Part shown: positions 1 to 64,000 of the stretch, piece by piece | Layout of the letters: every line of letters starts with the position of its first letter | Numbering within the stretch: the first letter of the stretch is position 1 | Program-made: the position numbers and the translations under genes | DNA from: Paracholeplasma morum | GTDB taxonomy: Bacteria > Bacillota_I > Bacilli_A > Acholeplasmatales > UBA5453 | Assembly (NCBI RefSeq): GCF_016907055.1 | Contig: NZ_JAFBBG010000001.1 | Span: 62,001 to 126,000 of the forward strand | Direction of reading: 5' to 3' | Length of the DNA: 64,000 bases | The notes under the pieces: generated by a model | Seen by the model: only the letters and a program-made list of their open reading frames with translations | Databases searched by the model: none | What the model was told of the DNA's origin: nothing

Positions 1-1
1 A

Positions 2-337
2 AATAACCATCTAACATTTAAAGAAATTCAAAATGCCTTGGCTAAAAAGGGATTTACAAATATTTCTACAATCTACAACAACCTTGATTTTTTAATTGAA
101 CAAAAAATAGTAGTTGAGTTATACATTAACGACACAAAGTATTATGACCTAGCTATTGATAATCCTATGCACAATGCAGACAGCCATGTTCACGTTGTTG
201 TAAAAGATACCAATAAGATTACTGAGATTAACAACACTGATATATTTGATTATATCAAGCAAATTCCCGAACTGAAAGATTTACATTTAGACTACATTCG
301 CATTACTATTGGTGCAAGAAAAAAGAAAACATACTAA
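2..337 (+). CDS. Fur-family transcriptional regulator, 5' truncated by window edge
   Basis: The reading frame is open from base 2, so the start lies outside the window; 111 residues remain. The visible part is the second half of a Fur-type winged helix (a region like HLTFKEIQNAL followed by STIYNNLDFL, the recognition helix) and the dimerisation domain. The metal-site histidines survive in SHVHVVV, but the usual CxxC structural zinc pair that follows (HLxCxxCGK in Fur/PerR/Zur) is replaced by VVVKDTNK. Fur relatives repress iron, zinc or peroxide genes, and a Fur/PerR-type box lies upstream of the siderophore operon at 11179. Whether this protein binds it is inference. Family is clear; metal specificity is not. 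Confidence 0.8.
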   Translation, partial: NNHLTFKEIQNALAKKGFTNISTIYNNLDFLIEQKIVVELYINDTKYYDLAIDNPMHNADSHVHVVVKDTNKITEINNTDIFDYIKQIPELKDLHLDYIRITIGARKKKTY

Positions 338-342
338 AAAAC

Positions 343-398
343 AAACCGCTATATGACTGCCCTTGACTGAATAAGGACGTTCTATAGCGGTTTTTTTT
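343..398. terminator. Bidirectional terminator between fur-like gene and DUF2804 gene
   Basis: Arms AAACCGCTATA and TATAGCGGTTT with a loop of about 28 bases, followed by eight T on the + strand and preceded by an A-rich stretch that gives a T-run on the - strand. It sits between the convergent stops at 337 and 397 and probably serves both genes. Confidence 0.8.
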
Positions 399-1416
399 AC
401 CAGTTATTAACAACTTTTTCAGCAAATCCAAATAAATTATTCACTTCTACTTTTGTCCCACTAGGTAATATAAAATATCCATTAAAATACCCAAATACCT
501 GGTGTTGAATCGACTTGATAACCAATACATTCGAGTTTGAGTTCCTATCCACTACAGGTGAGAAGTCCAAATATATATCTTCTGTTTTTGACTTAAGAAC
601 CCATGGCATCATAAATTTGTCTTTGCCTGAATCCTTCGGAATAACAAACTCGATATCTTGGAATTTATAGTTTATCGAATCATAGTAAAACATGTTTTCA
701 GATGCGTTTTTTGTATCGCCAAAGCCATAGCCTAAGTTAAAGCCAATTGGTTTGCCATTTTGTGTACCCGAAGCACTTGACCAATACCAAGTATTCTTAT
801 AGGTCCATACCCCTCTTCCCCAGTCCAATGTCCCATAAGCATTGTCTAATGGGTATATGGATGTTCCGATTCTAAATGAACCTTCTACTGTCATTAGGTT
901 AATCTTATGATTATAGTAGAAATGTTTTGGTTTATCGAATGGCGTAGCAATCACAATGGATGTGTTCGGGTTTTCTTTTAGTACGACATCTAGACTAAAC
1001 TTAGATCCTTGAAACTTGTTCACGTCGACTAATAACCTACGATGCCCGTTTTCATGTAAAAACTTAAATGAGAAGCCTTTTCTAGTAAAAACCAAATCCC
1101 CCATTTTAGAACTGTTTGGTAAGTTGAGTTTCTTAAATGGTATGCCCATTTTAGAAAATGTATGGTAGGTCTTTTTCTCAAAATCGAGTACGGTTACAGA
1201 AGCAAGCCACATATAACTGTTATCCGCAACCGTTAATGCAACCCCATGTTTGTTGTTGCCGATGTAGTAATAGTCCCATTCCTTAAGTCTTAGACCCTTG
1301 ACATTTACATCCTTTTTATCATAGGTACGGATTAGGTCTTCATTATAGCCTTTTTCAATCAGTTCACCATTTTCATCAAGTAACATGCCTTTGGTCAATC
1401 TAACCTCTTGTTCCAT
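397..1416 (-). CDS. DUF2804 family protein
   Basis: 339 residues, the usual length of DUF2804. Recognisable family features are a centre rich in Trp and Tyr (LDWGRGVWTYKNTWYW, about residues 200-215), YYNHKINLMTVEGSF before it, and a C-terminal beta-rich part ending in FGFAEKV. No signal peptide or membrane segment is visible, so it should be cytoplasmic. The fold is thought to be a lipocalin/heme-binding-like beta structure, but the function of the family is unknown. The ATG at 1416 has a plausible GAGGTGTTAC ribosome site. It is a single gene between a shared terminator and the terminator of the phospholipase gene. Confidence 0.8.
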   Translation of the reverse strand: MEQEVRLTKGMLLDENGELIEKGYNEDLIRTYDKKDVNVKGLRLKEWDYYYIGNNKHGVALTVADNSYMWLASVTVLDFEKKTYHTFSKMGIPFKKLNLPNSSKMGDLVFTRKGFSFKFLHENGHRRLLVDVNKFQGSKFSLDVVLKENPNTSIVIATPFDKPKHFYYNHKINLMTVEGSFRIGTSIYPLDNAYGTLDWGRGVWTYKNTWYWSSASGTQNGKPIGFNLGYGFGDTKNASENMFYYDSINYKFQDIEFVIPKDSGKDKFMMPWVLKSKTEDIYLDFSPVVDRNSNSNVLVIKSIQHQVFGYFNGYFILPSGTKVEVNNLFGFAEKVVNNW

Positions 1417-1454
1417 AGTAACACCTCTTAAGTCTAGTATATCATAGAAGAAAA

Positions 1455-1477
1455 AAGAAACACAGTTCGTGTTTCTT
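1455..1477 (-). terminator. Terminator of phospholipase-D-like gene
   Basis: AAGAAACAC and GTGTTTCTT form the stem with a 5-base loop; on the - strand a run of six T follows. It overlaps the stop codon of the gene at 1476 and ends the ltaS-rsmH-PLD transcript. Confidence 0.7.
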
Positions 1478-2555
1478 AACTAACTAATTTTTCCAACAAA
1501 GCCAGAATTTTACTATATTTTATATCAGAATAATGAGTTATTGTGGTGGATTTTGCCACCATTTTCTTATGTTCATCTAAAAAATCATCGACCACGGTTT
1601 GATCTTTAATCACTAAAGAACATTCCCCTAATTTATAAAATGCAGCGTTATTTAAGTTCGTAGATCCAACAATAAAAGTATCATCTACAACCATTGCTTT
1701 TGCATGAACCAACCCTTCATAAAGGTAAATGAATGCCCCTTTTCGATAGAGTTTTTTCAACAACATTAAGTTGAAGTGGGTTTGAAGATTGGAAACCTTG
1801 GAAGTCAATATTTCCACTTTAATGCCCTTTTTAAGTGCATTCAAAATTGCTTTAGTTGACGTCTTTGCTCCAAAATAGGCCATATGCATAACAATCTTTG
1901 ACTCTGCTTGATTAAACATTTTTGGGATTAGAATGCTCGCCTCAGGTTCATGTGCGTTTGTTACAACCTCAAGTACTCTAGTTGAATCAAAAGCTTTTCC
2001 GTTTAATCTTTCCTTAAAATACACAATAAAGGCTTCATCTTCGATTTGAACCATATAATCTTTATAGACTCTTCCCTGAATATCTTTACCATCTTCTTTA
2101 TCCTCAATGTTAACACCACCCATAAATAGGATTCTGTCATCAATAATATAGTATTTGGTATGGTCTTTCAAGACACTTTGATTAAGGGTTAAGTTCGGGT
2201 GATTAAGGACTTTATCTAATAATGGGTTGGGATTTTGATTGTACCCTTTTGGTTTTCTTTTATCAGAATACATCCAATCAATTCCTCTGATAAGTGGTGA
2301 AAGTTTTCTGTTTTTCTGTTTATGAAAAAGACTTTGTTTGTTTTCTTCCGATTTCTCGAATATCGAACCGTACTCATCTTTCTTAATGATGACTTTTACA
2401 CCACGATTTAAAGCCTGGTATACATGTTCTAAAACCACATTACCAATGTTATCATCTCTCCAAATAAACATTTGGATTTCGATTGTGTGAGTTGCTTCAT
2501 CGATAAGTTTGGAAGCTCTAATAAAGGCTTCGTGTCCGCTTTTAATTAGTTCCAT
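1476..2555 (-). CDS. Phospholipase D-like protein (cardiolipin-synthase family)
   Basis: 359 residues with two HKD phospholipase-D motifs, HTKYYIIDDR (about residues 132-141) and HAKAMVVDD (about residue 285), each followed by the usual GG/GSTN turn (GGVNIED and GSTNLNN). Two HKD half-sites form one active site in cardiolipin and phosphatidylserine synthases and in bacterial PLDs. There is no N-terminal transmembrane pair as in classical Cls, so it would be soluble or peripheral. Its ATG overlaps the rsmH stop by one base (TAATG), so it is translationally coupled. Sitting with an LtaS-like enzyme suggests a role in phospholipid or glycerophosphate turnover, but the substrate is inferred only. 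Confidence 0.85.
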   Translation of the reverse strand: MELIKSGHEAFIRASKLIDEATHTIEIQMFIWRDDNIGNVVLEHVYQALNRGVKVIIKKDEYGSIFEKSEENKQSLFHKQKNRKLSPLIRGIDWMYSDKRKPKGYNQNPNPLLDKVLNHPNLTLNQSVLKDHTKYYIIDDRILFMGGVNIEDKEDGKDIQGRVYKDYMVQIEDEAFIVYFKERLNGKAFDSTRVLEVVTNAHEPEASILIPKMFNQAESKIVMHMAYFGAKTSTKAILNALKKGIKVEILTSKVSNLQTHFNLMLLKKLYRKGAFIYLYEGLVHAKAMVVDDTFIVGSTNLNNAAFYKLGECSLVIKDQTVVDDFLDEHKKMVAKSTTITHYSDIKYSKILALLEKLVS

Positions 2556-3451
2556 TAGTTCTTAATAGCAGCTCTTAGTTTTGCTGATAAAGAGCGACTA
2601 TTCTCCTTAAGTTCCTCTTCACTAGGAAGGATTGGTTTACGATTATAAAGTCTAAGTGGCGCCAATTGATTTGATAAAATCGGTACGCCTTTTGGGACTT
2701 TGAGTTCGCTATACTCTTTAAAGAAGTGTTTAATCAGTCTATCTTCTAAACTATGGAAGGTTATGACAGATATTACGCCATCTTTGTTAAGCATATTAAT
2801 GATTTTGGGCAAGGTTCTTTCAAGAACGCCTAGTTCATCATTAACTGCGATTCTCAATGCTTGAAAGACCTGTTTAGCTGAATGAGACTTTTGAAGGTAC
2901 TTATATTGATCGGTAATCTTAACCAAATCAAAAGTGGTATTTAATGGTCTAAGTTCAATGATTTTCTTCGCAATCGGTCTGGCAAAATCTTCTTCTCCAT
3001 ATACTTTGAAAATATATGTAAGTTCATCTAAAGAATATGTATTTACGATGTCGTAAGCACTCTTTTTAGCATCTTGGTTCATTCTCATATCAAGACGAGC
3101 GTCTTGCATATAAGAGAATCCCCTTGAACCATCATCTATTTGAAATGAAGACATCCCTAAGTCCATAATAATGCCATCAATTTTGGTGATACCCAATTTA
3201 ATAAGTTCTTCTTCTATGAATTCAAAGTTACGGTTAATTGCGGTAAAATTGTTAAATCTTTCTAGTCTTTTCTTCGCTTGGTTGATGGCGAATATATCTT
3301 GATCAAACCCATACAAATGACCGCCATCAAGACGTGATAAAATGGCTTCTGAATGACCGCCACCCCCAAGGGTTGCGTCCACGTAGATGCCATCTTTTTT
3401 AATATTGAGTGATTCAATAGTTTCTTTTAGTAATACTGAGTAGTGTTTCAT
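2555..3451 (-). CDS. rsmH: 16S rRNA (cytosine(1402)-N(4))-methyltransferase RsmH
   Basis: 298 residues from the ATG at 3451. The MKHYSVLLKETIESL opening, the SAM loop DATLGGGGHSEAIL, IIMDLGMSS and VITFHSLEDRLIKHFF are diagnostic of RsmH (MraW), which methylates N4 of C1402 in the ribosomal P site. An ATG four codons earlier (3463) would overlap the ltaS-like gene; the inner one lies just past its stop and matches the usual N-terminus. In walled bacteria rsmH heads the mra/fts cluster. Here it stands between an LtaS-like gene and a phospholipase, with no mraZ, ftsL or pbp neighbour, as in wall-less or rearranged Mollicutes-like genomes. Confidence 0.96.
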   Translation of the reverse strand: MKHYSVLLKETIESLNIKKDGIYVDATLGGGGHSEAILSRLDGGHLYGFDQDIFAINQAKKRLERFNNFTAINRNFEFIEEELIKLGITKIDGIIMDLGMSSFQIDDGSRGFSYMQDARLDMRMNQDAKKSAYDIVNTYSLDELTYIFKVYGEEDFARPIAKKIIELRPLNTTFDLVKITDQYKYLQKSHSAKQVFQALRIAVNDELGVLERTLPKIINMLNKDGVISVITFHSLEDRLIKHFFKEYSELKVPKGVPILSNQLAPLRLYNRKPILPSEEELKENSRSLSAKLRAAIKN

Positions 3452-3452
3452 A

Positions 3453-5429
3453 TTATTTCTCATCGAAATATCGATATTTCAATATCGCATCGTTCATTCT
3501 CTTATAATCATAAAATGCGTTTGATATTTCTTCAATTCGGTCTGTATAAAGCTCATTATCAATCCATCTCGATGGAAGAATTAAGTGATAATCATCTGTA
3601 AACAAGTCTAGTGTCATTGGGTTATAGGCAAATGTTTTATCGCTTGATAAGATGTCTACGCCAAAATGATAATTTTCGTTTAAGTTAAACAGATTAGCAA
3701 GCGTTCTTTTGGTGTCTGTTTGTCCTCTTACCAATGAGGTATCCACATCTATAGATTTCAAATCCATTCCTGGTGCATAAATCATAAATGGTACATTGTG
3801 CGATAACTTTTGATAGTCTATATGAGTAAGATCAGGATAAATTTGATTTAAATCATACATGGTTAATCCTGCGGTATGATCACCATACAATACAAACACA
3901 GTTTCTTCAAGAAGGTTCAATGATTGAAGTGTTTCAAACAAAGCCTTTAGCGTGTCATCGGTTCGTTTTGCATAATCCAAGTAGTTCGCTAAATCGCCCT
4001 TTAATACTGCTTCCCAAGGGTTTATACCTGTAATACCTTCAAAATCAAAATAAGGTGTATGTAGAATGGTTGTTAAGGCAAATATAAATTGCAGTTCATC
4101 TTTTTGAAGCGTGTCAATTAAGTATTCAAATATAACAGTATCATCAACCCAACCATTAATGGTTTCGGTTTCAGGATTGTAATACCCTTTATCTAGAAGC
4201 ACTTCCATACCTGCAAAGTTATTTTCGTTAAATCCGAACGTAGCATAATTCTCCCTACGCTTATAGAAGGTTTCAGTAGAACCGTTCATTGCATAGGTTT
4301 CATAGCCTTTTTCCGAAAACAATCTTGGGAGTGTCTCAAAATTATTGGCGATGTAATCAAAATAGGTCACAATTTGACCAGTAGCACTCATACCAGTAAG
4401 TGTCGCAAATTCAGCGTCACTTGTCTTACCGACTCCAATTTGAGAGTAAAAGTTATCGTAGTAAAGGGTGCTATTGTCACGTATTAAACTATTTAAAAAT
4501 GGTGTGATTTCATAAGTCTCCTCTTCAATACCCACTTCGAGATTTAAAACAAAATCATTCAATGATTCAAGTTGTAATAAAACGAGGTTCTTCCCTTCAA
4601 ATAAACCCTTAAAATCTGGATTATTGCAGGTAGTTTCATCTAAAAAATTGAGTGGGCACTCTGACTTAACGTTTGTAATAAAGTCTTCGATTTCTATCGC
4701 GAGATCAGATTCTTCGTCAATGACAGGTTCGCCTGATCCTAGTGTGTAGCTTAGTAAGTCGTTAATGTAGTAGTTGTAAAGGCCCATGGTTTGAACCCCT
4801 TTTAAGGCTACTCTATTTTCTTCATAAAATGAAGATTTGATGATGTTTTGATAGGACAGTTGAGAAACACCAACCATCATCAAACTTAATAGAAAAACAT
4901 TCATCATCTTTATATTCATTTTCAAGTTCTTGTTTAGGTACTTAGATTCCTTAAATGGTCTTTTGGTCCATACAAACACAATGATATACAAGAAAAAGAA
5001 CGCTGGAATAATCGCAATGTACTGTTTCATTCTAAATAGATTTCGCCATAAATGAATAGTCAATTGTTGACCCAATACTGGTGCACTATTCGAGAAGGTT
5101 CTCGCATTAAAGAATGAGAAGGCAGTTCCGTAATAGAATGAATATATTTTTAAAGAGAATACGACTACAGATAATGCGATTCCCATAATTGAAACGGTTG
5201 TAACAAAAGTAGCTTTACGTTTACTAAACAAATAGGCAATGACAATCAGGAGAATCAGCACGCCTAAATCACCTAAGGAAGCATTGAGCGAAACCAAAAA
5301 ATCTTCATTATAAAGATTCATTCCTGGATTGAACATTTGTGCTGTTACCATGAGTCTATTCAACATCAACAACACAATAAATGAAATTATAGTTAATATG
5401 ATAATTGCATTACCACTTAATCGCTTCAT
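3453..5429 (-). CDS. LTA-synthase-like sulfatase-fold membrane enzyme
   Basis: 658 residues. The first ~200 residues hold about five transmembrane helices. The extracellular alkaline-phosphatase/sulfatase domain follows: NLVLLQLESLN (metal-binding Glu), the catalytic Thr in GVGKTSDAEFATLTG (about residue 335), ETYAMNGSTETFYKR and FVLYGDHTAG. These match LtaS, which moves glycerol-phosphate from phosphatidylglycerol to a growing polymer outside the membrane. It could also be a phosphoethanolamine or other phosphoglycerol transferase; LtaS-type is best supported by GKTSDAEF. First gene of the run with rsmH and the PLD-like gene. An 18-base perfect palindrome lies upstream at 5469. Confidence 0.85.
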   Translation of the reverse strand: MKRLSGNAIIILTIISFIVLLMLNRLMVTAQMFNPGMNLYNEDFLVSLNASLGDLGVLILLIVIAYLFSKRKATFVTTVSIMGIALSVVVFSLKIYSFYYGTAFSFFNARTFSNSAPVLGQQLTIHLWRNLFRMKQYIAIIPAFFFLYIIVFVWTKRPFKESKYLNKNLKMNIKMMNVFLLSLMMVGVSQLSYQNIIKSSFYEENRVALKGVQTMGLYNYYINDLLSYTLGSGEPVIDEESDLAIEIEDFITNVKSECPLNFLDETTCNNPDFKGLFEGKNLVLLQLESLNDFVLNLEVGIEEETYEITPFLNSLIRDNSTLYYDNFYSQIGVGKTSDAEFATLTGMSATGQIVTYFDYIANNFETLPRLFSEKGYETYAMNGSTETFYKRRENYATFGFNENNFAGMEVLLDKGYYNPETETINGWVDDTVIFEYLIDTLQKDELQFIFALTTILHTPYFDFEGITGINPWEAVLKGDLANYLDYAKRTDDTLKALFETLQSLNLLEETVFVLYGDHTAGLTMYDLNQIYPDLTHIDYQKLSHNVPFMIYAPGMDLKSIDVDTSLVRGQTDTKRTLANLFNLNENYHFGVDILSSDKTFAYNPMTLDLFTDDYHLILPSRWIDNELYTDRIEEISNAFYDYKRMNDAILKYRYFDEK

Positions 5430-5468
5430 AAAAATACCTCAAATCTCATATTTATACAAGTATATCAT

Positions 5469-5486
5469 AATCCTTTATAAAGGATT
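5469..5486. promoter_or_regulatory. Perfect 18-base palindrome upstream of ltaS-like gene
   Basis: AATCCTTTATAAAGGATT reads the same on both strands and lies about 40 bases before the start codon at 5429, in the expected promoter region. It has no T-run, so it is not an intrinsic terminator. It may be the operator of an unidentified dimeric regulator. Confidence 0.35.
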
Positions 5487-5535
5487 TGTAAAGAAAAAGG
5501 AAAAAATAGGAAAAAAGTTATACATAAGTATAAAG

Positions 5536-5562
5536 AAAAAGATGCCTCTTGGCATCCTTCTT
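5536..5562 (-). terminator. Terminator of rpmF
   Basis: GATGCC-AAGA-GGCATC stem-loop followed on the - strand by five T, just downstream of the rpmF stop. Confidence 0.75.
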
Positions 5563-5568
5563 TAAAGC

Positions 5569-5754
5569 TTATTCAGCTTCTTTGACGTTAACTACTTTTT
5601 TACCTTTGTATTCACCAGTAATTGGAGAAACTCTGTGAGGTAATACTAAGTCACCCGTTTGTGGGTCTACCACTAAAGTAGGTTTGCTTAGTTTGTAGTG
5701 TGTACGACGTTTTCTTTTTGCAGTCTTAGACGTGCGGCGAAAGGGAACTGCCAT
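5569..5754 (-). CDS. rpmF: 50S ribosomal protein L32
   Basis: 61 residues starting [19 protein letters not shown], the classic bL32 N-terminus, with the [18 protein letters not shown] segment. The ATG at 5754 is chosen over the in-frame GTG two codons earlier because a strong GGAGGTG ribosome site sits at the right distance from the ATG. The zinc-binding cysteines of C+ L32 forms are absent, so this is a zinc-independent (C-) form. The gene follows the DUF177 gene directly, the conserved yceD-rpmF order. Confidence 0.97.
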
Positions 5755-5765
5755 TTTCACACCTC

Positions 5766-6215
5766 CTATTTATTGTTAAAATGGTCTTTAAGTTGAGCAA
5801 ATACTTCATTCACTTTAGGTTCTTCTTCGAACTCGGTTAGATCAGCATCATCCGCATAAACCTTGAGTGGAATTTCGCATATCAATGCGCCCCAAACAAT
5901 TTCTGCTAAATCAACTTTATCATTAACGATTCGATATTCAGATTCTAATTCGTCTGAAACATCCTCTTCTATAGTGAAACTTAAATCGTATGGTACTGGT
6001 TTAAGTGTCAATGCGCATGGTAATATCACTTTTGTACTTACTTCAAATTTAAATAGAATATTTCTTTGCGTTAAAAATGACACAGTGCCTGTTACTTGAA
6101 CAGGATTGATGTCATAAAGTATGGTTTGATCGACTAAACGGTCTTTAAAATCCAATTTAACGTCTATACCATTCAAAGAACATTCATTTTTGAGCTTATC
6201 AAGTGTGTAAATCAT
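5766..6215 (-). CDS. DUF177 (YceD-like) protein, 23S rRNA accumulation factor family
   Basis: 149 residues. The family signature is the central [22 protein letters not shown] (cysteine followed by an acidic strand), a D-rich [18 protein letters not shown] helix and a C-terminal tail ending in [12 protein letters not shown]177/YceD proteins affect 23S rRNA processing or accumulation in E. coli and plants, and the gene is almost always linked to rpmF, as here. Starts at the ATG 6215 with GGTGAT upstream. The CxxC seen in some YceD proteins is not complete here. Confidence 0.85.
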
Positions 6216-6294
6216 ATTATCACCAGCTGTTTAATTATACATGGTTTTATTTTGAAAGTCAATCAAAAACAATAACTGTCCTTTCAAGAATAAA

Positions 6295-6312
6295 GACCTC
6301 TAAATAGAGGCC
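6295..6312 (-). terminator. Terminator of the 217-residue hypothetical gene
   Basis: GGCCTCT-ATTT-AGAGGTC stem-loop followed on the - strand by TTTATT, ten bases past the gene end. The T-tract is short, so strength is uncertain. Confidence 0.55.
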
Positions 6313-6321
6313 AAAAGTAAA

Positions 6322-6975
6322 CTATAATCCGCGTTTCATTCTTAGAAACTCTAAGATGTCTGAAAGAACTTTTTGTGTATCTTTTTGAATGCTGACACCC
6401 TTTTTAAGTTCTGTTTCTTTTTTAATGATGTCTTTTAGTCTCACAACAATCGTTTGGTTGTTAACTAAATTCAGTTTTAGATCAATCAAATGATGGAATG
6501 ACTTTTTAGTCATAAATCTAGTTGACTGAGTTTCAACAGATACGATTGTCTGATAAGGTACTTCTACTGCATGATCATCCGAAAACAAGTTTTCTTCATG
6601 GTTAACAAGCGTTTGATAATAGAAGAGTTGTTGTTCTCCAAACAACAGAACCGTTAATCTTGAATGGTTATAGCGGATTTTATCCTGTTTTTTCCCGAGT
6701 TTGAATCTAAGCTTAAGTCCCTTATAAAAAGCTTCTGGCATGGAAATCACAAGCGGGCTAAACTCATTTGTGTGTTCTGCTTGTAGCCCAAGCGTTTCCA
6801 ATGCTCTTTGAACAGCATTTTCATAGTCTTTTTCTACAAATGAATCAAACTTAGATGCACCCTCCATGCGTTTATTAAAGTACTTCTTCATGAAACGATG
6901 TCTTTCGGCAATTTCATGTCTTTCCTTCTCAATTAGGAGTTTTTGAGCTTTCTTTTCTTTTCTGGTAAGACCCAT
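6322..6975 (-). CDS. Hypothetical basic protein
   Basis: 217 residues from the ATG at 6975, which has GGGGAG eight bases upstream; a longer frame to 7035 lacks a ribosome site. The first 45 residues are highly charged and helical (KKAQKLLIEKERHEIAERH), then a 150-residue alpha/beta part that alternates hydrophobic strands with basic loops (LTVLLFGEQQLFYYQT, HHLIDLKLNLVNNQTIVVRL). The strand pattern resembles a PH-like fold, but that is a guess. No membrane segment, no known motif. Stands between yceD and secG with its own terminator. Function not recognised. Confidence 0.6.
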   Translation of the reverse strand: MGLTRKEKKAQKLLIEKERHEIAERHRFMKKYFNKRMEGASKFDSFVEKDYENAVQRALETLGLQAEHTNEFSPLVISMPEAFYKGLKLRFKLGKKQDKIRYNHSRLTVLLFGEQQLFYYQTLVNHEENLFSDDHAVEVPYQTIVSVETQSTRFMTKKSFHHLIDLKLNLVNNQTIVVRLKDIIKKETELKKGVSIQKDTQKVLSDILEFLRMKRGL

Positions 6976-7081
6976 AACCGTCTCCCCTTCCACTAAATCT
7001 ACTCTTATTGTATCAATAGATGACCCGGTAGTCAATTAATCACATTGTGAAAATGGCTCTGTTTTCGATAATTTACAGAAA

Positions 7082-7109
7082 AAAAGCCACTTTCAAATGG
7101 AGTGGCTTT
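7082..7109 (-). terminator. Terminator of secG
   Basis: AAAGCCACT and AGTGGCTTT form a nine-pair stem with a 10-base loop; seven T follow on the - strand, 20 bases beyond the secG stop. Confidence 0.85.
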
Positions 7110-7128
7110 AAATGATTGATAGCTTGGG

Positions 7129-7353
7129 TTAGTGTGTTAAAATCGAAACAACAATCATTGCTACAAAAAGAATAGATGTAATAGCAGTGAAGCGCATTAA
7201 GAATAATTCAACGCCTCTTGCTTTAGAGTTCTTAAAGAGTTCTGATTTTTCACCACTGAAGGCTGATGCAACGTTGTCTTGAGATGATTGTAGCGCTACT
7301 GAAACAATTAAAAATAGCCCTAGCACTAAAACAATATAATCCGCAAAATTCAT
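7129..7353 (-). CDS. secG: Preprotein translocase subunit SecG
   Basis: 74 residues with two membrane helices (about 4-22 and 50-70) separated by a polar loop that holds the family pattern LQSSQDNVASAFSGEKSELF. SecG is the small third subunit of the SecYEG channel. The ATG at 7353 has a consensus AGGAGG ribosome site; an in-frame upstream start at 7407 would add an unlikely extension. The gene is monocistronic with its own terminator. Confidence 0.93.
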   Translation of the reverse strand: MNFADYIVLVLGLFLIVSVALQSSQDNVASAFSGEKSELFKNSKARGVELFLMRFTAITSILFVAMIVVSILTH

Positions 7354-7416
7354 GTGAAAACCTCCTAAAATACACTTTATTGTAACAATAAATACTGCTT
7401 TTGTCAACGAGATAAA

Positions 7417-8418
7417 CTAACTAAATAACTTATCTGCGTCGTTGATCATTGTAAGGGTAGATTGGTACCCTCCTGATACGATATACCAGCTCACTGAATC
7501 TAAATTAATTATTCTAGAATTCTTGTAGGCATTCGTAGACTTGACGAGATCATTATCCAAAACACCAATGGATGCTTCTCCACCAGTTGCTTGTGATCTA
7601 TCTACAACGAAAATCACATCTGGATTTAATGTTTGAACATATTCAAATGATACATTGTCGCCATGAGCGTTGGCATCAGCATTACCAAAGTTTGGATCTG
7701 CTGCTTGGAAGCTAAGTTCATTATGGATAAATCCGAATCTAGAGCCAATTCCATAGCCAGAAATGTCATCTCCGTTGGTCATTAGGATTAAAGACTTAAA
7801 TCCACTTTCAATAGCTTTTGCCTTAACTTCACTTGTTTTGGTATCTAGCGTTTCTGCCATTTCATCGAACTTATCGTGTCCACCAAAAATCAGTTTGAAG
7901 TTTGCAAGTGTTGCCTTAACAGATTTTAGGTAATCAGTGTTATCTACTGCCACATTAAGGACTGCAACATTGCCAAGTTCTTTTTTCAAGCTGTTATAGC
8001 TCCAACTGCTTCTACTAGAGATAATTACTAAATCTGGGCTGAATAAATCCAGGTCATCAAAACTTGGTTCAAACAGTGTGCCTGCGTTTGTTACAGAATC
8101 TGTGTTGTATTTTGATAAGTATGCTGGGACATTGGATTTTACGATTGCAATTTTTTCAATTCCAAGGGCTTCAAGTCCAATAAAATCTAGAATGTCTAAT
8201 GCACCAAAATCAAAAATTGCAACCTTTTTAGGATTGGTTGGAATCACTTCAGTGATGGTTTCTGTGGTTGCATTCGGGTCATTTCTAACCTCAGCTTTTG
8301 TGATTACTTGAGTAATCGATACAGTTTCTGGATAAGCTTCATCATCACCAACAATGGTGCATGCTGTTAATATAGATACACTAAATACTAGTGCAATTGC
8401 TAAAAATAGTTTTTTCAT
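7417..8418 (-). CDS. Siderophore ABC transporter substrate-binding lipoprotein (YclQ-like)
   Basis: 333 residues. The N-terminus MKKLFLAIALVFSVSILTAC is a lipoprotein signal with lipobox LTAC, so the protein is anchored outside the membrane. The rest is a periplasmic-binding-protein type III (FatB/CeuE/YclQ) fold: KKVAIFDFGALDIL, the helical backbone, then LNPDVIFVVDRSQA and a C-terminal SVSWYIVSGG. YclQ binds catecholate siderophores such as petrobactin; the ligand here is inferred. Start at 8418 overlaps the ATPase stop (ATGA); the upstream in-frame Met at 8454 would place the signal peptide internally. Last gene of the operon. Confidence 0.9.
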   Translation of the reverse strand: MKKLFLAIALVFSVSILTACTIVGDDEAYPETVSITQVITKAEVRNDPNATTETITEVIPTNPKKVAIFDFGALDILDFIGLEALGIEKIAIVKSNVPAYLSKYNTDSVTNAGTLFEPSFDDLDLFSPDLVIISSRSSWSYNSLKKELGNVAVLNVAVDNTDYLKSVKATLANFKLIFGGHDKFDEMAETLDTKTSEVKAKAIESGFKSLILMTNGDDISGYGIGSRFGFIHNELSFQAADPNFGNADANAHGDNVSFEYVQTLNPDVIFVVDRSQATGGEASIGVLDNDLVKSTNAYKNSRIINLDSVSWYIVSGGYQSTLTMINDADKLFS

Positions 8419-9194
8419 ATAGCTTCTTCTGGTTCTCCTTGGTAGTATATACAATATTTCTTTCCGTTAACCCCTGCAATGCAGAATTCATGGTCGAATA
8501 CATAGTCTAATACGCCTTTATCCATGATTTCATCTGGGGTACCTTCTTTAATGATTTTGCCATCTTTCATCGCGATTATATGATCAGAGAAAGTAGCTGC
8601 AAAGTTAATGTCATGTAAAACAATCATGACGGTTTTTCCTAATTTTTGTACTAGATCTTGTAATATAAGCATCATATCCACTGAATACCTCATGTCAAGG
8701 TTATTAAGCGGTTCATCTAATAAGACATACTTAGTGTCTTGCGCAACAATCATTGCGATATAAGCACGTTGTTTTTGACCACCAGACAATTGGTTGATGT
8801 TTTTATTTTCGACTTCTTTTAATCTTAAGAACTTAATTGCTTCATCGATTTTAAGTTCATCTTCTTTAGTTAGATTGCCTTTTGAGTGTGGCCACCTTCC
8901 GAATGAAACCAATTCTCGAACCGTTAAGTTCACTTGAATTTGGTTGGTTTGCTTGAGGATTGCTATTGCTTTTGCAAACTGATTCGGTTTTATTTTATTG
9001 ATGTTAACCTCATCTAAATAGACTTCACCTTGATCTGGGGTTAAGAGTTTGGATAAAACCCCTAATAAAGTAGATTTGCCTGCCCCGTTAGGACCGATTA
9101 ATGCTGTAACAGCGCGTTCTTTAATCGAAATATTAATGTCGTCCAAAACGACGAGGTTGCCATATTTTTTAGATACATTTTTAATCTCAATCAT
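8415..9194 (-). CDS. Siderophore ABC transporter ATP-binding protein (YclP-like)
   Basis: 259 residues, a standard FecE/FepC-type ATPase: Walker A GPNGAGKST (about residue 36), Q-loop LKQTNQ, signature LSGGQKQRAYIA, Walker B YVLLDEPLNNLD and switch HDINFAA. It powers uptake through the two permeases encoded just upstream. Overlaps the permease stop by four bases and the lipoprotein start by four bases, so the operon is tightly coupled. Confidence 0.95.
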   Translation of the reverse strand: MIEIKNVSKKYGNLVVLDDINISIKERAVTALIGPNGAGKSTLLGVLSKLLTPDQGEVYLDEVNINKIKPNQFAKAIAILKQTNQIQVNLTVRELVSFGRWPHSKGNLTKEDELKIDEAIKFLRLKEVENKNINQLSGGQKQRAYIAMIVAQDTKYVLLDEPLNNLDMRYSVDMMLILQDLVQKLGKTVMIVLHDINFAATFSDHIIAMKDGKIIKEGTPDEIMDKGVLDYVFDHEFCIAGVNGKKYCIYYQGEPEEAI

Positions 9195-10168
9195 GACTTT
9201 TTATCTCCTTTTATCAAAATGATAATCATATAGATACCACCGACTAAATTAATTAGTACTGATAGTGATGTGTTAAGCTTAAATACTTGTAATACGAATT
9301 GTCCTAATACTAAGAATACAATCCCCAGTAAAGATGAGACAAAGAATATTGGTTTGTGGTAATCGGTTTTAAGGATTTCTCTTGCTAAATTCACACTGAG
9401 TAATCCTAGAAACATTAATGGACCCACGAGTGCGGTTGAGACACTAATCAATATCGAGATTAGAATCAAACTCTTGTTCATCATCTTTAAGTAATCTATT
9501 CCAAGACTTTTTGCTTGGTCTTCCCCTAAATTCATAACATCGAAGTATTTCAAATCTTTAATCATGAATAAGAGTGTAATGACCATAACTGGTAGTGCAA
9601 CCAACCACAAGATGTCTGTGTTCATGTTGGTCAATGAAGGCATTGTTCTTGAAGTAACTACTAAGAAATCCTCTGGATCAATGACTCTATTTAAGAAGGA
9701 AGTTAAACTTCCCATTAATGTTCTAAATACCATTCCAACCAATAATAACAAGGCTAGATTGTTCTTACCCTTTCTAAGGACAAACCCATATAACAACATA
9801 GATGTTCCCACCATTAAGGCGGTAGACAGTATGAAGTTATAATAAGCATTTGCGATTAAGATCGTTTGAGACCCAAACACAAATACGATTAAGGTTTGAG
9901 AGAGGATAAACGTTGAATCAAATCCAATGACACTTGGGGTTAATACTCGGTTGTGTGTTAGTGTCTGAAATACAAGTCCGGTTATGCCCATTGTAATGGC
10001 AACAATAATCATTGCTACTACTCGTGAAAAACGTCTGGATAGGCCTCTGGTCAACTGACCGACCGTAATGACATCTACACCAGCTAACCAGTAAAACAAG
10101 TAAAGTAAGACAGCAGATAACGCGATAATACTTATAATCGTGATAGGTTTTATATGTCTACTTTGCAT
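9191..10168 (-). CDS. Siderophore ABC transporter permease 2 (YclO-like)
   Basis: 325 residues with eight to nine hydrophobic helices, FecCD/BtuC family. The cytoplasmic coupling segment MNLGEDQAKSLGIDYLKM is the family's EAA-like loop (LGxxxAxxLG), followed by VGPLMFLGLLSVNLAREIL. Forms a heterodimeric membrane channel with the preceding permease. Overlaps the upstream permease gene by 11 bases and the ATPase gene by four. Confidence 0.94.
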   Translation of the reverse strand: MQSRHIKPITIISIIALSAVLLYLFYWLAGVDVITVGQLTRGLSRRFSRVVAMIIVAITMGITGLVFQTLTHNRVLTPSVIGFDSTFILSQTLIVFVFGSQTILIANAYYNFILSTALMVGTSMLLYGFVLRKGKNNLALLLLVGMVFRTLMGSLTSFLNRVIDPEDFLVVTSRTMPSLTNMNTDILWLVALPVMVITLLFMIKDLKYFDVMNLGEDQAKSLGIDYLKMMNKSLILISILISVSTALVGPLMFLGLLSVNLAREILKTDYHKPIFFVSSLLGIVFLVLGQFVLQVFKLNTSLSVLINLVGGIYMIIILIKGDKKS

Positions 10169-11114
10169 AGTTAACCCTCCTATAGATTAGGTATAGGAAA
10201 ACGATGCTACCAATGACACCCATGGTTAGGGATACTGGGATCTCATATGGGAAGATAAGTATCCTAGAAATGATGTCTGCAAATAAAACAAACACACTCC
10301 CGAATAATACGACATCCCATGAGGTCTTCTTAACGTTGTCACCATAGTAGATTGAAACCAAGTTAGGTACTACTAATCCAATAAATGGAATGGAACCTAC
10401 GACAACATAAATGGAGGCTGTCACCAATGAGATGATTAACAATCCAATCATCATCGTTTGTTTATATTTAACACCTAAGTTTTTTGCGAAATCTTCGCCC
10501 ATACCTACGATGTTAAACTGAACCATGTAGATGAATGCAACAATAATCGGAATAATCGCGATGTATAGCAATTCATTGTTTCCTGAGATCTTTGTTGTAA
10601 AGCTCCCGAGACCAATCGTATCAATGAATTGAGTTGCATTAAATTGAAATGCAATAAAGGATACGATTGCCGATATGATTGACCCAAACATCATCCCTAT
10701 TAAAGGCACATAAATATCATTCTTAAACTTAATCTTCTGAAGAATCGTTATGAAAACAAAACTTCCGATGACTGCAAACATGAATGCGAACAGTAACTTT
10801 GAAGTCATACTCAAACTACCCAAGAATAAATAGGCTACTAGTAAACCTAATTGAGCAGAATCGGTAACCCCCACTACTGAAGGTGAAATGAACTTATTTT
10901 TACTAATTGTTTGCAATATTAAGCCACTTAAAGAAAGCCCAACTGCTGTAACGATAATCGACACAGTTCTAGGTACTCTTGACGTCCAGATTAAGAACCA
11001 AGCCTCTTTATCTAGTTGGATAATATCTATAATTGTTATATTCGCAACCCCTATTGAAATTGAGGCAATGATTAGAACTATGAAAGCGATTATTAACCAT
11101 ACTCTCTTTTTCAT
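10158..11114 (-). CDS. Siderophore ABC transporter permease 1 (YclN-like)
   Basis: 318 residues, FecCD family membrane protein, first gene of the four-gene siderophore operon. Landmarks are SRVPRTVSIIVTAVGLSLSGLILQTISKNKFISPSVVGVTDSAQLG (start of the BtuC fold; quoted in parts across residues 43-90), the coupling loop GMGEDFAKNLGVKY and FIGLVVPNLVSIYYGD. The gene order permease-permease-ATPase-lipoprotein matches Bacillus yclNOPQ (petrobactin uptake). Expression should be iron-controlled: a near-consensus promoter and a Fur/PerR-type box lie directly upstream. Confidence 0.94.
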   Translation of the reverse strand: MKKRVWLIIAFIVLIIASISIGVANITIIDIIQLDKEAWFLIWTSRVPRTVSIIVTAVGLSLSGLILQTISKNKFISPSVVGVTDSAQLGLLVAYLFLGSLSMTSKLLFAFMFAVIGSFVFITILQKIKFKNDIYVPLIGMMFGSIISAIVSFIAFQFNATQFIDTIGLGSFTTKISGNNELLYIAIIPIIVAFIYMVQFNIVGMGEDFAKNLGVKYKQTMMIGLLIISLVTASIYVVVGSIPFIGLVVPNLVSIYYGDNVKKTSWDVVLFGSVFVLFADIISRILIFPYEIPVSLTMGVIGSIVFLYLIYRRVNYAK

Positions 11115-11143
11115 CTACAACCCACCTTATGTTTTACATACTC

Positions 11144-11172
11144 ATTATATTTTTAAAGGGGGGTCAGTTCAA
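11144..11172 (-). promoter_or_regulatory. Promoter of siderophore uptake operon
   Basis: On the - strand TTGAAC (11167-11172) and TATAAT (11144-11149) are separated by exactly 17 bases, close to the housekeeping sigma consensus. The -10 lies about 30 bases before the start codon at 11114. Confidence 0.75.
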
Positions 11173-11178
11173 AAGATA

Positions 11179-11193
11179 TGATAAACATTATAA
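11179..11193. promoter_or_regulatory. Fur/PerR-type 7-1-7 operator
   Basis: TTATAATGTTTATCA (- strand) matches 13 of 15 positions of both the Fur consensus TGATAATNATTATCA and the PerR consensus TTATAATNATTATAA. It abuts the -35 box of the siderophore operon. The target genes favour Fur, but the sequence alone does not decide. Confidence 0.6.
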
Positions 11194-11221
11194 ATAGGGT
11201 GTTTTTCGCGTTTAAATAAAG

Positions 11222-11246
11222 AAAAAACATCATTTTTCTGATGTTT
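11222..11246 (-). terminator. Terminator of cysK-cysE
   Basis: ACATCA-GAAAAA-TGATGT hairpin followed by six T on the - strand; it overlaps the cysE stop codon. Confidence 0.7.
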
Positions 11247-11859
11247 TGTACTTTTCCAATTCTTCAAGTCTTTCCTTCAGTGTTTGAAGTTCTTGACGCA
11301 TTATTTCACATTCACAAGCTGTGTCGTATACCCTATTGCCATCAATTGAAATGAATCTCATAGGATTCCCTACAACCACACTTTTTGGAGGAATGTCTTG
11401 CTTGACCATTGTGTTGGCACCAATCACAGAGTCATCGCCAATATTGATGTTTCCAACCAATGTACTATTGGCATAAATCTTAACGTTATTGCCAACATTG
11501 GGATGTCTTTTTCCACTTGAAGCAGTTGAATTGCTCCCTAATGTAACCCCATGAAACAATACTACATTATCTTTAATCACTGCTGTTTGTCCAATGACTA
11601 CACCGGCACCATGATCTATAAATAACCCTTTTCCTATTTTCGCACCCGGATGGATATCGATATTTGTAAATGTTCTTCCGATGTTTGAAATGATTCTTGC
11701 AAAACCTGTCCATTTAATTCTATAAAAGAAATGTGCTACCCGATGAAACATTAAAGCATGTATGCCTGGATAGGATAAGAGTATCGTGAGTTTGGTTGGT
11801 GCAGAAGGATCATTTCGTTTAGCTGCATTTATGGTTAATCTCAGTTGTTTGAAGAACAT
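11230..11859 (-). CDS. cysE: Serine O-acetyltransferase
   Basis: 209 residues. The N-terminal helical part ends in YPGIHALMFHRVAHFFY, and the left-handed beta-helix carries hexapeptide repeats (IDIHPGAKIGKGLFIDHGAG, VIGQTAVIKDNV) and the HGVTLG active-site turn. It makes O-acetylserine from serine and acetyl-CoA for cysteine synthesis. The C-terminal 40 residues form a Glu/Leu-rich helix with a CECE cluster. Two bases after the cysK stop, so the two enzymes are made together and can form the cysteine synthase complex. Confidence 0.95.
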   Translation of the reverse strand: MFFKQLRLTINAAKRNDPSAPTKLTILLSYPGIHALMFHRVAHFFYRIKWTGFARIISNIGRTFTNIDIHPGAKIGKGLFIDHGAGVVIGQTAVIKDNVVLFHGVTLGSNSTASSGKRHPNVGNNVKIYANSTLVGNINIGDDSVIGANTMVKQDIPPKSVVVGNPMRFISIDGNRVYDTACECEIMRQELQTLKERLEELEKYKTSEK

Positions 11860-11861
11860 AA

Positions 11862-12788
11862 TTATTCAAATATCCCTGTTGAGAGATATCTTTCCCCAGA
11901 ATCCGGTAACAATACTACAATACGTTTATTCGAATATAATCCTGTCTTAGCTAATTTCTCACATGCAGCTAATGCTGCACCAGATGAAATGCCTACAAAA
12001 AGACCTTCAATACGTGCAACGAGTTTTGTCATTTCTATGGCCTCTTCATTTGTGATTTGAACGATTTCATCGATGACATTAACATTAAGGACATCAGGCA
12101 CAAACCCAGCGCCAATACCTTGGATTTTATGACTTCCTGGGGCATTACCAGATAAAACACTAGAATCTTTTGGTTCTACTGCGACGATTCTAACATTCTT
12201 TAATGTCTTCTTTAACACTTCTCCAACTCCTGTGATGGTACCACCAGTACCAACACCAGCAACGAATATGTCAACTTTTTGGTCAGTGTCATTTAGAATT
12301 TCTACTGCAGTGGTTCTTCTATGCATTTCTGCATTGGCTAAGTTTTTAAATTGTTGAGGCATGATGTAATTAGGATTTTCAGACAATAGCTTTTCCGCAA
12401 GCATAATTGACCCCTTCATCCCTTTTGAACCCTCTGTTAGTATAACTTCTGCTCCCAGTGCTTTTATTGTCAAGAGACGTTCTTTAGATACACTTTCAGG
12501 CATAATGATTTTTAGAGGAATGCCTTTTGATGCACAAATAAATGCCAAACCAATCCCAGTGTTACCTGAAGTAGGTTCAACGATCACTGTATCTTTAGTT
12601 AGTAAGTTTCTTCTTTCTAAGTCTTCAATCATCGCTTTCGCCAAGCGGTCTTTGACAGAGGAAAGCGGATTGTATTTTTCTATTTTGGCAACCAGTTCAA
12701 CATCCAATCCTAGTACTTTTTCTAATCTATTCAATCTGACTAAAGGCGTGTTGCCGACTAAGTCAGCATAACTATTTGCTATTTTCAT
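11862..12788 (-). CDS. cysK: Cysteine synthase (O-acetylserine sulfhydrylase)
   Basis: 308 residues, fold-type II PLP enzyme. The PLP lysine is K46 in NPLSSVKDR; the substrate loop TSGNTGIGLA, the glycine-rich phosphate loop GTGGTITG and the C-terminal LLPDSGERYLS are typical CysK. It makes cysteine from O-acetylserine and sulfide. First gene of the cysK-cysE pair, with a good promoter at 12811-12839. No T-box or S-box leader fits in the short upstream gap. Confidence 0.96.
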   Translation of the reverse strand: MKIANSYADLVGNTPLVRLNRLEKVLGLDVELVAKIEKYNPLSSVKDRLAKAMIEDLERRNLLTKDTVIVEPTSGNTGIGLAFICASKGIPLKIIMPESVSKERLLTIKALGAEVILTEGSKGMKGSIMLAEKLLSENPNYIMPQQFKNLANAEMHRRTTAVEILNDTDQKVDIFVAGVGTGGTITGVGEVLKKTLKNVRIVAVEPKDSSVLSGNAPGSHKIQGIGAGFVPDVLNVNVIDEIVQITNEEAIEMTKLVARIEGLFVGISSGAALAACEKLAKTGLYSNKRIVVLLPDSGERYLSTGIFE

Positions 12789-12810
12789 AAGGATACCTCA
12801 TCTCGATACT

Positions 12811-12839
12811 ATTTTATATGTTTTATGAATTAATTTCAA
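12811..12839 (-). promoter_or_regulatory. Promoter of cysK-cysE
   Basis: On the - strand TTGAAA (12834-12839) and TAAAAT (12811-12816) are 17 bases apart, 22 bases upstream of the cysK start codon. Confidence 0.6.
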
Positions 12840-12917
12840 TCTTAATGAACTATAAAGCCTTGTATATGGATGGCGACTTTTGACTATTTTGATTATAATG
12901 TAGTGGAGGTGTTAATT

Positions 12918-13529
12918 ATGCATATTAAAAAATTCGTTTTGGGTGATATTCGCTCGAACTGCTATATTGTTTATCAAAACCACAAGGCACTAGTCATTGA
13001 TCCTGGTTTTGAAAGCCAAGAGGTATATGATTTCATAAACAATGAAAATCTTGAAGTGACGATTATTTACGCTACTCATGGACACCTTGACCATGTAGGT
13101 GGTATAAATGCCTTAAAACAAAAGTTTCCGAATGCAGTCGTATATGCTCCAAAGCGTGATATCGATTTTTTAGATGTCACTAAAGGCTATTCAAGATTAA
13201 AAGAATCCGTGAATGTCGATTATTTACTAGATAATGACATTGAACAGGTCATTCTTTTCGAAGGCGTTAATTTTCGAGTAATTCATACCCCTGGTCATTC
13301 TAAAGGTGGCACATGCCTTTATGCTAATCAAACGCTCTTTAGTGGTGATACACTTTTCTATCAAACGGTTGGTAGAACAGATTTACATCAGTCTTCGTTT
13401 GAAGAACTAAAATCATCCATTCTCGAGAAGCTTTATACCTTGCCGGATGAAACCATTTGTTACCCAGGACATGGTAGTTTTACAACCATCGGTCATGAAA
13501 AAAAATCAAACGTGTTTGTTAGATTATAG
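12918..13529 (+). CDS. MBL-fold metallo-hydrolase (glyoxalase II-like)
   Basis: 203 residues from the ATG at 12918, which has GTGGAGGTG upstream; the frame extends back to 12870 without a ribosome site. Metal-binding motifs are complete: THGHLDHVGG, HTPGHSKGG, FSGDTLF and YPGHG. This set fits the YqgX/GloB2-like hydroxyacylglutathione hydrolase family; the physiological thioester is unknown. Lone + strand gene between cysK and the ligase-like membrane gene. Confidence 0.9.
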   Translation: MHIKKFVLGDIRSNCYIVYQNHKALVIDPGFESQEVYDFINNENLEVTIIYATHGHLDHVGGINALKQKFPNAVVYAPKRDIDFLDVTKGYSRLKESVNVDYLLDNDIEQVILFEGVNFRVIHTPGHSKGGTCLYANQTLFSGDTLFYQTVGRTDLHQSSFEELKSSILEKLYTLPDETICYPGHGSFTTIGHEKKSNVFVRL

Positions 13530-13577
13530 TGATTTTTAAAGAAATATAGTTTATAATAAACCGAAGGATAGGTACAC

Positions 13578-14933
13578 ATGAACAAACTTAAGTCTTTTTT
13601 ACAATCAAATATATATATCATTTCGGTTTTCTCATTAGCTTTTATCGCTTTTATTTCTACAGGCGATTTTCAAATAATCAATAGGATTGCGATGAGTTTT
13701 TTACTTATAGCATTTGCATTGATACTATCTTTCAGCAAGGATACAATCTACGTTGTTCCTATCACATTTGCTTTGTTATACTCTTATAACACAACCAATC
13801 CGAATCTAGATACACTTAGTGGATTCAACTTTGTCTACCTGATTGTCATCTTCGTGATTGGTGGTTTAATAACTCACATCATTAGATTTAAACCGAAGCC
13901 CAAAAAAGGCGTTTTAACGATTAGTTTCGCCTTATTCATACTTAGTTACTTTATTCCAATGATTTATAGACCGTTCACATGGACACTATTACAGTTATCA
14001 TCGATTTCAATTGTCTATTTATTAGTGTATGTTTTACTTGGATCAACCATCAAACCGAATAAGGACTTTTTGATGAAGACCTTGTTTGCGGCATCTGTAT
14101 TATTGGTATTAGAAATGGCTTACCGAATTGGCATTGGGTATTTTGAAACACCATCCAATCTCGCTTTGTTTGACCGAATTAAAGATGGTATGCGCAGTTC
14201 TTGGTACAGTGAAGACTTTGGTTGGGGTAACGTTAATGATGTTACAATCCACATCACACTTCTATTTGGTAGTCAAATATACATGCTAATTAAGTATCAA
14301 AAGAAAATCATCTTCTGGTTAACTCCACTGTTCACAGTGTTTGTTATTTTCTTGATGGCTTCAAGGGGTGGGTATTTATCCATTGGGCTTTCACTAGTGA
14401 TTTATGGCTATTTAATCTATAAAAATGCCGATAAAGAAACTTGGAAGAACTTGCTTATTACGTTATCCGTTGGTGCTTTAATTGCCTTAGCTTTACTCCC
14501 AGCAGTGATAGAAGCAATCATCATTATGGCACAAGGTGGGTTTAAAGACTTTAATTATTTCACATCAGATCGACTAGTTCTCTATAAAAACGCAATTAAG
14601 CTATTCAAGCAATATCCACTCTTCGGAGCTGGATGGGAATCGATGACAGATGTTGTAAATCCAAACCGCATTCAAGTATTCCATTCGACCATATTCCATA
14701 CCTTAGCAGTTATGGGATTATTAGGAATGGGCATCTTAATTTATTACTTCTATGTTAGCTTCAAATTTCTATTTACAAATAGGACGCTTCATAAAACAAT
14801 GATTGCTGTCGGTATTTTAGTCAGTCAGTTGCACGGGCTCTATGACAATACTCAGTTTATGTTGATTTATACCATGGCAACAATTCTTCTATTTACCATG
14901 CTAGAACCATTAGAAAATAAAGATATTCTATAA
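13578..14933 (+). CDS. O-antigen ligase/polymerase family membrane protein
   Basis: 451 residues with about eleven hydrophobic helices. The Wzy_C/WaaL signature lies in the large outer loop and the following helix: MRSSWYSEDFGWGNVN, then ASRGGYLSIGLSL, and later DRLVLYKNAIKLFKQYPLFGAGW, the typical RxxxWxxA/GxG segment. Family members join or polymerise undecaprenyl- or lipid-linked glycans at the outer face of the membrane. No other glycan genes are adjacent, so the substrate is unknown. Followed by a strong terminator. Confidence 0.8.
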   Translation: MNKLKSFLQSNIYIISVFSLAFIAFISTGDFQIINRIAMSFLLIAFALILSFSKDTIYVVPITFALLYSYNTTNPNLDTLSGFNFVYLIVIFVIGGLITHIIRFKPKPKKGVLTISFALFILSYFIPMIYRPFTWTLLQLSSISIVYLLVYVLLGSTIKPNKDFLMKTLFAASVLLVLEMAYRIGIGYFETPSNLALFDRIKDGMRSSWYSEDFGWGNVNDVTIHITLLFGSQIYMLIKYQKKIIFWLTPLFTVFVIFLMASRGGYLSIGLSLVIYGYLIYKNADKETWKNLLITLSVGALIALALLPAVIEAIIIMAQGGFKDFNYFTSDRLVLYKNAIKLFKQYPLFGAGWESMTDVVNPNRIQVFHSTIFHTLAVMGLLGMGILIYYFYVSFKFLFTNRTLHKTMIAVGILVSQLHGLYDNTQFMLIYTMATILLFTMLEPLENKDIL

Positions 14934-14936
14934 TAA

Positions 14937-14975
14937 AACCCACTTTGGAGGATTACCATCCAAAGTGGGTTTCTG
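14937..14975 (+). terminator. Terminator of O-antigen-ligase-like gene
   Basis: AACCCACTTTGGA and TCCAAAGTGGGTT make a 13-pair perfect stem with a 9-base loop, followed by a T-rich tail on the + strand. Confidence 0.85.
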
Positions 14976-15028
14976 TTTTAATAATAGAATAAATATGATT
15001 AATTGAAATTAAGAAATATAGATACTTA

Positions 15029-17389
15029 TTATTCTGATCTAAGTGCAAGCACTGGGTCTTTCTTAGATGCTCCTCTAGCAGGAATTAACCCCGCTAATAC
15101 GGTTAGACCTATAGAAATAACGATTAGTGCAACTGCGCTTAATAACGATAGACTAGAAATGTTTTTCACTTCCGTTAGTTTATATACAATTGAGTTAATT
15201 GGGAACGATAACAAGTAAGCAATTAGCACACCGAATAATCCAGCAAGCCCACCAATTAGGAAGGTTTCAGCATTAAATACTCGAGTGATGTCTTTCTTTC
15301 TTGCTCCAATAGCTCTTAGAATACCAATTTCCTTCGTACGTTCAAGTACTGATACATAAGTAATGATACCAATCATTATTGAGGATACTACTAAAGAAAT
15401 TGATGTAAATGCGATTAGAACATAGGAAACTGTGTTGACCATTTGTTGGAAGAAATTCCCTAGAAGTTCTGCCAAGTCTGTATAGTAAATCGCATTGTCT
15501 TTATTTGCTTTGTTATAGTTAATTAAAGTTTCTTTTATCAGTTCTTTTGATTCAAAATTTGAAGGATAAATACTAATTGTATTAGGGACATCATTTCCTC
15601 CAAATGAACGGATAATTGCTTTATAAACATCTTCATTGATTGGTGTGCCAGTCAATGGGTTAATATTGGCATTTTGTCTCATAAATGTCACAATCTCTGA
15701 GGTCATATTTCCATTTTGAACGTAGCTATATAATTCTTTTGTGTATCCAAAACCGGTTGAATGAACGGATTGGTCAGTTTGTTCATTTTGTCTAATAATT
15801 CCAACAACTTTAAGGGTTAATGTCTCATCGAAATTAATGGTTTGAGGTGAATTCAAACGGAACACATCATCAACATTAACGTAGATTTGATCATTTAAAG
15901 CCAGCTCATACTCTTTATCCAAGATGGTCGTGAAATCTACTTCCTCTAATCCATCGCCTGACTCTTTCAAGCCGAGTTTTTCTAATATGGTTTCAGAGAC
16001 TTTATTATACTGATCAACGATTAATACGAGTTCGTCTTTATCTTCTGGAAGACGTCCTTCAATAATGTCATATTGGTCATTGATAAATGCGTCGTTAACA
16101 AGCATCGTCCATGGGCTTCCACCGCCACCAAATGGTCCACCAGATTGTTCTTTAGTTTCTAGTTTTTGATAGACTTTAGTCTCATTAACGTTCTTAACAT
16201 CGTAAATATCTAAAGAGAGTCCTGTTTGATATGTCACATCAAGCACCCATTCTTCTTTGATGTTTTCCTCTAAGAAATCAATATACGATTCTGTAATGTC
16301 GTTTCGTTTCATTACATCTTCAGCAGAAATGACTTGTTCAACAAATACCTTCTTTTGACTCGGAAACTGCTCAAATACTTTAATGCCTTCTAGAGCTTTC
16401 ATTGCCGCATTAAGGTCAAAGGCTGTCTCACTAATGGTTAAGGGGTTACTTGACAAGGTATCACGTTGGATTTTGTCGATATAGTTATTCATCCCTGTAG
16501 ATAAACTTAGAATGAGCGCCACACCAATTATCCCAATTGAACCAGCAATTGCGGTTAATATCGTACGGCCTTTTTTAGTAATCAAATTCTTAAGAGAAAG
16601 TGATAAAGCCGTCATAAAACTCATTGAAGTTTTGTCTCTTACCTTCTTCGTTTGTTTCGAAATTTGTTTCATTGACTCTACTTGATTCTTGAACATAACA
16701 TCTTTAGATGCATCGTATGGATTAGTGTCTTCCGTAATTAGACCATCCGACATTTTAATGACACGATTTGCGTATTCTTCAGCCAATTCTGGATTATGAG
16801 TTACCATTATGACTAAACGATCGCTTGCAACCTTTTTGATGAGGTTCATAATTTGTTCAGATGTTTTGGTGTCCAATGCACCTGTTGGTTCATCTGCTAG
16901 TAAAACTTCTGGGTTATTGACCAAAGCTCTAGCAATCGCAACACGTTGCATTTGACCGCCTGATAATTGATTTGGTTTTTTATACAACTGGTCATCCAGT
17001 CCAACCTCATTTAAAACTGCAATCGCACGTTTTCTTCTTTCTTCTGCTGATATCCCTGATAATGTTAAAGCTAACTCTACGTTTGCAATAACGGTTTGGT
17101 GAGGAATTAGATTATAGCTTTGAAAGATAAACCCAATACGTTTGTTACGATAATTATCCCAATCCTTGTCCAGAAAATCTTTGGTCGATTTGCCATTAAT
17201 TAACAAGTCACCGCTAGTATATTGATCAAGACCTCCAATCAAGTTCATTAGTGTGGTTTTACCTGATCCACTTTGTCCTAGTATCGCAACAAATTCATTT
17301 TTTCTAAAATCAAGCGAGATACCTTTAAGTGCTTTGATTTTCAATTGTCCTATTATATAGTCTTTTTTTATGTCTCTAAGTTGTAGCAT
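15029..17389 (-). CDS. MacB-like ABC transporter, fused ATPase and FtsX permease
   Basis: 786 residues. Residues 1-230 are a LolD/MacB-type ATPase (Walker A GQSGSGKTT, signature LSGGQMQRVAIARAL, Walker B LLADEPTGALD). A linker leads to a MacB-type membrane part: a first helix near residue 280, a ~350-residue extracytoplasmic domain with a Gly-rich patch (GGPFGGGGSP), then three helices ending in VLAGLIPARGASKKDPVLALRSE, the FtsX C-terminus. MacB-type exporters move peptides or lipoproteins or act in mechanotransmission; substrate unknown. Divergent from a two-component system, which may control it. Confidence 0.88.
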   Translation of the reverse strand: MLQLRDIKKDYIIGQLKIKALKGISLDFRKNEFVAILGQSGSGKTTLMNLIGGLDQYTSGDLLINGKSTKDFLDKDWDNYRNKRIGFIFQSYNLIPHQTVIANVELALTLSGISAEERRKRAIAVLNEVGLDDQLYKKPNQLSGGQMQRVAIARALVNNPEVLLADEPTGALDTKTSEQIMNLIKKVASDRLVIMVTHNPELAEEYANRVIKMSDGLITEDTNPYDASKDVMFKNQVESMKQISKQTKKVRDKTSMSFMTALSLSLKNLITKKGRTILTAIAGSIGIIGVALILSLSTGMNNYIDKIQRDTLSSNPLTISETAFDLNAAMKALEGIKVFEQFPSQKKVFVEQVISAEDVMKRNDITESYIDFLEENIKEEWVLDVTYQTGLSLDIYDVKNVNETKVYQKLETKEQSGGPFGGGGSPWTMLVNDAFINDQYDIIEGRLPEDKDELVLIVDQYNKVSETILEKLGLKESGDGLEEVDFTTILDKEYELALNDQIYVNVDDVFRLNSPQTINFDETLTLKVVGIIRQNEQTDQSVHSTGFGYTKELYSYVQNGNMTSEIVTFMRQNANINPLTGTPINEDVYKAIIRSFGGNDVPNTISIYPSNFESKELIKETLINYNKANKDNAIYYTDLAELLGNFFQQMVNTVSYVLIAFTSISLVVSSIMIGIITYVSVLERTKEIGILRAIGARKKDITRVFNAETFLIGGLAGLFGVLIAYLLSFPINSIVYKLTEVKNISSLSLLSAVALIVISIGLTVLAGLIPARGASKKDPVLALRSE

Positions 17390-17463
17390 AGATTGACCTC
17401 CTAATTTGATTCTGAAAACTATTATACCTTATGTAGATAAACTGAACATAAACAAATGCAAAA

Positions 17464-17492
17464 TTGTTTGGTATACTATGATATGTTATACT
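17464..17492 (+). promoter_or_regulatory. Promoter of two-component system genes
   Basis: TTGTTT (17464-17469) and TATACT (17487-17492) separated by 17 bases, about 25 bases before the response-regulator start. The divergent ABC gene has a TATAAT-like -10 nearby on the other strand (around 17422-17428). Confidence 0.6.
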
Positions 17493-17517
17493 AATACTAG
17501 AAAACGAGGTGTTTCTT

Positions 17518-18189
17518 ATGGCAAAAATACTTGTTGTCGATGACGATAAGAATACTAGAAAACTAATTGAAGTATCATTAAACAAGCACCATGATGTTTT
17601 ATTGGCGACAACAGGAAAACAGGCGCTTACTATCTTTGAAGAAAACGTCATTGATTTACTTGTTGTCGATGTAATGATGCCTGAAATTAACGGTTATGAA
17701 TTAACAAAGCTGCTAAGAGAAACCAACCACAGTAATCCAATTCTTATGTTAACGGCAAAACACTCTATTGCTGACAAGCAAAAAGGATTTTCACTAGGCA
17801 TTGATGACTTCCTAACAAAACCTTTTGATCCAATTGAACTTCAACTTAGGGTGGATGCTTTGCTTAGAAGGTCTTTAATATCTAGCAAGCACATCTTAGA
17901 CATCAACGGTATCACCTTAAATAAGAAATCCCTTGAAGTCACTACGTCAGATGGCTCGATAATGCTTCCTAAAAAAGAATTTGACTTGTTGTTTAAGTTT
18001 CTAAGTTACCCCAATATCATCTTCACTAAATACCAATTAATGGATGAGATTTGGGGCGTATCCAATGATTCTGATGATCATACAGTCAACGTTCATGTTA
18101 ACAAACTGCGTAATAAATTTAGTTCATGTGACGCATTTGAGATCATGACTGTACGTGGATTAGGATTTAAGGCGGTGCTTAAAAAGTGA
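17518..18189 (+). CDS. OmpR-family response regulator
   Basis: 223 residues from the ATG at 17518 (GAGGTG upstream). The receiver domain (1-120) has the acidic pocket DDD at 8-10, phospho-acceptor D51 in VVDVMMPE, and the conserved Lys in FLTKPFDP. The C-terminal winged helix (about 130-223) ends with TVNVHVNKLRNKF and TVRGLGFKA, diagnostic of OmpR/PhoB proteins. Its stop overlaps the GTG start of the kinase gene, so both are co-translated. The divergent MacB-like gene is a likely target. Confidence 0.94.
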   Translation: MAKILVVDDDKNTRKLIEVSLNKHHDVLLATTGKQALTIFEENVIDLLVVDVMMPEINGYELTKLLRETNHSNPILMLTAKHSIADKQKGFSLGIDDFLTKPFDPIELQLRVDALLRRSLISSKHILDINGITLNKKSLEVTTSDGSIMLPKKEFDLLFKFLSYPNIIFTKYQLMDEIWGVSNDSDDHTVNVHVNKLRNKFSSCDAFEIMTVRGLGFKAVLKK

Positions 18190-19217
18190 ATCAAAAATAC
18201 TATATTTATCATTCTGTTAAACGTCTAACCCTATTTATCTTTTTCACAATGTTCATATCAGGGTTGATTACTCTATTTATAACTTTGACGTTAATCTATG
18301 TTATTAAAATAGAAATGAAGTTTTTAAGAAACCCTTTATACTTACTAGCCACCTCATTGGTTGCTTCAAGTTTACTAGCTACGATTATTACTTTCCTTTC
18401 ATCGAAGAACCAAATGAAAGAATTAAATGACTTTCTAAATGCAATCAACCATGTTGCAAGAGGCGATTTTAGCATCCGTTTAAAGAAACCAAGTAACCAT
18501 CGAATGGAGTTAATCTATCAAAATTTTAATGACATGGCTGCAGAACTCTCAAGCATTGAAACGCTTAGAAATGATTTCGTCTCTAACTTCTCTCATGAGT
18601 TTAAAACGCCGATTGCATCGATTAAAGGATTTGCAAAACTCCTTCTTGAAGGCAACCTTACAAGAGAGGAACAGATGGAATACTTAGATATAATTTATCA
18701 AGAATCCAATAGACTTGTGAAGCTTTCTGAGAACACACTCAATCTAACCAAACTTGAAACACAAACCGTTGTCTTTGAGAAAACCAATTATCAGATTGCT
18801 GAACAAATCAGACAGTGTGTGCTGATTTTACAAAACGAATGGGAAGAAAAATCGCTCAATATCACCTTAGAGTTGGATGAAGTCACCTATCTTGGTAACA
18901 TTGAATTGATGCAACAACTATTCATCAATATCATTAATAATGCTGTTAAGTTTTCCAGACAAAAAGGTGATATTGCCATCACTTTTAAAAAAGCTGGGGA
19001 TGTTCATCTATTCATTATTACCGATAATGGTATTGGCATGGATGAGTCTACTGTAAAGCATATATTTGATAAATTCTATCAAGGAGATTTATCACACGTT
19101 ACTCCAGGAAATGGGCTAGGATTGTCGATTGTCAAACAAATAGTAACGCTCATTAATGGGGAGATCACCGTTAATAGTGTTCCTAATGAAGGCACGACTT
19201 TTATTATTAAGTTCTAG
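18186..19217 (+). CDS. Sensor histidine kinase
   Basis: 343 residues, GTG start overlapping the regulator stop (GTGA). Two membrane helices (about 13-42 and 51-72) leave almost no extracellular loop, like the intramembrane-sensing kinases that pair with ABC exporters. A HAMP-like segment (about 75-125) leads to the HisKA box FVSNFSHEFKTP with the phosphorylated H137, then the ATPase N-box NIINNAVKFS, DNGIGM and GNGLGLSIV. The absence of a sensor domain suggests it reads the state of the membrane or of the neighbouring transporter; that is inference. Confidence 0.93.
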   Translation: MNQKYYIYHSVKRLTLFIFFTMFISGLITLFITLTLIYVIKIEMKFLRNPLYLLATSLVASSLLATIITFLSSKNQMKELNDFLNAINHVARGDFSIRLKKPSNHRMELIYQNFNDMAAELSSIETLRNDFVSNFSHEFKTPIASIKGFAKLLLEGNLTREEQMEYLDIIYQESNRLVKLSENTLNLTKLETQTVVFEKTNYQIAEQIRQCVLILQNEWEEKSLNITLELDEVTYLGNIELMQQLFINIINNAVKFSRQKGDIAITFKKAGDVHLFIITDNGIGMDESTVKHIFDKFYQGDLSHVTPGNGLGLSIVKQIVTLINGEITVNSVPNEGTTFIIKF

Positions 19218-19300
19218 AAATCTCTGATAACAAACCCTACTGTTTTTATTATTTGGTCTGTATCCAAGAAAAAAATCCCAATAATTACATAAAAAACAAA

Positions 19301-19324
19301 AAACCAGTCAGGATAGACCGGTTT
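19301..19324 (+). terminator. Candidate terminator after the kinase gene
   Basis: AAACCAGTC and GACCGGTTT form a stem with one mismatch, 85 bases past the kinase stop. The T-tract is short, so the hairpin at 19335 may be the main stop. Confidence 0.4.
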
Positions 19325-19334
19325 AGGTTAATAC

Positions 19335-19382
19335 AAAATGACTTTGAAAAGATGAGAATTCATCGATAAAAGTCATTTTTTT
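19335..19382. terminator. Bidirectional terminator between kinase gene and AraC pseudogene
   Basis: AAAATGACTTT and AAAGTCATTTT form an 11-pair stem with a 22-base loop; a T-run follows on the + strand and the A-run before it gives U's on the - strand. Confidence 0.65.
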
Positions 19383-19389
19383 CTTATTA

Positions 19390-19826
19390 CTATAACTTTT
19401 TAACTGCTTTCAATTCAATATATCCACGTTCGCCAATAGGTTCTAATTGAATGTGTGGTTCTCTTTTGTTCCATTCATATCCAAGAACATTTGGGTTATA
19501 GTTCTTGATTGCGTTTTGAAGTTCTGTGATTGCTTCAACATAATTTTCTTCCATGAAATGTTCACCAGTAAACATTAAATAAGTCGCTTTATCTAGTGTG
19601 ATGACATCAAAGCCTTCAGGGATTTCTCCATTATAGTCAATGTCTACTTCTATCCCTTGAACATAACTAGACGTATCTTTTTCAATAAGTCTTGATGGTA
19701 ACCTCATCGAGACTGGTTCTTTATAAGAAGACTTAATACTCTAGAAAGATCCGCCAAACTAATCTTACTATCAATATGTTTCTCGATATAAAGTTGCATA
19801 TTCCTAACCGCTTCTATTTTCGTCAT
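19390..19826 (-). pseudogene. Broken AraC-type regulator with GyrI-like effector domain
   Basis: The start at 19826 (ATG with GAGGT upstream) opens an AraC-type helix-turn-helix (MTKIEAVRNMQLYIEKHI, then KISLADLSRVLSL). The frame stops after about 40 codons, before the second DNA-binding helix pair. The remaining 105-codon frame (19390-19707) is only a GyrI-like effector-binding domain, with the typical IPEGFDVITLDKATYLMFTGEH strand and a C-terminal HIQLEPIGERGYIELK. The missing middle of the DNA-binding domain (about 70 residues) points to an internal deletion plus frameshift. The effector domain could still be made alone. Confidence 0.75.
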
Positions 19827-19920
19827 AATTACCTCACAACCTAATTATATCTATAGGCTTAGCTGAAAACTCGATTTATTTTGCTATTATCTTTATATTA
19901 TAAGTATTTATAGAAAAAGA

Positions 19921-19946
19921 AAACCGGCCTGTTTTAAAGGCCGGTC
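19921..19946 (-). terminator. Terminator of M6 metalloprotease gene
   Basis: ACCGGCCT and AGGCCGGT form a perfect GC-rich stem with a 7-base loop, with a T-rich run on the - strand, immediately after the protease stop. Confidence 0.8.
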
Positions 19947-19952
19947 AAATTA

Positions 19953-22900
19953 TTAAGCTACGTTAATGTTTAACACTGTTTCAGTACTGTTATTGTTAAA
20001 TGCTTGAGCAATTTCAATCGTAACGTTGATGTTTCCACCTTGATTCCATTTGTATCTGGATAAATCAATCATTCCATTTGTTAAAATATCTGATTGAGTA
20101 ATCGATGTAGATGTCCCCGGAATTGAATTATTAAAGTCAGCTTCAAGAATTTCTACTAGGAAATTAGAGGTCGAATCATTATTGTTTCTAAAGTATTGTC
20201 CCCAGTAATCAAGTGATGAATTAAGTCTTGCATCCACGTGATATATTACAATACCCGCATTATCTAATACATGAGGTAAGTTAACATGGGCATTATAAAG
20301 ACCATTTGGCGTATAGAACATTACTAATAAGTACTCATCAAATGCGTTACCATCCTCTAAATCAGATGCTCTGTATGGAATTAATAAGGTGTTATTCAAT
20401 CCATCAGTATCTGTTGAGTATGCATCTAATGACACTTGGTATGAGCCTTGAGTTGCTAATAATGGTTGTACCCATCCTAATACCATCTTATTAAATGGTC
20501 CGTGGTCACCAGCATTATTATCCATCATGTCAAATCCACCTACTGCACCGTAGTCTAAAGCATCATTATATGGATATAAGTCAGGCATACCCATTAAGTG
20601 TCCCATTTCATGAACAAATGTTTCCGCATTGACTTTTAGGTTAGGCATACCAGGAAGTGTATCATTAATGAATGAATAACTTGCCCAGAAGTAATAGTTA
20701 AATAGTTTACCATCTAAAGCTGAAAGGTCGTTAGCAACGCCACCTTCTGCAGTAAATACCCATGCCCACCATGGATCAGTGCTTGTACTATAAGCTACTG
20801 AGTAGATGAAGATAACTGCGTCAATTAACCCATCATTATTGGAGTCATATTGACTATAATCAATTTGTGAATCAAGGCCTAATAAAGCTTCTTTAATTGC
20901 GTATTGATCTCCCTCATCTGCATAGTCTTCATAGAAAGACTTCGCATTTGAAGTTGTAAACTTAGGTGCAATATCAAATGTAACATCTAAGTTAGTATAA
21001 CTGCTCTTATAGTAATAACTTGCAACAGATTCCCATCCAGTTTCTAGAGAGGTTCCATTGAAAGCAATGTTTAATTTTTCTTCATAATCCATTGGGAATG
21101 GATTGCCTTTGATTTCTACAGGAATTACTAATGCATTGTATTTACCTGTTGAAGGTAGCCCTGATTTACCAAATTTTTCTATTTCAAACTCATTAATGGT
21201 TTGACGATGTGATAAGGTTTCAAGTGTTACTTTTTCAATTACAGGATCATATTTCCATACACGAACTGAAGCTGTTTGGCCATCAGCATCGATGTATAAT
21301 GCATATGCTAAATCGTCATTCATCTTAATTGAATAGACTGACTTGCCTCTGCTTAATGATAATATTTCATCAGCTTCATAACCTTGCAATACTAAGGCAG
21401 CTAAGTAATTATCTACTCTAGTTTGGAAGTCTTCATGAGCAAATACGCCATTGATTGCATATTCTAAACTGTTAATCTTTTTCAAGGTTAGTTCAGTTAT
21501 GCCTTCTAATTCAGGAAGTAAACTAGATAAGCCTGATTCGTTTAGATGACCACCTAATAATACAATCATGTCTGACCATGATTCAATTACTGGTGCGCTA
21601 CCTGAAGCCAATACAAAGTTAAATAGCATAAATTGTCCGCCATTTCCACTTGTATCCCCAGCACCTGTAAATACTAATCTAAACTTAGACGCATTTACAT
21701 TGTTGATGGTAATGGTTGTTTTATCTGAAGTGATTTGACTATAGAAGTCACCTCCAGCTAAATCCACCCAAGATGATCCATCAAACACTTGAACTTTACC
21801 ACCTTTTAAGCGGCTTGTGAATGCATCTCTTGCTTCAATTTCAAATGTAAATGACGCAATACTATTTCCAAGTGTATCTATTTCAATATAGGCTAGTGCA
21901 CTAGGGTTATTCTTAACATCTGCTGCAAAGATTAAACCTGCACTTAAACCACCAGGTAATGAACTTGCTTTAGATGAATCCGCAATGTTACTTACTTTAA
22001 CAACCACTTTTGAATCACTGCCCGGGAAAGTAATTACTTTATTAAGGTTAGTTCCATATGAAGTTGTAAGTTCAGTATCGGTATCTTGAACATTAAATTC
22101 GTAATATACACCTTCTACTGGTTCAACAGGATCTACTGGATCTGCTGTTGGTGTATTGTAGATTCCTACGACATATACCACTAAACCTTCATAGGTATCT
22201 GGATCTTCGAAAGCGTAAATGAAGTAGTTTCCTACAATAAATGCTTGTTCTGTTTCATCGTATTCGAACATAGCTTCTAAAGCATCCCAATAGTTACTAC
22301 CTTCGGTTTCAGTCCAGTCAAATGCATCGATGTAAACGACTAGTTCTTCACCTTCTGAATCATTAACAAGGCTATAATCGCTTGTCACAATTTCAGGAAT
22401 TAAAGCATAGAAATCAAACCCAAGAATTGCGTTAAGTTCAGTTGGATCAAATGAAGTATCATCGTTTCCTCCACCCGCTTTTTCGCCATAGACAACAAAC
22501 CCATAAACGGTTAATCCAGGATACGTTTCATCGTCTTCATAATATTCAACAAAGAAATCACCGATTTCGAAGCCTTGAACTTCTTCATTAAACAGTAAAG
22601 TAGCTTCGATCATATTAGCAAAAGCATCAAATTGTGCTGATGTAAAATCAAATAAGTCTACATATACTGTATATACTCCTTCATCTGATACGTCAGTAAT
22701 CAGATAGTCAGAAGAAACTATTGTAGGTAATAAATCAGAAATTGCGAATCCAAGGATTTCATCAAGTTCAGTCTTATCGTAGTCTTTACCTGCAAATTTA
22801 GATTGTGCAGTAAACTGAGCAACATAAGTTTGGTTCTTAGAAACGACTTCTAAAGCTGGAGCCCATCCGGAGAACACAAATGTATGTGTATCTGTCTCTG

Positions 22901-23732
22901 ACTTAACAGGAACTATACCCGCATAAGTTGGCATGACGCCTTCAGTGAATGATTCTACACTAATAGTTGAACCGTCTTCATTTTGCCATGTGATTTCAAA
23001 AATAGGTTTAACTACTTCTGTCCACTTAGCGTATAGGTCTAGGTCACCTTTTGAACCTGCTGCAATGCTTGTTACAGCGGTCACAAAATCCGCTTCTTTG
23101 TACCAACCTGCAAATACATAACCATCACGAGTAGGACTAGATAGTGTGATTGCATCTAAAACAGTATAGCTTACTGGGTTTAGATTTGAATTAACACCAT
23201 CATTAAGGTGATAGGTAATCTCGTAAGCATCTGTTTGCCATTTGGCATACAGATCAAGTGTTCCTTTAGAACCTTTTGCGATACTAGATACAGCAGTCTT
23301 AAAATCTGCCTCTTTATACCATCCACCAAACACATACCCATCACGAGTCGGATTTACAAGCGTTACTAAATCTACTATTGTGTAGCTTATAGGGTTACCA
23401 CTTGCGTTGATGCCATCGTTCAAGTGATAATTAATTTCGTATGTATTAATCTCCCATTTTGCGTACAAAGTCACAGTTTCTTTGATGTCTTCAGTTACTT
23501 TTGATTGTTCTGATAATGCAACATCATTATGCCAACTTTTAAAGGTATAACCTTCTCTAGTTGTAGAAACTTGGCTTAGTTTGTCGATACCATAGGTATC
23601 AGTGAATGAAACTGTTTCGATTGCTGTTCCCTCGTTGGTTACAAATGTGATTGTTTTTGCTTCTGTTTTATCACATGCATAAAGTCCAAACGAAAATAAC
23701 AATAATGCGAAAACCACCATTATTTTTTTCAT
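19953..23732 (-). CDS. Secreted lipoprotein M6-type metalloprotease with InlB-like repeats
   Basis: 1259 residues from the ATG at 23732; an upstream frame to 23861 lacks a ribosome site. A lipoprotein signal (lipobox LYAC) anchors it outside. Residues about 27-305 hold four Listeria-Bacteroides (InlB/Flg_new) repeats, each ending near GYxFxxWY...LYAKW. Two ~115-residue copies of an unknown domain follow (each with an LGF...LLP/LIP start and a YxxFxxDxxTYxGL end) and a weaker third copy (about 770-890). The catalytic part has the M6 zinc motif HEMGHLMGMPD near residue 1041 and a GFDMMD Met-turn. Immune inhibitor A is the known relative; target unknown. Confidence 0.88.
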   Translation of the reverse strand: MKKIMVVFALLLFSFGLYACDKTEAKTITFVTNEGTAIETVSFTDTYGIDKLSQVSTTREGYTFKSWHNDVALSEQSKVTEDIKETVTLYAKWEINTYEINYHLNDGINASGNPISYTIVDLVTLVNPTRDGYVFGGWYKEADFKTAVSSIAKGSKGTLDLYAKWQTDAYEITYHLNDGVNSNLNPVSYTVLDAITLSSPTRDGYVFAGWYKEADFVTAVTSIAAGSKGDLDLYAKWTEVVKPIFEITWQNEDGSTISVESFTEGVMPTYAGIVPVKSETDTHTFVFSGWAPALEVVSKNQTYVAQFTAQSKFAGKDYDKTELDEILGFAISDLLPTIVSSDYLITDVSDEGVYTVYVDLFDFTSAQFDAFANMIEATLLFNEEVQGFEIGDFFVEYYEDDETYPGLTVYGFVVYGEKAGGGNDDTSFDPTELNAILGFDFYALIPEIVTSDYSLVNDSEGEELVVYIDAFDWTETEGSNYWDALEAMFEYDETEQAFIVGNYFIYAFEDPDTYEGLVVYVVGIYNTPTADPVDPVEPVEGVYYEFNVQDTDTELTTSYGTNLNKVITFPGSDSKVVVKVSNIADSSKASSLPGGLSAGLIFAADVKNNPSALAYIEIDTLGNSIASFTFEIEARDAFTSRLKGGKVQVFDGSSWVDLAGGDFYSQITSDKTTITINNVNASKFRLVFTGAGDTSGNGGQFMLFNFVLASGSAPVIESWSDMIVLLGGHLNESGLSSLLPELEGITELTLKKINSLEYAINGVFAHEDFQTRVDNYLAALVLQGYEADEILSLSRGKSVYSIKMNDDLAYALYIDADGQTASVRVWKYDPVIEKVTLETLSHRQTINEFEIEKFGKSGLPSTGKYNALVIPVEIKGNPFPMDYEEKLNIAFNGTSLETGWESVASYYYKSSYTNLDVTFDIAPKFTTSNAKSFYEDYADEGDQYAIKEALLGLDSQIDYSQYDSNNDGLIDAVIFIYSVAYSTSTDPWWAWVFTAEGGVANDLSALDGKLFNYYFWASYSFINDTLPGMPNLKVNAETFVHEMGHLMGMPDLYPYNDALDYGAVGGFDMMDNNAGDHGPFNKMVLGWVQPLLATQGSYQVSLDAYSTDTDGLNNTLLIPYRASDLEDGNAFDEYLLVMFYTPNGLYNAHVNLPHVLDNAGIVIYHVDARLNSSLDYWGQYFRNNNDSTSNFLVEILEADFNNSIPGTSTSITQSDILTNGMIDLSRYKWNQGGNINVTIEIAQAFNNNSTETVLNINVA

Positions 23733-24469
23733 TAAATTCCCTCTTTCTATATTAATAATAATATGTGTTTTAGATATTATGATAGCATTAAACCACCACA
23801 AATGAAAGAACTTTTTCATATTTATTTCACTCATTAGTGTATTCAATAAAAAAACGGTCATTTTTATACTTTTTTTTGTTGGAAAACGCTTTAAAACGTT
23901 TTATCAAATTAGATGATCTTATCCAACTCTCCACTTTGATTACAAGAGTTACACTTAATATTGTTGTGCATTATGTCTTAATTTGGTTGCAAATAAGTTT
24001 TTTGATTGTTCCCTGAGAAGACAAAAAAGAAGCATTTAACCTAGTTTTAGTGGTTAGGTGCTTCTTATATTAATGTATGATGAATATTTTTCCTGTACAT
24101 GATTAAAATTTGTCTAAATTACCAAAAGTAATATATTTATTTGTTTATACATCTAAATTATCAGAACCGAATTATGTTATTAATCCTTTTTATTGCAAGA
24201 GTGATTTTAGGGTTTAGGCTCCCTTTGCTCTACTGAATTGTGTGCGCTATTTTAATATAATCACATAACATCTTTAAAATATACACACAACTAGAATTTG
24301 CTGCTTACTGTTAGAGTTCAAATCTTTGTATCTACATTGTTTAACACATAGAGGTTTTACACATATTTAGCATTCCTACTTTGGAAATATGTAAAATTTC
24401 ATTACGTTATAAAAGGACATAAAAATTAGAATTTTGGAATAAACTGTTGTTTTTAAACATATATTCAAT
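23733..24469. other. Gene-free stretch holding the left junction of the island
   Basis: No open frame of note. 23733-23880 should contain the protease promoter; none is convincing. Around 23883-23903 an interrupted palindrome (AAAACG-CTTTAA-AACGTTTT pattern) resembles a LacI/CcpA-type operator but does not match the cre consensus spacing. 24026-24135 matches the island junctions (see the repeat entry). 24136-24469 is AT-rich with no gene; ACAACTAGAATTT near 24286 recurs beyond the junction at 31829, so similarity to the other element end continues in patches. Confidence 0.5.
24029..24135. repeat. Degenerate island junction (copy D)
   Basis: 24029-24065 is a hairpin with the same AGAAGCATTTAAC left arm as the rlmD terminator. 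24083-24135 resembles the last part of the element-end repeat at 31752-31804 (TTCCT-TACATG, then TCTA, then ACCAAA-AGTAA-ATA). The rlmD tail and about 100 bases present in the other copies are missing between the two parts, which reads as a deletion. It would mark the far end of the island next to the protease gene. Confidence 0.55.
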
Positions 24470-26122
24470 TTATCCTTCGCAACTCGAACAACCTTCGCTC
24501 ATCACTTTTTTACGTGATAATGCTTGAGCTTGACTCATACTATATTGGTAGTAAAGCGATTTGATTCCCATATTATGTGCGTATAGATATAATGCATTGA
24601 TTTCCTTAACTGGAATGTCTGATGGAATCATTAAATTTATCGACTGTGCTTGATCTATATATTCTTGACGAATAGCTGCTTGATCAATAATTGAATGTGG
24701 ATTAATTTCTGCAAACGTTTTGAATACTTCTCTTTGCTCCAACGTTAAGAAATTCAAATGTTGAACTGAACCATCTGCCTTTCGGATGGATTCCCAAACA
24801 TCATCATTATCTTTACCAATTTCTACTAATAGTTCTCTTAAATAGGGATTCTTAAATGTCATTTTAGTTTTTGACAAGTCTTTAACATAATAATTTGAAA
24901 ACTCAGGTTCAACTGATTGGGATACTTGACCCAGTATTGTTGATGAACTCTTAGTTGGAGCAACTGCCATTAATGTCGTATTTCTACGACCATATCCAAT
25001 TAACACGTCTGGTTCACCATATAATTGAGCTAATTCAGCGGATGCTGCATATGTTTTCTCTTTAAGTGTTCTTGCAATTTCTACATTTTTCTGTGCAGCT
25101 TTTCTACTTTCAAAGGCGAGAAAATTGGATTGTAAATAGGAGTGCCACCCCAAAATACCAAGGCCTAAAGCACGATGTCTTTTTGCGAATGTGTTCGCTC
25201 TTTGATAATACATGTTATTTTCAGTTTTGTTTATAAATTCTGTAACAACAGTATCCAAAAAATACGTTAAAGTTTCAATTGCATCTGTGTTCTTCAATTC
25301 GTCCCAATGCAAAAGATTGATTGATGATAAAACACATGTAAATGTCTCATCATTACTTGAAGGCAGAGCAATTTCAGAGCACATATTACTTGCAAAGATT
25401 CTCGTGTTTTTATCGATATACACTTGGGGTTTATTCTTGTTAATATTATCGCTAAATAGAATATAAGGATAACCTATTTCACTTCTTCGTTGTAGTACTT
25501 TTGCCCACAATTTTCTTGAATGACTATCGCCTGATTTAACCTTTTCTAAGAAAGTATCAGATACAGTAATGCCTGTTGTTAAACCTTGAATTGGGTTACC
25601 TTCAGTACCTATATCTAAAAACTCATCCGCATCTGGATGTTCAATAGGCAAGTAAGCACTGAAAAAACCTCTTCTAACATTACCTTGTGAAACAACATCC
25701 GCTAAAGTATCAAACATTCTCATAAAGTGAACGGTACCATTTGAGTTACCACTATTCTTAATTGCAGCCCCACGATGCCTTACAGCTCCAAAAAATCCTG
25801 ATGTTCCGCCTCCGCTTTTCATTAACATTCCATTTTCTGCATGTCCAAATAAGATAGAATCCATCGTATCATCAATATATGAACCGAAACATGAAACTGG
25901 CAAACCTCTTTCTAAACCGTAGTTTGCCCATACAGGTGAAGATAATGAATAATATCCTCTACCCATGTATTCATAAAACTTATCTGCAAACCCTGGAATT
26001 CCTAAGTATTTCTCTGCTGTATTTGCAATGTGACGAATTCTATCTTGAGCAGTTTGTCCTTCAAGAAGGTATCCTCGTGAAAGGAATTTCTGAGATTCTT
26101 CATTTAACCATTCAAATGCCAT
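24470..26122 (-). CDS. nrdA: Class I ribonucleotide reductase catalytic subunit, short form without ATP-cone
   Basis: 550 residues, about 200 shorter than E. coli NrdA because the N-terminal ATP-cone is absent. The active site is complete: C78 in LPVSCFGS, N246, C248 and E250 in SNMCSEIALP, C263 in FTCVLSSINL, the paired radical-transfer tyrosines in KSLYYQYS, and C-terminal thiols C545 and C548 (CSSC) that pass electrons in. It reduces ribonucleotides aerobically with NrdB. The specificity-site region is retained. This architecture resembles NrdA of Leeuwenhoekiella and Facklamia, where overall activity control moved to NrdB. Last gene of the operon, 24 bases after nrdB. Confidence 0.93.
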   Translation of the reverse strand: MAFEWLNEESQKFLSRGYLLEGQTAQDRIRHIANTAEKYLGIPGFADKFYEYMGRGYYSLSSPVWANYGLERGLPVSCFGSYIDDTMDSILFGHAENGMLMKSGGGTSGFFGAVRHRGAAIKNSGNSNGTVHFMRMFDTLADVVSQGNVRRGFFSAYLPIEHPDADEFLDIGTEGNPIQGLTTGITVSDTFLEKVKSGDSHSRKLWAKVLQRRSEIGYPYILFSDNINKNKPQVYIDKNTRIFASNMCSEIALPSSNDETFTCVLSSINLLHWDELKNTDAIETLTYFLDTVVTEFINKTENNMYYQRANTFAKRHRALGLGILGWHSYLQSNFLAFESRKAAQKNVEIARTLKEKTYAASAELAQLYGEPDVLIGYGRRNTTLMAVAPTKSSSTILGQVSQSVEPEFSNYYVKDLSKTKMTFKNPYLRELLVEIGKDNDDVWESIRKADGSVQHLNFLTLEQREVFKTFAEINPHSIIDQAAIRQEYIDQAQSINLMIPSDIPVKEINALYLYAHNMGIKSLYYQYSMSQAQALSRKKVMSEGCSSCEG

Positions 26123-26146
26123 ATTTATAGCTCCGTTCCTATTAAT

Positions 26147-27385
26147 TTAAAACAAATCATCTTCAGTAAATGATTTTGTTTTTTTAGAATATGCAACACT
26201 TCGTTTAACAAAAAAGTCAATATTTTTTGTACTTAATGTTTCTTCAATAAACCAATCAGTTTCTTTGATCGCAGTTTTATCAACTTCAAATATAGCCTCT
26301 AATCCAATAGATTGAATAGATTCATTGAATCTATTTTTGATGAATTCTTTTACCACGTATTTGGATAAAAAAACTAAATCTGCATTCCCGTAAATCCAGT
26401 CAACGATTTCAGATTCAGCTTCGTAAGCTTCGATGCACGCTTTCTTGATCTGCTCGATTTTTTTTAAGTCGAACCACTCTGGATTTTCTTTTTTAATAAT
26501 GTTTACAACATCAAAACCAAATCTCGCATGGATATCTTCTTCTTTGGATGTTGCTTCCACCGCGTTGGAAATACCTTTTAAGACATTCTTGTGTTTATTA
26601 AAAGACATCATAATTAGAAATTGAGAAAATAGCGAAACATTCTCAACAAACATGGAAAACAAAATGATGTTATTAAAATAGTCTTCATTGTCTATAGGTG
26701 TTTTATTTACTTTTTCAAGATATGCAATACGTTTTTTAATTGATGGAACATTGATTAAATCTTCAAATTTTTCATTCAATCCTAATAACTCAATTAGGTT
26801 TGAATATGCATCAGCATGTCTTACTTCAGATTCTGCAAATGTAACACCAACACTTTGAAACTCAGGTTTTGGAAATCTTTCGTATATCTTCGACCAAAAT
26901 GTTTTGACTGCAACTTCAATCTGTGCAATTGCTAACATTGCGTTTTCTATAATGGAAATTTCTTCAGGTTTAAGATTGACTTTCATATCTTGAATATCTG
27001 AGTTGTAGTTGAATTCTGTATGAATCCAGTATGAGTGGCGGATAGCGTCAACATATTCCATAATCTCAGGATACTCGTATGGTTTTAGATTTGTTCGTTT
27101 TTTAAAGATATCTTTCTTATGTAATAGTCTGTAAGTAATATATGCTCTTGCTGCTTCAAAATGACCTATACGCATTAGCTCGTTTTCAACAAAGTTGTGA
27201 ATTTGGTCGACATGAATCGAATCAACGCCCATGTCATAAATCTGTTTGTGAACTGCTACTGCTATGTCTTTTGGGAGATTTTCTCCAGGCTCACTTGAAA
27301 CTGTACTCATAGCTTTTCTTACAGCTTTTTCAATCTTTTCGAGCGTATAATTTTGTGCTTTACCATTCTTTTTTATTACTATCAT
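26147..27385 (-). CDS. nrdB: Class I ribonucleotide reductase radical subunit with N-terminal ATP-cone
   Basis: 412 residues from the ATG at 27385 (GGGGG ribosome site). Residues about 1-90 are an ATP-cone (VIKKNGKAQNYTLEKIEKAV, then ARAYITYRLLHKK), normally on the catalytic subunit. The ferritin-like domain has both metal half-sites: Glu in QIEVAVKTFW, ESEVRH with a Tyr four residues after the His (position of E. coli Y122), Glu in FVENVSLFSQF and KEEDIH. NrdB ATP-cones of this kind were shown in Leeuwenhoekiella blandensis to switch the enzyme off with dATP by tetramerising NrdB. A 105-base gap separates it from nrdG, so an internal promoter is possible. Confidence 0.93.
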   Translation of the reverse strand: MIVIKKNGKAQNYTLEKIEKAVRKAMSTVSSEPGENLPKDIAVAVHKQIYDMGVDSIHVDQIHNFVENELMRIGHFEAARAYITYRLLHKKDIFKKRTNLKPYEYPEIMEYVDAIRHSYWIHTEFNYNSDIQDMKVNLKPEEISIIENAMLAIAQIEVAVKTFWSKIYERFPKPEFQSVGVTFAESEVRHADAYSNLIELLGLNEKFEDLINVPSIKKRIAYLEKVNKTPIDNEDYFNNIILFSMFVENVSLFSQFLIMMSFNKHKNVLKGISNAVEATSKEEDIHARFGFDVVNIIKKENPEWFDLKKIEQIKKACIEAYEAESEIVDWIYGNADLVFLSKYVVKEFIKNRFNESIQSIGLEAIFEVDKTAIKETDWFIEETLSTKNIDFFVKRSVAYSKKTKSFTEDDLF

Positions 27386-27490
27386 AGGCAATCCCCCTTA
27401 TTTTAATTCATTATGTTTTTATATTTTAAGAACTATTGATTCATTTTACTATCTATTTTTGAATTGAAGTGACCGCTTTTTTGAATAAGC

Positions 27491-28156
27491 TTATGATAAT
27501 TCATTCAGATTGACAAACCTATGGATTTCATAAGGTGTATCCTTATGATACTTTTTATTAAGAAGATCAATCCATACTTGACACTCTAGAAAAGCAGATG
27601 GATGAAGAAATGGATATTTGACACTTCGTATTTGATTAAAGCCTTTATCAGTTTTGACCACCCATTCTATCGTTTCAATCATTTGATCAATTTCGATTTG
27701 ACTTAAACTTCGTCCTAGCGTTTGTGTAACAATATCCTCATCTTGGATTGTAAGTAGATGGTAAGGAAGCTTTAAATCAACATGATACCCATCCACCATG
27801 CCCTTTTCCCACAGCATACGCATTTTTTCTCCATAATACCCTGTAGTGTAGATGACTATCGGTTTAATGGAAGCATTTCTTACCTTTTTTAGATCTAATA
27901 TAAGATGTTCAATCGGAGCTTGTAAAAATTCACCACCACTGAAAACAATCATTTCAATGATGTTTTCGTGCTGTTGAATAATTGTTATCACTTCATCAAT
28001 GGATAAAGCATCCGGGTGTCTTTTTAAAATGATTTCATCATAGTTTATGCACTTGTAACAACGAAACATACAACCTGTTAAACCGTGAATGAGAATTACT
28101 GTTTTTCCAGAAACTTCAGCTAAGGTTATCTGTACATGCGGATAGTATCTGATCAT
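27491..28156 (-). CDS. nrdG: Anaerobic ribonucleotide reductase activase (radical SAM)
   Basis: 221 residues. The radical-SAM cluster motif is CMFRCYKC (C29, C33, C36; CxxxCxxC), followed by VFSGGEFLQAP, the GGE SAM-binding motif, and a PIVIYTTGYYGEKM strand. NrdG-type enzymes put the glycyl radical on NrdD. It is longer than E. coli NrdG (154 residues) and closer to the AF- or archaeal-type activases. The start overlaps the nrdD stop by four bases (ATGA), so both proteins are made together. Confidence 0.92.
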   Translation of the reverse strand: MIRYYPHVQITLAEVSGKTVILIHGLTGCMFRCYKCINYDEIILKRHPDALSIDEVITIIQQHENIIEMIVFSGGEFLQAPIEHLILDLKKVRNASIKPIVIYTTGYYGEKMRMLWEKGMVDGYHVDLKLPYHLLTIQDEDIVTQTLGRSLSQIEIDQMIETIEWVVKTDKGFNQIRSVKYPFLHPSAFLECQVWIDLLNKKYHKDTPYEIHRFVNLNELS

Positions 28157-30084
28157 TTTGAATCTTCAACTTTAAATCTTCTTCGTTGAGCCCAATCAAG
28201 TCTTCTCGCCTTACTCCAAAAGTTATAGTCACCATGATAATAACCTTCTGAATTGACATGAATGTTTTGTCTAGCAATCATACGAACATAACCAATGACA
28301 CGTGAGAACGCTGCTATATCTGTTGATCCACAAACCGGGCATGAAGTGATATCTTTAGCATCCTTCCCAACAATACGTTGACCACATTGCTGACATGATG
28401 TAATTGTTGGAGTTAAGGTGATATAATTAATCGGTTTCTGGAATAAATTCCTTAAATAGTTTGCTAAAACTTCAGGTTCGATCTTATCTTCAAGGAAGTG
28501 ATGCAAGATAGAACCAGATGTGGCATATCCTTGAAACTCTGCTGCATTCTCAATTTGTTCATGAAAATCAACTTCACTAAACGGTAGCATACATCCACTT
28601 GTCAAATATACATCGTCACCCTGACCTTGAACAAAAATTTCTCTATTTCGTTCTTTAGCCCATTTCACATCATGCCGAGCTAACTTGATGCCTGCATTTT
28701 CAGCAGGAGCATATTCAATGCCACATGCTACATGATCTCGAACAATAAACTCATTGATGATATCGCTCATGTATTGCATGAGATTATGAGCATATTTACG
28801 GGCTTCTATATCTTTTAACCCATTTTGAAAACCTGAGTTAATTAAACCTTCATGCATGCCTGTGATTGCAAAGACATTGAAATAGTTTTTTAGATTATGA
28901 TTAAAAGCAAAAAATGTTGGATAGAGTTCTTTATGATTTTCAACCCATGATCTCTTAGCCATATGACCTTCTTGCATGATTTCTAAGTACTCACGTATTT
29001 TCTGTTTAAGTAAGTTTTGATCATGACCAAATTCAATCATCATACGATTCATGTTAAGATTAAGAACTTGAATAGCCCCTACATTACCTACACTGCTTCC
29101 AAATATCCCCCCTCCTGCACGAGATAAAACAGATAAATCAATATTTAAACGACAGCACAAACTCCGTGATACAGAGGGATCTTTTGGTTTGATATACGGA
29201 TTTAATTGAGTATAATATGGATCTGTAAACGGTCTTGTTCTAAAGTTTTCAAAATAGACACCACCCCATTGATACATTTGTTCAAGCAATTGCTTAAACA
29301 CTTCATTTCCATAGTTAAAATCATCATCAATTTGAACTGTTACTAATGGAAATGTCAAAGGAATACCTTTTTGAGTTCCTTTAGCCATTGCGTTGATAAA
29401 TGCTAAGTTGATGCGATCAAAATAAATTGCGGGTATTTCTTTATACTGGTAATCTTTAGGTTCTCCACCAACAATCACATACTCATCTTTAATTTCTTCA
29501 GATGGTTTGCCAAATTCAAGCGTGCAATTTGAAAAGGCTGACTCAGAACCTGAACGTAGTGGTAAATTGAGTTCATAGACTAACTGATACATTAATTTAG
29601 TTAAAGTATGATCTGTATAAAACTGACGATTCAACTCTTCTTCATATAAGTAAGAAGCTAAAATCGTTGTCATTTGCGAAAGCATGACAGCTCCACTAAC
29701 CTGTTGGCTCATCAATGTGACAACGTTGCTGAAATGTCGAATGAGTGTCGGAAGTGATGATGCTGGGCCACTCTCTAACATATTCTTCGCTAGACTTGGA
29801 ATACCAAGAGTAGCAATATCTTTGCATGATACACTTTGGCAATAAGAGGATAACTGTTTATCGTGAATATAGACAACACCATCCTCATATAATTCTGTTA
29901 GTTTTTTCGGTAAAACATACTTTAATAGATATTCTTCTTCTGCCTTATTCGTGATATTCTTTCGCAATAAAGGCAGTGAATAAACAAAATTACTGTTCTC
30001 TCTTTTTAAGTAATCTGCTTTCTTGTCTTCATCATTTCCAATAAATTTGTTAATTAATTCATCTGTCGTTTTAAACATAGCCAT
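28153..30084 (-). CDS. nrdD: Anaerobic (class III) ribonucleotide reductase, glycyl radical enzyme
   Basis: 643 residues. The glycyl-radical loop RVIGYVRM places G598 as the radical residue. A zinc-ribbon (CQQCG, about 24 residues, CPVCGS) precedes it as in other NrdD. The N-terminus begins directly with the catalytic fold and has no ATP-cone, so dATP control of overall activity seems absent. A paired cysteine region YCQSVSCKD (about residue 110) and RSLCCRLNID (about residue 308) are candidate catalytic thiols. Needs NrdG, encoded next. It works without oxygen while NrdAB works with oxygen; having both in one operon suits varying oxygen levels. Confidence 0.95.
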   Translation of the reverse strand: MAMFKTTDELINKFIGNDEDKKADYLKRENSNFVYSLPLLRKNITNKAEEEYLLKYVLPKKLTELYEDGVVYIHDKQLSSYCQSVSCKDIATLGIPSLAKNMLESGPASSLPTLIRHFSNVVTLMSQQVSGAVMLSQMTTILASYLYEEELNRQFYTDHTLTKLMYQLVYELNLPLRSGSESAFSNCTLEFGKPSEEIKDEYVIVGGEPKDYQYKEIPAIYFDRINLAFINAMAKGTQKGIPLTFPLVTVQIDDDFNYGNEVFKQLLEQMYQWGGVYFENFRTRPFTDPYYTQLNPYIKPKDPSVSRSLCCRLNIDLSVLSRAGGGIFGSSVGNVGAIQVLNLNMNRMMIEFGHDQNLLKQKIREYLEIMQEGHMAKRSWVENHKELYPTFFAFNHNLKNYFNVFAITGMHEGLINSGFQNGLKDIEARKYAHNLMQYMSDIINEFIVRDHVACGIEYAPAENAGIKLARHDVKWAKERNREIFVQGQGDDVYLTSGCMLPFSEVDFHEQIENAAEFQGYATSGSILHHFLEDKIEPEVLANYLRNLFQKPINYITLTPTITSCQQCGQRIVGKDAKDITSCPVCGSTDIAAFSRVIGYVRMIARQNIHVNSEGYYHGDYNFWSKARRLDWAQRRRFKVEDSK

Positions 30085-30141
30085 TTTTCTAATCCCCTTT
30101 ATTTTAAGTATAAAAAAAGCACACCGTTCACGAGGGTATGC

Positions 30142-30176
30142 AAAAAAAGAGGATTATAAATAACCTTCTTTTTCTC
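30142..30176 (-). terminator. Expression-platform terminator of the cobalamin riboswitch
   Basis: On the - strand AAGAAGGTTAT and ATAATCCTCTT pair (one A-C mismatch, one G-U) around a short loop and are followed by seven T. It lies between the riboswitch core and nrdD, so cobalamin binding probably stops transcription. Confidence 0.7.
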
Positions 30177-30177
30177 A

Positions 30178-30345
30178 CTCCCAGGAGAATGGTATTGTGG
30201 TCTAAGGTAGGTCTACCGGCTCAACTTCATTCTACATGCACCTTCCCGATTTCTCAGTGGTATATTGCATTTCGTCTATTTCACGGTTGCTGGGACAGCC
30301 CAAGATTATCACTTGATTCCCTGTTATGCATGAATGCACCTTATG
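30178..30345 (-). ncRNA. Cobalamin (B12) riboswitch upstream of nrdD
   Basis: On the - strand the aptamer shows its conserved blocks in order: AAGGTGCA at the 5' side (around 30334-30342), CAGGGAA, AAGTGATAATC, GGGCTGTCCC-AGCAACCGTGA (the J-region block), and the B12 box GAGCCGGTAGACCTACCTT (30204-30222), close to the consensus GAGCCAGGAGACCTGCCT. With a terminator 30 bases after the box, ligand binding should reduce transcription. Cobalamin riboswitches before B12-independent ribonucleotide reductases shut these off when a B12-dependent class II enzyme can work. That implies a class II enzyme and cobalamin supply elsewhere in the genome. Confidence 0.88.
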
Positions 30346-30350
30346 TTTCG

Positions 30351-30379
30351 ATTGTATATTAAATGATTGGTCAAGTCAA
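30351..30379 (-). promoter_or_regulatory. Promoter of riboswitch-nrd operon
   Basis: On the - strand TTGACT (30374-30379) and TACAAT (30351-30356) are 17 bases apart and lie just before the aptamer. It directly abuts the broken recombinase gene at 30383, so the operon boundary equals the recombinase deletion boundary. Confidence 0.75.
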
Positions 30380-30382
30380 TAA

Positions 30383-31468
30383 CAAGAAGTAGGCATTGGT
30401 GTAGGTCTAGGAAAAATTTTAGAGCAACTCATTGAGATGGGTGCCAAGACAGGTGCTGGTAAAACAGAATGGCGACTTTCAACGATTACAACGATTCTAA
30501 AGAATGAGAAATACATGGGTGACATGCTGCAACAAAAAACAATCAGCATCGATTATTTGAGTCATGCAAGAGTCAAGAATACAAATCACGCACCTACTTA
30601 TTATACAGAAAATAGTCATGAAGCAATCATCGATAGAGAAACCTTTGAACTTGCTCAACGTATTAGAAAAGATAGAGCTAAGGTTAGAATTGGCGAGGAT
30701 AAAAACCTCTCAAAATATAGTAGAACATATCCTTTGACGGCAATGATTATTTGTAGCGAATGTGGTCGAACGCTAAAAAGACGTTATTGGAACTACGGTA
30801 AGCCATCACAAAGGGTCATGCAACAGTGTGGCAGTTACATTGACGGTAAAGCGAATTGTAATGCAAAGGCGAGTCGTCAAGATCTCATTGAAGCAACAAC
30901 AATTCATATGCTAAACAAAGTCTTCTTAAAAGATCTAGATATCATGTCAACCATTCAAAAGGTAATTAAATCAACCATCAAAGTCGATGATATCCAAAAT
31001 ATCATTGAAAAGTTAACATCAGAAAGAGATGAAAACGAAATAGCATTATCAAATCTAATTGATACTAAGGTAAAAGCACCCGATATTCCAGAATCAATAT
31101 TTAATGCAAAGTATAGATAATACTCCGATCGTCTTAAAGTTCTAACTGCAGAGATTAACAAACTTGAACTTGAACATGTAGAAAACTATGACACCAGAAA
31201 ACGTATGGATAAGATCAACGAGATTCTAGGTAAAAAGAATCTAGTCATCGATGAACTTGATTCAGAGATTTTGAGTACATTCATCTATAAAATGATATCC
31301 GTAAGTCCAAATGAGATTGTATACTGTATTGCTGGAACCAAGAATTATTCAGACAATGAGTTCAAAGAACGACGTTTTGAGTTCTTAAAAACTGAACCAA
31401 TCATTGTGGAAACATATCACGCGCCCGATGGCTTAGCTAAGATGTTATATCGGGTTGTAGTGATATAA
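30383..31468 (+). pseudogene. Remnant of a large serine recombinase
   Basis: One frame runs from about 30383 to 31468 with a single in-frame TAA at 31118. The encoded sequence is the C-terminal half of a large serine recombinase: the recombinase domain (GVGLGKILEQL, TITTILKNEKYMGDMLQQKT), a zinc ribbon (ICSECGRTLKRR, then QQCGSYI..ANCNA), a long coiled-coil (about 30950-31230) and a C-terminal beta tail ending in RVVVI. The whole N-terminal catalytic domain with its serine is missing upstream, where the nrd promoter begins. So it is inactive. It marks the adjoining region as a mobile element end. Confidence 0.85.
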
Positions 31469-31500
31469 TTTTTTATCAATTAGATGTTCTAACACTCAAG

Positions 31501-31804
31501 AAAATATATGCTTAGAGCATAGTTTGATGTTTCCACATTGATTTTGATATGTTTCCACATTGGGCAAAAAGCAAAAAAAGAAGCATTTAACCCAGTTTTT
31601 AAGGGATAAATGCTTCTTGTCTTATTATATGAATGGCTTTGTTAAGTGGTTTTTAAAGAAAGCAATGTGATAGTTTCAACGTGCGTTGACAAGACTGAAT
31701 TGCTTGCAAAATCAACGTTGTGTGTATCAAAGAAACATCAAAATCAACCAAAATATGTTTTCCTTTACATGGTTGAAAACTGTCTATAATACCAAAGTAA
31801 CATA
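31501..31804. repeat. Island junction copy C: recombinase flank, terminator, rlmD tail, element end
   Basis: 31501-31578 shares GATGTTTCCACATTGGGCAA and flanking bases with the segment left of rlmD at 36947. 31579-31617 is the rlmD-type terminator hairpin. 31642-31683 encodes (on the - strand) HVETITLLSLKTT-stop, a near copy of the rlmD C-terminus HVESITLLSLKTA. 31684-31804 is a 121-base segment found again, with equal length, at 34661-34781. An inverted repeat TCAACG-TG-CGTTGA spans 31676-31689 at the boundary between rlmD tail and element end. Confidence 0.75.
31579..31617 (-). terminator. rlmD-type terminator, displaced copy
   Basis: AGAAGCATTTA and TAAATGCTTCT form an 11-pair stem; on the - strand it is followed by seven T. 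It stands after the displaced rlmD tail and now probably ends transcription of ldcA from unit 2. Confidence 0.7.
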
Positions 31805-31874
31805 AATTATATCGCATAAGTGGTCAAAACAACTAGAATTTACTTGTGCTAGATAATGTAGTAGATATCAATAA

Positions 31875-32945
31875 CTATTCAAACATTCTTTCTACTACTG
31901 AAATTGACTTGTTATAAAAATCAACTTTCCCTTTAATCCCGTAAGGAATAATGGTTCTTGGAAGTGCATGTCCAAAGTTTAAGTTATATACTATGGGTAA
32001 ACCCATATCATTTGATATCTTCAATAATACTTCTTTATATTCTTGATAATAGACCTCATCATATGGTTTACCAACCAATAAACACCTAGCATGACTAATA
32101 ACACCTTCTTCAATTAAGAAGTAAAGCATACTTTCAAACATTTTTGGTGTTGGTTTTTCTTCACTTGTTTCGAGAAATATGATTTTGTCAGTAAAAAAAT
32201 CTTTGTTAGGAATTAACCCATACTTATCATAAATATGCCTTTGATCTGGATACCTCTCACTTGTGTACAAATCATAGATACTTTCTAGACATCCTCCCCA
32301 GAATACGCCATCAATGACATCCGATCCATTTAAGAACTCGTGCCCTTTGTTTTCATCTAAATCGTAAAGCGGAACAGATAGTTGATCTACGCCATAGTTT
32401 GTTCTATTCAAATACCATTTAGAACTAGATTTTATTTCAAACTGTTCATCATTTATAAATAATCTCTTGTAGCTGTTCAGTGTGTATGGAATCATTTCCT
32501 TCTGTAGTTCACAAAGATCTGATAAGAAATTTAACCCATAATAAGTTACTAATCCTAATTTATTTAGCATCAAATGATTATTCGTAGAATCTGAAAAACC
32601 TATAAAAACTTTCGGATTTGAAAGTACCAGACTTTTAAACTCCTCATTCATAAGATACGGTATTGTTTTATAAGTATCGTCCCCACCAATGGCACAAATA
32701 ATGCCCTTTATAGTCGGATCTTTAAATGCAAGTCTTAAATCATCAGCTCTTTTACTCGGGTTGTTTTTTACAAAGTCTAATCCCTTTAGCGCATTAGGCA
32801 TAAAGACAGGTTCAAGACCTAGTTCTTCTAATCTTTTTATGCCAAGTTCTACCTGGTGTTTCACTTTAGGTTCACCTAATATACCCGATGATAAACTAAC
32901 AATGGCGATTTTGTCACCCTTTTTAAGTTGTTTAGGCTTAATCAT
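31875..32945 (-). CDS. S66 family LD-carboxypeptidase / MccF-like peptidase
   Basis: 356 residues. The S66 triad is visible: nucleophile S118 in FIGFSDSTNNH, Glu in FWGGCLESIYDL and His in NFGHALPRTI. The opening MIKPKQLKKGDKIAIVSLSSG is typical. Relatives either trim murein tetrapeptides in the cytoplasm (LdcA) or give self-immunity to microcin C-type peptidyl-nucleotide toxins (MccF). The large size and the active-site loop GFSDSTN fit the MccF branch slightly better, and a wall-less host would make murein trimming unlikely. The start lies inside the abiEii stop region (8-base overlap), so it belongs to the abiE transcript. Confidence 0.85.
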   Translation of the reverse strand: MIKPKQLKKGDKIAIVSLSSGILGEPKVKHQVELGIKRLEELGLEPVFMPNALKGLDFVKNNPSKRADDLRLAFKDPTIKGIICAIGGDDTYKTIPYLMNEEFKSLVLSNPKVFIGFSDSTNNHLMLNKLGLVTYYGLNFLSDLCELQKEMIPYTLNSYKRLFINDEQFEIKSSSKWYLNRTNYGVDQLSVPLYDLDENKGHEFLNGSDVIDGVFWGGCLESIYDLYTSERYPDQRHIYDKYGLIPNKDFFTDKIIFLETSEEKPTPKMFESMLYFLIEEGVISHARCLLVGKPYDEVYYQEYKEVLLKISNDMGLPIVYNLNFGHALPRTIIPYGIKGKVDFYNKSISVVERMFE

Positions 32946-33819
32946 TATTATCCCCCAAATCCACTTTAATTTGCTCCGTAATGGATTTAAAAAACTCGCG
33001 ACTCCAAAGGTCTAAACTAGACTGATCTTTAATAAATGGTCTAACATCGGATTTGGCAATATCATAATCAATCTGGTCGAATCGTTTTTTCAACATGTCA
33101 ATTAATAAATCTCGAGTCAACTTGATGTTTTCGTCAATTGTCTTAGTTTGTTTCAGTCTAGATTCTAAGTGTTTTAAATTCACTTTTGTCTCTAAACTTA
33201 AATAATAGACATAATCATATAAATCTCTGCCCTTTATGCGGTTCTTCCAACTTCTAGCAATCACGGCATGAATTTTACCAGCAAATAACGATGAAGCATC
33301 ATAAACTCGAACTTGATAGGGGAATGGTAATAAACGAAACTTTATTTCTGTATGTGCGTATAGCGGTGGATTTACATCAACTTCAAACTTGATGATAATC
33401 TTTTCGTTATGGATAATAAGTCTAGAATCCGACGAACTTGAATAAATAGTCATCAAGGTTTCTTTTGTATTACCTTTGATGAAAGCTGAATCAATATTTG
33501 AGTTTACTGTCTTATCCTTTTTGGAAACTTCAAAATTGAGTCCAAGTGAGTTTACAGCATCACTTATTGGTTTAAAATATTTACTAATATCAAAAGTATC
33601 ATCTGATACAAGTAGACTAAAGTCCAAATCCTCACTAAATCTATCCATTCCGTAAAAAATTCTTAAAGCTGTTCCACCATAAAAAGCAGCTTGGGTAAAA
33701 AAGTCGGTTTTAGAAAGACCTGCCAAAACCACTTCTTGTAAAACTTCTTTTATTGCGTGTTTCTTATCTTCTAACGTTTTCGGATTATACTTATTGATCA
33801 TCTGCTGAATAATTGTCAT
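32938..33819 (-). CDS. AbiEii-type nucleotidyltransferase toxin, copy 2
   Basis: 293 residues, AbiEii/AbiGii family. The nucleotidyltransferase motif is FYGGTAL (G48, G49) plus RFSEDLDF (D64 and D66, metal ligands), followed by the KFEVDVNPPLYAHTEIKFRLLPFPY strand region (third acidic position) and KIHAVIARSWKNRIKGRDLYDYVYYL, the family's conserved K/R..GRDxYD helix. AbiEii toxins modify tRNA 3' ends in characterised relatives and abort phage infection or stabilise elements. Overlaps abiEi by four bases. About 95% identical to the copy at 35391. Confidence 0.9.
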   Translation of the reverse strand: MTIIQQMINKYNPKTLEDKKHAIKEVLQEVVLAGLSKTDFFTQAAFYGGTALRIFYGMDRFSEDLDFSLLVSDDTFDISKYFKPISDAVNSLGLNFEVSKKDKTVNSNIDSAFIKGNTKETLMTIYSSSSDSRLIIHNEKIIIKFEVDVNPPLYAHTEIKFRLLPFPYQVRVYDASSLFAGKIHAVIARSWKNRIKGRDLYDYVYYLSLETKVNLKHLESRLKQTKTIDENIKLTRDLLIDMLKKRFDQIDYDIAKSDVRPFIKDQSSLDLWSREFFKSITEQIKVDLGDNND

Positions 33820-34406
33820 TTCATATACTCACTTTCAATGTATTTTCTTAAGTAATTCATATTGCTCGAGATGTATTTATCAGATAAAAACAGTATTTCA
33901 TCAAAGTTAAGTTGTTCAAAGATATCCTTGTTTATCCGTAAATCATCAAAAAGTAACATTTTTAGTTCTTTCATACTTTTTACTGGTTTTCTTATATATA
34001 GTAAATCACATAGTGCTTTTTCTGGGTTAGCCATAAAATAAGCATACCCGTCTTTTTCATATGCTTTTACTGAAAAAGGAAATGCAGCATTTGGAACATC
34101 TCTATAGGTATAAAGTCCGAAATGGTTTTGATAAACTTTGCTTTTTCTTTTGTTGAATGTTGCATTTGTATAAGTAACAACCCTTTCAGGGATGAGATTA
34201 TGATATGAAAGTGCATATTCGAAAGATAAATAGGATGGTCCATAAATATAAGAAGCGAGTAAAAATCCATCAGCTGATTCGTTAGTTTCATAAATACCAC
34301 GTACAAGAGGAAATAAGAAACCACTATCAATGTCTCTTTTGATTTTACCATTAATATCCGTATAATCCTTATACTTTTCTTTTAGGTTTAGTGTTGTAAC
34401 AATCAT
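33816..34406 (-). CDS. AbiEi-type antitoxin/transcriptional repressor, copy 2
   Basis: 196 residues. An N-terminal winged-helix part (GKIKRDIDSGFLFPLVRGIYE) leads to the AbiEi domain with IYGPSYLSFEYALSYHNLIPERV and a C-terminal PEKALCDLLY segment, the hallmark of the family. AbiEi proteins repress their own promoter and neutralise AbiEii in type IV toxin-antitoxin systems. First gene of the abiE pair, with GGAGG ribosome site and a near-consensus promoter. It differs from the copy at 36269 by scattered substitutions, mostly in the N- and C-terminal thirds. Confidence 0.88.
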   Translation of the reverse strand: MIVTTLNLKEKYKDYTDINGKIKRDIDSGFLFPLVRGIYETNESADGFLLASYIYGPSYLSFEYALSYHNLIPERVVTYTNATFNKRKSKVYQNHFGLYTYRDVPNAAFPFSVKAYEKDGYAYFMANPEKALCDLLYIRKPVKSMKELKMLLFDDLRINKDIFEQLNFDEILFLSDKYISSNMNYLRKYIESEYMK

Positions 34407-34428
34407 ATTATTTCCTCCACTTAATTTT

Positions 34429-34457
34429 ATTATATGCTATTATCTGGAGAATATCAA
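34429..34457 (-). promoter_or_regulatory. Promoter of abiE copy 2
   Basis: On the - strand TTGATA (34452-34457) and TATAAT (34429-34434), 17 bases apart. The spacer has no clear inverted repeat for AbiEi. Confidence 0.7.
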
Positions 34458-34502
34458 TATATTTAGTTTCTTTGATATCTTTTAGATCAGAGTGACTAGT
34501 AT

Positions 34503-34781
34503 TTTTCAAAACAAAATAATCGTAGCCGAAACATATCATGGATAAAACCAAAAAAAGAAGCATTTAACCCTACTTTAATGGGTTAGATGCTTCTACTACT
34601 GTTTTATGAACGGCTTTGTTAAGACGTTTTTAAAGAAAGCAATGTGATAGTTTCAACATGCGTTGATGCGACTAGATTGCTTACAAAATCAACATTGTGT
34701 GTATCAAAGTAACATCAAAATCGACTAAAATATGTTTACATTTACATGGTTGAAAACCGTCTATAATGCCAAAGTAACATA
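34503..34781. repeat. Island junction copy B: recombinase tail, terminator, rlmD tail, element end
   Basis: 34503-34544 encodes on the + strand a short FQNKIIVAETYHG-stop that resembles the recombinase C-terminal LKTEPIIVETYHA. 34556-34594 is the terminator hairpin. 34619-34660 encodes on the - strand HVETITLLSLKTS-stop, the rlmD tail. 34661-34781 is the 121-base element end shared with copy C. At 34653-34666 the inverted repeat reads TCAACA-TG-CGTTGA, one base off the perfect copy C. Confidence 0.7.
34556..34594 (-). terminator. rlmD-type terminator, displaced copy
   Basis: AGAAGCATTTAACCC and GGGTTAGATGCTTCT form a 15-pair stem with one G-U; six T follow on the - strand. It would end transcription of the 128-residue gene. 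Confidence 0.75.
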
Positions 34782-34897
34782 TTTATAGGTTTTAATCTAA
34801 AACTATAAGTGAGCGTCATAATTACCTCATCTCCATAAAAGAATAAATCTTTAATCCATTTAAGTTGCACAATAAACAAAGGATTTTTCATATGATC

Positions 34898-35284
34898 TTA
34901 TTTAACTTGCTCTAAAATCACAAGTAATTCTTTTGTTATATTACTGTAACCATTCCAGATAAAGTATTGTGTTACAATCTCATGCTCATCATATTCAACA
35001 ACTAGAAAATTGCATGTATATCCATCATTTTTTCCATACTCATAATCATCGATTTTTTTGGATTCTTCACTGTCAAAAACAAAAATATCATAGCAATCTA
35101 CAAGTTCTTTCCAAGTGTTATAAATCGCACCTTCAGTGATGTCAATTAAATCCATATTCTCATGATTATATGCGCTATGTTGCTTAAATCTATCTCCACG
35201 AACTTCATTAAGGTCTGAGACACTTGCTAACCTTGGATTAAATCTTTCGTTTAATTTCTTTCTTATTTCTTTTTTGTTAATCAT
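34898..35284 (-). CDS. Hypothetical acidic protein in island unit 1
   Basis: 128 residues, no membrane segment or known motif. It opens with a basic helix (INKKEIRKKLNERFNPRL) and continues with an acidic middle (YDIFVFDSEESKKIDDYEYGKNDG) and a C-terminal strand-helix. A good ribosome site GGAGG precedes the ATG at 35284. It occupies the place taken by ldcA in unit 2 and follows the ldcA fragment, so it probably arrived by the deletion event that removed ldcA. Function unknown; a defence or immunity role would be a guess. Confidence 0.6.
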   Translation of the reverse strand: MINKKEIRKKLNERFNPRLASVSDLNEVRGDRFKQHSAYNHENMDLIDITEGAIYNTWKELVDCYDIFVFDSEESKKIDDYEYGKNDGYTCNFLVVEYDEHEIVTQYFIWNGYSNITKELLVILEQVK

Positions 35285-35365
35285 GAATGCCTCCTACTTA
35301 TTATATTTAATGAATAAAGCATGTGCATGTTCTATTCTGAACGGATGATAATGTAGCAAATGTAT

Positions 35366-35398
35366 GTCACCTATTTTAAGTTGTTTGGGTTTAATCAT
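35366..35398 (-). pseudogene. First 11 codons of an ldcA-like gene (fragment)
   Basis: After abiEii copy 1 the sequence reads MIKPKQLKIGD, almost the same as the start of the intact S66 peptidase at 32945, with the same overlap to the abiEii stop. Similarity then ends abruptly. The rest of the gene was deleted or replaced. Confidence 0.8.
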
Positions 35399-36272
35399 TA
35401 TTATCCACTAAATCTACTTTAATTTGCTTAGTAATGGATTTAAAAAATTCGCTACTCCAAAGGTCTAAACTAGACTGATCTTTAATAAATGGGCTAACAT
35501 CGGATTTGGCAATATCATAATCAATCTGATCAAATCGTTTTTCCAACATGTCAATTAATAAATCTCGAGAAAGTTTGATGTCTTCGTCAATTGTTTTAGT
35601 TTGTTTGAGTCTAGATTCTAAGTGTTTTAAATTAGCTTTTGTCTCTAAACTTAAATAATAGACATAATCATATAAATCTCTGCCCTTTATGCGGTTCTTC
35701 CAACTTCTAGCAATCACAGCATGAATTTTGCCAGCAAATAACGATGAGGCATCATAAACTCGAACTTGGTATGGGAATGGTAATAATCGAAACTTAATTT
35801 CTGTATGTGCGTATAGTGGGGGATTTACATTAACTTCAAACTTTATGATAATCTTTTCATTATGAACAATAAGTCTGGAATCTGATGAACTTGAATAAAT
35901 AGTAATCAAGGTTTCTTTTGTATTACCTTTGATGAAAGCTGAATCAATATTTGAGTTTACCGTCTTATCCTTTTTGGAAACTTCAAAATTGAGTCCAAGT
36001 GAGTTTACGGCGTCACTTATTGGTTTAAAATATTTACTTATATCAAAAGTATCATCTGATACAAGTAAGCTAAAGTCCAAATCCTCACTAAATCTATCCA
36101 TTCCGTAAAAAATTCTTAAAGCTGTTCCACCATAAAAAGCAGCATGGGTAAAAAAGTCAGTTTTAGAAAGACCAGCCAACACCACTTCTTGTAAAACTTC
36201 TTTTATTGCATGCTTCTTATCTTCTAAGGTTTTTGGATTATACTTATTGATCATCTGCTGAATAATTGTCAT
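35391..36272 (-). CDS. AbiEii-type nucleotidyltransferase toxin, copy 1
   Basis: 293 residues; same motifs as the copy at 32938 (GGTAL at 48-52, RFSEDLDF with D64 and D66, KGRDLYDY). Differences include H43 for Q43, FEVNVNP for FEVDVNP (the third acidic position of the catalytic site) and several in the C-terminal 40 residues. The D-to-N change in the strand after KFEV may affect metal binding, so one copy could be weakened. The frame is intact. Four-base overlap with its abiEi. Confidence 0.9.
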   Translation of the reverse strand: MTIIQQMINKYNPKTLEDKKHAIKEVLQEVVLAGLSKTDFFTHAAFYGGTALRIFYGMDRFSEDLDFSLLVSDDTFDISKYFKPISDAVNSLGLNFEVSKKDKTVNSNIDSAFIKGNTKETLITIYSSSSDSRLIVHNEKIIIKFEVNVNPPLYAHTEIKFRLLPFPYQVRVYDASSLFAGKIHAVIARSWKNRIKGRDLYDYVYYLSLETKANLKHLESRLKQTKTIDEDIKLSRDLLIDMLEKRFDQIDYDIAKSDVSPFIKDQSSLDLWSSEFFKSITKQIKVDLVDNND

Positions 36273-36859
36273 TTCATATACTCACTTTCAATGTATTTTC
36301 TTAAGTGCTTCATATTGTTCGATATGTATTTATCAGATAAAAATAGTATTTCATCAAAGTTTAGTTGTTCAAACATATCTTTATTTACCCATAAATCCTC
36401 AAAAAGCAGTCTCTTTAATTCTTTGATACTTGTTACTGGTTTTCTATTATATAGTAAATCACATAGTGCTTTTTCTGGGCTAGCTATAAAGTAAGCATAC
36501 CCGTCTTCTTCATAAGCTTTTACTGAATAAGGAAATGCAGCATTTGGAACATCTCTATAGGTATAAAGTCCGAAATGATTTTGATAAACCTTACTTTTTC
36601 GTTTGTTGAATGTAGCACTCGTATAAACAACAACTCTTTCAGGAATGAGATTATGATAGGAAAGTGCATATTCGAAAGATAAATAGGATGGTCCATAAAT
36701 ATATGAAGCAAGTAAAAAACCATCAACCGAGCTTTCTGTTTCATAAATGCCTCGTACAAGAGGAAATAAGAAACCATTATCAATATCTCTTTTGATTTTG
36801 CCATTAATATCCGTATAACTCTTATACTTTTCTTTTAAGTTTAATGTTGTAACAATCAT
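36269..36859 (-). CDS. AbiEi-type antitoxin/transcriptional repressor, copy 1
   Basis: 196 residues, AbiEi family, same architecture as the copy at 33816 (winged helix, IYGPSYLSFEYALSYHNLIPERV, PEKALCDLLY). Substitutions are concentrated around residues 12-50 and 135-170, where repressor and toxin contacts would lie, so each pair may have its own specificity. Intact frame, own promoter, GGAGG ribosome site. Confidence 0.88.
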   Translation of the reverse strand: MIVTTLNLKEKYKSYTDINGKIKRDIDNGFLFPLVRGIYETESSVDGFLLASYIYGPSYLSFEYALSYHNLIPERVVVYTSATFNKRKSKVYQNHFGLYTYRDVPNAAFPYSVKAYEEDGYAYFIASPEKALCDLLYNRKPVTSIKELKRLLFEDLWVNKDMFEQLNFDEILFLSDKYISNNMKHLRKYIESEYMK

Positions 36860-36881
36860 ATTATTTCCTCCACTTAATTTT

Positions 36882-36910
36882 ATTATATGCTATTATCTGG
36901 AGAATATCAA
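36882..36910 (-). promoter_or_regulatory. Promoter of abiE copy 1
   Basis: TTGATA (36905-36910) and TATAAT (36882-36887) on the - strand, 17 bases apart; identical to the promoter of copy 2. Confidence 0.7.
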
Positions 36911-36946
36911 TATATTATGAGCAGATGAGTGTTTCCTTGCTAAAGC

Positions 36947-37110
36947 AAAATATATGTTTAGTGCATCTTTTGATGTTTCCACATTGGGCAAAAAGCAAAA
37001 AAAAGGAAGCATTTAACCCTATTTAAAGTAGTTAGATGCTTCTTGTTCTATTATACGAATGGCTTTGTTAAGCGGTTTTTAGAGAAAGCAATGTGATACT
37101 TTCAACGTGA
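36947..37110. repeat. Island junction copy A at the functional 3' end of rlmD
   Basis: 36947-36999 matches the recombinase 3' flank at 31501-31578 (TATATG-TTAG-GCAT and GATGTTTCCACATTGGGCAA). 37000-37043 is the terminator hairpin and 37068-37110 is the true rlmD C-terminus. Beyond 37110 it diverges from copies B and C, which enter the element end instead. The boundary region TTTCAAC-GTGATAG-GTTGAAGG is itself a loose inverted repeat. Confidence 0.65.
37000..37043 (-). terminator. Terminator of rlmD (and of the mgtE-sdaA operon)
   Basis: GAAGCATTTAAC and GTTAGATGCTTC form a 12-pair stem (one G-U type pair) with a 13-base loop, followed on the - strand by seven T. Ends the five-gene run that starts at mgtE. 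Confidence 0.75.
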
Positions 37111-38333
37111 TAGGTTGAAGGAAACATTCTAAAGGGTGTAATTGATTGGATTACATAGTATTCCGATAGTTTTTTCATATCTCTTGCGAGTGTCTTTAAG
37201 TCACAAGAAACATAAACTATTTGCTTAATTGGATGCTCAATAATCATGTCAATGATTCTTTCGCTTAACCCACTTCTTGGAGGGTCGAATATGATCACAT
37301 CTGATTTTGGAATCACTATTTCTAGTTTCTCTTCGACTTGTCCTTGTATAATTTCAATATTAGAAAGTTTATTTTGAATAATAGATGCTTTTGCTTGAAT
37401 AATAGAATCTTCATTGGACTCTATCGCATATACTGTCGTCTCATTATTGGATATATACTGACCGATTGAAGCCATTCCAGCATAGGCATCAATGATTATT
37501 CTACCTCTTATATTAGCTTTGATATGGTCATACATTTTTTTAGCAACTTCTGTATTCACTTGGAAAAAACCACTTGGACCTATGTTAAAGGAAACGTGAT
37601 TGAATTCAAGTGGTAAGGTCTTTAGTCCATATATATGTATTGAATCCGCTCCAAGAATCTCATAGTCTTCTATCGAATGATTGATATATAATGAGTCCGC
37701 ATAAGGCTTAAAAAGTTCAATCACAGATGATAAGTCACTTGGTGTTTCATTAACGCTTAAAACCATCATTACCTGTTTTTCATTGGTACGCAGGGTAATA
37801 TGTTTCAACCAATTAAAAGTAAACTGTTTTATTCCAAATAAGGTCGAAAGTTCTCTAATCGTTTTAGTTAAAATAGGTAATGCTAGCTCATGATTGTTAA
37901 TCTCGATTAAATCTCTTGATTGTTCCCTATAGACACCCAGTTTTAAAACACCATTTATTAGTTTGGTATGTAGCGTAATCTTATTTCGGTAGTGTAGTTT
38001 ACGGTTATCTGAAACCGTAGGATTTACACTCACATCAAGATTTGCGATCTTCTTAAGGGTTTCTTTTGTAATCTTTTCCTGCCAAAGGCATTCTGCATCT
38101 AGGGATAACCCATATAAAGGGGCATAATCAAAACTTAAATCAGAGATTCGATCCGGGCTTTTTTCAATAAGTTCTACTAACTCTGCCGTAACATAGTTTT
38201 TCTTATCTTTAATGATAGAGATACGTCCCACTTCATTGGCGAACATGCCTTTGATAAAAGTGGTTTTTTCATTCAGTTTTCCGATGCCTTGGCCTTGATA
38301 GTCCAAGTCATATGTCTTAATTATTGGGTTCAT
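37068..38333 (-). CDS. rlmD: 23S rRNA (uracil-5-)-methyltransferase, RumA/RlmD family
   Basis: 421 residues: a TRAM-like N-terminal beta domain, then a SAM-methyltransferase domain with IDAYAGMASIG, DPPRSGLSE and the catalytic Cys in YVSCDLKTLARD. It makes 5-methyluridine in 23S rRNA; RlmD- or RlmCD-type is not separable here. The usual iron-sulfur motif CxxxxxCGGC is not intact: the equivalent stretch reads DYAPLYGLSLDAEC with one cysteine. So the protein probably has no [4Fe-4S] cluster. Last gene of an operon, overlapping sdaA by four bases. Its last 14 codons lie in a junction repeat, showing that the tail was probably replaced by an integrated element. Confidence 0.92.
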   Translation of the reverse strand: MNPIIKTYDLDYQGQGIGKLNEKTTFIKGMFANEVGRISIIKDKKNYVTAELVELIEKSPDRISDLSFDYAPLYGLSLDAECLWQEKITKETLKKIANLDVSVNPTVSDNRKLHYRNKITLHTKLINGVLKLGVYREQSRDLIEINNHELALPILTKTIRELSTLFGIKQFTFNWLKHITLRTNEKQVMMVLSVNETPSDLSSVIELFKPYADSLYINHSIEDYEILGADSIHIYGLKTLPLEFNHVSFNIGPSGFFQVNTEVAKKMYDHIKANIRGRIIIDAYAGMASIGQYISNNETTVYAIESNEDSIIQAKASIIQNKLSNIEIIQGQVEEKLEIVIPKSDVIIFDPPRSGLSERIIDMIIEHPIKQIVYVSCDLKTLARDMKKLSEYYVIQSITPFRMFPSTYHVESITLLSLKTA

Positions 38334-39526
38334 TTTTTCGTTTTATAGAAGAAGGCCATACCTGCTTCTGCGGTTTCTTTATATTTTGGATGCATGTCTA
38401 GTCCGGTTTGATACATGGTATTAACAATCATATCAAAGGATATTTTTCTTGTATCGGATAAGAACCCAGCTAGGCTTGCGGCATTGATTGCGCGAATGCC
38501 TGCAACAGCATTTCTTTCAATGCAAGGGATTTGAACATAGCCATCTATTGGGTCACACGTTAACCCTAAATGGTGTTCCATTGCAATTTCAGCAGCATAT
38601 TCAATTTCGTCTAGGCTCATGCCTTCGATGTATGCCATGGCTGCAGCCGTCATTGAGCAGGCAGAACCTACTTCTGCTTGGCATCCGCCGACAGCACCAC
38701 TAATTGTTGCGTTTTGCTTAATAACATTACCGATTACACCTGCTACCGCAAGGGATTCGATGATTTTCTTTTCTTCAATCTTAGAATCTTTATATAAATA
38801 ATATAGTACTGCTGGCAATACACCAGAAGCCCCACATGTAGGTGCAGTGACAATAATCCCACCAGCCCCATTTTCTTCAGATGCAGCGAATGCATAGGCG
38901 CTAACGAGTCTATTTTGCATCTGTGAATCCGTTTCGTTTACTTTAGCACGACTAAATAAGGTTTTTGCTTTTCTTTGAACCTTTAAATCTCCTGGCAATA
39001 ACCCCTCTGTATTTAATCCTTTTTCAACAGTTTTTTTCATTTGTTCCCAAATGGATTTTAAGAATGCTTGAATGTCTCCTGACTCTTTTTCTATAACATA
39101 ATCGTATAGACTTACCTTTTTATTTGTACAATACGCTTTGATTTCATCAAATGTTTTCTCTTGATAGACATCTATGATTTCATTTTCTTCTTTATCATAT
39201 AAGATGTCTCCACCACCAATACTCTTAACAGAAATACTATCTAGGAGTGTGTCTCCTTGGAATACTTCAAACACCATATAATTTGGGTGTTTATTGATGT
39301 CAATTGCCTGAATGAAACGAACAGGTTTTGGACTAAATGTGTCTAAGATAACTTGGTCTGTTAAATGCCCTTTTCCTGTTAGTGCTAACGAGTTAAAAAG
39401 GGTCACATTATAATGGGTTGCAGATGGGTGTTTCTGATTAATATAGGTTGCAGCAAACCCTGGTCCCATTGTATGTGAACTTGATGGACCATGACCTATT
39501 TTATAAAGTTTCTTTAGCGATTGCAT
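38330..39526 (-). CDS. sdaA: L-serine dehydratase (iron-sulfur type, single chain)
   Basis: 398 residues with the beta-type part first (KIGHGPSSSHTMGPGFAA) and the catalytic alpha-type part after it, fused in one chain. Cluster cysteines appear in APTCGASG, GGCQAEVGSACS and CDPIDGYVQIPC, the set for an oxygen-sensitive [4Fe-4S] centre. It converts serine to pyruvate and ammonia. Overlaps rlmD by four bases and follows the M32 peptidase by nine. With glycine cleavage and other amino-acid genes in the window it suggests amino-acid catabolism as an energy source. Confidence 0.95.
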   Translation of the reverse strand: MQSLKKLYKIGHGPSSSHTMGPGFAATYINQKHPSATHYNVTLFNSLALTGKGHLTDQVILDTFSPKPVRFIQAIDINKHPNYMVFEVFQGDTLLDSISVKSIGGGDILYDKEENEIIDVYQEKTFDEIKAYCTNKKVSLYDYVIEKESGDIQAFLKSIWEQMKKTVEKGLNTEGLLPGDLKVQRKAKTLFSRAKVNETDSQMQNRLVSAYAFAASEENGAGGIIVTAPTCGASGVLPAVLYYLYKDSKIEEKKIIESLAVAGVIGNVIKQNATISGAVGGCQAEVGSACSMTAAAMAYIEGMSLDEIEYAAEIAMEHHLGLTCDPIDGYVQIPCIERNAVAGIRAINAASLAGFLSDTRKISFDMIVNTMYQTGLDMHPKYKETAEAGMAFFYKTKK

Positions 39527-39535
39527 AAACCCTCC

Positions 39536-41029
39536 TTAGGCTTTAATACCTAGTATTTTCTCGTACTTGCTGATTAAGTAATCTACATAATAATTTGGAT
39601 TGAATGGTTCATTGGTTGCCATCATCAATAGTGTTTTAGGCTCATATAAGCATCCATATTGATGAATATTTTGTTTAAGCCATTCGTTTATCTTATACAC
39701 TTGATTAGATATTAAAGCTTCATCGATGTTAATTGATTGATTCATCTTATGATAGATTTGAGCAGAGATTGCACTGCCTAATGCGTAAGTTGGAAAATAA
39801 CCAAATGAACCTAATGACCAGTGAATATCTTGTAATACGCCTTCTTTGTCTGTCTTAGGTTTGATTCCAAGATAGGTTTTATAGAGTTTATTCCAAGTTT
39901 TAGGTAAGTCTTTTGGTTTTAGCTTTCCATTAAATAACATCTTTTCGATTTCATATCTAACCATGATGTGTAGGCTATAGGTAAGTTCATCTGCATCTAC
40001 ACGAATAAGGTTCATTTTAACTTCATTAACGTAACGAACGAATTCTTCTAAGGTAACATGTTTTAGTTCTTTCTTAAAAGTCTCTTGGAGTTTAGGGTAG
40101 TGTGTTTGCCAAAATGATTCACTTCTAGCAAGCATGTTTTCATATAGTCTAGATTGTGACTCATGAATTCCCATAGAAACGCCACCTTTTAATTCAGTGT
40201 AATCATAGGCTGGATTAACTTGTTGTTCATAGATGCCATGACCCATTTCATGAATGGTTGAGAAGATTGCACTTCTAAAGTCATCTTGATAACTGGTTGT
40301 GATTCTCGTATCCACACTAGATACTCCCGATGTGAATGGGTGTGCAGATTCCTTTAAAACCCCTTGATCCATGTTGTAGTTAAAAACTTCTAACAAATAT
40401 TTGTTAAAAGCTCTTTGTGGTTCGATAGGGAAGGCTTTTTTTAAACTGCGTGAGAACACTTGTTTGGTTGCGGCAGCTTTCTTTGCAAACGGCACAAGCT
40501 TTTCTTTTAGGGTTTCAAAAAAGACATCATAATCGGTAGTACTCATTCCAGGCTCATACATGTCAAGCAGTACGTCATACCCTTTTAATGTGTCTGTTTC
40601 TAAGTACTTAACCATTGTTTTTTGGAAATTGATTACTTTTTCTAGTGTTGGTAAGAACCCTTCAAAATCATTTTTTTCTCTTGATTCAGCCCAAATTTGA
40701 CCCGCTTGTGATAACAATACTTGAAACTCAATATAGTCCTTTTTAGGAATCTTTCTCATTTGATCTAAATCTTTTTTGACCAAATGGATTTCTCTTTTAA
40801 GCTCTAATTCTAGGGTGTCATCTTCTGCTAGCTTATCAATGGCTTCAATTCTTAATGGGTCAGTATCTACTTCATATGCCAAAGTAGATAAAGTTTCTAT
40901 TTGATTACTGCGATAATCCATGGCATTTTTGGGGGCCTCAGTTTCTTGGTCCCATGAGACTAACCATAAGGCATACTGATAGGCCATTCTCTTTTCTCTA
41001 AATGCTAAATACGTTTCTAAATAATCCAT
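39536..41029 (-). CDS. M32 family carboxypeptidase (carboxypeptidase Taq-like)
   Basis: 497 residues, the usual M32 length, mostly helical. Zinc motif HEMGHGIYEQQ near residue 260, preceded by HPFTSGVSSVDTRITT and followed by GIHESQSRLYENMLARS (third zinc ligand Glu) and IRVDADELTYSLHIMVRYEIEKML, all diagnostic. Cytoplasmic metallocarboxypeptidase that removes C-terminal residues from peptides. Sits 13 bases after the short mgtE gene and before sdaA, so peptide breakdown and serine deamination are made together. Confidence 0.95.
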   Translation of the reverse strand: MDYLETYLAFREKRMAYQYALWLVSWDQETEAPKNAMDYRSNQIETLSTLAYEVDTDPLRIEAIDKLAEDDTLELELKREIHLVKKDLDQMRKIPKKDYIEFQVLLSQAGQIWAESREKNDFEGFLPTLEKVINFQKTMVKYLETDTLKGYDVLLDMYEPGMSTTDYDVFFETLKEKLVPFAKKAAATKQVFSRSLKKAFPIEPQRAFNKYLLEVFNYNMDQGVLKESAHPFTSGVSSVDTRITTSYQDDFRSAIFSTIHEMGHGIYEQQVNPAYDYTELKGGVSMGIHESQSRLYENMLARSESFWQTHYPKLQETFKKELKHVTLEEFVRYVNEVKMNLIRVDADELTYSLHIMVRYEIEKMLFNGKLKPKDLPKTWNKLYKTYLGIKPKTDKEGVLQDIHWSLGSFGYFPTYALGSAISAQIYHKMNQSINIDEALISNQVYKINEWLKQNIHQYGCLYEPKTLLMMATNEPFNPNYYVDYLISKYEKILGIKA

Positions 41030-41042
41030 GTGATATATTCTC

Positions 41043-42014
41043 CTATACTAAAAAAATGGTTGCTAAACTAAAATAAATAAATAGTGATATGACGTCGTTT
41101 AAAGTAGTCATAAATGGTCCAGATGCGACTGAAGGATCAACGTTCATCCGTTTCAAAGTCACTGGAATAAATGCACCAGTTAGAGCCCCAACCGATAACG
41201 CTACTAAAAGAGTCATACTTACTGTTATGCTAATTTGAAGATTGGCTTCTGTAAATCCGTTTTCAAATACATATAAGAATAACAATGAAAAAAGAAAGCC
41301 TGTCAATGAAACTATGACGCTATTAATGAAGCCAACCAAAAGTTCTTTTTTGATGAACTTAGTTAATTTGGCATCTGGGTCTTCATTCATAACCAATATC
41401 GTTCTCGCGAGTGATTGGGTAGATATGTTCCCTGCTGAGTCAAGAATCATCGGTTGGAAAAGCACTAATAGAATCACACTTTGAATGGTAGATTCAAAAA
41501 TCGATAGTACGGATGCCGTTATTAAAGATAATCCTAAAAGGATAATGAGCCACGGAAGCCTCTTTTTACTTCTTGAGATTGGTTTTGAATGAACATCATA
41601 TTCAGATAATGAAGCCAATCTATGATAGTCTTCAAGCGTCTCATCCGCTAACATATTTAGTGCCATTTCAGCTGTGAAAATGCCTAAAATCGTTTTCGAT
41701 TTAGATAGTACAGGAATCATATCCTGGTCATAATCTTGAATCGTATCAATCGCTTTTGCGATCGAGTCGAACTCACTAATGTGATGGTATTTGACGTTCA
41801 TAATCTCTCTAATCTTCATTGGTGAACGCGCAATAATTAGGTCTTTTAAGTCTAAAATTCCTAAGAGTTTATTCTTTGAATCTACAATGTATAAAACATC
41901 TATCAACGTTTCGTCTGTTGAAGTCGAGATGACTTTTTTCATCGCTTCTTTAACGTCCATACCTTCTAAAAGTGTCACATAGTCTTTGGATACTACATCT
42001 AGTATTTTCTTCAT
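41043..42014 (-). CDS. MgtE-like transporter without N-terminal sensor domain
   Basis: 323 residues: a CBS-domain pair (about 1-120; MKKILDVVSKDYVTL, ILDLKDLII, VLSKSKTILGIFTAEMALN), a connecting helix, then five membrane helices with the MgtE pattern FQPMILDSAGNISTQSLARTILV and the final GPFMTTLNDVISLFIYF. The ~130-residue N-domain that precedes CBS in standard MgtE is missing. The gene overlaps the full-length mgtE by four bases, so the two may form a heterodimer or the short form may be a Mg/Co transporter with altered gating. Confidence 0.85.
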   Translation of the reverse strand: MKKILDVVSKDYVTLLEGMDVKEAMKKVISTSTDETLIDVLYIVDSKNKLLGILDLKDLIIARSPMKIREIMNVKYHHISEFDSIAKAIDTIQDYDQDMIPVLSKSKTILGIFTAEMALNMLADETLEDYHRLASLSEYDVHSKPISRSKKRLPWLIILLGLSLITASVLSIFESTIQSVILLVLFQPMILDSAGNISTQSLARTILVMNEDPDAKLTKFIKKELLVGFINSVIVSLTGFLFSLLFLYVFENGFTEANLQISITVSMTLLVALSVGALTGAFIPVTLKRMNVDPSVASGPFMTTLNDVISLFIYFSLATIFLV

Positions 42015-43342
42015 AAGAACGCCTCCACCATGAGACTGGCTAATCCATAATAGATGATGATTGTTGATATATCGATTACGGTCGTGATCAGTGGCCCTGA
42101 AGCCGATGCTGGGTCTAAACCCATGCGTTTAATAAGAACAGGAATGATGCTTGAAAAGAATGTCCCTGCTGTAATGGAAAGCCACACAGATAAGCCAATA
42201 ACTAATCCAAATATCATTGGGTTTTGGTTTAGAGAAGGATTAATAAGAATGAACACGATTGTAACAACAAAGGATATAACGGATAGCACTAATCCGGATA
42301 ATATTCCGGAGCCAAACTCATAGAGCAAACTCTTCCTTACTATGTGATTTGGTTCATCATCGGACAACATAATTAGACTAAACGTTAATGTTTGAGTGCC
42401 TGCATTCCCAACCATTGACAATATCAAGGGTTGAAGAATAACAATAATGGTGTAAGTTGATAAGATGCCCTCAAATACCAGCGCTAATCTAGCAATTGGT
42501 AAAGCTAATACCAGTAAAACAATCAACCAAGGTAATCGTTGTAATGCACTTTTTATGGCCCCTTCGTTAGAATCATCACTGACCAAATACATTTTTTCGA
42601 TGTCTTCAATCATTTCTTCTTCATACGTATCAATCGCATCATCCAGTGAGATGATCCCAACAAGTTCATTTTTATCGTTTAGTACTGGGCAATAATTTAG
42701 CCCATTTTCTTGAATAAAATCAACGGAGTCCTCTTTATCGTCATTTGCATAGACAAATAAACTAGATTCGTATAGATCTTTTACATAACACGGTGACTTG
42801 GCTTTGATTAGTTTTTTAAGCGGTAGAATGCCGATAAATGTTTTGTGTTTATCAACGACATAAAGTTTGTTAATGGTTTCAACTTCTGGTGCATTTTGAA
42901 CTAAATACTTCATGACTTCTTTGATTTCCATGTCTAAATAAACTTCCAAAAAGCTATTCGTCATGATTGAACCCGTTTCATTCTCATCATAAGATGAAAG
43001 TGAATAATAGTCCTCTTTAAGTTCTGGTTCAAGTTGACTGATTAGGTCCTCTTTGTCCTCACTTTCAAGTTCATTGATAATATCTATCGCATCATCAGGT
43101 TCCATTTCACTTAAGATATCTGCTTGTTCTTCAGTTTCTAAAGTGTTAACCAATAATAGAGCATCATCGATATCTAGATAGGATAGCAAATCTGCTTTTG
43201 ATGAATCGTTTAAAAGCGAGAACAGTTCATCTCTATCCTCATCCTCTAAAGATAAATACAGTTCTTTTAAATCAAAGGCGTGAAGGGATTTTAAATAATT
43301 AAGTCTTTCTTCTTTAGTCTGTTTTAAATATGTTTCTTTCAT
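42011..43342 (-). CDS. mgtE: Magnesium transporter MgtE
   Basis: 443 residues with all three parts: N-terminal superhelix of ~15-residue acidic repeats (about 20-125; e.g. LEPELKEDYYSLSSYDENETGSIM), a CBS pair (about 130-255) and five membrane helices with LQPLILSMVGNAGTQTLTF and GPLITTVIDISTIIIYYGLA. The acidic N-domain and CBS bind Mg2+ and close the pore when cytoplasmic Mg2+ is high. First gene of the five-gene run mgtE-mgtE(short)-M32-sdaA-rlmD; GGAGG ribosome site upstream. No M-box riboswitch fits in the 53 bases before it. Confidence 0.93.
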   Translation of the reverse strand: MKETYLKQTKEERLNYLKSLHAFDLKELYLSLEDEDRDELFSLLNDSSKADLLSYLDIDDALLLVNTLETEEQADILSEMEPDDAIDIINELESEDKEDLISQLEPELKEDYYSLSSYDENETGSIMTNSFLEVYLDMEIKEVMKYLVQNAPEVETINKLYVVDKHKTFIGILPLKKLIKAKSPCYVKDLYESSLFVYANDDKEDSVDFIQENGLNYCPVLNDKNELVGIISLDDAIDTYEEEMIEDIEKMYLVSDDSNEGAIKSALQRLPWLIVLLVLALPIARLALVFEGILSTYTIIVILQPLILSMVGNAGTQTLTFSLIMLSDDEPNHIVRKSLLYEFGSGILSGLVLSVISFVVTIVFILINPSLNQNPMIFGLVIGLSVWLSITAGTFFSSIIPVLIKRMGLDPASASGPLITTVIDISTIIIYYGLASLMVEAFL

Positions 43343-43395
43343 ATATGTTCCCTCCTTAATTACTAGTATAACCGAAAAATCTTTATTTATATAAT

Positions 43396-43421
43396 AAAAA
43401 AGCCGTTTTACACGGCTTTTA
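43396..43421 (-). terminator. Terminator of ABC exporter operon
   Basis: AAAAGCCGT and ACGGCTTTT form a stem with a 5-base loop and a following T-run on the - strand, just after the stop at 43423. Confidence 0.8.
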
Positions 43422-43422
43422 A

Positions 43423-45231
43423 CTATTTTTTGGACTCGTATTGTAGTTGATACAAATTGTAATACAATCCTTTTTGTTTAAGGAGTTCTTGGTGTTTGCC
43501 CATTTCTTTGATTTCACCTTTTTGCATGACAATAATCTTGTCTGCATGTTGGATGGTTGATAATCTGTGAGCTACCACTAACATTGTATTAAGTTGCATC
43601 ATTTTCTCTAAAGACTCTTGTATCAAGGATTCGGTTTCTGAGTCAATGTTTGCTGTGGCCTCATCGAGAATCATTACCGATGGTTCATAGGTAAGAGCTC
43701 TTGCGAAACTTAAGAGTTGACGTTGCCCAGTTGAGAAGTTGATTCCGCGTTCTCGTACGATATGGTCATAACCATCATCTAAACGATCAATAAATGTATT
43801 TGCTCCAACATAGCTAGCGGATGAAATCACTTTTTCTTTAGGTACAGTGTCATCATGTAAAGTTATGTTTGATTCAATGGTTCCTGTAAATAAGAATACA
43901 TCTTGAGGCATTTGACCTATGTGTTTTCTCAGGCTAGAACGCTTTATGCGTTTGATGTCAATGCCAGCAATCAGGATTTGACCCTTTTGAATGTCATAAT
44001 TTCTTACAATTAAGCTCATAATCGTTGTTTTACCTGAGCCGGTTGCTCCAACAAAGGCAACTGTGTCATTTGGATTAACTTTAAAGGAAACATCTTTCAA
44101 AATCCATTCGTCTGTATTGTATTGGAACCAAACGTTCTTAAATTCAATTTCACCTTTAAAATCCACAAGTTCAATTGCATCTTCTTCGTCATTAATTTCT
44201 GGTACTGTGTCTAATACATCAAAAATCTTTTCGCTTGAAGCCAATGCACTTTGTAGTACGTTAAACTGCTCTGCTAATTGTTGAACTGGTTCAAAGAAGC
44301 TATTGGCATATTGATACATTGTAACCAATAAGCTCACTTTAATGATGATCACTTCTGGGCTCGCATTTTGGTTAATTAAATCCAAAATGTCTAGTCCGAT
44401 GTAGTAAATAATAATCATGGTAGCTGCCATTGAGAACAAGTACATTAATGGTCTGTAGATCGCGAAGACTAAGATTTCATTAAACTGAGCTTTTCTAAGG
44501 TTCTTACTTTGGGTTACAAACGCTTTATATTTCTTATCTTCTTGATTGAATATTTGTGTCAGTTTCATCCCAGAGAGATTTTCAGAAAGGAAAGCATTCA
44601 TATTACTTACACGATTTCTTACGTTTCTATAAGTCTTTCTCGATAGTTTTCTGAATAATAAAGTCGAAACAATGACAAACGGAAACACAAGCGCCATCAT
44701 CAAAGTGGATTTGTAATCAAAGATCAACATGATGACAAAATAGGTTACCATCATTAAGGAGTTTCTAAGTAGTGACACAATAACACTTGAGTACATTTCT
44801 GATAATGTGTTCGTGTCATTGGTTACTCTAGTTACCAGTTTTCCAACAGGGATTTGGTTAATTTGATTGTTGGATAATGTGTGAATATGATCAAAGACCT
44901 GCATTCTAATATCATATACAATCTTTTGTCCTGCACGTTGCAATAACCAGTTTTGATAATAAATGATCACCGATACTAAGGCAATAATACCTAAGAAGAG
45001 TACTCCAATCCATGCAAATTGAGCCATCTTACTAGAAACTGACCCCGTTCTTCCAATGATTCTAATTGCAAACCCGATCAATATAGGTGCTAATGCAGAT
45101 ACAGCAATGTCCCCTAACATTAATAGTGAAGAGATCAAAAAGTCCTTGGTAAAGGGTCTAGCATATTTAACTAATCGGTTCACAATTGAACGGTCAGTCT
45201 TGGTTATGGTCTGTTCTTGGAAGTCTCTCAT
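43423..45231 (-). CDS. ABC exporter half-transporter (second of heterodimer)
   Basis: 602 residues: six membrane helices (about 30-330) and an ATPase domain with Walker A GATGSGKTT, signature FSTGQRQLLSFARAL, Walker B VMILDEATANID and switch HRLSTI. The signature is FSTGQ rather than LSGGQ, as in the degenerate-side partner of heterodimeric LmrCD/BmrCD-type exporters. The start overlaps the preceding ABC gene by four bases. Substrate unknown (drug or lipid export likely). Confidence 0.93.
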   Translation of the reverse strand: MRDFQEQTITKTDRSIVNRLVKYARPFTKDFLISSLLMLGDIAVSALAPILIGFAIRIIGRTGSVSSKMAQFAWIGVLFLGIIALVSVIIYYQNWLLQRAGQKIVYDIRMQVFDHIHTLSNNQINQIPVGKLVTRVTNDTNTLSEMYSSVIVSLLRNSLMMVTYFVIMLIFDYKSTLMMALVFPFVIVSTLLFRKLSRKTYRNVRNRVSNMNAFLSENLSGMKLTQIFNQEDKKYKAFVTQSKNLRKAQFNEILVFAIYRPLMYLFSMAATMIIIYYIGLDILDLINQNASPEVIIIKVSLLVTMYQYANSFFEPVQQLAEQFNVLQSALASSEKIFDVLDTVPEINDEEDAIELVDFKGEIEFKNVWFQYNTDEWILKDVSFKVNPNDTVAFVGATGSGKTTIMSLIVRNYDIQKGQILIAGIDIKRIKRSSLRKHIGQMPQDVFLFTGTIESNITLHDDTVPKEKVISSASYVGANTFIDRLDDGYDHIVRERGINFSTGQRQLLSFARALTYEPSVMILDEATANIDSETESLIQESLEKMMQLNTMLVVAHRLSTIQHADKIIVMQKGEIKEMGKHQELLKQKGLYYNLYQLQYESKK

Positions 45232-46976
45232 GCGTCCCCACCTACCATCTGTTCTAATGTTTGTTTCTTAACCATGTCCTGATACAATTCACATCTACTT
45301 AATAATTCTTCATGTGTCCCCACATCAAGCAGTTTCCCGTTATCTAATAAGACAATTTTGTCCATCTTCTTAACGGTAGAAATTCTATGTGCAATAATAA
45401 TGGTCGTCTTATCTTTTCTTATATTTTGAAGATTCTTGATGATTGCTTCTTCTGTCTTTGTATCAACGGCAGAAACTGAGTCATCTAAGATTAATATTGG
45501 GGCATCTTTAGAAAGTGCTCTCGCAATCGATACTCTTTGTTTTTGTCCCCCTGATAAAGTCACACCACGTTCACCAATCTCTGTTTCATATCCGTCCTTG
45601 AAATCCACAATGTTATCATGGACGTCCGCTAATTTAGCATAATATGAAGCTTTTTCTAGTGATATATTATCCTCACTAAATCCTATATTGTTGAGGAGTG
45701 TTTCTGAGAATAAGAAGTTATCTTGTGGTACGTATGCAATGTGTTTTCTCACATGCCTATATGGTAGTTCCATAATATCATTACCATCTAAAAATAGTGA
45801 TTTTGGATTAATGTTGTAAAGCCTTAGCAATAAATCGACTAAAGTACTCTTACCAGATCCAGTTCTTCCTAAAATACCAACCATTTCTCCCGCTTCAATT
45901 CTAAAAGATATGTCGCTTAGAACCTCATGTTCTAAATCATCTGGATAAGAGAAATTTAGGTGATTAAACTCGATTGAACCGGTAATAGGTTTTTCTGAAA
46001 CACTAGGTGCATCTTTGATCATAACTGGTTCACTTAAGAAGTCACTGACACGTTTCTTACTGGCTTGTGCTTGGCTACTAATGGATGCGAATTGAGATAG
46101 TGCCATAACTGGCCAGATAAGTAATGTAAATAATGTGAAGTATTCGGTTAAATCCCCAGCACTGAAGTTGGTTGTTAAAGCCAAAAATGCACCATATACT
46201 ACTATTGTAAGGATGGTTAGGTTAATAAAAACATTAATAATTATATTAACGAAGATCATCGACTTGACAAAGTCTACATGTTTTTCATAAAATTGATCAT
46301 TCTTTAATTTAAAGAAATAGGCTTCTTTCGCCTCTCTAACGAACGCACGAATAACTGAGAACCCAGAAAAAGATTCTTGAGTAAACTCATTCATTTCTTC
46401 AAAGGCCTCTTGTCGATATTTAAACTTTAAACGCATACGTTTTAATATAAAGATAGCGACTACCCCTAATAAAGCCATTGGAATAACCGCAATCAATGTC
46501 ATGGTTCCAGATAACTTTGCCATTCGTATTACAACGATAGACCCTAATGCGAGTGAATCAACCAACATTAAAATACCAGGCCCAAAGGCTTGTCTTAATG
46601 CTTCCAAGTCAGCTGTAAAGTAGGTCATAATACCACCAACTTTATGCTTAGCATAGTAGTCTATTCCTAATGCTTCTGCTTTCTTGAACATATCGATTCT
46701 AATGTCGTTCTCGATAAATCTTGCTGCTCCAAATACGAATACTCTCCATAAGAAACGCCCAACCACCATAACGAGAACAATCATGACAAGTCTTTGGAGA
46801 CTGTCATGAAAGTCTTGTTTGGTTAGGACATTATCATTAAATCCATCAATTAATGATGAGAAAATCGCTGGTATTTCTACTTGAATTGAATCTATATATA
46901 CTAGGGTTATTACGCCTAATATTAATGGTATGAAGTATTTAATATAATACTTGTTAAAATATTTTCCAAAAACCAT
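45228..46976 (-). CDS. ABC exporter half-transporter (first of heterodimer)
   Basis: 582 residues: six helices and an ATPase with Walker A GRTGSGKST, signature LSGGQKQRVSIARAL, Walker B LILDDSVSAVD (Asp after the Walker B Asp where a catalytic Glu is normal) and HRISTV. Replacement of the catalytic Glu by Asp is typical of the degenerate site in heterodimeric exporters, so the pair complement each other. Part of a five-gene run that begins with three small proteins at 48134. Confidence 0.93.
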   Translation of the reverse strand: MVFGKYFNKYYIKYFIPLILGVITLVYIDSIQVEIPAIFSSLIDGFNDNVLTKQDFHDSLQRLVMIVLVMVVGRFLWRVFVFGAARFIENDIRIDMFKKAEALGIDYYAKHKVGGIMTYFTADLEALRQAFGPGILMLVDSLALGSIVVIRMAKLSGTMTLIAVIPMALLGVVAIFILKRMRLKFKYRQEAFEEMNEFTQESFSGFSVIRAFVREAKEAYFFKLKNDQFYEKHVDFVKSMIFVNIIINVFINLTILTIVVYGAFLALTTNFSAGDLTEYFTLFTLLIWPVMALSQFASISSQAQASKKRVSDFLSEPVMIKDAPSVSEKPITGSIEFNHLNFSYPDDLEHEVLSDISFRIEAGEMVGILGRTGSGKSTLVDLLLRLYNINPKSLFLDGNDIMELPYRHVRKHIAYVPQDNFLFSETLLNNIGFSEDNISLEKASYYAKLADVHDNIVDFKDGYETEIGERGVTLSGGQKQRVSIARALSKDAPILILDDSVSAVDTKTEEAIIKNLQNIRKDKTTIIIAHRISTVKKMDKIVLLDNGKLLDVGTHEELLSRCELYQDMVKKQTLEQMVGGDA

Positions 46977-47005
46977 GATTCTAACCTAACTTTCTAACGT
47001 ATTTT

Positions 47006-47392
47006 TTATTCGATGAAGATTTTAACTATATCTCCATCCGCACTTGTGATATCCACGATTTCTCCAATGTGTCCATCTTCAATCATCTCAATAATTGAAT
47101 CCATGTCAATGTTGTTTTGAATATCACTGTTTCCAAAGTTAATTTTACCACTCTTTAAAGCTGTTTTCGCAAACTTTAATGGGATATTTACATTGACTTT
47201 GTCTCCGTCACCTGAAATGATTCTAACTTTAAACATTAAATTTTTTGGGTCGGATTTGTATTTAGGGACGATTACTTCAACTTTTGATTGATCAGATGGT
47301 TCTTTTTCTAACGCTTTTAATAATCTATCTGCCTCATCTACTGTGATGATGCCTTCTTTTAACATCTCTAAAATTTTTTGACTATCGCTCAT
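47006..47392 (-). CDS. SHOCT-like/YvlB-N-type small protein
   Basis: 128 residues. The N-terminal helix-turn (ILEMLKEGIITVDEADRLLKALE) is the SHOCT-like motif found at the start of YvlB/DUF4097-type proteins. The middle is a strand-rich domain (LMFKVRIISGDGDKVNVNIPLKFAKTAL) and the end (IVDITSADGDIVKIFIE) also resembles YvlB. Soluble. The same helix motif is at the C-terminus of the neighbouring DUF2089 protein, so the two may bind each other. Function unknown. Confidence 0.7.
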   Translation of the reverse strand: MSDSQKILEMLKEGIITVDEADRLLKALEKEPSDQSKVEVIVPKYKSDPKNLMFKVRIISGDGDKVNVNIPLKFAKTALKSGKINFGNSDIQNNIDMDSIIEMIEDGHIGEIVDITSADGDIVKIFIE

Positions 47393-47402
47393 GTTTCTCT
47401 CC

Positions 47403-47771
47403 TTATTTAAGCTTTCTTAAAAGCTCTTCGGCTTCTTCGATTGAAATTAATCCATTTCTGATTTGATTAAATATATCTATACGTTTCTCATCTTCTTTAG
47501 GCGTTTCAACTTTATATCCTAAAGCTTGAGATACTTCATCTAGGTTTTTCTTTACGGTTGGGTAAGAAATTCCTAACTCTTTTTCGATTTGTTTGATATT
47601 ACCTTGGTTTTTAATAAACACTTCGATGAAGTATTGTTGTTCCTTTGAAAGGTAATCAAACTTTGATAATTGAAATTCCCCTTTAATCGTTAAATCTTTT
47701 TGTTTACTTTGAATCTCTGTAATCACTAAATCAGATCCCAAGAGTTCGAATACTTTAGTAATATCTCTCAT
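47403..47771 (-). CDS. DUF2089 family HTH protein
   Basis: 122 residues. The middle holds a helix-turn-helix like sigma region 4 (LSKEQQYFIEVFIKNQGNIKQIEKELGISYPTVKKNL, about 40-78), the core of DUF2089, probably DNA-binding. A C-terminal SHOCT-like helix (IRNGLISIEEAEELLRKL) matches the start of the next protein. DUF2089 genes are usually next to YvlB-type genes. It is a likely transcriptional regulator of this operon; that is inference. Confidence 0.75.
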   Translation of the reverse strand: MRDITKVFELLGSDLVITEIQSKQKDLTIKGEFQLSKFDYLSKEQQYFIEVFIKNQGNIKQIEKELGISYPTVKKNLDEVSQALGYKVETPKEDEKRIDIFNQIRNGLISIEEAEELLRKLK

Positions 47772-47786
47772 ACATTCTCCTTCGGC

Positions 47787-48134
47787 TTATGCGCCCCATA
47801 ATTCAAATCTGAATGGTTCATCGCTAGATTGAACTTCTAAGATTAAGTTATTTTTACCTAACATCTTGAGAAGTTCTACAATGTTAATCGTAATTGGGCT
47901 GGCCATTTTCATGTAACGATTATTACTGATTTTAATCAGTCTTTTCTTAAACACATTCACGATCCAAAATGGTATCATTGGTGATAAGAATAAGTAATTT
48001 TTGTACATAATTGCCATTCGTAACCCACTTGCCTTCTTAAACTTATAGGGTTTTAAAGCCTTTAATTTATAGTTCAAATAGTCGTTGACAGTAATTGACT
48101 GCTTTTCAACAGACTCTAAGGAATACTTACTCAT
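47787..48134 (-). CDS. Hypothetical basic protein, first gene of the ABC exporter operon
   Basis: 115 residues, very basic in the middle (KLKALKPYKFKKASGLRMAIMYKNYLFLSPMIPFWIVNVFKKRLIK, given by positions 24-69) with one hydrophobic stretch (about 48-60) that could touch or cross a membrane. A C-terminal strand-rich part (NLILEVQSSDEPFRFELWGA) resembles the end of YvlB-like proteins. Not recognised as a family. The position before the DUF2089 gene suggests a role with that regulator. Confidence 0.55.
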   Translation of the reverse strand: MSKYSLESVEKQSITVNDYLNYKLKALKPYKFKKASGLRMAIMYKNYLFLSPMIPFWIVNVFKKRLIKISNNRYMKMASPITINIVELLKMLGKNNLILEVQSSDEPFRFELWGA

Positions 48135-48354
48135 GTTATCCCCTCCGATGACACTAGTGTATAGCCATAATTATTAATTGTCAACACTAATATTGATTTT
48201 TTTAATTTTGATATTGATTTTTTTAATTTTTGAGTTGCGATAAAGCCAAAATTGTTGAAATATAGATTGAAATTATTGATTTTTCCATTCGAGTGTGATT
48301 TATGTTAAGCTTAGAGGCCTATTTGTTATATAATATACATGGAGGTATCACTAT
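48135..48354. other. Divergent intergenic region before pepT
   Basis: AT-rich, with an imperfect tandem repeat TTGATTTTTTTAATTTT around 48191-48230. A TATAAT-like -10 lies at about 48330 for pepT on the + strand with no clear -35. No gene. Confidence 0.4.
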
Positions 48355-49566
48355 ATGAACTTAGTAGAAAGATTTTTAAAATATGTATCAATTGATACTC
48401 AATCAGATCCAACTGTTGAGACTTGCCCTTCAACACTAAAACAAAAAAATCTAGGCGAAATCCTAGTTAATGAATTAAAAGAAATGGGCGTAGAAAATGC
48501 GTTCATGGATGAACATGGGTACGTATACGGATTAATTAAATCCAATTCAAAGAAAGATATTACACCAATTGGCTTTATTGCCCATATGGATACTAGCCCC
48601 GATGCACCCGGAGATAATGTTTCCCCTCGTATCATCAAAGATTACGATGGATCTCCAATTATTCTTAATGAGAAGTTATCCATGGACCCAACACATTTCG
48701 AAGCATTAAAGTATGTAATCGGTGATGATATTATCGTTACAGACGGTAACACGTTATTAGGTGCGGACGATAAAGCTGGTGTTGCGGAAATCATGACGAT
48801 GGTTGACATCATGACTAAAGCTCCATTTGAACACGGTGACATCTATATCGGTTTCACCCCTGATGAAGAAATTGGACGTGGTGCAGATTTATTTAACCTT
48901 GATTGGTTTAAAGCCAAGTTTGCTTATACAATGGATGGGTCATTAATTGGCGGCATCGAATTTGAAAACTTCAACGCAGCTAGCGCAACTATTGATTTTG
49001 TAGGTAAATCCATTCATCCAGGCTCAGCTAAAAATAAATTAGTTAACGCCATGCACATCGCATTCGAGTTTCATCAAATGCTTCCAGTATTCCAAAACCC
49101 AGCATATACAGAAGGTTATGAAGGGTTTAATCACTTAAGTCAAATCAATGGTTCTGTTGAACACGCACACATGCACTACATCATAAGAAACCACCACATG
49201 ACTAAGTTCAACGAACAAAAAGAAGACTTCAAAGCCATTACAAAATACTTGAATGAAAAGTATGGCTATGAAGCTGTTAAGCTTAATATCACTGACAGCT
49301 ACTTTAACATGTATGAAATCCTTAAAAATGATATGATGCCTGTAGAGTTGGCCAAAAAGGCTATTGCTAACAATGGTTTAATTCCACATTCTGAAGCTAT
49401 AAGAGGCGGAACAGACGGTGCAAGACTAACATTCATGGGTCTTCCTTGTCCAAATCTTGGTACAGGTGGTTTTAATTTCCATGGCAGATATGAGTTTGCA
49501 AGCATAAATCAAATGGAAACAGCCGTAGACATTATGGTTGAAATCATTAAATTAAATTCTAAGTAA
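48355..49566 (+). CDS. pepT: Peptidase T (tripeptide aminopeptidase)
   Basis: 403 residues, M20B family. Metal-site motifs are GFIAHMDTSPDAPG (His/Asp), TDGNTLLGADDKAG (bridging Asp), TPDEEIGRGAD (catalytic Glu) and the late HGRYEFAS and GGTDGARLT. PepT removes the N-terminal residue from tripeptides. The ATG at 48355 follows GGAGGTATC. One of several peptidases in the window (M32, M6), pointing to peptide use. Ends in a strong bidirectional terminator. Confidence 0.96.
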   Translation: MNLVERFLKYVSIDTQSDPTVETCPSTLKQKNLGEILVNELKEMGVENAFMDEHGYVYGLIKSNSKKDITPIGFIAHMDTSPDAPGDNVSPRIIKDYDGSPIILNEKLSMDPTHFEALKYVIGDDIIVTDGNTLLGADDKAGVAEIMTMVDIMTKAPFEHGDIYIGFTPDEEIGRGADLFNLDWFKAKFAYTMDGSLIGGIEFENFNAASATIDFVGKSIHPGSAKNKLVNAMHIAFEFHQMLPVFQNPAYTEGYEGFNHLSQINGSVEHAHMHYIIRNHHMTKFNEQKEDFKAITKYLNEKYGYEAVKLNITDSYFNMYEILKNDMMPVELAKKAIANNGLIPHSEAIRGGTDGARLTFMGLPCPNLGTGGFNFHGRYEFASINQMETAVDIMVEIIKLNSK

Positions 49567-49573
49567 TAAATAC

Positions 49574-49617
49574 AAAAAGCACTTAGTCATCATAGCGATG
49601 AACTAAGTGCTTTTTTA
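49574..49617. terminator. Bidirectional terminator between pepT and esterase gene
   Basis: AAAAGCACTTAGT and ACTAAGTGCTTTT make a 13-pair stem with an inner CATC/GATG pairing and T-runs on both strands, between convergent stops. Confidence 0.9.
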
Positions 49618-50361
49618 CTTAATGACTTCAATAATAATATCTTTAATTCGTTCTCTCCAGCTGGATTCATGATGAATTCCACTTGGTATTTCACGATAGA
49701 CAACATTTATTTTCTTCGAAAGTAACGCTTCATAGACATTTCTGTTTGATTCTATGTACGTAAAGTCATCTTTGTCTTCAGAATCGCCTGTATCTATATA
49801 AAGCATACCTTTGTGTAGTTTTCTTGTTCGTTTGATATATTTAACAAAATCTTCTTCTGCAATCCAAAAGGCATTGGAAAGGCCAATAGCATTTTTGAAG
49901 ATACTTGGATAAGTCAAACTAGCATATACGCTGATCAAACCACCCATAGAGGACCCACCAATTGTGATATTTGAATCATCAATGGCGTATTTACTACTTA
50001 TAAAAGGAATCACGGTTTCGATTAAGTCATGAATATAGATATCACCTTTACCACCTGTGATACGTTTTATGCCATCTAACTCAAATGGTTTTGAAACAAA
50101 CGGGTTATATTCATCCAGTCTATCCAAGCCATTTGCACAAGATACTCCTGCAATAATCATACTCGGGAGCGAATCGAAGTGTTCCATTAGTCCCCATGAC
50201 GTCCCAAAAGACGCTTTTTCATCGAGAAACATGTTTTGACCATCATTCATGATTAATAGAGGATAACTTTCGTGTTTAGTGTAATCAGATGGAATTAAAA
50301 GAAAAAGGCTAGCCTCCCTGCCTATTTTAGGAAGCTTAATGGTTTTTTCTATTAGTTTCAT
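49615..50361 (-). CDS. Esterase, alpha/beta-hydrolase (Fes/YbbA-like)
   Basis: 248 residues. The nucleophile elbow is GGSSMGG (Ser in TIGGSSMGGLISVYA, about residue 140), preceded by LLIMNDGQNMF, the oxyanion strand typical of the esterase-D/enterochelin-esterase group, and an acid position near DTGDSED; the His is in GIHHESSWRER. Could hydrolyse siderophore or other esters; with the siderophore importer far away the link is only possible. Four bases after the Sel1-repeat gene, so co-transcribed. Confidence 0.85.
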   Translation of the reverse strand: MKLIEKTIKLPKIGREASLFLLIPSDYTKHESYPLLIMNDGQNMFLDEKASFGTSWGLMEHFDSLPSMIIAGVSCANGLDRLDEYNPFVSKPFELDGIKRITGGKGDIYIHDLIETVIPFISSKYAIDDSNITIGGSSMGGLISVYASLTYPSIFKNAIGLSNAFWIAEEDFVKYIKRTRKLHKGMLYIDTGDSEDKDDFTYIESNRNVYEALLSKKINVVYREIPSGIHHESSWRERIKDIIIEVIK

Positions 50362-50365
50362 GTCA

Positions 50366-51634
50366 CTACTCCTTACGTTTTAAAAATTTAATGGTAGCTT
50401 CTAAGTAAGTTTTCGATGGTTCATGTCCAAGATCTGCAGCTTTTTTCCAATAGTGCATAGCTGTTTTTTCACTCTTCTCAACACCAAGTCCACGAACGTA
50501 TAATATGCCTAGGTTATATAATGCCCCAAGCACATCTTTTTCTGCAGCTTGACGATATAAAACCGAGGCTTTTTGATAGTCTTGATTAACAAAATCCCCA
50601 TTTTGATACATTACACCAAGATTATATTGTGCATAAGGATGTTTCTGTTCAGCAGCTTTATTAAGCCAAAAGAATGCTTTATCGTAATGCGTCATCCCTT
50701 TAAACTTAAAGTAAGTAACGCCTAGGTGATACTGTGCATTCATATCTCCTTGGTTAGCAGCAAGCGTTAAATAAACAACTGCTTCATCCGGATTCTTTTC
50801 AACACCATCGCCATTTTTATTCATTAATCCTACATAGTATTGACTAGATGCATAGCCTAAATCAGCACTTTCTTTTAAGTACACAAAAGCTTTATCAAAA
50901 TCTTTCTTACCAAACTCGCCCTCATAATGAAATAACCCTAGTGTATGAAGCGCTAAATAATGGTGTTGTAGGGCGGATAATTCTAGCCATTTCTTCGCCT
51001 CAAAATAATTTTTATCAACCACTTCACCATCAATGTATAATAATGCTAATGCATATTGCGCATACGCATGACCTTGAATGGCTGCCTTTGAATAATTATC
51101 AAATATGACGTCAATTCTTCCAACATCAGATTTTAAGGCTTCATAAATAGATCCTAGAAGAAACTGAGCTTCTGAAAAACCTATTTTTGCAGATTTTTCT
51201 AGGTATTCAATAGCAGTTGCTACATATTTTTTGACATAAAATCCATGATAATAATAACTGCCCATAATGTATAAAGAAACAGGATCATTTTGATTAGCTT
51301 CATCTAATAACCCTAAATAGCCAGCTTCAAAATAGTCTTTCGCTGTACGTTCGTCTTTTAGTACCCCATGTCCGGTTGTATGTAATAAAGCATAGCCATA
51401 GAAGCATTTTAAACTTCCTAATGACATTCCCGACTCATATAATTCTTTAGCTTTTACTACATCCATTGTATAACCTTCACCAATTGCATAGGCTCTACCC
51501 AAATGATAGAACGCGTCTGCATAGCCATCAGCAGCCAACTTTTCTAATAACTGATTGGCTTTATATACATCTTTTTCTTTCACGTTTAGGTTCAAATAAC
51601 CTAAAGCTTCATAATATAATGTTTCCATATCCAT
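50366..51634 (-). CDS. Sel1-repeat (SLR/TPR-like) protein
   Basis: 422 residues from the ATG at 51634 (GGAG upstream). Almost the whole protein is a run of ~36-residue Sel1 repeats of the form AxYxLGxxYxxGxGVxxDxxKAxxWxxKAA (at least ten, e.g. YNLGVMYQNGDFV, YVGLMNKNGDGV, YNLGILYVRGLGV). No signal peptide. Such solenoids act as protein-binding scaffolds. Partner unknown; co-transcribed with the esterase. Confidence 0.88.
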   Translation of the reverse strand: MDMETLYYEALGYLNLNVKEKDVYKANQLLEKLAADGYADAFYHLGRAYAIGEGYTMDVVKAKELYESGMSLGSLKCFYGYALLHTTGHGVLKDERTAKDYFEAGYLGLLDEANQNDPVSLYIMGSYYYHGFYVKKYVATAIEYLEKSAKIGFSEAQFLLGSIYEALKSDVGRIDVIFDNYSKAAIQGHAYAQYALALLYIDGEVVDKNYFEAKKWLELSALQHHYLALHTLGLFHYEGEFGKKDFDKAFVYLKESADLGYASSQYYVGLMNKNGDGVEKNPDEAVVYLTLAANQGDMNAQYHLGVTYFKFKGMTHYDKAFFWLNKAAEQKHPYAQYNLGVMYQNGDFVNQDYQKASVLYRQAAEKDVLGALYNLGILYVRGLGVEKSEKTAMHYWKKAADLGHEPSKTYLEATIKFLKRKE

Positions 51635-51693
51635 AATTATCACATCTCCAATACATTTATATCATATAATGACTTTTTTTTCCTTGTTTACGC

Positions 51694-51718
51694 AAAAAAA
51701 GACGCTTATAGCATCTTT
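51694..51718 (-). terminator. Terminator of SGNH hydrolase gene
   Basis: AAAGATGC-TATAA-GCGTCTTT stem (one G-U) with a following T-run on the - strand; overlaps the stop codon at 51706. Confidence 0.7.
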
Positions 51719-52674
51719 TCAATTTCTTTAACGATGTGGTTTGCTATTTCGATCATTCCATAATGGCCTGGATGAATTAAATCGAACGATAAGTGATGCT
51801 TGCTTAATACGCCACTTCCATCAATGTAACGATAGTTAGGATACCCCTTAACAATTTCTTTAAATGCGTTTCTATAGAGAATAACATCGTCTTTGTTGCC
51901 TCTATTTTGATCAAGCCCATACATTCTCCAATTATCTAGTACAGACATACAAACCACAACAGCATTAGGTTGAGTAATTCGAATTTGCTCTAGTAAATAT
52001 GAAAGACGTTCTTTAAATGTATCGACATGAAACCCATCCCCAATCATGTTGACCGAAAGTTCAAGTGTAATCAAGTCATACTTAGTTTTTAGCATTTCAT
52101 CCACGAGGGATTTTTCAATGTAACAAGATCCGCTCATACCCATGTTAAAAACATCATATCCCAACTTTTCGCCAATTATCATCGGATAATTCAAGTCTGG
52201 TAAATAGCTGCTTCTACCTTGTGTAATGCTTGTACCATAAGCCAAATAGCGTTTTTCTGGCATTAATAAGCGACTTGGTACATAATGATCCCCAATGATT
52301 GATTCAACAATTAGCGATTCTTTAAATAGAATTCTAATGACACTTGGATGAAATCGATGGAATGGTAAAAGTTTCTTTATGTCAGAGTCGCTAAACTTAG
52401 GTGTAATCACCAGTGATAACTCTTGATTAATCGTATAGAGTTCACCTTGAAAATCCCCATAATAAACCATGATTTCTGAGGTAGAAAATGATTTTAAATG
52501 AATCGTTACTGGATTTGAAGCTACAAACCGAATCTCTGAACCATGAAAACTATGAATGTTGCCTTTACCTTTTTCTGATAAACCAGCATATGCAGTTGGA
52601 TTAAATTTTTCTAGGACATACCCCTCTTTAGTTTGAGTTATGTTTGATACATTATGATAGTATAAATTATTCAT
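51706..52674 (-). CDS. SGNH/GDSL-type esterase
   Basis: 322 residues. The N-terminal third is a beta-rich domain (about 1-140); the SGNH hydrolase follows with block I YGTSITQGRS (Ser nucleophile), block II NMGMSGSCY (Gly), block III LELSVNMIG (Asn) and DLIHPGHYG (Asp and His). This N-beta plus SGNH layout is found in SGNH/DUF4886-like lipases and carbohydrate esterases. Substrate unknown. The start overlaps the phosphodiesterase gene by eight bases. Confidence 0.85.
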   Translation of the reverse strand: MNNLYYHNVSNITQTKEGYVLEKFNPTAYAGLSEKGKGNIHSFHGSEIRFVASNPVTIHLKSFSTSEIMVYYGDFQGELYTINQELSLVITPKFSDSDIKKLLPFHRFHPSVIRILFKESLIVESIIGDHYVPSRLLMPEKRYLAYGTSITQGRSSYLPDLNYPMIIGEKLGYDVFNMGMSGSCYIEKSLVDEMLKTKYDLITLELSVNMIGDGFHVDTFKERLSYLLEQIRITQPNAVVVCMSVLDNWRMYGLDQNRGNKDDVILYRNAFKEIVKGYPNYRYIDGSGVLSKHHLSFDLIHPGHYGMIEIANHIVKEIEKML

Positions 52675-54148
52675 GATTTGCCCTCACCACTTCAACTGTG
52701 ATCAAATCCGAGACAAGTTTATACTCAACTAGAGGTGTTTTAACGAAATGAACCGCATATATATGAGCTAACCCTTCGTGACTAGCACCAATAACAACAT
52801 TGTTATCAATTACCAGTTTTGTAGGATTATCGAATAAAATCTCAAAATGAGTACTGACACGTGTCCCTTTATTGCTAGTTACTTCGAGTTCGAGTGGTTC
52901 ACCAATCGTATACTTCTGTCTAGCGTGAACATTTAAGTACTTGATTAAGTCCTTAAATCTATCTGACTCATCCGTATTAATTCCGTAATAGCCCGATAAA
53001 AACATGTATTTTAAATCGTGGTCTGTCTGTATTCCCCAAGGACAAACCATGATTGCTCTTTTTCTTAAAATTTCAATCAGATTATTTTTCTTATGATTAT
53101 AGTACGGATGAATCGTTAGATTATACTTATTTGAAATCTTGATAATATCAGAAATGCTCATTTGACTTGAATTCAAATCAATTAAGAACCCACGACTATA
53201 TTCTTTTAAGTATTTCTTAAAATTTACTAATGCAAATGGATAAAAGCTCATAAGAAGTGGTGGAATATCCATTTCTCGTGCAACATATCTAAGACGTTTC
53301 ATCGCTTTTGCGCTTGATGTTTTAGATTCTAATAGCAACTGCGTTCCAGTATCCTTTATTTGACTATGGAAATAACTGAGTGTTGGCAGAACTTCATCCG
53401 TAGGAACCCCTTGATAAGTCATTTTAATAGATTGTAGAGACTTAAGGTTATCCTTCTTGATTACATAGTCTTTCTGATAAGTCCTTCCCAAGGACTCATC
53501 ATGGTTTACGACGATATAATTATCTTTCGTCATATGAAAATCTAGTTCAATAACATCCGAGTGAACATCAACAGCTTTTCTTGCAGAAGCAACACTGTTT
53601 TCTTGGACATCTTTATGTAATCCTCTATGTGCAATAACAAATGGCGTAAAAGCAAAATCCCCTTTGATATCTAAGTCTTTTTTAGTGATGCCATTGCCAA
53701 TGACACCATCAACGCCTGACAAAGCAGCTTGATATAAATCAAGACTCTTTTCAACACGAACAAAAACTGTCATTCCGTATAGTTTTAGTCTTCTAACCAT
53801 TTGACTGGATACATATTGACTCTTTAGACATACTGTATGAGCATGGTTACTTAATGCTTGTTTAGATAAGTCTGGTAGACTGTTGAATGTGTTAGGTTCA
53901 TAGACAAGTCTAGCATATGGATAAATTCTGTATACGATTTTTAATAATGTCTTAGAACGTGAAAAAACAAAGATATCGAATAGTTGGTGTTTATATAGAA
54001 GTCTTCCCAATTTCTTCGCATCTTTGATACTATTAATTTCGATGGCATTCAATCCATTTAAGATTGACTCTTCATCGAAAGAATCCAGTTTTTTAATATC
54101 CGAATCCGGCATATTTGATATAACAATAATCTTTTTTAACACAGACAT
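52667..54148 (-). CDS. Glycerophosphodiester phosphodiesterase with extra N- and C-terminal domains
   Basis: 493 residues. The GDPD core (about 170-400) has VIAHRGLHKDVQENSVAS (HRG and E-N), ELDFHMTKDNYIVVNHDESLGRT (catalytic ExD...H) and a TIM-barrel end SGYYGINTDESDRF. The N-terminal ~170 residues end in AALSGVDGVIGNG, which resembles a GDPD barrel end without catalytic residues, so this could be a degenerate second GDPD module. The C-terminal ~85 residues look Ig-like (EPLELEVTSNKGTRVST). Products would be glycerol-phosphate and an alcohol. Operon with the SGNH gene. Confidence 0.82.
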   Translation of the reverse strand: MSVLKKIIVISNMPDSDIKKLDSFDEESILNGLNAIEINSIKDAKKLGRLLYKHQLFDIFVFSRSKTLLKIVYRIYPYARLVYEPNTFNSLPDLSKQALSNHAHTVCLKSQYVSSQMVRRLKLYGMTVFVRVEKSLDLYQAALSGVDGVIGNGITKKDLDIKGDFAFTPFVIAHRGLHKDVQENSVASARKAVDVHSDVIELDFHMTKDNYIVVNHDESLGRTYQKDYVIKKDNLKSLQSIKMTYQGVPTDEVLPTLSYFHSQIKDTGTQLLLESKTSSAKAMKRLRYVAREMDIPPLLMSFYPFALVNFKKYLKEYSRGFLIDLNSSQMSISDIIKISNKYNLTIHPYYNHKKNNLIEILRKRAIMVCPWGIQTDHDLKYMFLSGYYGINTDESDRFKDLIKYLNVHARQKYTIGEPLELEVTSNKGTRVSTHFEILFDNPTKLVIDNNVVIGASHEGLAHIYAVHFVKTPLVEYKLVSDLITVEVVRANHE

Positions 54149-54310
54149 CTCTCCAGTATATTAATCATATAACAAAACTATTTATAAATCAATCATTTCT
54201 TACCTTAATAAACCTTTTTCTATACATGTTTTCCACCATACAAAACGAATGAATAATCACAGTTAATCATTGAGAAATAAACACCAAAAATTCCAGGTTC
54301 ATAGATAAAA

Positions 54311-54338
54311 ATAAAGGCATCTTGAAAGATACCTTTAT
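54311..54338 (-). terminator. Terminator of gdhA
   Basis: ATAAAGGTATCTT and AAGATGCCTTTAT on the - strand form a stem with one G-U and a GAAA-like loop, with T-rich sequence after it, ten bases from the gdhA stop. Confidence 0.65.
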
Positions 54339-54347
54339 CACGCTTGT

Positions 54348-55688
54348 TTATACAATTCCCTCTTCCAACATAGCTTCGTATATTCTAAGGAATGAGGCGA
54401 TATTAGCCCCACTAATCAGATCGTATGGGTCTTTGTATTTAATGGCTGCGCTGTAACATTTGATGAATATGTCACGCATAATACCTTTTAGTTTTTCATC
54501 GACTTCATCGTATCGCCAAGGGTAATGTTGTGCATTTTGGCTCATCTCAAATAATGAAACGGCTACACCACCAGCATTGGCTGCTTTTCCCGGTGCAAAC
54601 AAAATATTTTGTGTTCTAAAATAGTTTTCCGCATCTAGAGTACAAGGCATATTTGCGCCTTCAGCAACTAAAAAACATCCATTTTTAACAAGTGCTTTCG
54701 CATCTTCTAAGTTCAACTCGTTTTGAATCGCACATGGCATTGCAATTTCACATGGTTGTTGCCATAAATCTCTAGGGTTATTGCCATATATACACTCATG
54801 TGTTTCAATATATTTCTTTGTCAAATCCCCATTCACACAAAGATCACTGACTGCTTTCATATCAAGTCCATTTTGGTCATATATAAAGCCATTTATATCC
54901 GACATACCTACAACTACCGCCCCTAATTCAAAGGCTTTAATAGCGGCATGATAACCTACTTTTCCAGAACCTGAAACAATTACTTTTTTATCTTCTATTG
55001 TATCTCTTCTGTAAGTTTTTAGCATTTCTGTAACAAAATAACACAATCCATAACCAGTAGCTTCTTTTCGTACTAAAGATCCTCCATAAGACAATCCCTT
55101 TCCAGTAAGAACCCCAGTGTGTTCATTCTGAATTTTCTTATACATGCCATATAAGTATCCTATTTCACGATTACCAACACCAATATCACCAGCAGGCACA
55201 TCCGTGTTTGGTCCAATATGTCTATAAAGTTCTAACATGTAGTTTTGACAGAACCTCATAATCTCTTGATCCGACTTTCCAATCGGATTAAAGTCACTTC
55301 CGCCTTTTGCCCCACCAAGTGGTAAGCCCGTTAAAGCATTCTTAAATGTTTGTTCAAAACCTAAAAACTTCATGGTTGATTCATTAACGCTTGGGTGAAA
55401 TCTAATGCCACCCTTAAAAGGTCCAAGCAGTGAATTAAACTGAACGCGGTACCCCCTGTTAATCTTTATGGATCCTTGATCATCAACCCAAGTCACTTTA
55501 AACTGGATGAATCGTTCTGGTTCAATTAACCGTTCCATAACTGCATTTTTCTCAATTGAAGGGGTTTGGATGACTAACTCATCCATCGATAAAAAGAAAG
55601 TCTCTACAGCTTGAATGAATTCAGGTTGATTAAGATCTTTATTTCTCACTTCATCAAAAACTCTTTGTAAGTACGGACTCTTCAACAT
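54348..55688 (-). CDS. gdhA: Glutamate dehydrogenase (NADP-type, hexameric)
   Basis: 446 residues, the small 50-kDa class. Substrate motifs: GYRVQFNSLLGPFKGGIRFHPSV, the catalytic Lys in LPLGGAKGGSDFNP and Asp in DVPAGDIGVGNREIGYLYG. The nucleotide-binding Rossmann domain has VIVSGSGKVGYHAAIKAFE (GSGxVG) followed by DINGF. Interconverts glutamate and 2-oxoglutarate plus ammonia. Monocistronic. Together with sdaA and alanine dehydrogenase it forms an ammonia-handling set. Confidence 0.96.
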   Translation of the reverse strand: MLKSPYLQRVFDEVRNKDLNQPEFIQAVETFFLSMDELVIQTPSIEKNAVMERLIEPERFIQFKVTWVDDQGSIKINRGYRVQFNSLLGPFKGGIRFHPSVNESTMKFLGFEQTFKNALTGLPLGGAKGGSDFNPIGKSDQEIMRFCQNYMLELYRHIGPNTDVPAGDIGVGNREIGYLYGMYKKIQNEHTGVLTGKGLSYGGSLVRKEATGYGLCYFVTEMLKTYRRDTIEDKKVIVSGSGKVGYHAAIKAFELGAVVVGMSDINGFIYDQNGLDMKAVSDLCVNGDLTKKYIETHECIYGNNPRDLWQQPCEIAMPCAIQNELNLEDAKALVKNGCFLVAEGANMPCTLDAENYFRTQNILFAPGKAANAGGVAVSLFEMSQNAQHYPWRYDEVDEKLKGIMRDIFIKCYSAAIKYKDPYDLISGANIASFLRIYEAMLEEGIV

Positions 55689-55781
55689 TTACTTTTCCCT
55701 CAGATAGTATATTTTTAAAAAATCGAGTATATACCTATATTAAACCGAAATGACGATGTATTGTCAATGTGAATAAATCAT

Positions 55782-55806
55782 AAAAACCGCCTTTATGACG
55801 GTTTTT
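55782..55806 (-). terminator. Terminator of GH17-like gene
   Basis: AAAAACCG and CGGTTTTT form an eight-pair stem with a 9-base loop, T-run on the - strand, 36 bases past the stop at 55843. Confidence 0.7.
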
Positions 55807-55842
55807 GATAATTCTTTGTGAAAACGCTATCTTTTAGGTTTT

Positions 55843-56688
55843 TTATCTGTTGAATATTTCAAAGTAAGGTGAGTGTGGAAACAAACTATAACGTATTTTT
55901 CGTTTGAATGCTTCATAGATAAATACCTGGATATCTGTCTCATTTTGAAATTTCATAAGCGCTTCAATGTATGACGTTTGGATTTGTTTGTTAGAAATAA
56001 TTGACGGATTATCAGATTGATAAGGATACCCCGTCTCACTAACAAAAACAGGTTTACCAAGGTTTTCTTTAGTTGCTTCAACAAAGGCTTTCAAATAAGG
56101 AATCGCCTCTTCAAAAGGCTTATTTTGGAAGAATGGATGCAAGTTAATACCAACAACATCAACCTCTTTAGCTAAAGCACTTGCTTGTGTATTCCAAAAA
56201 TATGCATTCTCACAATAAGTAACTAGAGCCTTGGTTTCTTTCTTAACCATTTTGATATACTTTGTAAGTTCTGGAATTGATACCATTTGGATTGTCCATG
56301 ATGTTTGTGATTCATTACCTACTGAAACCATTGATATGATCGATTCATATTCATTGGCAAGTTTGATTAACTTCTCCACCTTCAACTGATTTTCACGTTT
56401 ATTAAAAATGATATCTTTTGTTTTTAAGATTTCATTATTGTAAGTATTTTGATTGATTACTTCACCTTTAAATGAGATACCTAATAACACTTTAATTGGA
56501 ATCTTTTCTTGATAAATTAGTTTTAACAATGTTTCGGTATACGCTGTTATATCGTATAAACGAATCAGATGATACTGATTCTCAATAAGGGCTTTTAAAT
56601 CCTTTCTTAATTCGTTTTCAATTATTTCTTCTTTATCTGTCTGATCAAAATCAGGTTCCTGATAACAAATCGCACGTGTTTGTGACAT
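55843..56688 (-). CDS. Glycoside hydrolase family 17-like protein
   Basis: 281 residues from the ATG at 56688 (GAGAGG at the right distance; an in-frame GTG at 56697 is too close). A TIM-barrel with the GH17-type landmarks: LIRLYDITAYT, ISMVSVGNESQTSW (acid/base Glu in VGNE), INLHPFFQ and VFVSETGYPYQSD (nucleophile Glu in SETGYP). GH17 enzymes act on beta-1,3-glucans. No signal peptide, so it is probably cytoplasmic. Substrate is inferred. Confidence 0.8.
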   Translation of the reverse strand: MSQTRAICYQEPDFDQTDKEEIIENELRKDLKALIENQYHLIRLYDITAYTETLLKLIYQEKIPIKVLLGISFKGEVINQNTYNNEILKTKDIIFNKRENQLKVEKLIKLANEYESIISMVSVGNESQTSWTIQMVSIPELTKYIKMVKKETKALVTYCENAYFWNTQASALAKEVDVVGINLHPFFQNKPFEEAIPYLKAFVEATKENLGKPVFVSETGYPYQSDNPSIISNKQIQTSYIEALMKFQNETDIQVFIYEAFKRKIRYSLFPHSPYFEIFNR

Positions 56689-56750
56689 CTTAATCACCTC
56701 TCTTTTTTTATTGTACCATAGAGAAAAAAACCTTACTGGTTTTATGCATA

Positions 56751-56765
56751 CACATGAATCATGTG
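56751..56765. promoter_or_regulatory. Perfect 7-1-7 inverted repeat upstream of ald
   Basis: CACATGA-A-TCATGTG is fully symmetrical and lies directly before a TAGAAT -10-like hexamer (about 56767-56772), 27-41 bases before the ald start. It may bind a regulator of alanine use; the divergent GH17 gene starts about 60 bases away, so both could be affected. Confidence 0.5.
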
Positions 56766-56791
56766 ATAGAATACAATAAAGAGGTGAATTT

Positions 56792-57871
56792 ATGATTGTC
56801 GGATGTGTAAAAGAAATAAAGAAGTACGAATTTAGAGTTGGCGTTACACCTAGCGCAGCTAATGAGTATGTTCGAAATGGACATAAAGTGCTTATAGAGA
56901 CTGGTGCTGGTTTAGGTTCGGGTTTTAAAGATGAAGCTTATTCTAATCTTGGCTGTGAAATCATCAAAGATGCTGCCACAGTTTGGAGTAAAAGCGACAT
57001 GATTATTAAGGTAAAAGAACCATTAGTTTCCGAGTTTCACTTACTTAAAGAAAATCAAATTCTATACACATATTTACACTTAGCTTCGAATAAACCACTA
57101 TACGATGAATTAAAGCGAAAGAATGTAACTTCCATCGCCTATGAAACCATTGAGTTAAATCACACCTTACCATGTCTTGAACCAATGAGCATGGTTGCTG
57201 GTCGTTTATCTATATTAGAAGCTGCGAAGTTTAGCCAATCCTTCTATGGAGGAAATGGCGTTCTTCTTTCTGGGTTACCAGGGACACCTAAAGCCAAAAT
57301 CACGATAATTGGGGCAGGAACGGTTGGTCAGAACGCATGTAAAATCGCTATAGGAATTGGGGCAGACGTAACCGTAATTGACCTTGATGTCAAACGACTT
57401 TCTCAACTAGAGGATTTATACAGCAGCAAAGTAAAAACTCTCTATTCTAATGAAGAAAACCTGAAAAAATCAATCATTGATAGTGATATTGTGATTGGTG
57501 CCGTTCTACTACCGGGTGATAAAACTCCAAAATTAATTAAAGACGAATACCTTGATTCGATGAAACCTGGGGCAGTAATTGTAGATGTAGCAATCGACCA
57601 AGGAGGTATCTCTAACCATTCAAAAGTAACTTACCATGATGACCCTATATATAAAGTAAAAGACGTCCTATTTTATGGAGTAGCAAACATGCCGGGGGCA
57701 GTGCCTAAAACGTCCTCGATTGCCTTAAGTAATGTAACCCTCAAATATGGATTAGAGATTGCGAACAAAGGCATTGAAAAAGCGCTTGAAAACCCAGTGA
57801 TATTAACTGGCCTAAATACAAAAGATGGGTTGGGTACTTATCCAGCACTGATTCATTTATTTGGAGCATAA
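56792..57871 (+). CDS. ald: Alanine dehydrogenase
   Basis: 359 residues. The N-terminal VGCVKEIKKYEFRVGVTP, the substrate Lys in MIIKVKEP, YLHLASN, and the NAD motif ITIIGAGTVGQNACK are characteristic. It converts alanine to pyruvate and ammonia with NAD. Start ATG at 56792 after AGAGGTG. Set apart on the + strand with a symmetrical operator candidate and a strong terminator. Confidence 0.96.
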   Translation: MIVGCVKEIKKYEFRVGVTPSAANEYVRNGHKVLIETGAGLGSGFKDEAYSNLGCEIIKDAATVWSKSDMIIKVKEPLVSEFHLLKENQILYTYLHLASNKPLYDELKRKNVTSIAYETIELNHTLPCLEPMSMVAGRLSILEAAKFSQSFYGGNGVLLSGLPGTPKAKITIIGAGTVGQNACKIAIGIGADVTVIDLDVKRLSQLEDLYSSKVKTLYSNEENLKKSIIDSDIVIGAVLLPGDKTPKLIKDEYLDSMKPGAVIVDVAIDQGGISNHSKVTYHDDPIYKVKDVLFYGVANMPGAVPKTSSIALSNVTLKYGLEIANKGIEKALENPVILTGLNTKDGLGTYPALIHLFGA

Positions 57872-57878
57872 CAACAAT

Positions 57879-57904
57879 AAAAGCCAGCAAAAATGCTGGC
57901 TTTT
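57879..57904. terminator. Bidirectional terminator between ald and gcvPB
   Basis: AAAAGCCAGCA and TGCTGGCTTTT form an 11-pair stem with a 4-base loop, between convergent genes. Confidence 0.9.
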
Positions 57905-57909
57905 ATCAT

Positions 57910-59361
57910 CTATAAATCTGTATATTTTACGATTGGTTTTCTAGCTGCCTGAACTTCATCAAGTCTTCTAACCACTGTCGTATGGGGTGCACTCTTTAAG
58001 TAATCAGGGTTAGTCTTAGCTTCTAATGCGATGTCTTTCATGATTCCAATAAAATGATCTAGCGTTTCTTTAGATTCATTTTCAACAGGTTCAATCATCA
58101 GTGATTGATGGAATACTAGTGGGAAATATATCGTTGGTGGATGGACCCCAAAGTCAAGCATTCTTTTAGCAACATCCAAAGTGGTCACTCCTGATGATTT
58201 ATCGATTAATCCATCAAAAACTACTTCGTGTTTGCATAACCCTTTGATTGGTAGATGGTAATAATTTTTTAGAGATTCTTTAATGTAGTTCGCATTAAGT
58301 ACAGATAACGCACCAACCTTTGACAAGTTTTCTTTGCCCAATGTCATCATATAACTATAAGCTTTGATGATGACCGAGAAGTTTCCATAAAAACTTGAGA
58401 CATGTCCAATGGAATCCTTAGGGTTAACTAGAGCAAACTGATTACGTTTCTTCTCGACAAGTGGAGATGGTAAGAAATCTTTCAACTTCTTACATACACC
58501 AACAGGTCCAGAACCTGGTCCACCTCCGCCATGTGGCGTAGAGAAGGTTTTATGCAAGTTGATGTGGATAATGTCAAACCCCATATCGCCAGGTCTAGCA
58601 TAGCCTAATAACGCATTGAGGTTTGCACCATCATAGTAGAGTAATCCGTCCACTTGATGGATAAGGCGTTTGACCTTTAGTATGTCTTTTTCAAAAATAC
58701 CTAATGTATTTGGATTGGTTAACATGATTCCAGCAATATCATCTGATATCGCTTCTTTTAGAGATTTAATATTGACTGTGCCATCCTTATTGGACTTAAC
58801 TTCAACAATTTCAAAACCTGCAACAGTCGCGGAAGCGGGGTTAGTTCCATGGGCAGAATCTGGCACAATCACTTTGGTTTTGTGTTTATTACCTTTCTTG
58901 TGATGGTATGCCTTCATAATCATCAATCCTGCAAGTTCACCTTGTGCACCAGCATATGGATTAAGTGAGAATGTATGCATTCCAGATAACTCACTAAGCA
59001 TTTGCGCAGTCTCATAATATATTTGAAGAGAACCTTGTGCCGAAGATACAGGCTGTAATGGGTGTATATTTTTAATGCCTGGAATATCAGACATTTCTTC
59101 ATTTATCTTTGGATTGTACTTCATAGTACAAGATCCTAGTGGATAAAACCCTGTTTCAATCCCAAAGTTCTTTCTAGATACGTTAGAGTAGTGTCTTACA
59201 ACATCCAGTTCAGATACTTCAGGTAAATAGGTTTCTTTTTGTCGTTTTAGCGATAGAGGAATTGAATTATCTAAAATGAACTCACTTGAAATCGGACCTA
59301 AAGATGCTCCGATTCTTTGTTCTTTAGAGAGTTCAAAAATTAATTTGTCATATGGTGTCAT
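57910..59361 (-). CDS. gcvPB: Glycine dehydrogenase (decarboxylating) subunit 2
   Basis: 483 residues, the C-terminal half of the P-protein in two-subunit form. The PLP lysine lies in HINLHKTFSTPHGGGGPG; YYDGANLNAL and VPDSAHGTNPASA complete the PLP site. It decarboxylates glycine with GcvPA and passes the aminomethyl group to lipoyl-GcvH. Starts four bases before the gcvPA stop. Last gene of the gcv run. Confidence 0.97.
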   Translation of the reverse strand: MTPYDKLIFELSKEQRIGASLGPISSEFILDNSIPLSLKRQKETYLPEVSELDVVRHYSNVSRKNFGIETGFYPLGSCTMKYNPKINEEMSDIPGIKNIHPLQPVSSAQGSLQIYYETAQMLSELSGMHTFSLNPYAGAQGELAGLMIMKAYHHKKGNKHKTKVIVPDSAHGTNPASATVAGFEIVEVKSNKDGTVNIKSLKEAISDDIAGIMLTNPNTLGIFEKDILKVKRLIHQVDGLLYYDGANLNALLGYARPGDMGFDIIHINLHKTFSTPHGGGGPGSGPVGVCKKLKDFLPSPLVEKKRNQFALVNPKDSIGHVSSFYGNFSVIIKAYSYMMTLGKENLSKVGALSVLNANYIKESLKNYYHLPIKGLCKHEVVFDGLIDKSSGVTTLDVAKRMLDFGVHPPTIYFPLVFHQSLMIEPVENESKETLDHFIGIMKDIALEAKTNPDYLKSAPHTTVVRRLDEVQAARKPIVKYTDL

Positions 59362-60671
59362 GCCTTAAACCCCCTAATGAGAGAAACAAACGTATCTATT
59401 TCTTCTTTGGTTCTTTTCTCAGTAACAGAGAATGCTATCTTATCTTCATCCATCTTCAAACCTGATAGATACCCCTTTTTAAGTAGGTAACTTTCTAGCT
59501 TATCAATGTCTAAACTTGTCTTTAAAACAAATTCCTTGATGTAAAAACCTTCGTGTACCTTTGAGAATAAGCCTGTCTTGATTAATTCGCTTTCTAAATA
59601 GTGACTATTGGCGAAACAGTGATCATTGACTTCTTTAAGTCCTTGCTTACCCATGATTGAAAGGTAGACAGTTACCCATAAGGCCATTAATGACTGGTTG
59701 GAGCAAATATTCGAGTTAGCCTTTTCTCTTCTAATATGTTGTTCACGAGCTTGAAGGGTTAATACGAACCCTCTTTTACCATCTACGTCTTTGGTGATGC
59801 CACAAATCCTACCTGGCATTTTCCTTAACAGTTTATCGGTGGTTGCAAGATACCCTAAGTAAGCCCCTCCAAAAGAAAGAGGAACTCCTAATGATTGGGC
59901 ATCGCCACAAGCGATATCCGCACCCATTTCACGTGGAGATTTAATCACACGAAGTACTTGTGGATCTGCATAAACAATCATAATGCCATTATCCTTTTTG
60001 ACCAATTCACTCGCTTCTGTGAAGTCTTCTACAAGCCCATATTTATTTGGAGTTTGTCCAATAAAGCCCGCAAAATCCAACGTCTTTGTAGATAAATCCA
60101 TTAAGTCTGTTAATCCATCTTTCTCACTAACCATGACGACTTCAATATTTCTATAAAGTGCATACGTCTTAATAACCTCAATGACGTGAGGAAATACGGT
60201 ATTTGAAATAAGTATTCGTGGTTTTTTGGTTTGGCTAGTAGCCATGAACATAGCTTCTGCTGCAGCGGTTGATCCATCATACATCGAAGCGTTTGTTACA
60301 TCCATACCGGTTAAGTCTGTAATCATACTTTGGAACTCAAAGATGTATTGAAGTGTCCCTTGTGCGATTTCAGGTTGGTAGGGTGTATAAGCTGTAAGGA
60401 ACTCCTCGCGTCTTACAATATGAGGAATAATCGAAGGAATATAGTGATCATATGCCCCAGCACCTCTAAATATAACCAATTCTTTATTCTTTTTTGCAAG
60501 CCCACTAAAATGATTTCTTAGTTCAATTTCAGAAAGCCCGCGGTCAAGTTTATAGTCCGGTCTTTTCAATTGTTTTGGAATATCCAAAAATAGATCATCG
60601 AGTGTGTTTACACCGATTTTATCTAACATTTCCTGGATGTCTTTATCCGTATGTGGGAAGTATTTAAACAT
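59358..60671 (-). CDS. gcvPA: Glycine dehydrogenase (decarboxylating) subunit 1
   Basis: 437 residues, the N-terminal half of split P-protein. Landmarks: FRGAGAYDHYIPSIIP, TAYTPYQPEIAQGTLQ, NASMYDGSTAAAEA and CGDAQSLGVPLSFGGAYLG. It forms the alpha2beta2 P-protein with GcvPB. Three bases after gcvH. The split P-protein is common in Bacillota and Thermotogota. Confidence 0.97.
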   Translation of the reverse strand: MFKYFPHTDKDIQEMLDKIGVNTLDDLFLDIPKQLKRPDYKLDRGLSEIELRNHFSGLAKKNKELVIFRGAGAYDHYIPSIIPHIVRREEFLTAYTPYQPEIAQGTLQYIFEFQSMITDLTGMDVTNASMYDGSTAAAEAMFMATSQTKKPRILISNTVFPHVIEVIKTYALYRNIEVVMVSEKDGLTDLMDLSTKTLDFAGFIGQTPNKYGLVEDFTEASELVKKDNGIMIVYADPQVLRVIKSPREMGADIACGDAQSLGVPLSFGGAYLGYLATTDKLLRKMPGRICGITKDVDGKRGFVLTLQAREQHIRREKANSNICSNQSLMALWVTVYLSIMGKQGLKEVNDHCFANSHYLESELIKTGLFSKVHEGFYIKEFVLKTSLDIDKLESYLLKKGYLSGLKMDEDKIAFSVTEKRTKEEIDTFVSLIRGFKA

Positions 60672-60674
60672 AAA

Positions 60675-61052
60675 TTAATGAATGCTCTTTTCGTATTCTT
60701 TGTCAGATAACAATGCTTTTAGCTCTGAGTCATCTGTCAGTTCTATTTTGATAATCCAATTTGAATATGGATCTGTATTTAATAGTTCTGGGTGGTCTTG
60801 TAGAGTGTCATTTACTTCAATGACTTTACCAGATACTGGCATCATCAAATCAGAAGCAGCTTTAACGGATTCAACCGCCCCAAAAGCTTCTTTTTGATCA
60901 AAAGTAGCACCAATGCTTGGTAAGTCAACGAAAACGACTGAGCCAAGTGTTTCTTGAGCATAATCGGTAATGCCAATCAAAGCATGATTGCCTTCAACTT
61001 TAATCCATTCGTGTGTTTGAGTGTAGTGTAAATCTTTTAGTATTTTTGACAT
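60675..61052 (-). CDS. gcvH: Glycine cleavage system H protein
   Basis: 125 residues. The lipoyl-lysine is K64 in GAVESVKAASDL, within a biotinyl/lipoyl fold (THEWIKVEGNHALIGITDYAQETLG at the start). It shuttles the aminomethyl group between P-, T- and L-proteins. The lplA-type gene upstream would attach lipoate. The L-protein (dihydrolipoyl dehydrogenase) is not in this window. Confidence 0.97.
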   Translation of the reverse strand: MSKILKDLHYTQTHEWIKVEGNHALIGITDYAQETLGSVVFVDLPSIGATFDQKEAFGAVESVKAASDLMMPVSGKVIEVNDTLQDHPELLNTDPYSNWIIKIELTDDSELKALLSDKEYEKSIH

Positions 61053-61054
61053 TG

Positions 61055-62140
61055 TTATTCTCCTTTAATGTACTTTTTCTCGTAATATTTACGGTTTCTA
61101 ATTTTCGCATTTACCATTTTATTTCTAATTTCAACCTGAACGATATCTCCAAGTTTAACCGATTGGTTTAACATCACGTTACCATATGATTTTATTGTGT
61201 TTGGAATCATATAGCCTGTTGTGATATAGCCAACCATTTCATTGTCTTTGTAGACTGTATAGCCATCTCTAGCAATATTTCTTTCTAGGAGTTCCAGTCC
61301 CATCAATCGTCTTTCAAGGCCGTTTTCTTTTTGTTTAAGAAGTGCTTCTTTTCCAATAAAATCTTTGTGGAATTTGCAGAAATAACCTAATTGTGCTTCG
61401 AGAGGGGTAGTAAATCCATTAATTTCATGACCGTAAAGTGGTAACCCAGCTTCAAATCTAAGAGTGTCTCTAGCACCTAATCCACAAGGTTCTACACCCA
61501 TTTGGATGAGTTCATCAAAGAGTTTAACAATGGTTGGATTCGAGGCATATATCTCAAAACCATCTTCGCCTGTATAGCCACTCCTTGAAATAATCACTTC
61601 TTCTTCATTGTAGAGAAAGTAACCAAACTTCATAAACTCTAACTTAGTGACGCCAATGATTATTTGATCCATAATGTCTTTGGATTTTGGCCCTTGTAAT
61701 GCAAGTTGTCCATAAAAGCCTGAGACGTTTTCCAATAAACAATTAAAGCCATCTAGGTGTTTTTTTAACCATTGATAGTCTTTATCGGTATTAGAAGCAT
61801 TAACAACCAATAAGAACTGTTCGTCATTAATCTTATAAACCATAAGGTCATCAACCACGCCACCAGTAGGTTCTAAAAATAAGGTGTACATCAGTTCTTC
61901 TTCTTTCATGTCTTCAAAAGCATTGGTAGACATATAGTTTAAGAACTTAACAGAATCCTTGCCTGAGAGTAATAGTTCACCCATATGTGAACAATCAAAC
62001 ACGCCCACAGACTCTCTAACCGCTTTGTGTTCATCTAATATGCCCTTATAACTAACGGGCATATCAAACCCACCAAACTCGGTCATTTTAGCGTTTAACC
62101 CTAGGTGTCTATCGTGTAGACAAGTTACTTTTAGTTTCAT
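61055..62140 (-). CDS. gcvT: Glycine cleavage system T protein (aminomethyltransferase)
   Basis: 361 residues from the ATG at 62140, which has GGAGG that lies inside the last codons of the lplA gene; the longer frame to 62176 would overlap lplA. Motifs: GFDMPVSYKGILDEHKAVRESVGVFDCSHMGE, ALQGPKS, SRSGYTGEDGFEIY, CGLGARDTLRFEAGLPLYGHEI. It releases ammonia and makes methylene-tetrahydrofolate. Followed two bases later by gcvH. Confidence 0.96.
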   Translation of the reverse strand: MKLKVTCLHDRHLGLNAKMTEFGGFDMPVSYKGILDEHKAVRESVGVFDCSHMGELLLSGKDSVKFLNYMSTNAFEDMKEEELMYTLFLEPTGGVVDDLMVYKINDEQFLLVVNASNTDKDYQWLKKHLDGFNCLLENVSGFYGQLALQGPKSKDIMDQIIIGVTKLEFMKFGYFLYNEEEVIISRSGYTGEDGFEIYASNPTIVKLFDELIQMGVEPCGLGARDTLRFEAGLPLYGHEINGFTTPLEAQLGYFCKFHKDFIGKEALLKQKENGLERRLMGLELLERNIARDGYTVYKDNEMVGYITTGYMIPNTIKSYGNVMLNQSVKLGDIVQVEIRNKMVNAKIRNRKYYEKKYIKGE

Positions 62141-62141
62141 C

Positions 62142-63110
62142 CTATTCCTCCATAAATAATGTATAGAAATCATCATTAGTCAAACCGATGATGTAATCTT
62201 CTATCTTAATGTCTGTTAACCCATTGATAATGGATCTTAAATCAAACATAACCCCAAGGAGTTTAGCTTTAATGTCTTCTAAATCCTTTAATGTGAAAAA
62301 ATCTCCATATATCACTATATCGTTGATTTTTTGTTTGTGAACTAAAACTTTCACCCCAACAGTACCTGCTAGAAATCTTTTCTTATGAGCATACTCGTAA
62401 GGGGGATTAAACCCTTCGATAAATGACACTTCACTGAAACGGCTCATTAAGTCAAATACCCTTTTTTCTTGAGATTCCGTAAGGATGTAAGTATCATCAG
62501 TTAGAACTGTCTCTATTCTTCTTTCAAAAGCTTCGATTGGTTCATTAATGACATCCTTCATATTGATTACCCTTTGTCTGACTGATTCAATACCTTTACT
62601 TATGAGTTTCTCATTGGATGGGGTAATAGACTTAACTAGGGTTTCAAAGTCTGTGTCATATAGGATTGTCCCGTGAAGACAAGAGCCAAATTCATTTCGG
62701 TAAAACGCATTTCCTGAAAACTTTTTATCGTTGTATAAAATGTCGTTTCTTCCTGAGATAACGACTGGGATATCTATAGAATCAAATACGCTTTTTATCT
62801 TGTGTAAAGCAATTTTGAATAATTCGTCTTTACTGTGTGTCTTTGATAAAAAAGAATATTTGATACACCCTTCATCTGAATAAACTGCTCCTCCACCTGA
62901 TAACCTTCTAAAAATATCGATGTTGTGAGTTTTAACATACTCTAGGTTGACTTCAGTATCAATCAACTGATTTTTACCAATAATAACCGCACCATAGACA
63001 TGCCAAATAAAGAATAAATCGTCTTCTAAATCTTCTAATAATATGGTTTCAAGCGCAAAGAAAAAGGGATCTTTTTGTCTGCCGTATTTCGTCAAATCTA
63101 CTTTCTTCAT
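62142..63110 (-). CDS. lplA: Lipoate-protein ligase
   Basis: 322 residues, LplA/LipM-type fold: the lipoate-binding RRLSGGGAVYSDEG and the KFSGNAFYR segment with the catalytic Lys, plus a C-terminal accessory domain (about 240-322), as in stand-alone ligases that use ATP. It attaches lipoate to GcvH and possibly 2-oxoacid dehydrogenases. First gene of the gcv run; a TATAAT -10 lies about 35 bases upstream with a weak -35. No glycine riboswitch is visible in the 87-base gap before it. Confidence 0.93.
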   Translation of the reverse strand: MKKVDLTKYGRQKDPFFFALETILLEDLEDDLFFIWHVYGAVIIGKNQLIDTEVNLEYVKTHNIDIFRRLSGGGAVYSDEGCIKYSFLSKTHSKDELFKIALHKIKSVFDSIDIPVVISGRNDILYNDKKFSGNAFYRNEFGSCLHGTILYDTDFETLVKSITPSNEKLISKGIESVRQRVINMKDVINEPIEAFERRIETVLTDDTYILTESQEKRVFDLMSRFSEVSFIEGFNPPYEYAHKKRFLAGTVGVKVLVHKQKINDIVIYGDFFTLKDLEDIKAKLLGVMFDLRSIINGLTDIKIEDYIIGLTNDDFYTLFMEE

Positions 63111-63176
63111 GTTTGTCTCCTTATGCTCATATTATACAATATAAAACGCTTACATAAAATCCTAAAATGACTAAAG

Positions 63177-63199
63177 AAAAAAGAAACTTAACGTTTCTT
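63177..63199 (-). terminator. Terminator of cyclase-family gene
   Basis: AAGAAAC-GTTAA-GTTTCTT stem-loop followed by a T-run on the - strand; overlaps the stop codon at 63198 and separates the zwf transcript from lplA-gcv. Confidence 0.65.
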
Positions 63200-63818
63200 A
63201 TTTTCCAATCAGTACTGCCCTTACCATTGAGGCATCTCTGTTCTCGAATCTTAATGGCAAAGCAATTAGCGTATACTCATCTGGGGTAATGTCTTTTAAT
63301 ACAATGCCTTCCAATATTATGATGTCTTTGGCCATTAATACTTTATGTGTTTTATGTCCTGGTTGGTTTCGTTCGATACCAAGCGCATCAATTCCAACAC
63401 CTTTTACATTTTGGTTTGCTAGAAATATGGCCGCGTCTTCAGAAACATAAATAAAATTAGGATTAAAGACAGTATCAAATGAGTTTTTCGTTTTAAATAA
63501 GACGAAATCTCCTTTATTGATATAAAGGTGTTCAATGTCTTTTTTTGTGATATAGTCTTCTATATGTGTTAAATCAAAGACTTTGGCTTCAGTAATATAA
63601 TCTGAAAGCACAATGTCGCTTGAAGTGCTTCCGTCTTTAATCATATGCAAATTAAAATCGATGTGCGTACCTGTGTGAAGATTCATATGAATGTTCGTCT
63701 CAAAATGCCCGTTTTCTTCATGGTTTGAAGCTACCTCAAATCGAGGTTTTTTTGACTCATAGTTTTTATATACCGGCATATCTTCTCTAATTACCATTGA
63801 AATATCGTATAGTTTCAT
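63198..63818 (-). CDS. Cyclase family protein (kynurenine-formamidase-like)
   Basis: 206 residues. The family metal motif is HTGTHIDFNLHMIKDG (HxGTHxD...H), followed by FVLFKTKNSFDT and VGIDALGIERNQPGHKTHKVL. Members hydrolyse formyl-kynurenine or isatin, or act in polyketide cyclisation; here the context with zwf gives no hint. The start overlaps the zwf stop by one base (TGATG), so it is translated with zwf. Confidence 0.88.
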   Translation of the reverse strand: MKLYDISMVIREDMPVYKNYESKKPRFEVASNHEENGHFETNIHMNLHTGTHIDFNLHMIKDGSTSSDIVLSDYITEAKVFDLTHIEDYITKKDIEHLYINKGDFVLFKTKNSFDTVFNPNFIYVSEDAAIFLANQNVKGVGIDALGIERNQPGHKTHKVLMAKDIIILEGIVLKDITPDEYTLIALPLRFENRDASMVRAVLIGK

Positions 63819-64000
63819 CAGAAATCCTCCCCAGTTAATGCTTTAATCGTTTGATAGAGATCGTGGTGGTTTTTATATTGAACAAGTTTGGTATTTGAAT
63901 CCTTAATCTCTTTTCTTAGTTCGTCAATGAATTTCCAAGACAGTTCAATTTCATCCCATCTTGTAAATAGAGACTTATGTCCAAATGCCATATCTAGAAA
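63818..64000 (-). CDS. zwf: Glucose-6-phosphate 1-dehydrogenase, C-terminal 60 residues (partial)
   Basis: An open - strand frame runs from the window edge at 64000 to a TGA at 63818-63820. It encodes LDMAFGHKSLFTRWDEIELSWKF and ends in KALTGEDF. The piece FTRWDEIELSWKFID matches the conserved C-terminus of G6PD (LFTRxDEVExAWxxID). The rest of the gene is outside the window. It would supply NADPH through the oxidative pentose phosphate route. The sequence is short, but the motif is distinctive. Confidence 0.85.
   Translation of the reverse strand, partial: FLDMAFGHKSLFTRWDEIELSWKFIDELRKEIKDSNTKLVQYKNHHDLYQTIKALTGEDF

Follow-up and report, generated by a model that had tools for sequence, protein, structure and literature searches.

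Behind an rlmD gene of Paracholeplasma morum, the closing codons of that gene occur three times within a few kilobases, and the question is how such a locus arose and what it carries. The window analysed here is a stretch of 64,000 nt (GCF_016907055.1, NZ_JAFBBG010000001.1, positions 62,001-126,000, forward strand) from this small host, which has no cell wall. The features of rlmD and of the island given below lie on the minus strand, except for one recombinase remnant. The island 3' of rlmD consists of three tandem units, E1, E2 and E3, adjoining one another at copies of an att site; E1 and E2 are phage-defence cassettes and E3 is a ribonucleotide-reductase (RNR) cassette. Very probably it is a tandem array formed by successive integration of three elements at the rlmD 3' end, catalysed by a large serine recombinase of an Acholeplasma-type prophage.

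Repeated tails and element ends

The target gene is an rlmD-family 23S rRNA m5U methyltransferase (37068-38333; Pfam tRNA_U5-meth_tr), with the junction at a CA dinucleotide (37109-37108). An earlier note on this DNA had reported its final 14 codons in three copies, and all three positions proved right: starting at the CA of the core and ending with the stop, tail 1 reads HVESITLLSLKTA (37109-37068), tail 2 HVETITLLSLKTS (34660-34619) and tail 3 HVETITLLSLKTT (31683-31642). The last 14 codons of rlmD itself would be a half-site, P', brought in by the element. A repeat search of the window returned a three-member family of 111-nt repeats (85-86%). The 121-base end into which the second and third copies had been said to continue is also present, as part of a 238-nt pair (31567-31804 and 34544-34781, 87%) made up of tail, terminator and 121-base end. 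Across repeats of more than 200 bp, homologous recombination can also enlarge arrays. In the final pass of the profile searches the three tails gave E = 1e-18 to 1e-20 and the two 121-base ends E = 1e-33 to 1e-34, all of these sequences being themselves among the seeds. The 121-bp end matched no known RNA in Rfam at the gathering cut-off.

Junction 1 (36990-37109) is of the attL type and comprises the CA core, tail 1 and a terminator; its left half is of the B type, with 5/24 palindromic matches. Past the terminator lies a P' arm with TGTGGAAACAT repeats (36947-36999), as found beside the recombinase 3' end, which is 90-100% identical to 31501-31579 and to C13:3682-3721. Junctions 2 (34544-34660, tail 2 at 34619-34660) and 3 (31567-31683, tail 3 at 31642-31683) are internal; both join CA, tail and terminator, and both are attP-like with 16/24 palindromic matches. 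The 121-bp P arms of E1 (34661-34781) and E2 (31684-31804) were delimited by repeat and profile searches. Recombinase or recombinase-flank sequence had been claimed to the left of every tail. This holds for tail 3 (remnant at 30397-31473) and tail 1 (flank at 36947-37003), whereas just a short, weak match (34518-34538) is left at tail 2.

The left limit of the island had been set at 24026, correctly, as 24023-24084 repeats the terminator and a match to the element end lies just beyond. The outer half of the 121-base end aligns to bases ~24080-24150 with a score of 53-54, against 30-33 for the best of 500 dinucleotide shuffles. The stretch 24023-24150, in which repeat search and shuffle-tested alignment join the terminator to this outer half, is by its sequence a decayed fourth element end, from which core and tail have been lost.

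Cargo of the three units

A recombinase was looked for in E1 (34661-37109, 2449 bp) and E2 (31684-34660, 2977 bp) and is absent from both. E1 encodes an AbiEi-type antitoxin (36269-36859; PADLOC AbiEi 1e-61), an AbiEii nucleotidyltransferase toxin (35391-36272; Pfam AbiEii 2.4e-31, PADLOC 8.5e-106) and a 128-aa protein (34898-35284) with no match in Pfam, PADLOC or NCBIfam. In E2, homologues of this AbiEi (33816-34406) and AbiEii (32938-33819) are accompanied by an S66 LD-carboxypeptidase-family protein (31875-32945; Pfam Peptidase_S66 3.5e-29).

The AbiE regions of E1 and E2 share 92.4% DNA identity, and the length of the flanking repeats would allow recombination between them, as expected if a single integration had been followed by unequal recombination that doubled tail, terminator and AbiE locally, with a later change of cargo. 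However, either unit has in another genus a counterpart that takes in the ends as well: E1 matches a unit of the G022 array (L101:7607-10053) at 95.9% and E2 a G009 unit (L105:4028-7003) at 92.5%, both over the full length. In the AbiE tree, E1 groups with G022 (98.2%) and E2 with G009 (94.7%), with a split support of 1.0, so that each is closer to its foreign counterpart than E1 is to E2; on this tree the two AbiE copies are not sisters. E1, E2 and a CadC-CadA cassette from elsewhere in the genome are matched end to end by cassettes of other genera or families, with 92-98% DNA identity, against 71-75% within the genus for the core gene sdaA, and local duplication is therefore disfavoured as their source. 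On the unit-level matches and the AbiE tree it was rejected for the AbiE unit, its probability being very small.

E3, the outermost unit, is the most decayed. It contains a broken large serine recombinase (30397-31473, plus strand; Pfam Recombinase, Zn_ribbon_recom), of which just residues 230-585 persist, with one in-frame stop; the remnant is 95% identical in amino acids to the intact recombinase on contig C13 of the same genome and 91% identical in DNA to the 3' part of that gene. A cobalamin riboswitch (30189-30358; Rfam RF00174, 88 bits, E 5e-21) lies ahead of nrdD, encoding an anaerobic RNR (28153-30084; Pfam NRDD). The further cargo comprises a NrdG-like activase (27491-28156; NCBIfam NrdG2, 60.8 bits, below the cut-off), NrdB with an N-terminal ATP cone (26147-27391; Pfam Ribonuc_red_sm and ATP-cone) and a NrdE-prime class I RNR large subunit (24470-26122; NCBIfam TIGR02510, above the cut-off). 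That the RNR genes are ordinary chromosomal neighbours is disfavoured, as a closely related NrdD (84%) was found in just one of 32 relatives (G019) and a further RNR large subunit is encoded on contig C3 of P. morum. No element ends were detected on the NrdD contig of G019. The composite island of the earlier note thus takes a refined form: its AbiE units lack a recombinase, the intact enzyme lying in a prophage elsewhere, and its RNR genes are the cargo of a third unit.

Crossover core, recombinase and growth of the array

In the junction alignment, with a core-dinucleotide search allowing ±2 bases, CA is centred at the same place in 65 of 66 junctions, and at rlmD it falls in the His codon of the conserved TYHVE motif. 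At a non-rlmD site in G034 (L108), the two ends share only this CA at the core. A shared core of 2 bp is the signature of serine integrases. Each internal junction forms an imperfect palindrome of ~50 bp, with the rlmD coding tail itself as its right half; palindromy at these junctions averages 16.0 of 24 positions, against a shuffled mean of 6.3 and a maximum of 15 in 2000 shuffles. Between the right half-sites (P' and B') identity is 70%, between the left ones (P and B) 28%.

An intact recombinase of 585 aa is encoded on contig C13, in a prophage which occupies another rlmD paralogue and holds repressor, terminase, portal, capsid and tape measure genes. The protein matches the PHROG 95 integrase, and among NCBIfam families it comes closest to CcrB (148 bits, where the cut-off is 900). 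The recombinase adjoins att in E3 of the window, in G032, in L079 and in L083; it is by this adjacency that it is putatively assigned to the att sites. The same prophage holds an intact ORF (C13:11453-12496) which, by sequence reading, resembles tyrosine recombinases and could be the integrase, with the serine enzyme as a passenger. This is highly improbable, given that the L108 ends share nothing but CA at the core, that the site is a palindrome about a 2-bp core and that the tails are adjoined by the serine recombinase or its scar and not by the tyrosine enzyme.

With the serine recombinase as the integrase, attB would consist of B and B', the latter being the rlmD tail, and attP of P and P', the latter being a copy of that tail with its terminator. 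On integration P' would be swapped in, whereby rlmD would stay intact. Because P' copies B', attL would equal attB, and attR attP, save for one half-site (P versus B). An attB-like site would be regenerated and tails would recur because the P' half-site of the element is itself the rlmD tail; the next element could then enter beside rlmD at the new attL (B and P'), pushing older ones outward. The earlier reading of repeated site-specific integration restoring the rlmD tail is supported by the conserved CA core and by exact units shared between genera. It is also backed by displaced original rlmD tails, readable in frame at the far ends of arrays elsewhere (for example HVENIVLLELSSRK and HIENIILLELK, each up to the stop), and by element-free rlmD genes in G003, G004 and G005, where sdaA, rlmD and an ABC transporter gene follow one another directly. 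The empty site had been predicted to read rlmD and then an M6 protease gene; these relatives bear this out only in part, as they share the ABC transporter (compare window 15029-17389) but lack the M6 gene. No empty site was seen within the species itself.

It could be argued that the array grew not by repeated recombinase action at rlmD but through circles that RecA helped to insert at the recurring junctions, since the elements share more than 200 bp there and these internal junctions resemble attP and not attB. This is unlikely: in the right half-site attL and attB are alike, which makes integrase-mediated accretion possible, and the lone cassettes of G028 and G052 sit exactly at CA. Circular attP junctions had been proposed as a check in the earlier note, and no excised circle was seen; in IMG/VR and INPHARED, a search for attP in free phage genomes gave prophage or array contigs and no clear circular attP. 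Plasmid carriage was rejected, as a plasmid search gave distant recombinases only (below 60%).

Spread of the cassettes and related systems

The same ends, for which the earlier note had proposed a search in other genomes, are carried by 17 of the 61 searched. Several of these hold tandem arrays of recombinase-less cassettes, and several rlmD paralogues per genome act as sites. No recombinase match was obtained in 16 of 27 unit intervals, and in G028, G009 and G026 the ends are present with no such match anywhere in the genome. One rlmD in G032 is followed by an 8.8-kb defence cassette and then by a prophage of 50 kb that has the same ends; in C13 as in G032, the relative that bears the recombinase is a prophage. 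Most of the compared genomes are drafts, and assembly could affect array order. The CadC-CadA cassette of P. morum (3385 bp, on contig C21) is 98.1% identical to that of G028 and 97.8% to that of G052. Since the same cassettes, with exactly the same cut points, follow rlmD genes of other genera, these cassettes move as units. In G001 and G030, the same cad genes stand beside rlmD without these ends, the matches spanning just 170-2964 of the cassette, so that other routes of spread exist.

Both att ends kept without recombination or transfer genes, as in E1, E2 and the cassettes of C21, G028, G052, G022 and G009, are known from CIMEs, in which ICE-IME accretion leaves units in tandem behind a gene (PMC5704250). 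Under this standard model the cassettes would be leftovers of prophages or elements that integrated whole and lost their middle, and would not be mobile themselves. Recombinase 3' scars (the last ~70-120 aa) beside tails in several genomes and the broken recombinase of E3 fit such decay, which is a serious possibility, if short of probable. Against it, the recombinase-less CadC-CadA cassette recurs with the same two ends across families at ~98%, so at least some units travelled after recombinase loss. CIMEs are described mainly for conjugative elements, whereas the related autonomous element here is a prophage. Nor do the units qualify as ICEs or IMEs, no conjugation or mobilisation genes having been recognised among the window unit ORFs.

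For units that did travel, the prophage recombinase may have acted in trans, or the cassettes may have been co-excised with a neighbouring prophage; their carriage between cells by that phage would be the least certain step. That the recombinase might both integrate and excise cassettes with no directionality factor, in an integron-like exchange served by a phage serine integrase at several rlmD docks with the newest cassette beside rlmD, is a speculative and rather improbable extension. Integron gene-cassette arrays themselves have the tyrosine integrase IntI and attC hairpins, whereas here a serine recombinase is found and palindromic att sites lie within the rlmD coding sequence. Phage satellites (PICI/PLE), which have an integrase of their own and genes for phage interference or packaging, are likewise a poor fit, E1 and E2 carrying just AbiE and one more gene.

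The kind of system is already known from SCC/ECC elements, ssrA islands and CIME accretion. SCC/ECC elements have large serine recombinases, ~50-bp att sites at the rlmH 3' end and highly variable cargo (PMC6222049). The present units resemble them in enzyme type, in att length and in the use of the 3' end of a ribosome-methyltransferase gene, CcrB being the best match although far below its cut-off. They differ in that the target is rlmD and not rlmH, that a single phage-type recombinase in a prophage takes the place of a ccrAB or ccrC module, that E1 and E2 lack any recombinase and that each genome offers several rlmD paralogues. In Dehalococcoides, many ssrA islands stand in tandem behind a single gene; a repeat of the gene 3' end delimits every island, the serine recombinase is CcrB-like and some islands have no integrase (PMC3146451). 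All four features recur here, but the ssrA target is an RNA gene and there is no phage helper, whereas here exact small units are common to genera and families. Streptococcal ICEs with a serine integrase lie inside rumA and alter its C-terminus, the other att being inside the integrase gene (PMC4701971). The target gene family and the enzyme type are the same as in these ICEs and in rum-site phages, and the recombinase of Streptococcus suis 'rum' phages is 38% identical to the present one; here, however, rlmD regains its tail from the element, and att is situated past the 3' end of the recombinase gene. In the literature searched, no description was found of rlmD arrays in Acholeplasma, an absence that is weak evidence, or of a family of recombinase-less cassettes with phage integrase and multiple rlmD sites in Acholeplasma relatives.

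The locus reveals a cassette system that is shared across genera among free-living relatives of mycoplasmas, tied to a prophage recombinase and with a precisely defined core, and that carries phage defence, cadmium resistance and an RNR cluster under a B12 riboswitch. It also supplies candidate attB and attP sites of a new serine integrase, and both the phage-linked movement of small recombinase-less cassettes and the building of arrays by a serine integrase can now be tested. The genes disseminated by such cassettes would serve phage defence (AbiE, Pycsar, Fic), metal resistance and metabolism.

Unit structure and cargo of the island

The island behind rlmD spans 24023-37110 and consists of three tandem units in the order rlmD-E1-E2-E3. 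Three rlmD tails (the last 14 codons; HVESITLLSLKTA*, HVETITLLSLKTS* and HVETITLLSLKTT*), their terminators and the 121-base element end lie where the earlier note had placed them. Its left limit is borne out as well: the terminator is repeated at 24023-24084, and the match of 24080-24150 to the outer half of the 121-base end exceeds all 500 shuffles. E1 (34661-37109) carries an AbiEi/AbiEii phage-defence pair and a 128-aa protein of unknown family, and E2 (31684-34660) such a pair and an S66 peptidase. E3, the outermost and also the most decayed unit, retains residues 230-585 of a serine recombinase, with a stop, followed by a cobalamin riboswitch, nrdD, an NrdG-like gene, nrdB with an ATP cone and NrdE-prime. 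The RNR cargo, riboswitch included, occupies 24470-30358. This cluster looks accessory, as G019 alone among 32 relatives has a close NrdD (84%) and a further RNR large subunit is encoded on another contig (852-aa frame, C3:31541). A mobile RNR serving as a B12-independent backup is plausible.

The orthologous rlmD of relatives follows sdaA, and immediately behind it lies an ABC transporter (G003, G004) or a short non-element neighbourhood (G005); in G001, one 445-aa gene separates rlmD from the transporter. By sequence reading, this transporter resembles window 15029-17389. In these relatives, all of other species, the predicted empty site (rlmD, terminator, M6 protease) is thus found only in part: no element lies behind rlmD in G003, G004 and G005, but the M6 protease was not seen there.

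Attachment site

The core is CA in 65 of 66 junctions (located within ±2 bases); at rlmD it lies within the codon for the His of TYHVE. G034 has a non-rlmD site (L108) where attL and attR have only CA in common at the core. The internal junctions form imperfect palindromes, with 16.0 of 24 positions complementary versus 6.3 in shuffles. The left half-sites of element and target are unlike (P vs B, 28%), whereas the right ones are similar (P' vs B', 70%), which suggests that attP is P+P' with the rlmD tail as P'. Original rlmD tails, pushed to the far ends of arrays, are still readable in frame. These displaced tails match the prediction of repeated integration at the rlmD 3' end, as had been proposed; growth of the arrays by homologous recombination at the repeats is one of the alternatives. 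At L112:3537, L115:3666 and L189, element ends meet similar non-rlmD sequences (..TGTGANAACATA..) at CA, perhaps another target or the arm of another element.

Related elements and exchange of cassettes

In the same genome, these element ends are also present at a second rlmD paralogue on contig C13 and twice on C21. The C13 element is a prophage: behind its intact 585-aa recombinase come genes for repressor, terminase, portal, protease, capsid and tape measure. Inserted between its attachment-site arm and the recombinase (L017:6980-8089) are a probable IS transposase and a gene for an ABC transporter. A CadC-CadA cadmium-resistance cassette stands at the end of C21, with the tail on one side and the 121-base end on the other. 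Contig C15 encodes two neighbouring serine recombinases that share about 40% identity with the one on C13 (L019, 7610-10211).

Other genomes with these ends, sought as the earlier note had advised, do exist: 17 of the 61 searched (own included), which belong to 7 of 21 genera. Mapping placed arrays or single units in G003, G005, G022, G032, G009, G030, G034, G038, G028, G052 and named contigs. Their cargo comprises AbiE, CadC-CadA, Pycsar cyclase with effector, SoFic, a PDC-S26 candidate, PDC-S01 ATPases and, by sequence reading, copper-type ATPases. Recombinase sequence is lacking in 16 of 27 unit intervals, the shortest being 1.6 kb, and three genomes with the ends (G028, G009, G026) have no recombinase match anywhere. 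One rlmD of G032 carries a cassette, then a 50-kb prophage. An rlmD cassette in this genome encodes a Pycsar cyclase and a transmembrane effector (L102:6765-7951). A second recombinase lineage, 62-63% identical, occupies rlmD sites at L085, L086, L087 and L088, with a different tail continuation (TTAAAATAGCACTTGTTATATACTT).

BLAST alignments of cassettes between genomes start and stop at the core. CadC-CadA (3385 bp) is 98.1% identical in G028 and 97.8% in G052, E1 is 95.9% identical to a G022 unit and E2 92.5% to a G009 unit; the comparison core gene sdaA reaches 71-75% inside the genus. By such sequence comparison, the cassettes are shown to move as units and to spread horizontally. Local duplication as the source of E1 and E2 is ruled out by these whole-unit matches and by the AbiE tree, in which the partner of E1 is G022 and that of E2 is G009. 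The same cad genes adjoin rlmD in G030 (L122) and G001 (L171), with only cassette positions 170-2964 and without these ends, which suggests another mobilisation route.

Proposed mechanism and known systems

With repeated integration as the preferred reading, the recombinase would act at CA. Because P' mimics the rlmD tail, integration would regenerate an attB-like site and place the newest unit beside rlmD; the outermost E3 is the most decayed. A prophage recombinase may mobilise cassettes in trans or by co-excision (compare the cassette and prophage of G032), and cassettes may be carried between cells inside phage particles.

SCC and ECC (PMC6222049), Dehalococcoides ssrA islands (PMC3146451) and CIME accretion (PMC5704250) work alike. 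The island falls outside SCC on recombinase and target gene, and E1 and E2 fit the CIME definition structurally. In streptococci, rumA is a known serine-integrase target (PMC4701971); the recombinase of S. suis 'rum' phages is 38% identical. What is new here is the phage-type recombinase, the several rlmD paralogues used as docks, the tail mimicry in one half-site and the exact small cassettes common to different families.

Follow-up and report, generated by a model that had tools for sequence, protein, structure and literature searches.

A predicted class Id ribonucleotide reductase with a shortened, phage-type ATP-cone on NrdB, encoded behind a putative B12 riboswitch in Paracholeplasma morum

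Introduction

Overall activity of ribonucleotide reductases (RNRs) is governed by a master switch, the ATP-cone, and for cones linked to NrdB we found biochemical data on two enzymes in the literature. In the first, NrdAi/NrdBi of Leeuwenhoekiella blandensis (PDB 5OLK, 6SF5), an N-terminal cone on NrdB is combined with a cone-less NrdA; the cone extends to residue 103, Arg102 is the single protein contact of the γ-phosphates, and in the dATP tetramer Asp73 forms salt bridges with Arg95 and with the Lys89 of the partner cone (PMC5794259). The cone-on-NrdB architecture was already published in 2018. The second is a class Id NrdBi from the Firmicute Facklamia ignava, which carries a glutaredoxin domain, a cone and the NrdB core, and for which a dATP switch was shown (PMC6187632). 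Cones on the β subunit are reported almost exclusively with β-α gene order (PMC9669993). The presence of a cone is no guarantee of dATP inhibition: the class I enzymes of phage T4, whose cone is on NrdA, and of T. brucei have cones that bind dATP, yet are not inhibited by it (PMC3267527).

At the level of transcription, B12 riboswitches precede B12-independent RNR genes in genomes that also encode NrdJ, namely nrdABS in Streptomyces, and nrdAB and nrdDG in Propionibacterium acnes (PMC4991794, PMC3848588).

The window analyzed here is a stretch of 64,000 nucleotides from Paracholeplasma morum that contains an nrdDG-nrdBA cluster. We computed its domain layout, class Id residues, the single cone in the genome, the kinship with phages, the residue losses in the cone, and the riboswitch. 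What is new is a cone of phage type in a cellular genome, and the genomic setting of that cone.

Results and Discussion

Gene Organization and Domain Layout

All on the minus strand, nrdD, nrdG, nrdB, and nrdA follow one another in that order from 30084 down to 24470 (Table 1). An in-frame TTG lies two codons 5′ of the nrdB ATG, and the nrdG-nrdB gap is 99 nt. The best NCBIfam match of the NrdG-like protein is TIGR02495, at 60.8 bits, under the cut-off of that model. We infer that nrdDG and nrdBA are co-transcribed as one operon.

Table 1. Features of the nrd cluster and its leader (window coordinates).
Feature	Position	Strand	Description
nrdA	24470..26122	-	predicted class Id catalytic subunit, 550 aa, cone-less; TIGR02510 755 bits
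nrdB	26147..27385	-	predicted class Id radical-generating subunit, 412 aa from ATG; PF03477 + PF00268
ATP-cone of NrdB, residues 1-91	27113..27385	-	short-joint phage type
nrdG-like	27491..28156	-	radical-SAM activase; PF04055; 4-nt overlap with nrdD
nrdD	28153..30084	-	class III reductase, 643 aa, cone-less; PF13597 E 3e-82
Terminator-like hairpin	30112..30141	-	GCAUACC-loop-GGUGUGC + seven U; -9.3 kcal/mol, z -3.0; between aptamer and nrdD
Cobalamin riboswitch aptamer	30189..30358	-	RF00174; Rfam 88 bits, E 2.3e-20, full model 1-189; 5′ of nrdD

PF03477 matched NrdB with 68 bits (cut-off 25.8; E 1.1e-18) and was followed by PF00268. The only profile matches of NrdA were PF02867/PF00317 and the NCBIfam equivalog TIGR02510, and no ATP-cone was found in NrdA, NrdD, or NrdG in the profile search. 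The original prediction, which placed the cone on NrdB, none on NrdA, and none on NrdD, is thereby borne out: of the two outcomes that would have contradicted it, lack of a profile match over NrdB residues 1-90 and a cone in NrdA, neither occurred, and the gene coordinates confirm the subunit lengths it had given. It had also called the NrdB cone the only one in the operon. Since PF03477 matched once in the whole 1.56-Mb genome (99% complete), namely in NrdB, this statement holds for the genome, beyond the operon; the same search was positive in 12 of 14 control genomes. The single match being the NrdB cone, no NrdR was found in the genome. A B12-dependent NrdJ (840 aa; PRK08115, 1391 bits) is encoded on another contig, and no cone was found in it by the PF03477 genome search. 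A prophage in the window was considered and rejected, as nothing phage-like was noticed among the genes surrounding the nrd cluster (260-kb contig).

Assignment to Class Id

In searches against the PDB, 5OLK was the best match of the window NrdB (E 1e-139, full chain with cone), as had been expected from the proposed kinship with L. blandensis, and also the top Foldseek match; the best solved relative of NrdA was 6dqx (E 1e-222), which we take to be a class Id catalytic subunit. Because 5OLK matches the full chain, cone included, chance is excluded as the source of the cone match; the fold search by itself shows just that the cone-NrdB fold is already known.

The class Id signature residues, as defined in PMC6754362, are all conserved, where tested, between the window and L. 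blandensis. Glu replaces Asp as the first metal ligand (E157, aligned with L. blandensis E170), the conserved Trp is present with a Lys three residues earlier (W164 and K161, corresponding to W177 and K174), and so are the other ligands (E187, H190, E248, E283, H286) and the retained Tyr (Y194). The catalytic subunit is short and without PF03477. By sequence, the pair is thus assigned to the class Id NrdAi/NrdBi reductases, and a Mn(III)Mn(IV) cofactor would be expected in the enzyme. The two full NrdB proteins are 54% identical. The β-α gene order, also shared with L. blandensis, fits the cone-on-β pattern (PMC9669993). Unlike the F. ignava protein, window NrdB has no glutaredoxin domain, and unlike in L. 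blandensis, the pair has nrdDG and a B12 riboswitch upstream.

Anatomy of the Short Cone

The window cone was compared, residue by residue, with 35 distinct ordinary cones and 45 distinct viral short-cone sequences (sets of 30 and 15). The window and all 45 viral sequences lack four residues right after the YR of helix α4, at the joint between cone and core; the missing residues correspond to L. blandensis 98-101. An assembly error behind this 12-nt deletion was rejected, the same deletion being found in 45 further distinct viral sequences. At the next position, that of Arg102, Arg is present in 35/35 ordinary cones and in 1/30 and 1/15 of the two viral sets; in the window this position is deleted or occupied by His89. 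Gln72 is replaced by His in every short cone, and the motif IQDxVE is changed to IHxxVE. Asp73 is found in 35/35 ordinary cones and in 30/30 sequences of one short group; the window has Asn64 instead, and its own viral group has Thr, Arg, Lys, or Gln. Glu stands at this position in one viral sequence (L202), which the NrdB tree puts in the other short group. Lys89 is replaced by Arg in the window (Arg80) and in its group.

Much of the nucleotide site is retained. The inner-site and shared contacts K11, R12, K23, Y91, and R95 of L. blandensis correspond to K5, K6, K17, Y82, and R86 in the window, with R12 alone changed (to Lys). The window also retains Glu67 and, at the hydrophobic positions of the cone-cone contact, M71 and I83. 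In P. copri NrdD, Arg91, after Arg87, is used (PMC11226230); by analogy, Lys90 of the window, one turn past R86, may replace the lost Arg102.

In an AlphaFold2 model of window NrdB (pLDDT 83.7, built on 30 sequences), α4 is short (residues 76-88). The model best matches 5OLK, at 3.9 Å for the whole chain and at 1.4 Å for the core alone, and the domains are therefore differently placed in the model, a weak hint that their placement may differ from 5OLK in the protein itself.

The partner subunits follow the cone type in part. A 12-residue insertion in NrdA is present in 29/29 cellular partners of ordinary cones and absent in 18/18 cone-less cellular pairs, yet the window's group has a cone on NrdB and an NrdA without the insertion, another difference from L. 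blandensis. Strict coupling of the NrdA insertion to the NrdB cone was therefore rejected, with the window's subclade and four cone-less viral pairs as exceptions.

Relationship to Phage Reductases

The closest relatives found are encoded on phage contigs (80% identity for NrdA and 66% for NrdB), and the best cellular relatives reach 61% and 56%. Relatives at 63-66% over the full NrdB were obtained in a scan of viral contigs, and at 69-80% in the corresponding NrdA scan. The IMG/VR phage pairs L064-L078, L173-L187, and L244 (62-66% identity for NrdB, 69-80% for NrdA) share with the window the short cone and the insertion-free NrdA; unlike the window pair, they are phage-borne and have no adjoining nrdDG. 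The flanks of two viral contigs contain genes for tail-fibre, helicase, ligase, RNase H, and DNA-polymerase-exonuclease. A scan of a plasmid collection gave weak or cone-less relatives only.

Among cells, a scan of 84,980 species, one genome each, yielded 51 loci with relatives, none above 60% identity; no short cone was among them, and every classifiable full cone was ordinary. The NrdB-NrdA pair of the window was found in no other of the 160 genomes of the order, where three others have ordinary relatives (59-60%), and no other short cone was found in 395 genomes of the class. The rarity expected at the outset was confirmed in the phylum, with three other matches among 392 genomes, besides one in a genome of the same genus (G005). 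In the latter, the gene for an NrdB with an ordinary cone occupies two separate frames (L062/L063), either because it is disrupted or through an error in sequencing.

In a tree of the NrdB core (IQ-TREE, cone columns left out), the window belongs to a group of 12 rows (support 100/99), itself nested in a short-cone clade of 23 rows (100/99) whose other rows are all viral; both short-cone sister groups are viral. In the NrdA tree (short search), the window lies within 13 rows, the others viral, with support 100. The end branch of the window is 0.27 long in NrdB and 0.19 in NrdA. We name this assemblage the short-cone phage NrdBi clade; its cone is a derived form, marked by the four-residue deletion after YR and by IHxxVE, and the assemblage forms one clade in the core-only tree. 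No description of the short-cone form was found in the searchable literature. A large second phage group (L188-L251) has the same four-residue cone deletion, keeps Asp73, and has an NrdA with the 12-residue insertion.

B12 Riboswitch and Regulation

In the leader of nrdD, the RF00174 match is followed by a hairpin and U-tract that provide an expression platform (Table 1). The consensus scan, which admits loops of at most 8 nt, did not list the hairpin. The whole leader folds no more stably than shuffled sequences (z 0.24), and the terminal hairpin alone stood out. Because the promoter scan returned 28 promoter-like sites, with 32 expected by chance, no separate nrdBA promoter is claimed. We predict that the nrd cluster is controlled by the B12 riboswitch. 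The cluster looks like a B12-independent back-up set, because the genome also encodes the B12-dependent NrdJ; the arrangement resembles those of Streptomyces and P. acnes, but here one riboswitch stands ahead of nrdDG, followed by class Id-type nrdBA. The genome's second cobalamin riboswitch (L007, G000 contig 5) lies 5′ of genes, probably for B12 uptake, that encode a DUF4430 protein and a membrane protein.

No riboswitch was found at five viral short-cone loci tested, nor at the nrdDG locus of a relative from the same order (G019, L146). The NrdD proteins of the window and this relative are 84% identical. The relative has the order nrdI-nrdD-nrdG-nrdE (class Ib; nrdI and nrdE assigned by reading the sequence, with no profile), as opposed to nrdD-nrdG-nrdB-nrdA in the window. 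Since a class Ib nrdE is found there, one of the two lineages appears to have swapped the class I cassette behind nrdDG.

Proposed Role and Alternatives

We give about an even chance to the following reading: phage-derived nrdBA of class Id type, with a short cone, is placed after the nrdDG genes native to the bacterium and comes under a B12 riboswitch, and the NrdB cone is the only activity sensor. The pair would have been acquired from a phage lineage in which the cone was already shortened, a direction of transfer that we infer, and would now sit behind the native cone-less genes. When B12 is scarce, transcription would read through the riboswitch, and the nrdDG/nrdBA set would supply dNTPs in place of NrdJ, with NrdDG operating without oxygen and NrdBA with it. 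The cone has most likely retained its binding of adenine nucleotides and a tuning role in NrdB assembly. Control by dATP should differ from that of L. blandensis, in strength or geometry, because the γ-phosphate Arg and the Asp73 contacts are lost and four residues are missing from the joint; the dATP response of this sensor cannot be read off L. blandensis. The dATP off-switch that had been proposed for this NrdB is plausible, and an altered or lost dATP inhibition is equally likely.

Under one alternative, the sequence changes are tolerated and the switch is the ordinary one of L. blandensis, in which two dATP per cone lead to inactive NrdB tetramers and ATP to an active dimer. The Pfam match, the whole-chain kinship to 5OLK, the retention of K5, K17, Y82, R86, Glu67, M71, and I83, and the possible substitution by Lys90 agree with it. 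The F. ignava cone, just 28% identical to that of L. blandensis, tetramerises nonetheless, but the two resemble each other chiefly in the C-terminal cone segment (PMC6187632), exactly where the window cone is altered. Since Arg102 and Asp73, which none of the 35 ordinary cones lacks, are both lost and the joint is shortened, we regard an ordinary switch as unlikely.

Another possibility is a desensitised or vestigial cone: phage selection for steady dNTP supply would have removed dATP inhibition, and the domain left behind would bind nucleotides or have a structural role alone. The precedent is the T4 class I enzyme, also a phage-type reductase with an ATP-cone, whose loss of inhibition is reported (PMC3267527) and may be paralleled here. 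Forms can be arranged in steps from the ordinary cone through short HDxVE and short HxxVE cones to no cone. Two close viral relatives lack the cone altogether (in L079 an unrelated frame stops just before the NrdB start, and in L176 NrdB begins at the core), so that the cone is dispensable in the window's lineage. At equal core identity, cones of the window's group are slightly more divergent than ordinary ones (0.40 vs. 0.43, 0.49 vs. 0.55, and 0.68 vs. 0.74), which hints at mild relaxation. The excess is small, however, and the window and the 45 distinct viral short-cone sequences alike preserve an intact reading frame and the majority of the nucleotide-site residues; we regard a desensitised cone, too, as unlikely. 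A fuller version, in which a phage-evolved short NrdB cone without a dATP off-state was taken up by an NrdR-less bacterium as its only cone-bearing reductase, with transcriptional control by B12 as the main brake, is in our estimate quite unlikely. Very unlikely is the opposite direction, or no transfer, with an old bacterial lineage owning the pair and phages taking it from such hosts: the window's own branch leaves room for an unsampled bacterial source, but the cellular scans of species, order, and class gave no other short cone, and both sister groups are viral.

The phage series (ordinary cones, short cones with and without Asp73, and cone-less forms), together with the cellular member, is a natural mutant series that could show which contacts turn dATP into an off-signal. 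On the preferred reading, phage acquisition, it would also document a reductase cassette that moved between phage lineage and chromosome to end up behind a B12 riboswitch, in a genome in which no NrdR was found.

Neighbouring Genes

Just 3′ of nrdA, a 1302-aa M6-type metalloprotease with List_Bact repeats is encoded at 19953-23861 (minus strand). A region divergent from the nrd cluster, at 30437-31468 (plus strand), holds part of a recombinase (PF07508, PF13408) along with another short frame; together they probably represent a disrupted serine recombinase. Near-duplicate AbiEii toxin (PF08843) pairs, each with an upstream partner gene that is probably AbiEi, occupy 32938-34406 and 35391-36859 (minus strand) and are probably two copies of a type IV toxin-antitoxin system.
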